Shown one piece after another: positions 1 through 64,000 of a DNA stretch of 64,000 nt. This DNA is from Papaver somniferum. Its lineage: Eukaryota > Streptophyta > Magnoliopsida > Ranunculales > Papaveraceae. Numbering within the stretch: the stretch's first letter is position 1; each line of letters starts with the position of its first letter. Made by a program: the position numbers and the translations under genes. The stretch is from positions 238,494,777-238,558,776 of the forward strand of contig NC_039364.1 of assembly GCF_003573695.1 (NCBI RefSeq), written 5' to 3'. Below the pieces are notes generated by a model. It worked only from the letters and a program-made list of their open reading frames with translations, was not told where the DNA came from and made no database searches.

Positions 1-409
1 AAAAAAAGAATTATAATAAAAAAAATTCTTAAAAAGTTAAAATTACAAGGGGAGCTTAGACGGTATAAAAAAATGTATGGATAAGAGATTTTTCATTTTA
101 CTTTAAAATTATTCGATTTTGTTTTATTCATCGTCCACCGATTGAAATATGTATCCCACATTGTGAGTTCAAAAAACACGCAAAATTGGGGTATACCAAA
201 TAAAATAAAATAGGATCATTAGGAAGTAAAACTGAAAGCACCTTAGCCAAATATTTTTAAAAATGACTAAGTTACCCTAAGTGATTAACACTAATTCAGA
301 TTTATGAATCTTGTTAGAAAAATTTTAAATTTAACAAAAAGAATTTGTTAGATTTAACTTATGAAACTTGTCAAAAAAAAAAAGGTTGGAATTTTTTTTG
401 GTTTTTGAG
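1..409. other. AT-rich intergenic sequence, no gene seen
   Basis: No open frame of note and no recognisable element ends. Around 185-230 there is a stretch (GGGTATACC followed by ATCATTAGGAAGTAAAA) that resembles, in inverted orientation, sequence at about 590-650. This may be one arm of an old foldback element, but the match is loose. Confidence 0.5.
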
Positions 410-779
410 AAAGGAATTGATCATTAGATTGATGGTGAAGGAGAAGGAAAAGAATAACGTCTGGATCTAAAACCAAAAAGGTAATAGTTTTAGTTATTAT
501 TGGTGGAAGGGTAACTAGGTAACTTTATACATATTAGAAACCCCTTAGCCCACTATTATGATTGAGAATAAAACTTACATACCCTAACTAATCTGGGTAT
601 ACCCAATCTGGCCAGTTTCAAAAATAAGTAATTTTACTTTCCATTAATGATTCTTTCACATCCTTTATGAAATTCGGGCTATAATTTGGTACCATAATAT
701 TCCGTGTTTTTCAAATCAAATTGCAATAAAGCGAATCTATTCCGTCATTTTTAAATCAAACTTGTTCTCATGTATTATT

Positions 780-782
<3 letters not shown>

Positions 783-828
<46 letters not shown>
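783..828. repeat. (TA)n microsatellite
   Basis: Uninterrupted alternating TA of roughly 20 units. Copy B has only a short TATATATAT at the equivalent place (about 9250), so the expansion is specific to copy A. Confidence 0.95.
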
Positions 829-830
<2 letters not shown>

Positions 831-910
831 ATGTAAAAGTTAAATTTTATTAATTAAGTAATATAGTATAATAAGTTTACAATTTCATTTTTCTCGAACT
901 TCTTATTATT

Positions 911-938
911 TGAGAAAGGAATTGATCATTAGATTGAT
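911..938 (+). repeat. 28-bp internal re-insertion of duplicated sequence
   Basis: The string beginning GAGAAAGGAATTGATCATTA and ending AGATTGAT, present at about 408-435, occurs again here. Copy B lacks it at the matching point (about 9340-9365), so it is a local templated insertion after the segmental duplication. Confidence 0.7.
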
Positions 939-1182
939 TTTCGAACTTCTTATTATAATTGGGCTGACATATGTTGATTTTTTTTTGATCTTTGCTTCCT
1001 TTACTGAGGTATGACTGTTGTGTTATAAACTTTGCTTATATATCTAACCCGAGCTTGAAGTAATTTTTCCAAAACATCTCAACTTCTAACATTATGTTTT
1101 CTGCTTTCCAAAAAATGTTCATACTTATCTTATTAATTATATCTACGAGTTGAGTATTCTTTTATACTTCAAGAAAATATAT

Positions 1183-1407
1183 TCTATATATTATATAAAG
1201 GGAACACCCTTTACTGTAGCACTTTGAAGATGCAAAATATTTTGGACGATTTTACCCCTACATCATACTTTTAAAAGAAATATATAAAAATCAAATTTAG
1301 GACATATTGGTAATTTAGTTTAAGAACAGAGAAGACAAGAAAAAATAACTTTGTTGAAAATGGACATAGACCAATTTAATTCTTTTTGCACGTGCGGAAC
1401 ATTCTAG
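1183..1407 (+). mobile_element. Small Helitron-like insertion (225 bp)
   Basis: Copy B runs straight from AGAAAATA to AAAATGGAAAG, while copy A carries this extra block. It begins TCTATATATTATATAAAG, ends GGAACATTCTAG and is followed by T. TC at the 5' end and CTRR at the 3' end followed by T are Helitron hallmarks, and no target duplication is visible. The self-complementary GCACGTGC lies about 10 nt before the end. One weakness: the base before TC is T, not the usual A. The insertion is well supported; the Helitron class is an inference. Confidence 0.55.
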
Positions 1408-1486
1408 TAAAAAAAATGGAAAGCCCATAGAGGCTAGTCAACTTCAACAACAATTGTGGAACAAGGCGCACAAGTTGGAATGGGAG

Positions 1487-2507
1487 GAAACCCATTTTGA
1501 GGCATACACATTTTTTTTGAGGCATACTCATCCATTATATTATCTAGGATGGGTTTATAAGGGGTGTCTAAAGGTAGTGTAATTACCTATATATCCCTAA
1601 ATAATTTCAATTTGTCATAGTTCCCTTATCCTCAAAAGCCTAAAATTAAAAATCAAAATAAATTTTAAACTTAAACATCTAGGACTCCAATTCAATAAAG
1701 AAATTAATCAAACAAAGGAAACACGAATCGAAGTGAGCGATGTTGGAATGCGAAATCCAAATCTCAATTGCTCTTAGATGTATTTTAGAATGTATGCGTA
1801 ACAAACCCATCTTGTTTTTGATTGATTTTATTTTGTTTGATCGGTAGAATATGATTTCAAAGATGAAATTAGGATTTTCAGAAGATCAGTTCGGCTGATC
1901 TTGCAGTATCAATTTTGAGCCTAACTTAGTGTATGATTTAGAGAAACACTATGTTCGGCTAATGCGACTTTACAATATTTTCAGCCGAACCTCAATTTTC
2001 CAGCCGTACCTCAATTTTTCAAGCCGAACCTAGTGGATGATTCAGTTTCTGAGTGAAGTTCGGCTCAAAAGTTATCAGCCGAACTATTCATCTGGTCAGC
2101 TGATCTGGGTTTTAAAAATTCATTTTTTTGGCAAATTCAACTTATAAAAGGAAATTAAACCTCGATAGAAGTTTACCTCTGATTTGAATCACACATTTTG
2201 GTCACTTCTAATCACTAAAATCTCAAAAGTCAAAACCTAAGCTTTTTTTCTTCACTTCTTCTTCCTCTCAGAAATCCCAACTCTCTCACATAAATTTGAT
2301 TTTTCTACTAATTCACCACTAATAATTTAATGTTTAATCAATCCTTAAAATTCATAATTAATCAATTCTAATCATAATCATTTACACTAATTATATAAGG
2401 ATAGTTATGCCATTATCAAAAATGGTGGATGAGGTTTATTTAGTGACCCTATTTTGACATTATCTAATATGCCTCAAAAAAATCTAGTATGCCTCAAAAT
2501 AAGTTTC
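1487..2507. mobile_element. 1.0-kb non-autonomous TIR transposon
   Basis: It is bounded by a 21-bp terminal inverted repeat: left GAAACCCATTTTGAGGCATA plus C, right GTATGCCTCAAAATAAGTTT plus C, two mismatches. It is missing from copy B. A second copy of the TATGCCTCAAAA motif sits just inside each end. The interior has many AGCCGAAC / GTTCGGCT motifs (about 1885-2110) in both orientations and no coding frame. A target duplication is not clear (GAATGGGAG against TAATAGAGG), so the superfamily (MULE or hAT) is undecided. Confidence 0.7.
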
Positions 2508-2656
2508 TAATAGAGGGTAAGTGTAAGACTTGGGCTCCAAAATATTTATGTGCCAACCACTCCACCTATGGATCTAGGAGCCACTAGCGTTAGAAAAACA
2601 AAACTAAAGCCTGGGTTCCCAAAAGTGGGAAATGGTTGGGATCTGGGTGGGGAATA

Positions 2657-4113
2657 TCTAAAGACGTAAAGGCCTAGACAAATAAAACTTCCACGTTGAA
2701 CGGTGAGGAAACCCTCGCTTCTTATTGGCCGACATAATTATTTTTGAGTTTTGTGAAACGAGCGTTTTCGTGAGGACACTTGACGACTTACAATTGGTTT
2801 AAAAAAGGATATACAAACTCAAAAACGGAAATCATAACTTACTGAGTTACTGTGTTTAGAATTGTGTTTAGATTTTTGCGTTTCCTGATATAAACGTGTT
2901 TCCTAACTAGGTATGTTTTTTTCTTTCTCATCTATTTGTTAACAGGTACATGAACGAGAATTCTCAACTAGGTATATGTTTTTTCTTCGTCTCTATCCTC
3001 TTTGCGTTCCACGTTCTGTTTTTTGTTGTGTGTAATTTTGAGATTTCGATGATTTGTCTTATGCATTCAGGTCATGCACTACAACTGTAGCTTTCCAAAT
3101 GCATTCTAGACTGAAAGTACAGTGGTTTGAGTTCGTGCCGTACTGATTCATAATTTTCGTGTACCATTGAATTGTTCCAAGGAGATTGGTCGGATATCTG
3201 TGTAGAGGCTAATGCGACAAGCTACACTCCGGAAACTAAACTGCTACATACAAAGGCAGGTCTTGCATGTGTGCCTTCACTTTCCCCCTCCCTATCTTAT
3301 CTATGTTGTATATACATTTTTCTGGTGAAAGTACGTTTGTTTATGGAATTATATAGATTTTGCTGAAGCTTTATTAAGGGACATTCATTCTAATTGTGAA
3401 CTAGATGAATTATCCTCACCATCAGCTTGCGGTCACTTCTCATTTGGTGAAACTGGATTCAATGAAATGTTTTTGGTTGCACTTTGTCGTTTTTTTTGAC
3501 GTTTACACTTTACATGCTGATTGGTATGTTACATTTACCCGGCCTTTCTACTGGAGCTTCCCAAGCTTTTCGAAAAAAAAAAGAAATTCGTGCCGAAAAC
3601 AAAAATAATAACAACTCTATTTAAGGTAAGGAAGCAAAACTTGATGAGCTTTCGAGTTAACACAATGACACCAAACCTTATTGCATCCAATCAACTGCCT
3701 GACTATTGCAGCGGATCAAACTATTAAGTTGATTAAAAGAATTTGGAGTCCGAACCAATACGTATTGAGCAAAGGAAGGAAATATTAAGAAAAATAAAAA
3801 AAAATCCTATTTAAGGTATTAAGGAACCACAAAGATTCCTAACCTTATTGGAATCTTAATGTATTGAAGAGACCAAAATTCTTTTTTTCAGATAAGATTG
3901 ATGTATTTTCCCCACCACCAAATCAAAATTATATCTCCACGGGGTAGGGCGAAGTTCCGGGCGCACAACAAATTAAAAGAGCATCGTCATGGGGCGGGAC
4001 GAAGCCCCATGCAAACCAAATCAAAAATAAATCTCTGCAGGACTGGGCGAAGCCCCTCGCCACGGAGTTAAAAGAAAAAATATGCCCAGTACGTAGCACG
4101 GGCACAAATCTAA
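2657..4113 (+). mobile_element. Non-autonomous Helitron (1457 bp)
   Basis: Copy B contains the uninterrupted target GAATATAAATATG. In copy A the element sits exactly between A and T of that target, without duplication. It starts TCTAAAGACGTAAAGG and ends GGCACAAATCTAA, giving the diagnostic 5' TC and 3' CTRR. A hairpin TGCCC-A-GT ... AC-GGGCA (about 4083-4103) precedes the 3' end by about 8 nt, as expected for the Helitron termination signal. No Rep/helicase frame is present. The interior has several short frames and the repeated motif GGGCGAAG(C/T)CCC at about 3945-4060. Around 2940-3260 the sequence looks exon-like, but I do not recognise a source gene. Confidence 0.88.
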
Positions 4114-4488
4114 TAAATATGTATTCCAGGTGGTCAATCTCTCACTCTCTCTTCATGCGTATACTTTATCAGGCATCATTCATCCCCAAGTGCCATTGCC
4201 TAGTATGGGATAGGAAGAGGACCACCAGTCCACCACACTTCACGAAACCACCACCCAAAACACTAGTTTAGAGGTTCAAAAAGTGCACTGTGCACACCTG
4301 ACACCACATGGGGACACCAAGGCAAATAACATACAAAATACCCCAGATAAACTCCACTTTGCGTCCAACTCCTTGTGTTTGTTTTGTTGCCTTCACCCTC
4401 TAGTTATTTTTTTGGCAAGAAGAATATACAGTTCGCATTTTTTGTTTAATAGTTATCCTGGACTTACTTAGCCGATTTTCCCAAACTG

Positions 4489-4910
4489 TGGCAATTTCGA
4501 CAAGGCACTACGCACACTTCAATTTAGATAATGCGAGAATGGATTCGTCAGTTCGGGAGATCAGAAACTGTCGAGGGACACGACAGGAACCTTGATCAAG
4601 CGATTCAAGCCCCAGCACATTGTAGTGGGATACAACTTTTTTGGTGACAGAAAAAGTTTATGGATCGAGATTATAATGAGGTGGCACACAAGGTATGCAA
4701 AGGTGCACAAATAAGCAAATGGAAGTATCTAAAGCAATTACAAATCAAAGAAGAAATCCCAAATTAAAGAATATGCAGGACCTTTTGGATAGAAGTACTT
4801 CTACTTCATGTTACAAATCATCCATTTACGATAAGACAAAATGCAGCATAATTTACCATGAACCCCGTGTTAGGGATTGACAGCATCATTGGCTCGACCA
4901 AGACATAAGG
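4489..4910 (+). pseudogene. Decayed copy-A counterpart of the unknown coding-like segment
   Basis: This matches 13518-13970 of copy B, which holds an open frame beginning MSTRHYAHFNLDNARKDL. Here the start is altered (ATTTCGACAAGG instead of ATGTCGACAAGG) and small indels break the frame near 4545, 4600 and 4650. The family is not recognised. Confidence 0.55.
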
Positions 4911-5008
4911 ATTAGTCTCACATTGAATTCCCAGAGCACCGAGTTAAGGATCCTTCAAATGGTATCACATTCACAACCAGGACTACCAAGAGGGTACTAT
5001 TGAGTTTG

Positions 5009-6034
5009 TAGGAATTACTGTTTAATTTAGTTTTTCATGACCCAGTTAATGGCTAGTCCATCCGTGAAAAACATTTACTCCCTAGTTCAAAAATATATTT
5101 TTGGACTAAATTATTTACTCGCTAGTCCAAAAACTTTGTGGAGATTATAAAGTGTGTTTTCTAAATGCCTAAAACACCCTTCCAGATCTAATTAGTATCA
5201 ACACATGTAAATGTTACATACTAGTAATATCAATATGGTGATACTACATATTGATATGTACTATACTAGTAGTAACAAAAATATGTTACTAGCAAATTAG
5301 GTAACTACTTTACTAGTATACTAGTAAAGTAAACTAGTTTACTAGTAGTAACTAGTAGTAATATGTAGTATCAATATGTAGTAACTAGTAGTAATATGTA
5401 GTAACTAGTATACTAGTATCCTACTAGTAGTAATATGTAGTATCAATATGTAGTAACTAGTAGTAATATGTACTAACTAGTAGTAATATGTAGTAACTAG
5501 TAGTATACTAGTATATTAGTAGTAACTAGTACTTTACTAGCAGTTATAACATAACAATATTAATATGTAGTATCAATACATAACATAACAGTATTGATAT
5601 GTAGTACATAACATATTGATACTACATATTGATATGTAGTATCAATACATAACATACAAGTATTTATTTATATGTAGTACATAACATATTGATATGTAGT
5701 ATCAATATATAACATAACAGTATTTATTTATATGTAGTCATAACATATTGATACTACATATTGATATGTTACATATTGATATGTAGTATAAATACATACT
5801 ACTAATAACATACTAGTAGTAACATACTACTAGTATGTAATAACATACATACTACTAGTAACATATGTAGTATGTAGTAATATATGTAGTAACATACATA
5901 GTGTTATATGTTAGGGTTAGTAGAATAATTTTACTCTTTTCAAAACTTTTTTGGACTAACGAGTAAATATATTTTCCCGCTGGACTAGCCATTAACCCGG
6001 ATCGGGTTTAATGGACTAAATAGCAAAGTTCTCG
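5009..6034. mobile_element. MULE-like TIR element with ACTAGT-rich core (1026 bp)
   Basis: The insertion is absent from copy B (GGTACTATTTAGTTTGGG is continuous there). Imperfect 9-bp target duplications flank it: TTGAGTTTG at 5000-5008 and TTTAGTTTG at 6035-6043. Long imperfect inverted arms are visible: GGCTAGTCCA near 5050 pairs with TGGACTAGCC near 5980, and GTTTAATTTAG near the left end is echoed by TGGACTAAATAGC near the right. A 9-bp duplication points to Mutator-like elements. No coding capacity. Confidence 0.75.
5165..5905. repeat. Low-complexity ACTAGT / ATGTAGTA array
   Basis: The core of the element at 5009-6034 is a degenerate run of short words (ACTAGTAGTAA, TATGTAGTATCAAT, ACATATTGATA) in both orientations. 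It is rich in local palindromes such as ACTAGT and ATACTAGTAT and can fold extensively. No gene. Confidence 0.85.
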
Positions 6035-6190
6035 TTTAGTTTGGGCCCGAAATGGGCCAATTAGACAATCTGTCGGTCCTTACGGAAAATTGGAAACGAA
6101 ACTTACGAGCCAGATTATTAATTTTCTTATGGAACCAAATTTGGAGCATAGACTGTAAATTCGATTTAATAAGGAATGCTCGGCTTTCGT

Positions 6191-6389
6191 TGTTCTTTAT
6201 CTTTATTTTTCTTTCGAAGTGACCCTAAGGTCTGTAAAGTCGCCCTATGTTGATGCCAAACTAGCAGGGTAAAAAGTAATAACAAGAAGGCTTTGCTCAT
6301 TGGGCTGGAGAATATCTGACATGGTACTAAGAGGCAGTGAGTGCGCACAAGTTTGTGGACTATGTACCGTTCTTTCGATACTTTAATAT
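6191..6389. other. Intergenic, nothing recognised
   Basis: Sequence after the duplication edge and before the TRIM. No convincing reading frame and no repeat ends. Confidence 0.5.
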
Positions 6390-6872
6390 TGTGAAGGAGT
6401 AGTCCCACGTTGCTTAGACCCGTAGTCTAGATCCTTATATAAGTTGTATGGGCCACTCCACTCATTGTCAATTGGTTTTGAGTTGGAAGCCCATACACTT
6501 GTTTAATATGGTATCATAGCTAGGTAGGCACGTCAAATGGCGTGACCCATATTAGTCAAATCAAACGACGTATGAAGGCCCACGTGTAGAGCCAAGTCAA
6601 ACGACTTAGTGCCCTACACGTGAGGGGACGTGTGACAAACGACGTACGAAGGTCCACGTGAAGAGCCAAGTCAAACGACTTAGTGCCCTACACGTGAAGG
6701 TCCACGTGTAGAACCAAGTCAAACGAATTAGTGCCCTACACGTGAGGGGGAGTGTGAAGGAATAGTCCCACATTGCTTAGACCCTTAGCCTAGATCCTAT
6801 ATATAAGTTGTATGGGCCACTCCACTCATTGCTAATTGGTTTTGAGTTGGAAGCCCATAAACTTGTTTAACT
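6390..6872 (+). mobile_element. TRIM (miniature LTR retrotransposon)
   Basis: Two direct repeats of about 119 bp, 6390-6508 and 6753-6871, begin TGTGAAGGARTAGTCCCAC and end CTTGTTTAA. Directly after the first is TGGTATCATAGC, a near match to the initiator-tRNA-Met primer binding site (TGGTATCAGAGC). Directly before the second is a purine run (GTGAGGGGGAG). The 240-bp interior cannot code for protein. It contains three versions of an AGTCAAACGA...TTAGTGCCCTACACGTGA block (about 6582-6750). A target duplication was not clear. All functions for movement must come from another element. Confidence 0.85.
6509..6520 (+). promoter_or_regulatory. Primer binding site of the TRIM
   Basis: TGGTATCATAGC immediately follows the left LTR. 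One base differs from the common plant initiator-Met site. Confidence 0.8.
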
Positions 6873-7145
6873 CTTTGAGTAGAGTTTACAAGGAAACCGT
6901 TTTCTTATTTGGTAAGTTACAGTACGAGTAATTGTTTGCTATGAGTTTATAAGGAAATTGTTTCCTTATTTGGTAAGCTATGTAATTGGAATTCCAATAT
7001 GCATGGGTTTGGTGTTCTATCAGTAAATAGTACCCCTTGATTAGCAAGGTTCATATTTGCGTGTGTGTGTATATATATGCACATAACGCCCCAACCTTCA
7101 TCTTGTATATTGCAATAGCTATAAAGAATTAAAAACAAAAAGCAG

Positions 7146-7871
7146 AATGACAACGTTGGGGAGCCTTTACCAGACATATTGATCGCTCGGTTCAGATGTG
7201 TATGCAAACACTGGTATGAATTCCTCAAAAACCCTGAGTTTGTTACGATTAAGATGCATCATCAACATGCTTTGGAAAACAACAAGTTTAGTGTCCTGCT
7301 TGAATCATGTACGAACGATCAATATTACGTAAAGGATGGCAACTTTTATACCATAGATTTTAATGTAAAATCCTCATCTTACCATATGGCGGTTAAAGAT
7401 GATACCCATCCTGTATTTGATCCAATTATAGATGATGGTGATCCTCTACTGGGTATTGTTTCATGTGACGGTATAATCGACTTACTTGACGTTGAGGATA
7501 AAATCTTCTTGTGGAATCCATTAACCTGAGAATACACGTTCATAAAACATCACGAATCCTTTAACAAAAACTCATATTCCAGGTATTGGATTTGTTACGA
7601 CTGGAAAATTGATGATTACAAGTTGTTCTTGATAGTTGATGGCGATGGTTTTTCTGAAGTTTGGGTTAATAGATTAGGTTCAAATTCATGGAATAGAATT
7701 GGAGACATACCTTATGATATGTTACATATTACGTTTTCTGTGAAGCCTTTAAATGGAATTATTCACGGAGTGAGAAACTATGAAGTTATAGTTTCGTTCG
7801 ATATGGTTGAAGAACGAACCTTAAAAGAACTCCAAATACCCAGTTGCTATCTAGAAAAAGGAGTTTATTAG
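7146..7871 (+). pseudogene. F-box / F-box-associated protein pseudogene, fragment 1
   Basis: The frame around 7150-7230 reads GEPLPDILIARFRCVCKHWY, the tail of an F-box motif (FRCVCK.W), so the N-terminal part of the F-box is missing. Downstream is an F-box-associated region: VSCDGIIDLLD, IFLWNPLT, ICYDWKIDDYK, NSWNRIGDIPY, GIIHGVRNYEVIVSFDM. An in-frame TGA at 7527-7529 stands where the second copy (38005-38015) has CGA, so it is a nonsense mutation. Past it the same protein continues to 7871. A normal family member (an SCF ubiquitin-ligase substrate receptor) is about 350-400 residues; this has about 240. It is not expected to be functional. Confidence 0.85.
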
Positions 7872-8259
7872 TGTAAACGGAAGAGCCTTTGTCAACAACT
7901 GAAGATATATTTTTACCAAAGATTGAATAGAGTGGTTACCAAACAGTTTCATTCCTTTGATGTTTGGAATAGGATCTAAAGGAGTAGTGATTCACGTGGG
8001 TGACTCTAGAAGTCGAAGGCGCAGGGATACTAAAAAAACTAAGTAGCTAGGGTAGTCTACTTGGTCTCAACTGTACGAAGTTGGCATTAGATTTTGTATA
8101 ACGGCTTAATTCTGAGCGTATTCAAAACTGGACTAGGTCCCAGGGTTTTCCTGCATTTGCGGTTTCCTCGTTAACAAAATCTTATGTTGTGTTATTTACT
8201 TTACTTCCTCATTATAATTATTGTATATTATAATAAAGTAAATACACTTATGCATTAAT
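7872..8259. other. Downstream flank of the F-box remnant, no gene
   Basis: This may include decayed C-terminal or 3' untranslated sequence of the F-box gene. No intact frame and no element ends recognised. Confidence 0.4.
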
Positions 8260-8780
8260 CTGAATTACTGGACATTGATCCTAATAGTCAATCGTTTTAT
8301 TACCAAAACTATTGTTAAGTCAATATCTTGTTGTTGTATCGTCTCTACCTCGTCCATATACAATCACACAAGGTATAGGACTTATAAGTTGATATTCGAA
8401 AAATTGTGGTGTATTTGGGTACCCTCGTCTTTTCAGTCGTCATCTTATTTTTACAAAACCATGACGACCAATAATAAAATTGGACAAAAGAAATCTTGTT
8501 TTTAGGAGTTATTAATTGAAGGTTTAGTTTTTCAAAACCCGAAGACTATTCATACTACATCATCAGTCGTCAAGGTTTAGGGATGGAGACCTTGACGACC
8601 CTGTGAATGTTACTTTCAGAGATAAAATTCTTTGAAAAGTCGTCATGCTATTCATCCTAGAACCTTGAGGACTGAAAATAATTATGGAAATTCGTCATGC
8701 TCGACGAATAGAATACCATGACGACTTTATAACTACAATTCATGAATTTCAATTTTTTCGACCTAATATGCCATTCAAAC
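8260..8780. repeat. GTCGT/ACGAC-motif region, probable non-autonomous TE remnant
   Basis: Motifs such as CAGTCGTCA, CATGACGACC, CCTTGACGACC and GTCGTCATG recur in both orientations at about 8430-8735. The same style of alternating GTCGT / ACGACCC words fills the interior of the bounded element at 11292-12603, so this may be a relative that has lost its ends. Ends were not found. Confidence 0.4.
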
Positions 8781-9782
8781 AGCAAAAGAAGTACTAGATA
8801 GAGTTTCAAAGAATTAATCAACAATAAAAGAATTCTAATAGACGAATTTATTTCATTTGAAAATAATGAAATAAAAAAGAGAAAAGAATTGATCGTTAGA
8901 TTGATGATGAATCTGAAGGAAAAGAATAAGGTTTGGATCTAAAACCAAAAAGGTAATAGTTTTAGTTATTATTAGAGAAAGGATAATTAGGTAACTTTAT
9001 ACACATTAGACACCCCGTAGCCCACTATTATGATTGAGAAAAACTTATATATTCTAATTAATCTGGGTATACCCCAATCCTGACAGTTTCAAAAATGAGT
9101 AATTTTACATTCCACTAATGGTTCTTTCATATCCTTTTATAAAATTTGGACTACAAATTTGGACCATAATGTTTCGTGTTTTCTAAATTAAATTGCAATA
9201 AAGTGAATAAATTCCATCGTTTTAAATCAACCTTGTTTTCATGTATTCTTTATATATATATTTCGATGTAAAAGTTAAATTTCATTAATTAAGAAATATA
9301 GTATAATAAGTTTACAATTTCATTTTTATCGAAAACATTGGTTAGAATGTTTGATTTTCTAACTTCTTGTTGTAATTGGGTGACATATGTTGAAGATTTT
9401 TGATCCTTGCTTCCTTTGCTGAGGTATTCGCTATTGTATTATGAATTTTGCTTATAAATCTAACCCGAGCTTGAGGTAATTTCCCCTGAACTTCTCAACT
9501 TCTAACATTATGTTTTCGTCTTTCCAAGAAATGTCCACATTTTTCTTATTAATTATATCTGCCAATTGAGTTTTATTTTATACATTAAGAAAATAAAAAT
9601 AAAATGGAAAGCCCATAGAGGCTAGTCAACTACAATAGCAATTATTTTTTTTACTCAAAAAGGGAAAGTGGATTAAAAAATGAATTCAACGCCAAGGCAG
9701 TGAAGAAGTTGAGAAAGATACAAAAGAAGCTCTGTTGTAGTAGAGCTTCAAATAGAAAAAAAAATTACAACTATTCCGTTAC

Positions 9783-9834
9783 ACCACCACCCCCACCCCC
9801 CCCACCCCCACTCCCCCCCCCCCCCCCCTCCCCA
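9783..9834. repeat. C-rich tract (G-rich on minus strand)
   Basis: About 50 bp composed almost only of C with isolated A and T, including a C run of 16 and several runs of 5-8. The minus strand could form G-quadruplexes. Confidence 0.9.
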
Positions 9835-9993
9835 GTTTTGAAGAATTGTATTTAAAGAATAATTTTGAAAGATTTGTTTATTTATTTTGTTGGTAATTCA
9901 ATTTTCACAAAAAGTAACAAGAAACAACACGCTTGTAGCGGTACATGATTGAAAATTCCGACAAGGAAAAGAGAAGGAATTCCAAATACTTAC

Positions 9994-10111
9994 CTAATAC
10001 AAGAATGCAAGAGTCGATTGAATCTGAGAGAGGGTGGTCTTCATAATATTTGCGGACCATTTGATAAATCGTCTTCCTGATGAAGTAATGCTCCAATGGT
10101 GTAGGAGTAAT
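9994..10111 (-). pseudogene. Captured exon of an unidentified gene
   Basis: On the minus strand an acceptor-like AATTTTCAG precedes a 118-bp open stretch that reads ITPTPLEHYFIRKTIYQMVR and continues KYYEDHPLSDSIDSCILVL, ending TTAG|GTAAGT, a strong plant donor. The exon looks genuinely protein-coding in composition, but I do not recognise the protein. No neighbouring exon is visible, so this is a fragment carried by the surrounding insertion. Confidence 0.5.
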
Positions 10112-10143
10112 CTGAAAATTTGTTGACAGGAGAATCGAGAGTA

Positions 10144-10257
10144 ACCTGAATCCGAATATGTACTTGAACAAACATATAATCATGATCAAGCAACAATTAA
10201 ACCTGAATCCGACTATGTACTTGAACAAACATATAATCATGATCAAGCAACAATTAA
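10144..10257. repeat. 57-bp tandem duplication
   Basis: Units 10144-10200 and 10201-10257, both starting ACCTGAATCCGA, nearly identical (one change near the start). It lies in the intron side of the captured minus-strand exon. Confidence 0.95.
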
Positions 10258-10578
10258 AATAAAAGAGAATCACCATGAAGGTGAAGAAAAGAAGCCGAAA
10301 CCGACGAACGAAGCAAAATTAAAACCCTAATAGGAAAGAAATTTTTTTATTCTACAATTAAAACACAAAAAAAACTAAAATTCTTGCTCAGATGTAGTCC
10401 CAAATGGACTAGATCTAAGCAAGAAGATGAAGTTGGGTTTGTTTTTTTTTTCTCTGGAGAAGTGGAGAGAGAGAGGGGAGATGAAAAGAAAAGAATAACT
10501 TTGAAAGGTACTTGTTCCCACACACCAGTTAAAAATGAAAGACTTTACACTGTCAATAATAGAGTCTAAATATTTATA

Positions 10579-10989
10579 GAGGAAGGATCCACAGATACTC
10601 TTAGATGGACAATGTCAGACAAGATTTGCGCCATTTTCTCCGAAAAACCCAAACGACAATGAATTTCAGTGCAATATTTTGATGATATGTTACTATTATA
10701 AGACTCTACATTCCTACAAAAAAAATGAAAGCAATTCGAGATAATAAACCTCACCATCAACCAATCTTAATTTCAACAGTTAAAGTTAAATGGATGATAT
10801 TCAAAGGGGTAAATGGTCATTTTATATATCTCCAATTGTGTTCATTTTTTGTAGGAATGTAGAGTCTTATAAGAAGAATATATCATCAAAATATTATACT
10901 TAAATTCATTGCCGTTTGGGTTTTGCGGAGAAAATGACGCAAATTTCATCTGACCTTGTCCATCTAAGAGTGTCCATGAATTCTCCCTC
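10579..10989. mobile_element. Foldback MITE with about 150-bp arms (MULE-like)
   Basis: The left arm 10579-10730 and right arm 10840-10989 are reverse complements at high identity: TCTTAGATGGACAA on the left pairs with TTGTCCATCTAAGA on the right, and AGACTCTACATTCCTAC with GTAGGAATGTAGAGTCT. Flanks give a 9-bp duplication with one mismatch: ATATTTATA (10570-10578) and ATTTTTATA (10990-10998). Only about 110 bp of unique loop. Non-coding; nested in the 9644-11042 insertion. Confidence 0.85.
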
Positions 10990-11291
10990 ATTTTTATACT
11001 TCCCATTGAATAAGTCTAAGACTTGGGCACAAGTCTTCCAGCAGCAATTGTGGCACAAGTCGCACAAGTTGGTATTGGATTGACCATAGAGGGTAAATCT
11101 AAGACTTGGGCTCCAAAATAATTACGTGCCAACCACTCCACCTATGGATCTAGAAGCCACTAGCGTTAGGAAAACAAAACTAAAGCCTGGGTTCCCAAAA
11201 GCGGGAAACGGTTGGGATCTGGGTGCTGAATATAAATATGTATTCCAGGTGGTCAATCCCTCACTCTCTCTTCATGCGTATACTTTATCAA

Positions 11292-12603
11292 CCTCGTTAA
11301 ATCGGGGGCCCCTAAAAATAATTAGGGGCCCCGACAAATTTATACCCACATCAAAAAATTTAGGGGTTCAAAAAGTGGTGATTATACTATTTTACCCTTA
11401 CTACTAAAAAACTAATTTATGCCCAATTCATTTTCTAAAACCAAAATCAGAAAACTCTCCTCCCCTCCCTTCTTCTCCTACCCGAGTTCCCCCTCTCCTC
11501 CATTAACGAAAAAAAAAAAAATCTGTTGATTCATCGCAATCGTCGATACGAAAAACTTTAATTGATGATTAACTTTTTCTACAAATATGGCTCGAACCAA
11601 TGAGTACAAAGGAAAGTTTGCTAACCCTAAATTGGGTCGTCACTCTGTAATTTTTTATACCCTAACGATTCTTCTTATGCATGTATACCCTATGAAAAAT
11701 CGTTAAGCTGTATGATGTTCTAATTAACGACCCTAATTCTGCTACTACAATTTTTTGGTCTAGATTTGGGTCGTTACTTATGTAATCGAATCCATTGACG
11801 ACCCTAACTCGACTAAGAACAGTCCCTCTGTCTTCAAAATTGGAAGTGTTGTCAGTAGATATATTTGAGTCGTCATTGAACTCTTTTGGTTTAGATTAGA
11901 GTCGTTACACTTAGATGACGACCCTAGTTGCAAAACAAAAATACTCACTGTCCAAAGTATTAGAGTCGTTCCTGTGTTAACCAAAAAACATAACGACTCT
12001 AGGTAACCTAGATAAAAAGGGTCGTCAATCTGTACCGCACTACCCTAACGATTTTTCATAACCTGGAAAAGTTGCAGGTTTGAGTCGTTATTACTAGTGT
12101 CAATATACTGACGACCCCATAGAGTCGTTAGGGTATACACACCCCGCCTCTGACGACCCTTACACTGAGTTGTTCCATAGTGGGGATGATTTGACCACTT
12201 GGAGCAACAAACACACAAATCGAATGGTACAAGATGTTTACCTGATTATTTTGAGCTTGGGGTTCCTCGTTTTGAGGGTTGGTTCCTTCATTTTGAGCAA
12301 TTGGATCTTAATTTGCATCAATATCCATGTCTTCCTCTATCAACAACTCTTCTCAACACACAAAAATACTACTTCCCCCCCCCCCTCCCCCCCCCCCCTC
12401 CCCCCAAATTTTAACTCTTAAATCTGATTTTAACTAAAACAAACTAATTAACTTAACTAATCATTAACACTAATCATTTAGGGGTAGTTTAGTCATTTCA
12501 AAAAAATGGGATAAGGGACAACTCATATTTACTATTTCATGACCCTTTTTGTCCTGTAGTGCAGGGCCCCTAATTATTTTTAGGGACCCCCGATTAAACG
12601 AGG
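11292..12603. mobile_element. MULE/hAT-like TIR element (1312 bp)
   Basis: Terminal inverted repeats of about 41 bp begin CCTCGTTAAATCGGGGGCCC on the left; the right end, read inward, begins CCTCGTTTAATCGGGGGTCC, two mismatches over the full arm. Perfect 8-bp target duplication TTTATCAA at 11284-11291 and 12604-12611. Copy A has the uninterrupted site. The interior has numerous GTCGT / ACGACCC words in alternating orientation and a poly-C tract near 12376. Short frames here are chance. An 8-bp duplication suggests hAT; long GC-rich arms suggest Mutator-like. Non-autonomous. Confidence 0.9.
12376..12406. repeat. Poly-C tract
   Basis: Three C runs separated by single T residues, about 30 bp, near the right end of the TIR element. 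The minus strand is a G-quadruplex candidate. Confidence 0.9.
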
Positions 12604-12780
12604 TTTATCAAGTATCACTCATCCCTAAGAGATTGCCTTATATTTATATGGGATAGGAAGAGGACCACCGGTCCACCACACTTCACGAAACCACCACCCA
12701 AAACACTAGTTTAGAGGTCCAAAAAGTGCACTGTGCACACCTGACATCACATGGGGACAACAAGGCAAATAACATAATAC

Positions 12781-13377
12781 CAGTTGCGCGGACTCTGCAT
12801 TTTTATGAGCAGTATCGGCGTCCGACTCGTGTCGGACACGTTACGTGCGTGGGTCGTTAACATGACGCGTGTCCGACGCACTAATTTGCGCGTCCTGCGA
12901 GCGCCTGGTTTGGACGCACCAATAATTCGGATTTGACGTGTTTTGTTGTTTTTTTCATTTTCAGTTAAACTTTTTTCTTTATTTTTATTATTATTAACTA
13001 AATGAAGAACGATAAACATTTAGATCAATCATAGGTCTTTATTAGGGTTTTGTTATGGGAAATGACATCACGTATACCCTTAGTTGGACATGTGTTAATC
13101 TAAGAATGCATTTTGATTGTGCCATGTGTGATTGATTGTTTGACCTTCGGCGTGTATAAACAAACGATATCTTCTTTTCTTTTGAAATTTATACACATGT
13201 AGCATCATTTTCTAATTTTTAGGATCGAAACACTTGACTTTGTTGTATAAATACATGATTTTATATATAAATAATATATAAATATAATATGTATATGCGT
13301 GTCCGCGTCATAGTTTTTTAAAAAATTTATGGTGTCCGCGTCCGCGATGTCGTGTCGTGTCCGCGTCTGTGCAACCC
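12781..13377. mobile_element. hAT-like non-autonomous element with CGTGTCCG motifs
   Basis: The block is absent from copy A. It starts CAGTTGCGCGGAC and ends, read inward from the right, GGGTTGCACAGACGCGGAC. GC-rich CGTGTCCG / GTCCGCG words cluster in the outer 120 bp of each side (12800-12900, 13300-13375) with an AT-rich centre, the usual pattern of hAT subterminal repeats. Clear target duplications were not found, so the exact ends are uncertain. Confidence 0.6.
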
Positions 13378-13527
13378 GTCGTGGTCTCACTTTGCTTCCA
13401 ACTCTCTGTGTTTGTTTTGTTTCCTTCCTCGCTGTATTTATTTTCTTGGCAAGAAGAATATACAGTTCGCATTTTTTGTTTAATAGTTATCCTGGACCTA
13501 CTTAGCCGATTTTCCGAACGTGTGGCA

Positions 13528-13749
13528 ATGTCGACAAGGCACTACGCACACTTCAATTTAGATAATGCGAGAAAGGATTTGTCAATTCTCGGGAGATCAG
13601 AAACTGTCGAGGGACACGACAGGAACTTCGATCAAGCCCCAGCACATTGCCACATTGTAGTGGGACTGTGGGATACAATTTTTTTGCTGACAGAAAAAGT
13701 TTATCGAGATTATTACGAGGGGCACACAAGGTTTCTTCACAGATGCTAA
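13528..13749 (+). CDS. Unknown coding-like segment, N-terminal part (copy B)
   Basis: ATG at 13528 opens a 73-codon frame, MSTRHYAHFNLDNARKDL then SILGRSETVEGHDRNFDQ, ending HTRFLHRC. Composition looks protein-like and the segment is conserved between the two duplicate copies, but copy A is broken. ACACAAG|GTTTCTTC at about 13730 could be a splice donor, in which case the last residues are intronic. I do not recognise the family and found no motif. It may be a fragment of an old gene or element ORF that predates the duplication. Confidence 0.35.
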   Translation: MSTRHYAHFNLDNARKDLSILGRSETVEGHDRNFDQAPAHCHIVVGLWDTIFLLTEKVYRDYYEGHTRFLHRC

Positions 13750-13969
13750 ATTGAGCAAATGAAAGTATCTCTAAACTCTAAAGTAATTGAAAGGAAAACA
13801 CAAATCACGCAGATTAAAGAGTACCCAGGACCTTTTGGATATAAGTACTTCTACTTCATGTTACAAATCATCCATTTACGATAAGACAAAATCAAAATGC
13901 AGCATAATTTACCATGGAAAAATGCTGCATAATTTACCATGAAGGCATGAAGCCCATGATAGGGATCGG

Positions 13970-14212
13970 TTGGCTCGACCAAGACATAAGGATTGGTTTC
14001 ACATTGAATTCGCAGAGCCCCAAGTGAGGATCCTTCAAATGGTATCACATCCACAACCAGGACTACCAAGGGGGTACTATTTAGTTTGGGCCCCAAATGG
14101 GCCAATTAGACAATCTGTCGGATCCTTCACCCATCACTACGCACTCTTATGGAAAATTGGAAACGAAACTTACGAACCAACTAAAGTGGACTACTGCAAA
14201 TTTAATTTTTGA
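13970..14212 (+). pseudogene. Unknown coding-like segment, C-terminal part (copy B)
   Basis: An 80-codon frame including WFHIEFAEPQVRILQMVSHP and LLWKIGNETYEPTKVDYCKF, ending in a natural-looking stop. It lies downstream of 13528-13749 and could be a later exon of the same unknown gene. In copy A the equivalent is cut by the element at 5009-6034 and has indels. No recognised domain. Confidence 0.35.
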
Positions 14213-14537
14213 TGCATTAATAATCCTTAAAGATTCTGATTTCTGGTGTTGCTTTCATGTTAAACGAGAATAATGTAGCAGACAAAATTACCAAAAAAAG
14301 CAATGTCTGAAGATTTTTCTTCTGTTTCGTTATCCAATATGCCTGAATTGATAAATGTTCAAGTCCAGCAGGAAAAAAAACTATACGTAGTTTCTCAATC
14401 TTATCAATATATCTCTATCATTTCCAATAATTCTTTTTATATTTCCTATCAAACAAATGATTATTAATCTTATGGAAACAAACTTACCGGCCAGACTGTA
14501 AATGATAAGGCTCGGCTTTCCTCACTGAACACCAAGT

Positions 14538-15280
14538 TAGGGATGTGCACCGGAAAGACGGATGTGGATTAGGGATCACCCGCGTCCAAACCGTCAAAGT
14601 TGCGGATTTGGAAAATCCAACCATGTCCGGCCCAATCACCCGCGGATTTGACATCCGCGGATCAACGGATGATACAGACCGGATGTAGATTAACCGCGGA
14701 TTTAGTAAAAAAAATAAAATACAACAACCAAACAAAAATACTAATCTTAGAAACTAGAATTTTAAGTAGTTAGCCTTTTGAATCGTCACTTTTCTTATAA
14801 TTGCTGAATGATTCAGAAACCTCTGTTTTGGGGCTTTAGTAATTTTTGATGGATGATGATTGACAGGAGGAAGCTAATGAACCAAACATGATATTTCTTC
14901 CACTACCTCCTTCATTACCTTCCTTTAAGCGCTCTGCTATTGACGTGGGAAGAGATTGGTGGCAACAAGAGATCAAATACTTGTAGTTTGTAGCAGTTGC
15001 AGCAGGATTTATGGGGAAAATGCTTGTATACAAGAGTAGTACTGTCAAATTAAAGCTTGGTGACAACTTTTTCTATGTGAGTATATTTTTATTTTAACTT
15101 CAAGCCTACGGTACGGATGAAATCGCGGATTTCAAAGTCCAACCGCAACCAAACCGTCAAAAGTGCGGATTTCAGAATCTCATCCGTGTCCGGTCCATTA
15201 ATATTGTGGATTGAGTTTCACCCGCAATTTTACGGACGGATACAGGTGAAATCCACGGTTCCGGACTTTTTGCTCACCGA
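14538..15280. mobile_element. hAT-like element remnant with a captured coding-like stretch
   Basis: The left edge TAGGGATGTGCACCGG and right edge CCGGACTTTTTGCTCACC are imperfect inverted ends of a type common in plant hAT MITEs. GCGGAT / ATCCGC words are dense in both outer 200 bp. The centre (about 14880-15065) has a protein-like frame on the plus strand, starting EPNMIFLPLPPSLPSF, with one internal stop; its source was not recognised. The target duplication was not found. Confidence 0.5.
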
Positions 15281-16011
15281 GAATGCTGGATAATTAAGAT
15301 GAGAAGGCCCATTAACAAAGATTATTACAGAACATCCCAAGAATCATTCCTATTCTTTTGCGTGTAGTGCTGTTTCCAACACAAGAGGAGAACAAAAACA
15401 TACAAAGAAGAGTTGCACTCTCGAGATCCATAGAGAGGAGTTACAATATCCAATTCTCCGAACATTTTGTATGAACTTGAACACCTCCAGAGTATATATA
15501 TGCAGCTTCGTTTATGACCTATTTTACAAACTGATCGTTTCAAAAACCTAAAACTATTGTATGTATTGAAAATAAAAAATCAGAACTGATTGTTTGTATC
15601 AGCTATTATATACCTCCTCCAGAATTGCTGCTAAAGATTCTGGTATTTGACATCCTATGCTGCCTCGCAGATACCTCTTCAAGGAGTTTGCAATCCCCAG
15701 AAAATTGGAATAACCTTTCATCAATATAAAGGCAGTAAACAAGGTTTGCTCACTGGTGTAATAGTTGTAGCTTTCGCTTATATGGACACTGAAAGATTTG
15801 GAGCTTAAAATTTCAATTGTTAAATATTTGGTTTAGATTTACTTCATATGTAAATGTTGGTAGTGTCTGATAATAGTTACATTACCTACATATTTTGGTG
15901 CTTGATAGAAACCTTTGATCAATATTAAGTAAGCCAAGTGATGATACTGCTTGGAAATTATCTTATGATGATACTGCTTGTAAATTATCCTATAACGAAG
16001 ACTCAAGTGTT
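15281..16011. other. Intergenic; possible decayed exon near 15600-15740
   Basis: A stretch at 15600-15740 is open on the minus strand (FSGDCKLLEEVSARQHRM) but has no recognised family. A 27-bp unit (GATGATACTGCTTG ... AAATTATC) is tandemly doubled at about 15938-15990. Confidence 0.4.
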
Positions 16012-16016
16012 GTAAG
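16012..16016. repeat. Target-site duplication of the copia element (left)
   Basis: GTAAG, repeated at 29614-29618 directly after the right LTR. Confidence 0.95.
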
Positions 16017-16253
16017 TGTTGGAGTTGTGTGGCCCAATACACGCATGTGAGTCACACATGGAGTAGCTAAAGATAGTCCCGTATGGAGGAGAACAAGTTC
16101 CATATGGTGATATATAAGCTAGACATTCTCCCTATAGCACCGAGGCCTTTTGGATGAAAACCCCACACCTAACCTCAAGGTGGTCAAGTGAGGACAGTAT
16201 CGGTGCTATGCGGCCGTGCCCGGAGTGGTGCGGCGGTCCGTAGGGGTCCTACA
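16017..16253 (+). repeat. Copia 5' LTR
   Basis: 237 bp, TGTTGGAG ... GGGGTCCTACA; aligns over its length with 29378-29613 with roughly a dozen differences. The GATATATAAGC at about 16108-16118 is a plausible TATA region. Confidence 0.95.
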
Positions 16254-16256
16254 AAA

Positions 16257-16268
16257 TGGTATCAGAGC
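16257..16268 (+). promoter_or_regulatory. Copia primer binding site
   Basis: TGGTATCAGAGC, complementary to the 3' end of plant initiator tRNA-Met, 3 nt after the LTR. Confidence 0.95.
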
Positions 16269-16289
16269 TCCGGGTATAAGCGAGCTTCA

Positions 16290-17404
16290 ATGGCGACAAA
16301 GTATGAGATTGAGAAGTTTGATGGAAGGAATGATTTCAATCTATGGAGGCTAAAGATGAGGGATGTTTTGGTACAACAAGTTTTGGTGAAAACTTTGAAA
16401 GGGAAAACGGCTCTAGCAACAACATTGACGGATGAAGCAAAGGAAGAACTCATGGAGAAAGCACATGGATTAATTTTGTTGTGTTTAAGCAATGAGGGCT
16501 AAAGATGAGGGATGTTTTGGTACAACAAGTTTTGGTGAAAACTTTGAAAGGGAAAACGGCTCTAGCAACAACATTGACGGATGAAGCAAAGGAAGAACTC
16601 ATGGAGAAAGCACATGGATTAATTTTGTTGTGTTTAAGCAATGAGGTCTTGAGAGAAGTTGCGACGTAAACGATCCCGGACGGGCTATGGAACAAGTTGA
16701 GGAAAAGATACATGACTAAATCCGTGACTAGCCGTCTTTATCTTAAGAAGAAATTACATACTCTTAGAATGCACGAAGGAATGTCTATTATAGATCATAT
16801 TGATGATTATAATAAAATTCTTGGATTTGGCAAATATTAATGTCAAAATTGAAGATGAAGACCACGCATTAGGTTTGATTTGTTCCTTATCACCATCTTA
16901 TGATAACTTTGTCGATATCGTAATGTATGGGAAGAATACAATTTCCATGGAAGACGTTAAGACGGCTTTGAACTCTAAGGAGTTAAAGAAGACGGGTATT
17001 GATGGTAAAGATAATTCGGGAGATGGATTGTTTGTAAGAGGAAGTGGAAAACAAAAGGGTGGATTTGATAGGAGTAGATCAAAGTCATGGTCTAAATCTA
17101 AATCCGGTAAATTCTATTGCTTTCATTGTAAGGAACAAGGGCATTTCAAGAAGGATTGTCCAAAAAGGAAGAATCTTGAGAAGAATACAAGCCAAGGCAC
17201 CACGGCAAACGTTGAATTAGAAAGTGATGATGGAACGGTTTTCACGGTTTATACTGAAAGCTCGGATAATGGGTGGATTCTTGATTCGGATTGTACTTTT
17301 CATATGTGTCCTCATAGAGAATGGTTTTCTACTTATCAAGCTCGAGAAGGTGGTAAAGTTCTTATGGGAAACAATGTAACTTGTAAAGTGGTGGATGTGG
17401 GTAC
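16290..17404 (+). pseudogene. Copia gag and start of protease, broken
   Basis: ATG at 16290 opens MATKYEIEKFDGRNDFNLWR, the copia gag start. A 149-bp tandem duplication (unit starts 16350 and 16499) shifts the frame. An in-frame TAA follows at 16667-16669 and another shift near 16820. From 16830 the frame continues through SLSPSYDNFV to a CCHC zinc knuckle (CFHCKEQGHFKKDC, about 17119-17160). The protease begins WILDSDCTFHM at about 17273: the catalytic D-S/T-G is D-S-D, so the site is mutated. The frame is then cut by the minus-strand LTR element at 17405 and resumes at 26995. Confidence 0.92.
16350..16647 (+). repeat. 149-bp tandem duplication in gag
   Basis: Both units start CTAAAGATGAGGGATG and end TTTAAGCAATGAGG. 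They are identical as far as I can read. 149 is not a multiple of three, so the second unit is out of frame. Confidence 0.95.
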
Positions 17405-20400
17405 TGAAAAAGTGGGGGTACAACAACCACACCCAATATTTCGCTTAGCAATCTGTATGGACAAACTCCAATATACTTTCTAGAGAATCAACTAGACAGT
17501 CATACTCAATATAGATAAAAGTATATCAAAGAGTTTATATCTCAATCTCTCGATTTGATCTTTACTCAAGCAAATAGAAATATGCGAGTTTTATCAAAGA
17601 GAGATAACTTGGATGGTACCAAAGACCAATATCCAAGTGTCAATCAATTTAAATCAACAACCAAAAGGTCGGATATTCTAATTGATTGAACAACGCATGA
17701 CCTGTGATATTTCAATTATATAACAAAATATAATGCGGAAAAGAAATAACACACACACCAGAATTTTGTTAAGGAGTAAACCGCAAATGCAAAAAAACCC
17801 CGGGACCTAGTACAGATTGAACACACATTGTATTAAGCCACTACAGACACTAGCCTACTCCAAGCTAACTTCGAACTGGACTGTAGTTGAACCCCAATCA
17901 GTCTCCCAATGATCCAAGGTACAGTTGTACTCCCTGATAGACACATTTTTGTGTCTAATTTGTCCTCAATGTCTGTATTGTTGGCACTCGATTTTGTACT
18001 AATTTTGTTATTTTATGTATTTGTAGGTATTTTTTGGAAATAAATATTTTAAGAAAATTCGGCTCGAAAAGTTGATTTTGGCACCCGGAGGACAAGTGTT
18101 ATTCGGACTCTCGCTTTTGGATAAGGGGCGACCACTGGATAAGGGGCGACCTTCTTTCAAAATTCAAAATTTGTTTTGGCGGGAAAATTCTTTCCTTTAC
18201 TGGCAGATTTTCAATTCGACATTTGAAGGTGTTTTAACGAGATTAAAGAGCTGAGACTTAATGGGTATATGTGATATGAGTATATGAAGATATTATGGTG
18301 GTTGGGATCGATCAAATTTGTCCAGAAAATCAATTCCCAATCAAAACAGAGAAAAGAATATCGTCTCATTTTTGGAAAGAAAATCACGTAAAAGATGTTG
18401 CATGTTTGTGTAGTTAAGCCCAGATATTCTCCTAGGATGCGTATCAATCAGTTTATGAAGATTTCCAAGACAATTAACGTACACAGAGGAAGAAATAAGA
18501 AATTATTCTCAAAATATTTTCTTCATTGTGAAGATTTTTGAGGAGTTATGGCGAGATTCAATGAGGCTTAGGTGTATAAATAGGTTTCTACTATCACAGG
18601 GAAGGGCTGTCGAGAGTTGGGAGTCGAAAGGAGGGCCAGAGGAGCAGAAATCAGAGTTTTCAGAACTCTGTTGCTGCTGCTGCTGCTGCCCGTGAAGAAC
18701 AAGGAATCGGCCACGGTTCCTTCATCCATTTGCAACTGTTTCTTCAACTGCTCTGCAACGTTTATCTTCATCGCAACAGTTTCTTCATCATATTTTGCAA
18801 CAGAGAAATAAACCACAGCATTTAATTTTCCGTCACCATTTGTTTCTCTGTAACAGTCCAACATCGTCTTCGCAACAGGAACTGCTGTTGCGATTTCTCT
18901 GTTGCATTGTTTACTCAATTGTAATCAACTTTGGAGCAATAATAAAACATTTTGAGATTATGATTAATATGAGGAGCTAAACCCAACATTGGGACGACGG
19001 AGGGAGTCTATTTTCGTCATTGTGGTAAATTTAATTTATTCTTTTTATGACTTTTGCACTGATTAAAAATTGAAAAATGATTTTAATTAATTAGTTATCA
19101 TTTTATTTGATGCGGCATGCTTGCTTAAATGTTTGATGTCCCATGCTTACGATTTATAACTAATATTCTGAGAATCTATTTTGGCAAAATAAGAGTCCAT
19201 ATATTTATGTTTTGAGCAGTAATTGTTAAGAATAAATAAAATATACCACATGCATGAAGAATTGGCCAAGTCCTTAGTCCCAATACCTCTCGAACATCTT
19301 GTGACAAATTTGTACATATATTTTCGTTTTAAAATCTATTCAAGTCCGAGCAACGAACTTTTACTTACCTCTTGAAAAATACTATAACACTCCCTACGCC
19401 TCTGATCCCAGCAGGATACTGCGCACTTGATTCCCTTAGCTGATCTCACCCACAACTAAGAGTTGCTACGACCCAAAGTCGAAGACTTGATGACAAACAA
19501 ATCTGTCTCACACTAACAAGTCTATCGAAGGATTAATCTGTCACCCAAAGATAAAACCTAAAAGGTTTTATTCCGTCTTTTGATAGTAATCAAGGTGAAC
19601 AGGAACCAGTTGATAATCCAGTCTTATATTCCCGAAGAACATCCTAGAGTTATCAATCACCTCACAACAATCTTAATCGTATGGTAGAGAAACAAGATGT
19701 TGTGGAATCACAAACGATGAGACGAAGATGTTTGTGATTACTTTTTATATCTTGCATATCGGAGATATCAATCTCAAGCCAATCAATATGATTGTACTCG
19801 TACGATAGAAGATGCAAGATCAGATCACACAACTACGATAAAGTAGTATCGGTCTGGCTTCACAATCCCAATGAAGTCTTTAAGTCGTTAACCTGGTTTT
19901 AGAAGAAGAAAACCAAAGGTTAAAGGAGAAACGACTCTAGCACGTAAACTAGTATCACACGTAAGGTGTGGGGATTAGTTTTTCATTGATGCTACATATC
20001 CCCTTATATAGTCTTTCAAATCATGGTTTGGCATTAAGTTACCTTGGTAACAAAGCAATCAATATCCACCGTTATATGAAAACCTGATTTAGATTCAAGC
20101 TAATATTTCTCAACCGTTAGATCGAAAACTTAGCTTGTTACACACAATTGAAATGCACGCTTCTAGGTTTGTTAACCGTACCCAAACGTATGCACTTGTT
20201 GGTTCAATAATAGTTAACCAAAAGGTTAGCCATATGAGCATTTCATATCAACCATGTTCTTCTTCACCAGAACTAGTTCACATGACTCAAATGAACTAGT
20301 TAGAAAGTTTTTCAATTGTAACGAATTCTTATGTAACTACACAAGACACAATTGAAGCAAAGATGATTTGATTCACTGGAATCGGTTCATGAACTTTTAT

Positions 20401-21276
20401 AGCCACGGTTTGCAAACTGCATTCCTTAGTCTTTTTAAGTTTAAGTTAAGAAATCATCTTCAGATATATAACCTTCTTAAGTTCGCAGACTTGGTTCGCG
20501 GACTTAAGTTACCGGGCAGAGTTTACAAACTCCAGCAGAAATTCTCGGGATGAGAAATTCGCCGGTTCGCGGACTTAACTTCACGCACTAGTTTGTCAAC
20601 TCCAGCAGAAATTCTCGGGTTTGAGAACTTCGGCAGTTCGCGGACTGAGTTCGCGGACTTGGCTCATGCCATTCTTCCGGTTCTTTTGATCAACAAAGTT
20701 CGCAAACTTTGGTTCAAGGAATATGGCTTATACATAAATGTGTTTCCACAACAATGCTTATGTCCACCATTGGTTATGTAATCTAAACTCTCATTCCAAT
20801 CATTGAAAAATTCTTCGTTAAAGCAATTTTCAAAGCGATTGAAACATATCATGACTTTCGTCACTAGGTAAAGATAAACTTGGTCGAAGCGAAAAGCTTA
20901 CCAACACATATTTCGAGATATAGATAGGCGAGGTATACTCGGCTCGAAATACCAACTGTGTATAATCAAAGTCTATATATATCATACGACTTTTTGTCTC
21001 AAGAAGTAGGAGATAGAATAGATAGACTTTTGAGTGATAGATAAGTTGAAGTCTTCACATACCTTTTTGTCGAGAAGTTCCACCGGTTCCTTGAGTAGTT
21101 CTTCTTCTTGTATGATGAATCGCCATGAAGTTCTTGATCTCAACTACACTTTCTATCCTAGTCCGAGACTTAGCTATAGTTGACTATAAATCAAGACTTA
21201 TAGTTTTGATCACTAACATTGAAAAACATGCTTGAGATATCAACGCATGCGAGTTCGACCGAGCAATGCTCTAACA
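17405..21276 (-). repeat. LARD 3' LTR (left), interrupted
   Basis: It matches 24593-26994 on both sides of an inserted solo LTR (17935-19389). Without the insert it is 2412 bp. Differences from the other LTR are scattered point changes and small indels, for example an extra GAAGTTACC-type segment near 20035 and 20515. Confidence 0.95.
17935..19389. mobile_element. Solo LTR inside the LARD LTR (1455 bp)
   Basis: Starts TGATAGACACATTTTTGTGT and ends AATACTATAACA; the 5-bp duplication CTCCC lies at 17930-17934 and 19390-19394. The uninterrupted sequence ACTCCCTACGCC is seen in the right LTR at about 25120. TG...CA ends plus a 5-bp duplication and no interior make it a solo LTR, left after recombination between two LTRs. 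The TGATAGACAC start resembles LTRs of the Ty3/gypsy Tat lineage as I remember them; that assignment is an inference. Frames within it are chance. Confidence 0.9.
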
Positions 21277-21292
21277 ATCTCCCCCTTTGTCA
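21277..21292 (-). promoter_or_regulatory. LARD polypurine tract
   Basis: Minus-strand TTGACAAAGGGGGAGAT immediately precedes the 3' LTR. Similar copies, TTGACAAAAAGGGGGAGA near 21682-21700 and GACTAAGGGGGAG near 21590, lie further inside. Confidence 0.85.
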
Positions 21293-24200
21293 ATTTTAGT
21301 GACAAAACTATCAATACATATAGAATGCAAAAAAGATAATGAAAACTTTAGTAGCTCCTATTCCACATGTCTAATCTTCAACGTTCCTCGAAATCTTCGT
21401 CATTTCCAAGTATTCCAATGATCCCAAAGGTTGTAAGTTTAGCATCACCGTTGTTGAAGATCCGTAGCTATAACAATGAGAAAACCTAAGTCTCGATCAT
21501 TTTTATATAGTGTCATAGTATTATTACAAAATATCAAAGTTCAATTGCATCACAACTTCAACAATAATACTATGGTGATATGTATCACTCCCCCTTAGTC
21601 AATACTCCATCTCACATGGAAACCACTCCCCCTTACACAATGATCCGAAAACCATATGTATTTGTAGTGTGAACTACATATTAATTCTCCCCCTTTTTGT
21701 CAATAAAATTGGCAAAGATACAAGAACGGGATCATAATGAAATTTCCGTAAGAGACATTTCATGATTAAAAGAAAAAAATACATACCAACTAATTTAGAT
21801 GCAATCATAAAGCCGAAGATAAATTTATTCATCAAGGAGTTTAAATATACAAGGTAACCCCTCTAAAATTCCACAGCCGCACACCCCTCAAGAGATGACC
21901 ATTAAGCACAAGTTCAAAAGAACTCTCCCCCATTAAATGTCATTCCCGAAAGAACAACAAGAGCGACCTTAATTTCGAAAGAAAAGAAGGATTTCTTTGG
22001 ACATAAAAAATCACATACAAGTATGAATTTGAATCCAAAAAGTTCAATTAAATTAACCACAAGAGGACCAATGATTAATTTAATTGACAAATGCCCAAAC
22101 ATAAGTGAACTTATGGAGACTTAAGAAATACAATTAGATTAATCACAAGAGAACCCATAATTAATCTAATTGAAATACACAACCAAATTAATCACAAAAG
22201 TAATCAATTTAATTGGTCATGCTCGACATAAGAAAACTTACGGAGAAACAACTAAATAACCAAACAAGATGATTAACTTAGTTGAAAATGCTCAACATAA
22301 AGTACCTCACGGAACAACAACATAGCTAATAAAAATTAATTAACTTGGTTGTTTAATGCTCAACATAAGACACTTTTCGGAGCCTCACAGTAATACATAA
22401 AGTATGGATTAGGGAAGATCAATTACTGCGGAATACACAAGGATTCATTCTATTTCGCATCACTATTTGCACAACGACATACAATAGACATAATCCTTGC
22501 CAACAAAAGATTTTAACCTATCTTCCATCAAAGATTGACAATATAGGCTTAACTTTTGTATTTGTCAAAAGTCCATTCATTCTTTTATCAATACATGCAT
22601 ATCGACTTACGAAAGACTTTACTTTTGACAAGATATGGGACGATCAAGTTCACGGACGTAAACACACACATCCCATAACAATATTGCAATATATAAAACC
22701 GTAAGGATTAATACTGCAAAAATCATCTTCCAAAAGAGTTTAGAATTTTAACCAATAAATCTAAAAACATGAAGATGAAAACGTTGGACATAGCTATGTG
22801 TAATCACAATGATGGCTATTCCAAACTCTAGTAATCCTTCTCGAAAATAAAAATAAATTCTCATAAGAAGTTTCCTAGGCAACAAGACAAACTCGTAATG
22901 CACATACAAGATGATTTGTCCTTATAGGGTAGAATCAACCTTTTTCGCACGGATTTACACCAATAATAGCTACCAAAGGCTTATAAAAAGATTTTCTTAA
23001 CAAAGAAGAACATACAAAGTCAATAACGAGTATGCACCATAGTTCACAAAGGATGATTGTGAACATTCAAGAATTCCAAAGCACTGCGTACTACTTTCCA
23101 TTCTTGAACTTCCTTCTTTGTGATTCACCAACAACATTCTTGTAAAAGCTACAAATTAGCTTAGAAGAGTAGTACTCCAAGAATCCAAGTGCCCAAGTTC
23201 AAGAGAAGTGGAACAAGTGCAACGAAACGGAGCAAAATACTCAAAAACAAGAGACAGGACAAATACTAATCTTAACTCATCCAAATCCAAGGTTTCTCAT
23301 CTTCATTTTGAAGAGAATCCAAATAGGAAGAGAGTGAAAAAATAATGAGACCAATCCGAGTTCGTACGAAGACGTTACGGCCAAAACAAGTTTACCGAAT
23401 ATCGACGTCAAGTATGCATACGGGTTTGCAAACGAATTTTCGTATCCTGGAGCAGTATGAAGACGGGGTTTGCGAACTTAAACCCCTAGATTTTGGTTTT
23501 AAATGATGTTATGCATACTTGGTATGTGTACCATGAATTCCAAACATCCCGAACTAATGTTTTCAAACCTAAACATTTAAGAACCTTAAACACAGATCAA
23601 GTTAGGTAGAAATGAACGATAAGAAAGGTACATGGATCATTATAAGTACTCAAATAAGTAATAAAAACATAAAACTTGCTCGAGTTTAGAGACATACCTT
23701 TTTAGAAAAGTCCAATTGAATTCTACAGCCTTACCGAATATAATCTGTGCGCCCCAGTTGTTGTGCTTCCCTCACCGTATACATAGCATTTCTTGGTGAG
23801 GATGCACTTTTAACACAAACAAGTTGTGTTGAGGTGAAAAATGTCTTGCTCACCATGGCACCAAGAAAGAGTCTCTTTCCAACAACTCTTAAATCTTGTA
23901 GTGTTAAGAAACACCCAAGGAACTGTTTTTATAAGTCTATCAAAGAACTTCAAGAGAACCCAAAAAGATTTGTGTTTCTGATTTCTTGTTTTCCAACTTA
24001 TAAAAAACAGTTTCTGCAGATAGTTTTTAGTACTGCGAAGGGAAACTCTTTTGATAAAAAGAGACGTCCTAGATTCTTCATAAAAGAAGACAATACCACT
24101 ATCTTGATAGGAAGTATCATAAATTGAGCAACGAATCAGTTCATGCTTTGAGGTGATACACTCAGATAACTGAGATTTAAACTCCTCTTGTTATTCGTTT

Positions 24201-24578
24201 AGTTTATCACAACTAATTGAATTACGCGGAGGAGGAGCATTGCTCTCACTGATTAGTAAATCAATATCAACCTCAACATGAATATTATTCATCATAACTT
24301 GATTTAGCATGTCAAGAGATTCTTGCTCTTTCTGGAGGTATAACTCAACATCAAGAGATAAGCTCTCAAGTTTCTTTTCAAGCCCTGAAAACACTTCAAG
24401 GGATTTTAAACCTGGTGGAGGTTTAGATATAATTTCTTCTACAAATTTTATTAAATCAGTCATGGAAGAGAATTCTGAAATCCCTGGATCTGGTGGTGCA
24501 TTTATTGAGATAACACTAATGTCCATAGAGTCAGATTGCTACAAACACAGACTTGTAAGGTCTTGAACGTGTTTTCCT
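21293..24578 (-). other. LARD interior, mostly non-coding
   Basis: No gag, protease, integrase or RT motif in any frame. About 21900-22400 has a degenerate recurring phrase of roughly 90-110 bp (AATTAATCACAAGAGGACC, GCTCAACATAAGACAC and variants). The longest frames are 24191-24526 (minus) and 23747-24127 (plus, antisense to the element). Neither is recognised. Confidence 0.7.
24191..24526 (-). CDS. Small ORF just after the LARD primer site
   Basis: 111 codons in the sense orientation of the element, starting about 55 nt inside its primer site, the usual place of gag. The protein begins MDISVISINAPPDPGISE and has a likely coiled-coil stretch (LEKKLESLSLDVELYLQK). It has no zinc knuckle or gag signature. 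It may be a remnant or a real element-specific protein. Confidence 0.35.
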   Translation of the reverse strand: MDISVISINAPPDPGISEFSSMTDLIKFVEEIISKPPPGLKSLEVFSGLEKKLESLSLDVELYLQKEQESLDMLNQVMMNNIHVEVDIDLLISESNAPPPRNSISCDKLNE

Positions 24579-24590
24579 ACTCTGATACCA
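24579..24590 (-). promoter_or_regulatory. LARD primer binding site
   Basis: The minus strand reads TGGTATCAGAGT two bases after the LTR end; 11 of 12 match the initiator-Met site. Confidence 0.9.
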
Positions 24591-24592
24591 AT

Positions 24593-26994
24593 TGAAAAAG
24601 TGGGGGTACAACAACCACACCCAATATTTCGCTTAGCAATTTGTATGGACAAACTCCAATATACTTTCTAGAGAATCAACTAGACAGTCAGACTCAATCT
24701 AGATAAAAGTATATCAAAGAGTTTATATCTCAATCTCTCGATTTGATATTTACTCAAGAAAATATAAATCTGCGAGTCTTTATCAAAGAGAGATAACTTG
24801 GATGGTACCAAAGACCAATATCCAAGTGTCAATCAATTTAAATCAACAACCAAAAGGTCGGATATTCTAATTGATTGAACAACGCACAACCTGTGATATT
24901 TCAATTATATAACAAAATATAATGCGGAAAAGAAACAACACAGACACCAGAATTTTGTTCACGAGGAAACCGCAAATGCAGAAAAACCCCGGGAACTAGT
25001 CCAGATTGAATACACACTATATTCAGCCGCTACAGACACTAGCCTACTCCAAATTAACTTCGGTCTGGACTGTAGTTGAACCCCAATCAATCTCCCACTG
25101 ATCCAAGGTACAGTTGTACTCCCTACGCCTATGATCCCAGCAGGATTCTATGTACTTGATTCCCTTAGCTGATCTCACCCACAACTAAGAGTTGCTACGA
25201 ACCAAAGTCGAAGACTTGATGACAAACAAATCTGTCTCACACAGACAAGTCTATCGAAGGATTAATCTGTCTCTCACAGATAAACCCTAAAAGGTTTTGT
25301 TCCGTATATTGATATTAATCAAGGTGAACATGAACCAATTGATAATCCGGTCTTATATTCCCGAAGAACAGCCTAGAGTTATCAATCACCTCACAACAAT
25401 CTTAATCGTATGGTAGCGAAACAAGATGTTGTGGAATCACAAACGATGAGACGAAGATGTTTGTGATTACTTTTTATATCTTGCCTATCAGAGATATCAA
25501 TCTCAATCCAATCAATATGATTGTACTCGTACGTTAGAAGATGCAAGATCAGATCACACAACTACGATAAAGTAGTATCGGTCTGGCTTCACAATCCCAA
25601 TGAAGTCTTTAAGTCGTTAACCTGGTTTTAGAAGAAGAAAACCAAAGGTTAAAGGAGAAACGACTCTAGCACGTAAACTAGTATCACACGTAAGGTGTGG
25701 GGATTAGTTTTTCATTGATGCTACATATCCCCTTATATAGTCTTTCAAATCATGGTTTGGCATTTACCTTGGTAACAAAGCAATCAATATCCACTGTTAT
25801 ATGAAAACCTGATTTAGATTCAAGCTAATATTTCTCAACCGTTAGATCGAAAACTTAGCTTGTTACACACAATTGAAATGCACGCTTCTAGGTTTGTTAA
25901 CCGTACCCAAACGTATGCACTTGTTGGTTCAATAATAGTTAACCAAAAGGTTAGCCATATGAGCATTTCATATCAACCATGTTCTTCTTCACCAGAACTA
26001 GTTCACATGACTCAAATGAACTAGTTAGAGAGTTGTTCAATTGTAACGAATTCTTATGTAACTACAAAAGACACAATTGAAGCAAAGATGATTTGATTCA
26101 CTGGAATCGGTTCATGAACTTTTATAGCCACGGTTTGCAAACTGCATTCCTTAGTCTTTTTAAGTTTAAGTTCAGAAATCATCTTCAGATATATAACCTT
26201 CTTAAGTTCGTAGACTTGGTTCGCGGACTTAGGGCAGAGTTTACAAACTCCAGCAGAAATTCTCGGGATGAGAACTTCGCCGGTTCGCGGACTTAGGTTC
26301 ACGCACTAGTTTGTCAACTCCAGCAGAAATTCTCAGGTTTGAGAACTTCGGCAGTTCGCGGACTGAGTTCGCGGACTTGGCTCACACCATTCTTCCGGTT
26401 CTCTTGATCAACAAAGTTCGCAAACTTTGGTTCAAGGAATAGGACTTATTCATAAATGTATTTCCACAACAATGCTTATGTCCACCATTGGTTATGTAAT
26501 CTAAACTCTCATTCCAATCATTGAAACATTCTTCGTCAAAACAATTTTCAAAGTGATTGAAACATATCATGACTTTCGTCACCAGGTAAAGATAAACTTG
26601 ATCGAAGCGAAAAGCTTACCAACACATATTTCGAGATATAGATAAGCGAGGTATACTCGGCTCGAAATACCAACTGTGTATAATCAAAGTCTATATATAG
26701 CATACGACTTTTTGTCTCAATAAGTAGGAGATAGAATAGATAGAATTTTGAGTGATAGATAGGTTCAAGTCTTCACATACCTTTTTGTCGAGAAGTTCCA
26801 TTGGTTCCTTGAGTAGTTCTTCTTTTTGTATGATGAATCGCCATGAAGTCCTTGAGCTCAACTACACTTTCTATCCTAGTCCGAGACTTAGCTATAGTAG
26901 ACTAGAAATCAAAACTTATAGTTTTGATCACTAACATTGACAAACATGCTTGAGATAGCAACGCATGCGAGTTCGACCGAGCAATGCTCTAACA
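24593..26994 (-). repeat. LARD 5' LTR (right), 2402 bp
   Basis: Direct repeat of 17405-21276 without the solo LTR. It starts TGAAAAAGTGGGGGTACAAC and ends GCAATGCTCTAACA. Short frames around 26050-26580 have equivalents at 20370-20860 simply because the LTRs are copies. Confidence 0.95.
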
Positions 26995-28644
26995 GGTACA
27001 ATTCAAATTAAGATGCATGATGGTATTGTGAGAATATTAACCAAGGTTAGGCATGTTCCGGATTTGAGAAGAAATTCGATTTCTTTGGGTACACTTAATT
27101 CAAATGGTTGCAAGTATCAAGGTGAAGGTGGAGTTATTCGTGTCTCAAGAGGAAGTCTTACAATCATAAAAGGTACAAGAGTTAATGGTCTTTATACACT
27201 GCAATGTACTACTATAACAGGTGATGCAACTGTATGTTCTTCAATTTCAGAAGATGACACTACCAAGTTGTGGCATATGCGGTTAGGGCATTTGAGTGAG
27301 AGGGTGTTGGATGTTTTGAGCAAGCAGGGATTGCTTTGTGGTCATAAAACTGGTAAGCTTGATTTCTGTGAACATTGTGTGTTTGGGAAGCAGTGTAGAG
27401 TCAAATTCAGTACAACTATTCATAACACCAAGGGTATTTTGGATTATATTCATTCTGATCTTTGAGGTTCTTCTCGGGTGGAGTCACATGGTGGTGGTAG
27501 ATATATGTTGACATTCATTGATGATTTCTCAAGGAAGGTATGGGTATTCATACTTAAGCACAAAGATGAAACTTTTTTCAAGTTCAAGCAATGGAAGACT
27601 ATGGTTGAGAAACAAACCGGAAGACAAATCAAGTGCTTGAGGACAGACAATGGTTTGGAATTTTGTGGGGGTGATTTCAATGAGTTCTGCAAGGAGGAAG
27701 GGATTGTGAGACATTGCACAGTCAGAAAAACACCACAACAAAATGGTGTTGCAGAAAGGATAAACATAACCATAATGAAGAAGGCACAGTGCATGCTCTC
27801 CAATGCTGGGTTACCAAGGAAGTTTTGGGCCGAAGCCGCAAACACACCAGCTTATTTAGTGAATAGATCTCCATCGACGGCTATTGAGTGTAAGACTCCA
27901 AATGAAGTTTGGACCGGTTCACATGCTAAGTATGAAGACTTGAATATTTTTGGATGTCCATCCTATGCTCATGTGAATGAGGGGAAGCTAGAGCCTAGAG
28001 CAAAGAAGTGTATATTTCTTGGTTATGCAAAGGGTGTTAAAGGCTACAGGTTATGGTGTCCTGAAGAAAGATCAAACAAGTTTCTTATTAGTAGAGATGT
28101 GACATTTGATGAGCAATCGATGTTGAGGCCAAATAATGAAGAACTAAATAGAAGAGTTGAGGAGAGTGTTGGTGATAAGGTGGAGCTAGGTGACATGCTG
28201 GAACTTCAGATACAAGTTCAAGAAAACAATGAGACTGTTGTTTCTAGTGAGGATGATCAGGAAATTGTGCAAGAGCTGACCGAGGAAGATCATGCACAGG
28301 ATCATCAGTACAATCTTGCTAGAGAAAGAGTGAGGAGGGAAATTAGACCACCTCAGAGATATGGCCATGCTGATTTGGTTGTGTATGCACTTGCAGTGGG
28401 TGAGAGCATAGATAGGGATGAGGCAAGAACCTATGAAGAAGAAATCAGTGGTGAAGAATCAGCAGAATGGGGAACTTCTATGATTGAAGAAGTTGAGTCT
28501 CTTGATAAGAATGGCATTTGGGAGATAATTTCAAGACCAAAGGGAAAAAATCACATCGATGTCAGGTATCATTTCATCAAGGATTCCGTTGAAGAAGGTA
28601 AGATAGCTATGCTTAAGGTTCCTACAGCGGAAAACCCTACATAA
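26995..28644 (+). pseudogene. Copia protease end, integrase, and fused RNase H tail
   Basis: Reading resumes at GTIQIKMHDGIVRI. The GAG-pre-integrase HHCC is present (LWHMRLGH ... CEHCVFGKQC, about 27270-27400). The integrase core follows with the three acidic residues in SDL, LRTDNG and NGVAER. An in-frame TGA at 27463-27465 replaces the usual Trp after SDL. After the integrase, the sequence reaches WEIISRPKGKNH, where RT normally starts, and passes directly to IDVRYHFIKDSVEEGK, the tail of RNase H. So the whole RT and nearly all RNase H (about 1.5-2 kb) are deleted between about 28535 and 28555. It cannot support transposition. Confidence 0.93.
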
Positions 28645-28792
28645 ATATTGACGAAGCCGGCTCCAAGTATCAAGTTCAAGCATTGCTTGGACTTGGTTAG
28701 TGTCAACAAGTGTTGAAAGCCCTTGTAAGGGCTAAGCGAAGACGATGAGGGAAAATGATGAATGGTGATGTATTCAAGTCAAGGTGGAGATT

Positions 28793-29171
28793 TGTTGTGT
28801 ATGCTTTGAATACTTGTGTGTATTCGGTTGGGCATACTTCCTTAGACTTGGCCCATATGTCCATGAGTCTATTATGTAACCTAGGTCATATAAAAGGGGT
28901 CTAGGGTTTATAATAGACAGATAAACTTATGTAGTTCTTGAGAGAGTGTGAGGCACAAAGTAGGCAAGAGTTCTTGAGAGGGGATTTGGAGGAAACCTTG
29001 TAAACTTGTTTGATCATCATAGTGGAATCATTTCGTCGTCTTCGCAAGTGGATGTAGATCATCTTGATCGAACCACTATAAATCCTTGTGTTGTGTGTGT
29101 GCTTGATTTGATTGATTTCCTTTCAATTTTCATATCTTGATTGATTGTGCTAAATTGAGCCATTGGTTATA
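28793..29171 (+). repeat. Extra LTR-like module of a second copia family
   Basis: It starts TGTTGTGTATGCTTTGAATA right after a polypurine run (AAGGTGGAGATT) and ends just before AGGTATCAGAGC, a primer-site match. So a complete PPT-LTR-PBS succession of a different LTR sits inside the outer element, upstream of the outer PPT and 3' LTR. A TATA-like CATATAAAAGG lies at about 28887. It suggests a chimera between two related elements. Confidence 0.75.
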
Positions 29172-29377
29172 AAAAAAGGTATCAGAGCAAGGTGAAGCTA
29201 CCGGGAGTCGGGCTGAAGAGTGGTTATGGAATGCCGGTAGTCGGAAGGTTACAGATGGAGACCAGAAGCTCAAAGTATGAGTAGTGTTCCAAGATCATCT
29301 GGTGGAAGTAATCATTGTATGATTGGTAACATACGGAGGTGGAGAGGTGGTGTGTATTCTCGCCAAGGTGGAGATTG
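29172..29377 (+). other. Leader-like segment and outer polypurine tract
   Basis: Begins GGTATCAGAGCAAGG, resembling the untranslated leader of a copia element, and ends CGCCAAGGTGGAGAT, the polypurine tract of the outer element. No frame. Confidence 0.65.
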
Positions 29378-29613
29378 TTGGAGTTGTGTGGCTCAATACA
29401 CATGTGAGTCACACATGGGGTAGCTAAAGATAGTCCCACATGGAGGAGAACAAGTTCCATATGGTGATATATAAACTAGAAATTCTCCCTACATAGCATC
29501 GAGGCCTTTTGGATGAAAACCCCACACCTAACCTCAAGGTGGTCAAGTGGGGACATTATCGGTGCTATGTGGCCGTGCCCGGAGTGGGTGCGGCGGTCCG
29601 TAGGGGTCCTAAA
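29378..29613 (+). repeat. Copia 3' LTR
   Basis: 236 bp, TGTTGGAG ... GGGGTCCTAAA. The terminal CA is changed to AA. Followed by GTAAG. Confidence 0.95.
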
Positions 29614-29749
29614 GTAAGTCTTCTATGTCTCAAAGTTATTTACACTTGAATTGGTATCTCCCTGCATTTTTATTGTTAGTAAGTTCTTTCTCCCTATATG
29701 TTCATAATTAATTAACTGGTTAATCATATCCGTGCTTGTAAACTAGTTT

Positions 29750-30296
29750 TGTAGGAAATATTTTGGCGCCTGCTAGTCTCTAACCGTTCATATCTTACTT
29801 GAAAGTGGCATTTAGCAGTTACACATGTAGGATCAGAATCTCGCAACGATAATATCTCAGCGAAATTATCAACAACACAACACAACAGCGTCGCAGAACA
29901 ATTTCAGTAATGATACGATAAATGACGTCAGCTAAGATCACGAGAAAGATGTGATAGCCCTGCGAAAATTAGAGAGCTTGCGAAATTAATATTTGTAAGG
30001 TTGCGAGAATGTCGTAGATTATACCCGAAAATAAAGGATAGATTAGCTGTCAGCCACTATGTATTTCTCTATAAATAGTCGTTCAAGTTGTAAAGAAAGG
30101 GAGAGATCTTTTTTGAGTAAGAAACAAGTAAATAGGAGAGAGAAAGTCTAGAGTAGAAGTGATTCTTGATTTCTTTATCTTTTCTTGTAAGAACATTCAA
30201 AGATTGATTAATAAAATTAAGAGTGTAAATCTAAAAATGAGTTGATTAATAATGAAATCATATGAGGGGTGTAGTGTAGGATTTCCTGCAACTACA
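29750..30296 (+). repeat. Gypsy LTR, plus-strand element
   Basis: 547 bp with TG...CA ends. It shares its first and last 8-15 bases and general layout (GGGAGAGATCTTTT near the TATA side) with the LTR at 37309-37775 on the minus strand, so the two belong to related families. TATA-like CTATAAATAG at about 30071. Confidence 0.85.
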
Positions 30297-30432
30297 TAAT
30301 GGCGCTATAAAAAGGGACTGATTGAAGATTATTCTAGAAAAAGATGAAAATTAATATTGAGATTTGTGAAAATTTAGAGTGATTGACTAAGAATTTTCCA
30401 TAATTTCTTGCAATATTGTTAACATTGAAGAA

Positions 30433-32764
30433 ATGGCTAGAAGAAGAAATACATCTGAACAACCAACTACTGTTAGAAGAAGCAAGAGAATTGCTGGGAG
30501 AGAAAGAAGTGAAATGGGAGAATCTACTAGAATGAGAAGTAATAGGGAAAATCAAATTCAACCACCAATTCAACAAACACTAGTTCAAGGGAGGAATACA
30601 GATTATGATAGGGTGAGTATACACACTTGGCAATCAAATTCGGCAGAAGAAGTAGAAGAAGAGCAACAAAACAGAAATTATAGACATGAAGAGAGAAATC
30701 AAGAAGCAGATGAAGGAATAATTCATGGAGATGAGGAAATTGGAGCGTTAGAAACGTTGAGACGAAGAATACATGAAGAAAGAAGATCTGAGGCAGAAGA
30801 ACGTGCAAATCTAACAAGGAAAAATCACGAATTAAGGATGGAGAATATAAGAATACAGAAGATCAAGAAGTATTACAAAATCATATTCAAGAACGACTAG
30901 AAGAGAAATGAGGCGAAACTCACCCACAATCAATGCTGGAAACAATATTCAAGAAGAAATATCAAATCCTAATGAAGAATATCGCGAAAATAGAGAAAGA
31001 GCTGATGATCGTTACGTTCCACAAAATGAAACTTTTAATGATGGGCAAAATGGTGGAAATCAAGAGAACGGACAACGTCAGGGACGAAATGACCAAGATG
31101 GCGAAGGAAATTGGGAGGAAGGAAAAAGAATTTTACATGAAAGAGAAAATCAAAGAAATCAACCGACAGTTGAAGAAGAAATTGAAAGACATTATGCTGA
31201 ACAAGCACGTTTAATCTGCGAACGTGAAAGATTGAGAGCGGAAATGGAAGGACAAGAGCTTCAGGAGACAATTCGCCAGAACAATCACTACAATCGAGGA
31301 AGAAGGTGTACACAAAACCGGAATAACGGTAATCTCAATGAAGAGTATGATAGAGTACAGAGGATGGATGAAAGACAACGAATGGAATTGATAAGAAATG
31401 AACAAAATCATGGAGGGGAAAACGAAAGGCATCATCATATGCGAATTCAAGATAGAGATGAGGAAGAGAATCGCAGAAGAAGACGAGATGAGGATAATGA
31501 AGAAGAAATGCAAAATTTCGCGAGAGAAGATATATATGAACGCAGAAGAAGAGAGGCGAAATTAAAAAGACCAATGGATCAAGATTCAGGTGTAAATAAA
31601 CAAATCTTGAAATAATTAGAAGAAATGAAAGGAATGCTAAATAATAGAGGAGAAGTAGGCAGAAGACAATTGGATGAAGCAATAGAAGAAGCTGCGAAAA
31701 CTCCATTTACAAGGGAAGTAAAATTAGGAGGAATACCACCGAAATGCAATTTCTCCGCATTAACCAGCATTTTTGATGGAACAACTTGTGTAATTCAACA
31801 CATTAAAGCCTATGTGAGGTGCATGTTACAATGGGAAAATCATGATGCCGTATTGTGCAAATATTTCGCATCCAGCTTAACAGGAGATGCGTTAAAATGG
31901 TTTGAAGGTCTACCAAAGAACACAATAACATCCTTCAATCATTTGCATACTACATTCTTGGGGGCATATATAAGTAATAATTCCTCGCGACCTGGTGTAG
32001 AAGATGTGTTTGGATTAAAACAACGGATTGGCGAAAGTTTGAAGCACCTGACTAAAAGATGGAGAACTATGTGTAGCGAAATGGCTAGCCGTGTAGATGG
32101 GAGATATCTTATGTTATCATTTATAAATGCTATGTTTGCAACAAACCTATTGTATGTCTAAATTTTCAGAGTCAAGAATACGATCACAATGACTGAATTA
32201 CGAGAACTTCAAGAAGAATACATTGCTCTAGAGGAAAAATGAAATGGAATCATATCCAGTTGCGAACACCAGCTCACAAACAGCGAATGCAAGCTTATTA
32301 CCCAAGCTAATAAACACAGTAGCGAATACTTCGCAAGTACAACAAGAGAAGGTAACGAGTAACAATCAACAAAAACTGGTGGCTATGGGAAGCCGAGATC
32401 AAGAAGAGTATGAAAGAGAAAGAAATTTCTACAATCATGGTGGAAATAAAAAGATTCAAAGACTCGATCAACCACAAGAAACTTATGGAGGTCAAAGACA
32501 AAACTATAATAGAGGACAAGGAGGTCACAAGGTAGTATGGGAAGAAATCAAGATGCCACCTCTAAATGCAAGTGTGGAGAAGATATGGGAAGCTATAATC
32601 TTGATGGAAAATATACCAATACCATGGAACATGGGAACAGAACCACCTCCAAACCATAGAAGCCATGAGTTTTGTTCTTATCATCATTTTCATGGACATA
32701 CAACAAATGATTGCATAAATGTAAAAAGAATTATTTTGAGAATGATAGATCAAGGAAAACTAAA
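30433..32764 (+). pseudogene. Gypsy/Tat gag, broken
   Basis: Starts MARRRNTSEQPTTVRRSK and runs through a long, highly charged Arg/Glu/Asn-rich region (to about 31615), probably coiled coil. The retrotransposon gag core follows at 31625-32161: IFDGTTCVIQHIKAYVRCML, SLTGDALKWFEGLP and the TITSF motif. It then continues as the basic linker and a Cys/His segment (FCSYHHFHGHTTNDC, about 32671-32715). At least three frame breaks. Gag packages the element RNA. Confidence 0.88.
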
Positions 32765-44351: not shown

Positions 44352-44835
44352 AGAAAAAAAGGGAGAAAAATCGTTTTATTAAGAGAACTTCTTTTTTTTT
44401 TGATGCAAGAGAAAAAAAAGTTTAGCGGACAATTGCTTTATTTTGAACCGTTGAATGGAAAGTGGAATTAATGATTTGATTTTGTAACGGTATTTTAACA
44501 CTCCAACTATATCAAAATTTTAACTAAAAAAACTGGAAGCAAACAATAATTTTTTATAACGGTATTGTAATTTCCATCAAAAAAAAAACGGTATTGTAAT
44601 GCTGTGTCAAATTTTAACTATAAAAACTGAAACAAAATCCATAGACTGATTCTACGTTGACAAAAAAAAAAAAAGGACGGGAAAAGTCCCGTGAGGGGAT
44701 CGGAAGAACAGGAGAAAAGCTCTCAGCATAAGTATTATAAATGGGTAGGCATGGGTCCCCCGGATCTGAGTCACGGTGAAAATCTCGTGATTTTCTTCCG
44801 ATGTGTAAAGCATTCTTGGTGATTTAAAACGTGGG

Positions 44836-45415
44836 CCAATTACAGAATGGTCATACTTTTTATAATTCGGTCACAAAATGATCATATTTTTGTAATTCAT
44901 TTACAAAATGGTCTTTTTCCATCCGATTTAACACTTTTGAATAAAATGGTGTTATCTTTTTCAAAAATACCCTCCCTTACAATACCCTTCCTAGTTAACT
45001 AATTGGTTGAAGTGGTGGTGATGAAGCGGTGGTGGTGGTGAAGCTTAAGAATCTCTGCTAATCCCCGAAGGGGAAACGGTGAACCCTTTGGGTGAATGCG
45101 ATGTAACGATCCTGAATGCGGTGTAACGAACCTGAATACGGTTTTATGATCCTGAATGCGGTGTAGCGATATGTAAGCGGCACCACCACCACCTACAAAA
45201 ATCACCACTGTCAAAAAATTATAATGAAAGCAAAAGTTTAAATTGTGTATGGAGGGATAAATATGAAGGACACATAGGTAATTTCATTAACATATTTAAG
45301 TGTGACTCCCACCTAACTCTCTTTTTAACGGAAGTATGATCATTTTGTTAATAGTTTGTAACAGTATGATGCTTTTGTGAATCGGGTCATAATACTAGGA
45401 CTGTTTTGTACATTT
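44836..45415. mobile_element. Probable TIR element, degenerate
   Basis: The left part has CAATTACAGAATGGTCATAC and CACAAAATGATCATA; the right part, inverted, has TACAAAACAGTCC and AACAAAATGATCATAC. The long imperfect arms suggest a MULE-like foldback. No target duplication recognised. The centre contains a 20-bp periodic repeat. Confidence 0.5.
45081..45180. repeat. Five 20-bp units in exact register
   Basis: Units start at 45081, 45101, 45121, 45141 and 45161; consensus GTGTAACGATCCTGAATGCG. The outer units are divergent. Confidence 0.85.
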
Positions 45416-45569
45416 TACTTAAAAGATCAACCCCCCGGTTTTTGTTTTTTTAATCATAAAAATTTGGTGTCAGACCACCAATTTTTGAACTCATGTGACG
45501 GGTACCATCCCAACATTTGATACAAGCCTAGGGGTAAAACTGAAAAAGCAAAATCACAATGGTGAACAA

Positions 45570-45962
45570 CATAAGGCTTAGTCCTATGGGCTAGATATCC
45601 AGCTACTAGATTGGTCATCCACGTCAGCATGGGCAACCTCCTAAGTCGTATGAGATGGTTAATCTAGCAGCTAGATTAGCAGCGGGACCACCATATAACA
45701 GCGTCGAACAGGTCGGCGCTTTAAATCCTAGTCGTTAGATCAGAAAATTTTCTCCCAGTGCTGAACGGTTCAGCCTTTAGACCAGTTTTTGAGCGCCGAA
45801 CGATTCAGCGTTTCAATCTCGCTGATAGCTGGACTGCGAGCACCTGGTAGGAGAGAGAACTATCAACTATCACTGTTAACTTTTTTCCAACACTTATTTT
45901 TTGATTTGCAACATTTTTTAGCCAATCTATCACTCCAATCTAGCCCATAAGAATTAGCCTAA
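45570..45962. mobile_element. MITE, about 390 bp
   Basis: Inverted ends: left AGGCTTAGTCCTATGGGCTA plus GAT; right read inward AGGCTAATTCTTATGGGCTA plus GAT. The interior has GAACGGTTCAG / CGAACGATTCAGCG words. The target duplication is uncertain. Confidence 0.65.
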
Positions 45963-46175
45963 ATATGGTTGCCTATCACAGTAAAGTCCTTTCCCTTTTT
46001 TGTTTTCTTTTTACCACAAAAAAGTTACAACTTCACTGTACTGGGTTTATACAAGAACATTTGCGAAACAAATGTCCAGCTTCACTTACCATAGACTGCT
46101 TACAGAATACATGTAGATGACACAAAATTAATAATGTGTTTCGACAAGTATATCAAGTGTATCAAATAATATAAG

Positions 46176-46365
46176 CGTGGGCGGAGCCAGCCCATTGCAA
46201 GGGTGTGCATTTGCACCCCTGCCCAGCTGGTTCCGAAACCCATTTTAAACCCTTTAAGATTTTTTTTTGTTTTTTATAGTTAAGCCTGTTTTTGCACCCT
46301 CTAAAAATTTTGGTTGTACCCATAGCAAGTTTTTGCATCCCCCATGATTTTTAGCTCCGTCCCTG
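46176..46365. mobile_element. hAT MITE 1 (190 bp)
   Basis: Ends CGTGGGCGGAGCC and GCTCCGTCCCTG (inverted). Perfect 8-bp target duplication AATATAAG at 46168-46175 and 46366-46373, characteristic of hAT. Confidence 0.88.
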
Positions 46366-46477
46366 AATATAAGAGCAAGTTTTCTCTCCAATTCAAAGGT
46401 GAAGGTCATAAAAAATGATAACATGGCCAAGTAGGGGTAAAGTAATCTAGACTTTCCATGTGACCTTGGGTTTAAAG

Positions 46478-46670
46478 CAGTGGCGGAGCCAGAAACAGTA
46501 TGGAAGGGGTTAAAAAATTTATTTTCGGGGACTAAATACTAATATTTGGTGGGCTAAGTACTAAATACAAGATAAAATTGAGGATGTTTCTGTGATTATC
46601 AAGATTTATTTTTTTATTTATTTGTGGGGTGGGGGTGGGGGTGGGTGGTCAACCCCGAGCTCCGTCACTG
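46478..46670. mobile_element. hAT MITE 2 (193 bp)
   Basis: Ends CAGTGGCGGAGCCAG and CGAGCTCCGTCACTG (inverted). Flanks GGTTTAAAG and GTTTGAAAG form an imperfect duplication. A G-rich tract GGGGTGGGGGTGGGGGTGGG lies at about 46626-46646. Same end type as the MITE 110 bp to the left. Confidence 0.82.
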
Positions 46671-46679
46671 GTTTGAAAG

Positions 46680-47568
46680 GCACTCATTTGTTTCTGAATT
46701 TAAACAAGTTTGTTAGATAAGACCTTGGAAATTGAAAATGAACTTTAAGTGAATTTTTTTATCTTTAATTATTTTTTAGCAATGATCCACTAAAAAAGCA
46801 TTAATAAAACCTCCCGACATGATGATCTGAATCCCAAGCATTTGTGATACTCTTTAGGTGAGATCCAGTGTACTGTTTTCCAAGCTGTCACTCTTATGAT
46901 TCCACATTTTTTTTATTTTTCTTTGGCATCGAAGAATATATTTAATACTCGAGGAAATATCAGCCTTGTCATTTATTAAAAGGCTATTTCTTCTAAGACC
47001 ATGGGATATCATTCACATATGACTAAAATTAATTTAAAAATACTAAATCACTGCCTCTGTTTTCCCTTTTTTTTTTTCATTTTTTCCTTTGATTTTTAGA
47101 TTTATTATCTCTTTAATCTTCCTTAAATCTATTTTGCTTGCATTTCAGTCGGGTTTTTCTCAGAATCCTTTCCCTAATAATTTTTCCTACTAATAATTTA
47201 CTTTGTATTTTTCTAAATCATTTATTTTATTTTTCTTTTACATGAATATCCTCATTTTTTTTCCTTTCAAGAATCAAATGTAGTAATGGTGAAGAAAGTA
47301 GTAGTCATGGTGGAAAATGTGGTAAGTTTTGTTGTACATACGAAAATTAGGCTCAATTAAGCACAAAACTTGTTTCACTCATCTTTAACAATATTTTCAC
47401 TTAAAATCTAATAAAATCGTTGTGAATTGTCTGATTTTGAAGAATTTAAAAAAGGAATTGTGATAACGCGACTTATGATGGATTTTTATAGAAAATAATT
47501 CATTCCATAAAACGAACCGCAGTAGAAAAAATTCAAAAGAATTCATGCTAGAAAATAAAGAACGCGCG
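46680..47568. other. Intergenic, nothing recognised
   Basis: AT-rich with T runs; no frame and no element ends. Confidence 0.5.
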
Positions 47569-48239
47569 ATTGGGGGATATCAAAACTAATTGGGGGATAG
47601 AGGAAAAGGACAAAAACTGGATCCAAATATCTAATTATTTTTTTAATTCCTAATCTACCCCTCACTAATCAGGTTTAGTGTTTAATTATACTTAGGAAAA
47701 TCATAAGATTATTTGATAAATGATTAGTGTATTATTTAGTTTTGGGTGAGGTGAGATTGAAGGAGGGAAAAAATTTAAGAGGGATGTTTTTTTGGTGAAA
47801 ATGGTGGATGATAGTGAAAAGAGAATTACTGCTGAATCTTTAGCTCAACTATAAAAAGAAGTTTTTTCTTTGAATTCTCCATTTTTTTCTCTGGAAAAGC
47901 TCGGTGTCGGCATAAAAGAAGTATGAATACCATGCCGGCATATGTTGGAAATTTTCATAAATGTTTGCCTCTACGAGAAAATTGAATTTCAGTCCGTTTT
48001 GAATTTTTTTCTGGTTTTCAGTCCACTGCCGGCACAGTCAGTTAATTCTCGAGCATGCCGGTACAGCTATCGGCATGGTATGTTGCTTGAATTTATTTGC
48101 CGGCACGTGATGTAAAGTATCCAGAAACTTGAAAAAAAAATTCACTCGAGTACTGGCATTGATACATCTCTATCGAGCATGCTAGCACTTAGTTACGACA
48201 TTGAATGTTCACTACGGGAAAAATCATCATTGACGACAC

Positions 48240-49000
48240 AAGATAAGCGTTGCAGTACCCCTACGACAACTCCATTTCATGCATTGTGGAACGGGGGTAT
48301 TGTATAAAGTCCAAGTTTTTCTACAATGGTTGACAAGTGTTGTAAAGGGTGATGTGATTCATGGTTCGACAATAGTTTGTCAATGTTGTGATTCTATTTC
48401 GATTTTTTTTGATAACCTAACACAACTCTTGCTTGTATTGTAGAACAATCGTGGACAACATAGCATATCGTAGAAACATATGCAACAACAATTACCAGTA
48501 TTATGAATAATATTTGCACAACACTTGTATGAATTGTCGAACTATCTTGGAAAACACAAACTTATGTTGTAAAGTAACTATTTCACAATATCTAGTTTAT
48601 GTCGTTGAAAACCTTTTCACGATGTCATTAGTATTGTGAATACTCCTCTCACTACACTTCCTTGAGTTGTATAACTATTCTGAACAACACCTGCTGATGT
48701 TGCAAGATTTCATTTTACAATGATTGTGGTATGAAGTAGAAATTGTTAACACAACACTTACTAGTATTGTGAATATTACAGTCAGTACACTTGTTAGCAT
48801 TGTAGAACATTTGTTTTTACAATTATTGTCATGGGTAGTAGAAATTTTTAACACAACACTTATAAGTATTATGAATATTACAGTTAGTACACTTGTTAGC
48901 ATTGTAGAAGTACCTTGATACAACTATACTATGTGTAGTAGGACTATCTTGGACAACACATAGTTATGATTGTAAATAAACTATTTTACAATACTTGTGA
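48240..49000. repeat. CACTA left subterminal repeats
   Basis: Words such as CAACACTTG, TTGTAGAAC, TATTGTGAATA and GTTGTAAA recur many times in both orientations. In En/Spm elements such regions bind the TnpA product. Two near-identical units start at about 48736 and 48838 (period 102 bp). Confidence 0.75.
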
Positions 49001-49258
49001 ATAAGATCAAACCCATATTTCAGAATATATATTTCACTTTTGTCACTACTATTTGTGAAATGTAAAGAAACAACTAGATTAAACTGAAATGTAAATAAAC
49101 AATTGGATAAAACTGAAAGATTCATTCAAATTAAACCAAACCCAGAGTTAAAGCATTCACATACCAATGTGATATACACAAAACATACAAAAAAGTGGCA
49201 GTGATATGTTTGTTACCAAAAATTAAGTCTCCAAAAAGATCACAGAAGATTAAGAAGT

Positions 49259-51834
49259 CTATTGGTAGATTATTTTATCTTTGGGCCATGTGATAAAATT
49301 TGAAACAACATCATGTACAGTTCTGACTTCTGAAGTAGCTTGGAAGACAAGAGCATAATCCACATAAGAAACCTTCACACATACAGTGTAGTCTCCAAGA
49401 CCGATTGGTTTTCCATGTATCTGCTTACTTGGATCTGTTTCAGCAATTTCAGCCTCTGCAACCACGTCGTCCTCCTTGTACCAGCTTAACAACTTGCAAA
49501 CTTGGAATCTCTTTGGCACTTGAACCTCATTTTGTTTCCTGACATGACTTGGAGTGGTATCAGTTGAGTCTCTTTCATTACAGATAACATTTATGCTAGT
49601 GCTAGCCTCATGATTGTTGCTGGGACTTAACATGTGAGAGGGTAAGACTCCATTGCAGACACATTTTGATTTCGTTCCCTATATTAAGACCAATCAGCAG
49701 TAGGAGGGGCATTATCGAGTTTGAGTTTATCAAGAAAAGGAGACCTAATAAAAGACAAGTTAAATTCTCACCTCTAGCTGCACCACTCGATCAGTCAATG
49801 CTTTATAGGATTCTTGACACTCTTTAATCATCATCTTATAGTGGGACTGCGCAACAACCTTTTTACGTGTCGCTCCAAAAACAATTCCTTTAAATCTCCC
49901 TTTAGTTTTCTTGTCCTCACCAAAGGCCTTTGCAAGAATATCATCTGTCACGGATGATCCACAATCAGCATGATACTTTTCTCGAGCTTTTTCAAGTTTT
50001 TCCTGTGTAAGCGTGTAAAACATCAGATATTTTTGACTTTTTCAAGCACACACAAATAAAACAAAGTAACATGAGAATATTTCTTACCAAAGCTTCTACA
50101 ACACTAGGCTGTGGTTTCTTTCCTTTGCGTTGTTTATGACCAACTTTCCAGATTATAGCTCTATCAATCTCTTTGGTTGTGTTTTGCTCTTTTTGCTACC
50201 AAATAAATGTATCAATACATGAGTCATCAAGAATAGCATAACAACATGGTATTATCTCAGAATATTTCTAAGATAAAACTTTGTAGAGAACTTCAAACAA
50301 TTATATTTTTAACGATGCAATAGCTTTCACATGGTGAATATCAAGACTGTAGAACATACCAATTTCACCTCCAATCGGGCGTAACCTTCTCGACTTATGG
50401 TATGTGGGGTGGTGTGTTTTGAACGATTTTCTTGCATTTTTATTCTTCTGACCTGAATAGAAAAGTAAAAAAATCATTTGACAGACTTTAGAGTTTTTAA
50501 TACAAATATATAGGCATTTTATATAATAGAAATTACTTACTCTGAATTCAATAGAGTCTACATGTTTCACAAACTCTTCCCACTCCCTAACTGTCATGGT
50601 CCTAGGCATTAACTTCTCCAGCCGTTTATTTTGTTCTTCCCCTTGTAGCCGATCCAAAGTGTCGAGTACCAAACCAGCTTTCCTTGACCTTGCTTCTCTA
50701 AGATAAGTTCCCATCTTGCTGAAATAATAGTCTTTGTAATACTCAGGCACAATGAATCGGTTCTACAAATAAATTTAAATAATTGAATTAGAATACGCTA
50801 TGAATTAAATAATTTTTGACTATGACTTAAATAATTATTGACGAATGAAAAGAGTTAAATAGTTATCAATTGCGAACCGAGACTATCTTCCATATGTTTT
50901 CTTTGGCTTCATAAGGGACAAGTCTCCAATCCTTGTACGTTAATGGAAGTTTCCGAACAAGCACCCCTAGCACACTGGAAAGTTGCACAGATGGATCACC
51001 AATCGGTTGTTCATTAGCATTGAAGGAAATTGTTCTTTTCGGATCAGCAGAATCTAACTTCAGTGCATACATCTGGGTTGGACCACGTGGAACATATTTT
51101 CTTTTCTTCGCTTCTTTTCCTTCTTCACCTTCCTCATTATCATCATTACCATTATCATTTTCTTCTTCCAATTCAGGCTCATCACCATTACCATTATCAT
51201 TCTCTTCTTCCACATCAGGCTCCACATGATCAGAGTTATCCTCTTCCACAGCTTCCTCCTCCTCTTCTTCTTCTTCTTCATCTTGAAAATCTGCGAGAGT
51301 GTCGTGTGGATCCGTAAGTTGAACATTCAGACATGGGCCTATGCTGCTTGTGTCAAGTTTCCGCTTTACATTCTTTCGCCCCACTCCAGATTTTTCAGTA
51401 TCTCCTTTAGAGCTTTTTGATTGGGACTTTGTAGTTGTGGTCTGTGAATGTTGAGCACTTTCAGATTGCACATTCTTCTTCCCAGTAGCCTGTCTCTTTG
51501 TAGTTGGTGATGACATTTTAGCACTTTCAGGTTGTCGACTATGCTTTGGAGTTGTTGCACATTTAGTTAGAGAAGAAACAGCAGCACTTGGTTCTAACTT
51601 CTTGTTCCTTGGTGATGATCGCCTACTTTCAGGTGGAAGGGATGGTTCTGCAGATGGAGAACCTTTATCAGTTTTGGACTGTTTGTTTTTCATCTGCAAC
51701 AACAATGCGTATATGTTAGTTAAAATGATATGGTGAATAAATTTATTTACACTGAAATTGAGATGAGAAGCCTTTACCTGTATGGCCAACTCCCTGACCA
51801 GCTTTTTCTTTATTGTTTCCTTGTTAGTCTTCAT
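49259..51834 (-). CDS. TnpA-like accessory protein of the CACTA element (Ptta/En/Spm type)
   Basis: Seven coding exons, all in phase 0 with GT-AG introns: 51834-51778, 51693-50878, 50762-50541, 50452-50360, 50195-50088, 50002-49772 and 49678-49259; 1947 bp, 648 residues, no internal stop. The N-terminal half is basic/Ser-rich, then strongly acidic (an Asp/Glu run about residues 150-220). The conserved part reads RGPTQMYALKLDSADPKR, LGVLVRKLPLTYKDWRLVP, FIVPEYYKDYYFSKMGTYLR and HTTPHTISREGYARLEVKL, the pattern of the plant Ptta/En/Spm transposase-24 family, with a C-terminal CVKVSYVDYALVF region. Family knowledge: this DNA-binding protein acts on subterminal repeats with TNP2. It looks intact. 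A further 5' untranslated exon may end at about 51848. Confidence 0.85.
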
Positions 51835-53065
51835 TATTGCAGTTATGCCTTGCAAAAATATAATCACAGTGGCTAAACTTCATGCTTTGGCACAAATATA
51901 ATCAAATCATACACCTAAAGAGAATAAGGCTACACCTATCAAATCACAAATTCTTACGAATTCTAAATTATACTTCATGCATCACAGTGGCTAAACTTAT
52001 GCACTAGTACTCCACATATCTTTGCTACTACAATTATTACACTAAAGCTGTAGTCATGAGCCCATGAAGAGCACCTCCCCATTAACATGATTTTTTATTC
52101 CCTGTTGCTAATGGGAATCATGGCCATCTAGGGTTCTCTGTATTTGCTAATTGAAAGATGAAGAGAGGGATTGGAAATAGGAAGGAATAAAAGGGGGGAT
52201 TTTTTGTTATAACACAGAACAAAGACCTAAAAAACTAGAACATGAGCTGCAGAGACAATCATCGAAATGAAAATCATCATAAAAAGACCTAAAATCGAAA
52301 ATTCCCAAAACTAAATAGGACCCAATACCAATTTCATCATGGAAACAACAAATCCTAAATTGCATGTGAAGAAAAAAAAACTCAAAATTACTAAAATAGA
52401 AAACTGGAATAAAGAGATTTATTTTCTTAAGATTTGAGAGTATGAGAGATTACCCCTTCATGAAATCGTTTTCTTGAAAATTTGTTAGGGTTTTCTTCAA
52501 AGTTGAAGAGCTCTGAGATTAATAGATAGTTATGGTTTTCTGAAGAGTTTGAGTGATTGAGAGATTGTTAGGGTTTCCTGATGAGAGATTGTTAGGGTTT
52601 TATGATGAGAGATTGTTAGGGTTTTCGGATAAGAGATTGTTAGGGTTAGAGCTTCACAGTTGCAGACATGGCGATAGGTGAGAGATTTTTTTCTTTTTTT
52701 TTGGTGAGAGAGTTTTCTTATTTTTGTGAAGAGTGAAGAGAATAATGATTTTGGGCGCGTTGTGAAAATACTGGGGGGAATTAACATGGGATAGGACACG
52801 TTGCAGTGGTCAAACATTAAATATTGTCTGAAAATTTCTTGGGCAGACACGTGACCAAATTTGGGCGGGATCCGGGGAGGGAAAAGTGGAATATTCTGAT
52901 TGGTCTACGCAAAAGCATACGGATTGGCAAAGAAACACAATTTTTGACAAATAAACACAAGATTCCCACCGTTAGATTTAGTAGCAGTTGCTTCCCCTAA
53001 CTTTGGTACGTTGGATTAAACAAAATTACAAAAAAAAAAATTGGTGGTAACACTCTAAGTAACAT

Positions 53066-54677
53066 AGGTATAACCTGGCTCCGAGCTCGAAACCTGGCGG
53101 TAACTGGTAAGTGGACTATTCTAAGTCAGAGACTTCGTAAAAACGATGAATACGTCTATCTATAAATAATATCGGTGCCATTAGAATATTCCTCCAACCC
53201 TTAAACCTGTCCGGTTTTGGAAACTTCGAGATATAACATGGCTCCGAGCTCGAAATCTGGCGGTGAGTGGACTACTCTAAGTTAGAGACTTCATAAGAAC
53301 GATGAATCTGTCGATTCATAAGAAAGATGCTTTCATAATATTCCTCCAACCCTTAAACCTGACCGGTTTTGGAAACATCGAGACATAACATGGCTCCGAG
53401 ATTGAAACATGGCGGTGAGTGAACTATTCTAAGTCAGAGACTTCATAAGAACGATGAATCTGTCGATTCATAGGTAAGATGCTTTCATAATATTCCTCCA
53501 ACCCTTAAACCTGACCGGTTTTGGCAACTTCGAGAGATAACATGGCTCCGAGATCGAAACCTGGCGGTGAGTGGACTACTCTAAGTCAGAGACTTCATAA
53601 GAACGATGAATCTGTCGATTCATAGGTAAGATGCTTTCATAATATTCCTCCAACCCTTAAACCTGACCGGTTTTGGCAACTTCGAGACATAACATGGATC
53701 CGAGATCGAAACCTGGCGGTGAGTGCACTACTCTAACTCAGAGACTTCATAAGAACGATGAATCTGTCGATTCATAGGTAAGATGCTTTCATAATATTCC
53801 TCCAACCCTTAAACCTGAACGGTTTTGGCAAATTCGAGACATAACATGGCTCCGAGATCGAAACCTGGCGGTGAGTGGACTACTCTAATTCGGAGACTTC
53901 ATAAGAACGATGAATCTGTCGATTCATAGGTAAGATGCTTTCATAATATTCCTGCAACCCTTAAACCTGACCGGTTTTGGCAACTTCGAGACATAACATG
54001 GCTCCGAGATCGAAACCTGGCGGTGAGTGGACTACTCTAAGTCAGAGACTTCATAAGAACGATGAATCTGTCGATTCATAGGTAAGATGCTTTCATAATA
54101 TTCCTCCAACCCTTAAACCTGACCGGTTTTGGCAACTTTGAGACATAACATGGCTCCGAGATCGAAACCTGTCGGTGAGTGGAATACTCTAACTCAGAGA
54201 CTTCATAAGAAATATGAATCTTTCGATTCATAGGTAAGATGCTTTCATAATATTCCTCCAACCCTTAAACCTGACCGGTTTTGGCAACTTCGAGACATAA
54301 CATGGCTCCGAGATCGAAACCTGGCGGTGAGTGGACTACTCTAACTCAGAGACTTCATAAGAACGATGATTATGTCGATTCATAGGTAAGATGCTTTCAT
54401 AATATTCCTCCAACCCTTAAACCTGACAGGTTTTGGCCACTTAGAGACATAACATGGCTCCGAGATCGAAACCTGGCGGTGAGTGGACTACTCTAACTCG
54501 GAGACTTCATAAGAACGATGAATCTGTCGATTCATAGGTAAGATGCTTTCATAATATTCCTCCAACCGTTAAACCTAACCGGTTTTGGCAACTTCGAGAC
54601 ATAACATGGATCCGAGATCGAAACCTGACGATGAGTGGACTACTCTAAGTCGGGGACTTCGTAAGAACGATGAATCC
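53066..54677. repeat. Tandem array, 11 units, 152-bp period
   Basis: The anchor (A)TGGCTCCGAG occurs at 53075, 53238, 53390, 53542, 53694, 53846, 53998, 54150, 54302, 54454 and 54606. The last nine intervals are each exactly 152 bp; the first is 163. Units include GAACGATGAATCTGTCGATT and CCTCCAACCCTTAAACCTGA and differ by only a few percent in the centre; edge units are more divergent. Lies between the two genes of the CACTA element. No coding capacity. Confidence 0.97.
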
Positions 54678-56493
54678 AACCATATACTGGGAATATTCCT
54701 TTGGAATATTCTATGTATATCATCACATCATAACCACCCATTCATTTAATTTTTAATTATATTTCATCTACAGCCGTTAAGTTTTTTTTTTTTTTTTTTT
54801 TTAACATCATTCTCATATCTATTCCTTCCTTATCCTTTTCTTTTTTTCCCTCAACTGCATCTCCCCAGTGTGTTCGACGGAGAAACTTCACCTCAAACCA
54901 CCATTACTCAAACCACCATCACTCAAACCACTTCGGTACAGCAGCACCTCCATCACTCAAACCACTGACAACTTCATCGTCTACGACTCCAACAGCTCCG
55001 TTCATTACCATCGTTTTTAACTTCATCGGTCTCAGGAGATTACTTCACCAAATTCATCATCACCACACAATGTTGAAGATCGATCTGTAACCCATATCTT
55101 GACTAACCACCTCCACCAATTTCCCGAAGTTGAAGATCGATCTGTAACCAAAGCTCACTTTAGGGTATATTGTTTCTTTGATTTTTGAATTAGGTTTTTT
55201 CAGTGACTTTTTTGCATTAAATTTGAGTAGTTTGCATTAAATTTTGGTAGTTTGCATTAAATTATGTTCTTTTTGTGATAATCAACACAGAACAATATGG
55301 GTTTGGTTTAAAATTTGATTAAAATCAACAATATGGGTAGTTTGCTCCTTTCTTATTTGCATGACAGTAATGAAGAAAAGAGGGTTTCATGATTCTAGAG
55401 AGTTTTCAATTGGTCCATTTGTGTGTTCTCAGTTCAATTTTGTTCTGATCCAATGTAGATGTGATGTGATTGCTTGTCATCATGAATTTGATGACAGTAA
55501 ACATAACAAGTCTTTTAGGAGATTTGGCCCTTGAGATATAAGACTTCATCAAAACTGAAAATTGTAGGTTCGCAGTTCTGTGACCTATTCTGCGGCATTT
55601 TTGCGCAGACTCTTGCTGTTTACTTTGGTTTTTAATTTTAATTTTCCCCACGTCGAAGCATATAACGTTTCAAATTGTGAATGATATGAGGAAATGTTCT
55701 CCTGATTTGTCTGATTGATGTTATATAAATTTCATGCGACTGTGTTTAGTGACTTTTCCCTCATACTGCTTGCCGAATAAGAATTGCCTGCTCCAATGTG
55801 TTGAATGTCTAGAATTAGTACTCACATATGTAGTTCATTGAAGGGAAGTTGAACTGGATTAACTAGTATTGACATATGTTGTCTAAACAGTGCGAATAGT
55901 TTGTTTGAAGGACTTGATTTCAATTTGATTGGCCAGTTTGTCTAAAGCTTTTCCTGTGTAGGATGTAGAGGCACTCTTAGTAGCAAATGGTTATACATGT
56001 GGCCTGATGTACTCAATTTAGACGAGGCTGGTTATACTAGTTAGAAATGTATCTACATACATAAAAAACTAAACAAGGTGGTTGTTATATGCTAGCTAAA
56101 TATTCATATCAGTACCTCACTCTGGAATATGTATTCTCAATCCCCTTTTTGTATATGTAAATATCTTATGATTTGTTAATCCATTGTGGTTACTTATGCT
56201 GGTTATCATATTTTGATTGCGCTAGGTGCCATTAATCTTTAATAAATTCAACATTCCAACCAAAGAAGTGGCTCCAGTGTTGGTTGAGAAGGGAAATTGA
56301 AAGGTTTTTTTTAACTGGATTGAAGAACTGAACAGATTTGCAGATTCAAGTCATTCAAAATTATGAATAAAGATTGGGTTCATTAGCCAAGGTTAATATG
56401 TTGTTCACTGTAGAATATTACATTCTTTACATTGGTTTTCCCTCTTTTATTGTGTTATTCCGTGATTAATTATTTCGTCGTTCTTTCATGTAG
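54678..56493 (+). other. 5' region of the CACTA transposase gene
   Basis: Contains a poly-T run (54783-54803), a CTCAAACCAC(C/T) repeat (about 54890-54965), and a thrice-repeated GTAGTTTGCATTAAATT block (about 55227-55265). This is probably promoter, untranslated leader and introns of the transposase. No recognised coding exon; the short frames are not supported. Confidence 0.5.
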
Positions 56494-59400
56494 GGGTGAT
56501 CTTCCATATCAGGAGGCCTTGAAGAATTTCATAGATACCGTTTGTCAGAGACTTGAAAATCCTTCTGAATTCAGTTGTCCTTGTGTTGATTGTAAGAATC
56601 TCACTTTCCCACTTCCTCCGAAAGAAGTGCATCTTCACTTGCTGAAATGAGGTTGGGATCCTACATACACTGAGTGGGTTTTTCACGGGGAGACTATACA
56701 CACTTTTACTGATGTACACCAAGTGGGAGCAACAAGGGGATCATATCATATAAATGCTGTTTTTGAAGATGATGCACATATCGATCAGGGACATGAACCT
56801 GTGCAAGATGAGGGTTTGGAAAACCATGTGGAATAGGCGGACACACCGTTATATCCTAATTGTAAAACACACACAAAGTTATCCATCACTGTTGAATTGC
56901 ATAGGCACAAGCAGTAAATGGTTTATCTAGGAAATCTTTTGACGAACTTCTCAAGACAATCAGTTCCTTGTTGCCGCCAGATCATTGACTTCCTTGCTCA
57001 ACATATGAAGTGAAAAAGCTACTGAAATCTTATCAATTGACTTACCAGAAAATACATGCTTGTATTAATGATTGTTGTTTGTTTAGAAAAGATTTGAAAG
57101 ATGCAGACGAGTGTCCTAAATGTCATTATTCTAGGTGGAAAGCAGACACATCTAACATGGACGATGATGAAATGATAGACAAGCCGCAAAAGAAGATACC
57201 GGTGAAGGTGCTTAGGTACTTCCCCATTGTGCCGAGATTGAGAAGATTGTTTCAATCAGCAGCACTGGCTGAGCAGTTGATATGGCACACGACGAACAAG
57301 AGTAAGGATGGGAAGATGCGTCATCCAAAAGATTCTTTGGCTTGGAAGCACATAGACAAAAAGTATCCCGAGTTTGCTTCAGATCCCTGTAATTTGCGTC
57401 TTGGGCTTGCTGCTGATTGATTTAATCCATTTGGTGATCTTTCCGCATCCCACAGTTGTTGGCCAGTGATGCTCGTGGTTAATAATTTTCCCCCTCAGTT
57501 GTGTATGCAAGGTGTCAACATAATTCTGAGCATGCTAATTCCAGGAAAAAAACAACCGGGTAATGACATTGATGTATACTTGCAGCCCTTGATTGATGAT
57601 CTTTTTGAGTTGTGGGAGAAAGGGGTGCAGGTATATGATTCGTTTACTACAACATATTTTAACTTGAAGGCGTTATTAATGTGGACAATAAACGATTTTC
57701 CTGCATATGGTAATTTATCTGGATGTACGTATAAAGGGAAGGCAGCCTGTCCTCTTTGCGGTGAAAATACACTTTCAAACTGGTTGGCATTTAGTCGTAA
57801 AACTGTCTACTTGAATCATAGGAGATTTCTTCGTCATAATCATCCTCTTCGGCAGAAAAAGACTGGTTTAATGGAGAGATTGAGAGGAAGGAAAAGCCAC
57901 CTGTTATGTCTGGTGCTGCGGCACTTGAATGTCAGAATAGTATTACAAATGATTTTGGGAAAGCGGAGAATAACGAGGAGGAGATAAGGAAAAATAAAGA
58001 GCAAAAGAAGAAGAATAAGGGCAAGAGTAGTCGGGAGCAAGTGCAAATGTGGGTAATTCTAAATGTGGGAAGCGGAAAAGGGATGTTGTTGCTGATGCAG
58101 CTATTTCTGGTGCAAATGATGATTAAACTGAACTTCGGGTGTTTAAAAAACGGTCAATATTCTTCGACTTGCCTTACTGGAAGGTTAGTTCCATAACTTC
58201 AAACTTACTTGTTAATACTTGGCTATGGGTTCTTCTGCTTTGCACCATGTTAGCCTCTAAACTTCACATTATCAACAAATGCAATCTAAATGGCACACTC
58301 GTTCTTTTGATATAGTGTTTGGGAAGTATAATGCATCTGAGTACTTTTCCCAATGTGATAAAGCATCGGCAGCATCAGTTTGATTGCACCATAATTGACA
58401 CATAATAATATATTTTCAATATAATGAGCATTTTGTTTCTGTTTTTTTCAGCATGACATTATAATAGAATTAATTACTTACCTAAGATTCGACAGGATGA
58501 CATTATAACTTTCACATAGATTAAATGTCTGATCTTTTATTTCTTTATAGAATTAATTACTAATGTTAGGTTTTTCCATCTTCCTAGGATTTATTACTAC
58601 GACACAATATTGATGTTATGCATACAGAAAAAAATGTTTGCGAGAGTATTATTGGTACCATATTGAATATAAAGTCCAAAACAAAAGACGGTCTAAAGTC
58701 CCGCAATGATCTTAAGAGTATGGGAATAAGACCAGAATTACATCCAGTAGAGACAAATGGAAAAACGATCCTTCCACCAGCACCATACTGTTTAAATGAC
58801 AAGGAAAAGGCTATATTGTATAATAGGATGAGAAATTTAAAGGTTCCATATGGATTTAGTTCTGATCTTAGAAAGCATTTCTCAAAAGATGGTTGCTTAG
58901 GTGTTATTAAGGCTCATGATTACCATGTTCTTATGCAACAAATATTACCCGTTGCTTTGCAAGGACTTTTACCTGTAGGGCCAAGGGAGGCAATTTTCAG
59001 GTTATGTTCTTATTTTCACGAAATATGCCAAAGGGCAGTTGATCTCCATAGATTAATAGAACTTGAAGTAGAAGTTGCTGAGACTTTGTGTATGTTGGAG
59101 AGGTACTTCCCTCCGTCACTTTTTGATGTCATGATGCACTTGACAATTCACCTAGCTCGAGAAGTGCGATTATGTGGACCTGTACAATATCGTTGGATGT
59201 ATCCATTTGAAAGGTATGCCAATTTAATTTATATTACTTCTGTTTTTTGGTTTCGTATAGAAAGTTATGCCCTTTGTATCTTAGAGATACTAATATTTAA
59301 TTAACTAGTAACTGTTGCATACTCGACTTTCCTAGGTATATGAAGACATTCAAAGAATATGTAAAGAATTATGCACAACCTGAAGCTTGTATATCCGAGT

Positions 59401-60668
59401 GTTATCTTGGAATGGAGTGTGTTAGGTATTTTGATATTCGTAAGGCCCAAGCAGCTGAAACAGGAGTAAAGCAAAGGCGTAACGAAACACTCAAAATGGT
59501 TCCACACCGGCAGCACGTCCTCTTTCTAAAGGTGTCCAAGTGCGTATGGATAGTGAGAAGTTAAAGATAGCTCACAGATATGTGCTTTTTAACACACCCG
59601 AAATTGACCCATATATGATGTAAGTATGATGTTCACGTTTATTAAAAATGGTCTGTCAATTAATACTTCATTTTCTAATTTTAATTTTGTCTTAGAATGC
59701 ATATGGACGAGTTAAAATCTCCTGCTGGGAGGGAAATTACTAGTGAAGACCAACTCAATTCCATACAGTCTGACACATTTGCAGATTGGTTTCAACAAAA
59801 GGTATGTTTAGTCCACTCTTAGTCAGATTATGCATCTTAGTATAGTTTAAACACTTGGACATTTTGCTTCTGCGGAAAACTACTACAAAAAACACAAATG
59901 CGTGTGATTTTGTTTCATTATATCACATAGAACAATCCATGTTAGGCACACCATCATATAAATCTAACTTCTTATGCTTAAATAACAAATTTAGTTATAT
60001 TCTTATGTCCTGAGATTATACATTTGTAGGTTAAGATGCAAATTGAACAAGGCATGCCAATATTACACACGGTAGAATGGTTGTCATATGGGCCGTTAGA
60101 AAACTGCATATCATATAAAGTCTTGCTTATCAATGACACTAGGTTTATTACGAAGGATGTTAAGAGAGTCACACAAAACAGTGGAGTTTCAATTGAATCA
60201 ACAACCTTAGTTGCAGGATTGTCAGAAACTAGTGGGTTCTACGGTGTTTTAGAAGAAATTCTATTGTTGGACTACAATCATATGTTTCAAATTCCAATAT
60301 TCAAATGTGATTGGGCTCACACCAATTTTGGTGTGAAGGTAGAAGATGGCTTTACATTAGTCAATTTAAACCAGCATAAGAACCAATACTGTAACGATCC
60401 ATTCATTTTATCAAAGCAAGCGCGACAAGTTTTGTATTCTCGAGAGTCAAATACATCTAACTGGTATGTGATGGTGAAACCACCGCCTAGGGGTTTCCAT
60501 GAATTAGAGGAATACAATGAAAAGCATGACACAAATTTCCAACCAGTGGATACTTCAACTCTTGGTTTCCAAATGGATGACGAGAGCGAGAGTTACTTAA
60601 GAGAAGATGGGGAATATACCATAGTGGTTCCGACAAAAAAGAAGAAGAAAAAGAAGTTCACAAGTTAG
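56494..60668 (+). pseudogene. TNP2-like CACTA transposase, decayed
   Basis: Order of recognisable parts: transposase-associated domain (56500-56720, SCPCVDCKN ... WVFHGET); TNP2 core (57010-58190, with CPKCHYSRWK, HPKDSLAWKH, FNPFGDLS, PGNDIDVYLQPLIDDL, WTINDFPAYGNLSG and CPLCGENT); LLRHNIDVMHTEKNVCE at 58587; DUF4218 (58740-59220, HDYHVLMQQILPV, HLTIHLAREV, YRWMYPFERY); and a DUF4216-like end (60036-60668). In-frame stops at 56648, 56834, 56986, 57418 and 58124 and shifts near 57855 and 59500 destroy it. Canonical introns remain (for example after TTGCCTTACTGGAAG at 58185 and GTATGT at 59802). TNP2 catalyses cut-and-paste; this copy cannot. Confidence 0.92.
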
Positions 60669-61640
60669 ATCAGTAGTTTATTGTTTTTACGGTATTGTAT
60701 TCTTACTTTAGCAATATTTGGTGTTATTTGCCTTCTCGGTAATCTACTTCAACTGCTATTCTCAAGTTTCTTTCTACAGCTGAGTGTGTAGTTCTGTATG
60801 AGTTATTAATTAATAGTGCAAGATCTTTCTTTGTGAAGTATGCTTCTATTGAGAATGAGTATGGAGCAGTAGTTGCTATCACTCGCCACTTCTATGGATA
60901 TTTGATGTATCCATGCTACTGCCGCACATGGGGTGTTTTTTTCCTGATATCAGTATTGCAGTGTGTGCTATGTGACTGCGCGTATTGGCTTGTGTATTTA
61001 TCACTTATCAAACTCTATGTTCTATTGTTGGTAATTCAGGGATGCTTTTGTTATCATCATTTGTGTGTGAATATCGGTTTGGAGATGGTAATGTTTTTCA
61101 GAAACGTGCATAGTGCAGACCACTGTTCTCATATGTACAGGTTTGCAGGTTGTAAGAATGCAGCTTGCATACTCTGGTTGTATTTTCTTTACTAATACTA
61201 GTATTTTTCTTGCAAAAAGACAGTTAACAGCTCCATTTGTGTGCTTAGTTATAAAATGCTAGCTCTGTTACTTTTATAACACCATTTTTAACTCCGCCAA
61301 TGTAAATGATATATCATTTCATTGTCGGTCTCAAGGCCGGATGAAGGAGGAGAGAAAATGAGACATTTCAGTTGTTATTGTTGTTATATTTGCCCACTTA
61401 AATTCTGCCTTGGTCTCGACTTGTGCATATTTTCTCTACATCTGCTTATATTCGTATATATATGCTCCCTCCCTTCTAACTTATAATTTGATGGTATACT
61501 TTTGCCATAATTCCCCAGTTGCATGCTTTGCTTAAAGTGGGTGGTCTTATAGAATGTATGTGATTATTTACAGAGAAGAATGTATATGGTTACAGAGAAT
61601 GCTTCGCGCTCTTTGCGGCTCAGTCGCCTTTGAGCATTAT
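60669..61640 (+). other. 3' region of the CACTA element, no gene
   Basis: Transposase 3' untranslated region and non-coding sequence. A 120-codon Cys/Tyr-rich open frame at 60833-61195 has no family match and is not believed. Confidence 0.5.
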
Positions 61641-61649
61641 ATTTTGTTT

Positions 61650-62220
61650 TACAACGCTTATGAAGGGTTGTCATAATAGTATATTAAAGAATCACCAACT
61701 TTACAGAACTTGTGATAATGTAGGTATGGTTAGTGGTGTAGACTTCCATATAGGAGGCTCAAGGTCGAATTCCCCAAACCTAATTTTTTCCCACATTCTA
61801 TATTTTAACTTCAACAACACTTATAAGTGTTGTTATACGTTTCTATTAAAAAAAAAAAAAAAAACCTAAACTTGTGAACTGTAAGGATGGTTGATGAGCT
61901 ATACATCCATGCATTAGGTTCATGTTCGAATCTCCCCTCTAACGTATTTTTCATTATCATATTTTTGTGTTCTTCAACAACACTTGTGAGAATTGTGATA
62001 GGCTAAGTCACTACACTTATGAAACAAAGTTTTTATACCTAAATGTCGTCATAAAAATTTTGCTAAAGGAGTTGTCGTTTTTTTTCTTAGCGCAACCCCT
62101 TGTTCCTAAGGGTTGGTAGTGATGATATACGACAACTCTTTCTTTGAAACCAGTTGTAAAACATAGGACTTTCTACGATGTATAGCGAAGTGTTGTAAAT
62201 CTCCAGTTGTAAATGTATAT
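61650..62220. repeat. CACTA right subterminal repeats
   Basis: Repeats of ACAACACTT, GTTGTAAA, GACAACTCTTTC and CAGTTGTAAA in both orientations, mirroring the left end. Confidence 0.75.
61813..61834. repeat. Perfect 22-bp palindrome
   Basis: AACAACACTTA followed by its exact complement TAAGTGTTGTT. Two subterminal-repeat words placed head to head, so probably a paired binding site. Confidence 0.95.
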
Positions 62221-62260
62221 TTTTCCCATAGTGGTTAGTTACCAAGCATGATGGCACCAT

Positions 62261-62540
62261 TTTCCGGCATGGTCTTTATCACTTCCGGCATGGTCTTCAT
62301 CACTTCCGGCGATGTAAAAAAATTATTTCTGACATGGTCTTCATCACTACTGACACGGTCTTCATCACTTCCGGCATAGTCTCCATCACTACCGGCATGG
62401 TCTTCATCTATACCGGCATGGTCTTCATCACTTCTGGAATTTTTTCATCACTTTCGGCATGGTCTTCATCACTTCCGGCATGGTATTCATCACTTCCGGC
62501 ATGATCTTCATCACTTCCGGCATGATATCCATCACTTCCG
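62261..62540. repeat. 21-bp minisatellite (CCGGCATGGTCTTCATCACTT)
   Basis: About 12 degenerate copies with interruptions near 62310 and 62435. In the right arm of the outer TIR element. Read on the minus strand the unit gives a seven-residue period (SDEDHAG-like), but there is no sign of a gene. Confidence 0.9.
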
Positions 62541-62841
62541 AATGTAAAAAAAAAATCGATTTCAAATTGAGGAGCCGGCAGAGAAGGAGAAGACAATCTG
62601 AAAGGGAGTGGGGAAAATTTAGAATCTGAAAGGGAGTGGGGAATATTTAGGTTTCAAATCCCTAACCCTAAAAGAGATTAATAAGAGGTGAAAATGGAAA
62701 TGGGGATATGATTTTGTTTTTTGATTTTTATTTTGAAGGAAGGGTATTTTAGTATTTTTTCCCCCAAAAACCACCCCTTAGCAAACATTATTGGATGGGG
62801 GAAGTAATTCGTATCCCCAATTAGTTTTGATATCCCCCAAT

Positions 62842-63239
62842 TGTGGATTCAAAATAAACTATAAATTAAAAGAAAATGCAAAATAAGAAATTATATAAAA
62901 ATGTTAGATTTTTAATTATTAAAAATTTAATTAATAATTAAAATTGTTACATAGTAGGCAAGCGAGCAACAAGCTGCGCCGCAATCCCTTTTTGAATAGC
63001 AAACCCTATCAACACTAATTAAAAGACAAATTGCAAAAAAAAACAATCCATCATGGAAAATAAACCGACATAAAAGAGTTTATTTAGCAAAATGAACAAT
63101 TAAATTATACTCTTATTTATCTATCAAAATGAAGTATAGTTTTACCAGTTACGAAAATAAACATAATGAAGTAGACGAATTACTATTTCCTTTTTTTTTT
63201 ATAAGCATGCATGTTATTATGTTAAACTGAGATTACATG
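62842..63239. other. AT-rich spacer between transposon and gene 2 promoter
   Basis: About 400 bp with no homology seen to the gene 1 promoter and no element ends; probably debris of an earlier insertion. Confidence 0.45.
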
Positions 63240-63558
63240 TGAAAATGTTAAACTATTATTTCCTAGTTCATCTAGGAAAACTATTTGTCATATCTCGCCA
63301 TAACTATTGCCAATTAAAATATCCCTACGTGATATATTGACAAAAACAGAATAAAGTATGGAAAGAGTGCTTGCAATTCTCTTTAGTTTTTAATTAAGAT
63401 TTGATTAAGATGTTTACTGCAAATATTAGATCACCCCACTTAATTTGTTTATAAATACTTTGTTCTCTCATAACGAAACTCATCCCAACCCAACAAAAGC
63501 TTTCAAACCCAAAAAGAACAAAGGCTTTCTAAGATCATTGATTCACTAGTTGCTACTG
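63240..63558 (+). promoter_or_regulatory. Proximal promoter and leader of expansin gene 2
   Basis: Aligns with 39385-39709: TAACTATTGCCAAT, GAGTGCTTGCAATTCTCTT, TATAAATACTTTGTTCTC and CATTGATTCACTAGTTGC are shared in order. TATA box TATAAATA at 63450-63457, about 100 nt before the ATG, matching gene 1. Confidence 0.85.
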
Positions 63559-63748
63559 ATGTCTCCTCTTAAAATGTTTCGACAAACCTATTCGTATTTC
63601 TTTACCTTCTTTTTAGGTCTCCTGTTCTTCATTAGTTATTGCTCCTGTTTCAATCCAAAACTGTTGGATGTGTCACTAGTTACTGAGTCTGGTTTCTTGT
63701 CGGCGGGAGCTACATGGTACGGAGGTCCAAATGGTGCTGGCAGTGATG
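63559..63748 (+). CDS. EXPB: Beta-expansin (gene 2), exon 1 only
   Basis: ATG at 63559 opens MSPLKMFRQTYSYFFTFFLG, a signal peptide very like gene 1, then [18 protein letters not shown] and [14 protein letters not shown]. The exon is 190 bp, the same length as exon 1 of gene 1, and ends GATG|GTAAGT, a strong donor. The rest lies beyond the window, so integrity cannot be judged. Intron 1 start shares ACGTGCATGTACAATG with gene 1. A secreted cell-wall-loosening protein is expected. It is a tandem duplicate of gene 1 separated by about 21 kb, mostly transposons. Confidence 0.9.
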
Positions 63749-64000
63749 GTAAGTCACGAGGGAGTGGGAAGTTTGTATATGCACGTTAGAAACACCCAAG
63801 TACGTGCATGTACAATGGCATAGTGATATATTTGGGATTTTGGTCATCCCGAGTCATATTAAAATATTCTGCCTGATCATTTTCTTACTTCCTTTTTACT
63901 CTTCTTTATCAATTTCCAAACTGAAAACTAAAATCTAAAAACTTATCCTTTTATGCATACATTTGTACCAGTAATCTGCCATATTATTGCCGAAGATTAT
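63749..64000 (+). other. Intron 1 of expansin gene 2 (partial)
   Basis: Begins GTAAGTCACGAGGG and resembles the first 120 bp of intron 1 of gene 1. Runs off the window. Confidence 0.8.

Follow-up and report, generated by a model that had tools for sequence, protein, structure and literature searches.

Internal tandem repeats of several classes of mobile element other than the CACTA transposons have been described as sources of satellite DNA (PMC12628747, PMC12477314). Among CACTA elements, those of quinoa (Chenopodium quinoa) are described as holding a 171-bp satellite array, with 32.5 monomers in the described copy, which lies near the 3' end and outside the coding part and is interpreted as captured (PMC8978399), and the CACTA-like element Jozin of Chenopodium is associated with the CficCl-61-40 satellite, whose 40-bp monomer stems from a piece of tnp2 (PMC7320549). 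In the VANDAL elements of Arabidopsis, the target repeats of VANC lie in non-coding regions, where they are reported to expand, contract and change together, and they are bound by this element-encoded anti-silencing protein (PMC5735166, PMC10398659). A satellite has likewise been linked to the foldback transposon Tetris of Drosophila virilis (PMC4079207) and, in Lathyrus, satellites are described as arising from tandem repeats of LTR retrotransposons (PMC7004042, cited in PMC12477314).

We report a computational analysis of a 152-bp tandem array that lies inside a CACTA transposon of Papaver somniferum, within a window of 64,000 nucleotides (contig NC_039364.1, positions 238,494,777 to 238,558,776 of the forward strand), by which we mean the whole stretch of DNA analysed and to which the positions given below refer. 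The quinoa and poppy arrays are alike in being internal, head-to-tail arrays of a satellite-sized monomer, present in several copies and accompanied by further arrays elsewhere in the genome; they differ in that the poppy array is situated between divergent genes, stands directly beside its flank at 39 of 40 scored places and spans 5.6 to ~167 units in one genome. Jozin, as described, also ties a CACTA family to the birth of a satellite, whereas the poppy unit is non-coding, intergenic and without a significant match in the element parts tested. VANDAL elements are of the MULE type. They are not CACTA elements, and their repeats are described as protein-bound, but they have in common with the poppy family non-coding tandem repeats in a DNA transposon, the gain and loss of units and joint evolution between related copies. 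The published descriptions of Tetris and of the Lathyrus retrotransposons resemble the present case in making mobile-element repeats a source of satellites, though in other element classes and at other repeat positions. A search of the literature by title and start of abstract, poppy, CACTA and satellite among its subjects, found no description of this array, and what sets it apart from the known cases is its site between divergent genes, its near-universal presence in scored copies, its graded sizes and its edge units, which record exchanges.

The host is a CACTA (En/Spm, CMC) element of 14,024 bp (48210..62233). It has the inverted ends of that superfamily, CACTACGGGAAAAAT at 48210 and CACTATGGGAAAAAT at 62233 on the reverse strand, a 3-bp target duplication (GTT) on both sides and a tnp2-type transposase, and its left subterminal region (48210..49000), the side that was analysed, holds the short degenerate repeats usual in CACTA elements, here ACAACACTTGT-like (families D10, D11 and D14). 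CACTA-type ends are alike in 14 copies, which were chosen because their left match begins at base 1. The second CACTA gene, of the Transposase_24 or Ptta-En-Spm type, occupies 49262..52640 on the minus strand, with exons between 51879 and 49262 and a putative leader to ~52,640; its hand-joined exon translation matches PF03004 (E=1.8e-8, 35.1 bits, cut-off 28.7), and its single frames give sub-threshold matches, such as PF03017 at E=0.1. The tnp2-type gene lies on the plus strand at 56414..60665 and carries PF13963, PF02992, PF13960 and PF13952, the Transposase_21 domain (PF02992) being matched at E=7.3e-65, and its frame is broken by stops at 56648 and 56834, so that the window copy is probably not autonomous. 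The two genes are divergent, one on each side of the array, and the closest recognised coding frame is ~1.2 kb away from it on the left side and ~1.7 kb away on the right; judged from this layout, putative divergent promoters would flank the array, and its right flank (54678..55459, plus strand) may comprise the promoter and leader of the tnp2 gene. Both ends, the GTT duplication and the PF03004 and tnp2 domains confirm the proposal of the earlier note that the array lies inside a CACTA transposon, between its two genes.

Further repeats were seen in the window. A 24-bp repeat of 3.8 copies with TTAGGGTTT motifs lies at 52558-52647, in the putative leader of the minus-strand gene, and a 21-bp tandem array of ~13 copies (62262-62540) starts 28 bp past the element's right end; similar CCGGCATGG motifs occur to the left of the element, which may therefore sit inside another repeat. 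A 149-bp segment is duplicated in tandem without a mismatch (100% match) at 16348-16646, which points either to a very recent event or to an effect of the assembly.

The array itself (53066..54677, plus strand) consists of 11 units, the first spacing being 156 bp and the next nine 152 bp, and its final unit is partial, stopping after ~78 bp. TRF reports it at 53070-54676 with a period of 152, 10.5 copies, 93% matches and a score of 2681, which, together with the unit alignment, bears out the eleven units and nine equal spacings first noticed. The exactness of the spacing had been taken to imply recent amplification, a claim that does not survive comparison of the units: the nine that were aligned differ pairwise at 2 to 14 of the 152 positions, and private changes, confined to a single unit, make up 32 of the 38 differences from their consensus, so that exact spacing is no sign of a recent burst in this array. 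Most units carry a perfect 7-bp inverted repeat (ATGAATC-TGTC-GATTCAT, first at 53302..53319). The single-strand folding of one unit showed no excess over shuffles, and a special fold was rejected. A coding reading was dropped, as 152 is no multiple of 3 and the longest frames have 50-62 residues. Likewise rejected was the derivation of the unit from another part of the element, no local alignment on either strand with six stretches of it (left 300, left 60, right 300, right 80 and both terminal kilobases) having reached p<0.05 against shuffles (best p=0.075). No clearly constrained stretch was found along the unit, and the rare changes concentrate on C and G. Patterns derived from the unit match the genome at 872 to 7,879 places and the reversed patterns at 0, and its recurrence is therefore not due to chance.

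The genome searched comprises 2,715,436,153 bases in 34,283 contigs, and the places scored were the best-matching candidates of each search, so that the figures of occupancy apply to the best-matching copies. The best 24 of 2501 array matches all lie inside copies of this CACTA family. The 782-bp right flank, a query free of array letters, yielded 107 candidates, and in 39 of the best 40 the unit adjoins the flank, as established by coordinates in 31 and by reading the junction in 8, one of which has a single unit followed by other sequence; the one place without an array (L036) is a copy truncated before the junction. All 40 scored matches to the left junction (best 40 of 1078) and all 40 to the right junction (best 40 of 1815) are full length within 5 bases, though both queries include array letters and are thus biased towards array-bearing copies. 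The left end of the element (48210-48710) has 546 candidate places genome-wide, of which the best 40 were scored: 31 are linked to the array, 3 more were linked by the 151-type search described below, one further is tied to it solely through a unit match 6.8 kb inwards, and for 5 no link to an array was established. The right end (61680..62233) has 672 candidate places, the best 40 of which were likewise scored.

Twenty other copies were read in the array region. All match the left part of the element, the longest block at 94.7-97.7%, and all hold an array of the same orientation in the same region. The fetched stretch includes the left end in 14 of them, and these have 14 different flanks, so the copies stand at different insertion sites; one other copy was read at both ends (L027 and L030) and has the target duplication CCT. 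A deletion derivative of 7.7 kb (C3:124146787-124154490) keeps the array. Counting against the explanation we favour, 4 of the 20 copies (L019, L022, L023 and L024) have altered sequence just left of the array, and in these the left-edge unit is missing or displaced. In L020 (C4:54.885-54.886 Mb), the start of the array and the adjoining left flank are duplicated within one element. The earlier note had suggested that an element with such an array could seed new satellite loci, an idea that depended on the unit being present beyond this copy; it is present both in other CACTA copies and elsewhere in the genome, and other copies have different numbers of units, from 5.6 to ~167.

The explanation we favour for these observations is that the array belongs permanently to one CACTA family and is inherited with it. 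A tandem block would sit fixed in the element between its two divergent genes; the number of units would change by unequal exchange (or slippage) of whole-unit blocks, with both edges of the array mostly staying fixed; the same exchange process would slowly homogenise the units within each element lineage; and cut-and-paste transposition would carry each copy's array size to new sites. We consider it likely that the array is inherited, resized, homogenised and spread in this manner and that the element thereby serves as a vehicle making and spreading satellite-scale DNA, some copies holding arrays of 12 to 25 kb, a judgement made on the explanation as a whole.

The sizes of the arrays and the units at their edges speak to the resizing. 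Across copies the array ranges from 5.6 units (847 bp) to ~167 units (25.4 kb). In the 33 arrays measured by coordinates, a count that omits those at C4:54.9, C2:52.18 and C4:28.8 Mb (start interrupted or not continuous) and at C5:196.95 Mb (interrupted), the number of units runs from 5.57 to 37.34, and its fractional part is.50-.65 in 22, as would follow from the gain and loss of whole units between edges that stay in place; the fraction falls outside.45-.75 in 7, which counts against this explanation. The first spacing is 156 in 15 of the 21 arrays read and 154 in one. The left-edge unit (53066..53228, plus strand) differs by ~4% from the edge units of other copies and by ~13% from interior units, and a 47-mer from it, with up to 3 mismatches allowed, matches 62 genomic places, all of them listed, some of which lie inside arrays. 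Copies of this unit also form unit 8 in L013 and unit 15 in L024, and another lies 12.6 kb inside the array at C7:94.0 Mb, a distance of 83 units less 16 bp. Such internal copies of the edge unit would be left by unequal exchange reaching past the edge of the array.

Homogenisation was followed in 402 units from 21 arrays, the interior ones diverging by 3.0% within arrays and by 4.0% between them. Neighbouring units resemble each other more than random pairs do in 7 of the 21 arrays (p<0.05; Fisher p=1.5e-9), and in the other 14, the window array among them (p=0.38), the likeness is not significant. In a tree of the left flank, seven copies form a young clade; their terminal branches measure 0.2-0.7%, and their visible arrays have 10 to at least 28 units. 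The units of this clade are mostly of type 2, defined by three linked variants, with remnants of type 1 in some arrays; other arrays are of type 1, and L026, which branches next to the clade, is a mosaic of the two. Type 2 has thus replaced type 1 in the young clade, along with the element lineage, and the tandem, non-coding repeats of the family show the concerted change between copies that is a feature of VANC-type targets.

The private substitutions themselves have an unusual composition. In plant transposons C>T is usually the leading change. Here, private C>A and G>T changes match C>T and G>A in frequency both in the units and in the left flank (48210-51649, compared with relatives), the flank having 55 and 54 of the former and 53 and 46 of the latter. 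This composition may reflect a mutation bias or a sequencing effect.

At the upper end of the size range are giant arrays that lie, by coordinates, next to parts of the element. A 58-mer of the type-A unit matches 872 genome places at up to 3 mismatches (reversed control 0), an undercount of the family, since type-2 units already differ from this pattern at 3 places; for this, the 151-type and the joint patterns the totals are whole counts and match positions refer to the first 100 places listed. The unit totals of the giant arrays come from coordinates in one assembly, 150 bases of letters having been read (L048, at C1). At C7:94.010-94.036 Mb, 25.4 kb or ~167 units separate the left-edge unit from the right flank, 17 zero-mismatch places among the matches listed keep nearly to register, and 7.55 kb further on lies the right end of the element. 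At C4:15.944-15.961 Mb, the matches listed extend in register over 112 unit steps (17 kb), with the right end of the element 6.8 kb beyond; the left-edge unit lies 10.7 kb past the last zero-mismatch place among those listed, and its distance from an internal edge unit, 13.2 kb or 86.6 units, is out of register, so that the stretch leading to the left-edge unit may hold other DNA. At C1:37.998-38.011 Mb, at least 82 units are in register between paired ends 28.4 kb apart. An edge unit and a right flank are 18.4 kb apart at C6:178.2 Mb, with no zero-mismatch type-A place between them among the matches listed. The head-to-tail monomers in many-unit arrays that characterise a satellite are thus found inside elements, in arrays of ~82, 112 and 167 units.

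The arrays at C4 and C7 share an 11-kb stretch of one giant array, which has since changed on both sides: within an overlap of that length, holding 73 slots, 12 of 12 zero-mismatch places among the matches listed agree within 1 bp, where simulation gave a mean of 2 and a maximum of 7, and beyond it 5 of 17 places at C7 and 11 of 23 at C4, again among the matches listed, have no partner. Since the shared stretch lies on different chromosomes, large arrays probably travel with the element; transposition is the simple reading, though segmental or whole-genome duplication could also account for it.

A second subtype of the unit was reached through a copy with a divergent unit (L049), which has 80% identity to the type-A consensus over its best 112 bases and 75% over its full length. 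The search with this unit (best 40 of 2472 scored) led to a subtype with a period of 151, represented at C5 by a monomer (L050) that shares 90% identity with L049 and 76% with the type-A consensus. A 58-mer of the 151-type has 4,237 matches at up to 3 mismatches (control 0), and a pattern fitting both types has 7,879. Arrays of the 151-type are found on many chromosomes (best 18 of 1100 scored, with the matches listed), including longer ones in several blocks at C5:180.72-180.89 Mb (among the best 18 of 1100) and, among the matches listed, long ones at C2:159.99-160.01 Mb (17 kb span) and C5:180.80-180.82 Mb and a run at C1:60.54-60.57 Mb that spans 32 kb, its intervals mostly whole units and two of them half a unit off. 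These run lengths (17 to 32 kb) derive from the spacing of matches, single units having been read, and they give a positive answer to the question, raised in the earlier note, of whether long arrays exist elsewhere in the genome. Four 151-type arrays among the best 18 of 1100 are of exactly 1,281 bp (C3552:19.76, C788:13.18, C2:145.37 and C10:162.74 Mb), a shared length that suggests that a single mobile carrier copied them; a similar-looking fifth array lies at C1:90.61 Mb. At C5:180.676-181.008 Mb, 151-type arrays are clustered within ~330 kb, possibly as a satellite domain or as many nested elements.

Two accounts of the origin of the array can be set against these data. On one, the CACTA lineage would be both birthplace and carrier of a dispersed 151-152-bp satellite, its arrays growing inside the element by unequal exchange to tens of kilobases, jumping with it to other chromosomes in units of 30-40 kb and remaining as satellite blocks while the element around them decays; we put this forward tentatively, as a possibility well short of an even chance. 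On the other, a piece of a pre-existing 151-bp satellite was inserted between the genes of the family's ancestor and has been carried since. The quinoa elements, described as having captured their 171-bp satellite (PMC8978399), provide a precedent, and the abundance of the 151-type (4,237 matches to 872 for the type-A 58-mer, itself an undercount), its arrays on many chromosomes and the absence of significant likeness between the unit and the six tested element stretches are all consistent with capture. The 151-type is, however, also found inside copies that share 97-98% identity with the window element at the left end, 4.1-5.3 kb inwards (C4318, C7:237.28, C6:5.35 and C1:224.25 Mb), the four 1,281-bp arrays resemble copies of a mobile carrier, and the long 151-type arrays, located by match spacing, may themselves lie inside elements. 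We regard capture as doubtful too, and as slightly less probable than birth in the element.

Whatever the origin of the unit, its present arrangement has competing explanations. The earlier note had offered unequal exchange or rolling-circle copying as the means of amplification, and of the two it is exchange that stands, on the internal edge units, the mostly whole-unit size steps and the likeness of neighbours in 7 of 21 arrays. A constant unit length and head-to-tail order would also follow from rolling-circle amplification, but the array is common to the family and has conserved edges, and the divergence of the window units, together with the edge units and neighbour likeness that in some arrays point to local exchange, led us to reject both a rolling-circle origin and a recent burst in the window copy; that recent rolling-circle amplification made this array is accordingly very improbable. 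That the array is an artefact of assembly is scarcely credible: the assembly of tandem repeats is difficult, and the giant arrays are known from one assembly, but arrays with private substitutions occur at dozens of sites, and the flanks read at 14 of these all differ. A role in cis, in line with the regulatory spacer that the earlier note offered as a possibility, deserves more weight, in which the array would act as a platform for a DNA-binding or anti-silencing protein of the element or as an enhancer of the divergent promoters. Its place between the two genes and its retention in the 7.7-kb deletion derivative are in keeping with such a role, for which the tandem target repeats of VANDAL, described as bound by VANC, offer a precedent (PMC5735166, PMC10398659). 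Against it, the unit has no clearly constrained stretch, its rare changes concentrating on C and G, it shows no unusual single-strand fold, and it is not significantly like the subterminal regions, which would be the binding sites of a TNPA-like protein; we judge the role unlikely. We infer that exchange is the mechanism and that the array is mainly a passenger of the element.

The birth of satellites has mostly been inferred from end states. One genome, that of the poppy, appears to hold a graded series of ~6, 10, 20, 37, 82, 112 and 167 units, all situated identically between the two genes and with edge units that record exchanges, and with such a series in one family, growth in place, movement and release become steps that can be tested. 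The position of the array beside the starts of two genes raises the question of whether it is tolerated or used. If the lineage is indeed the birthplace of the dispersed satellite, a single genome would display the whole course of events, from six repeats up to a satellite array.
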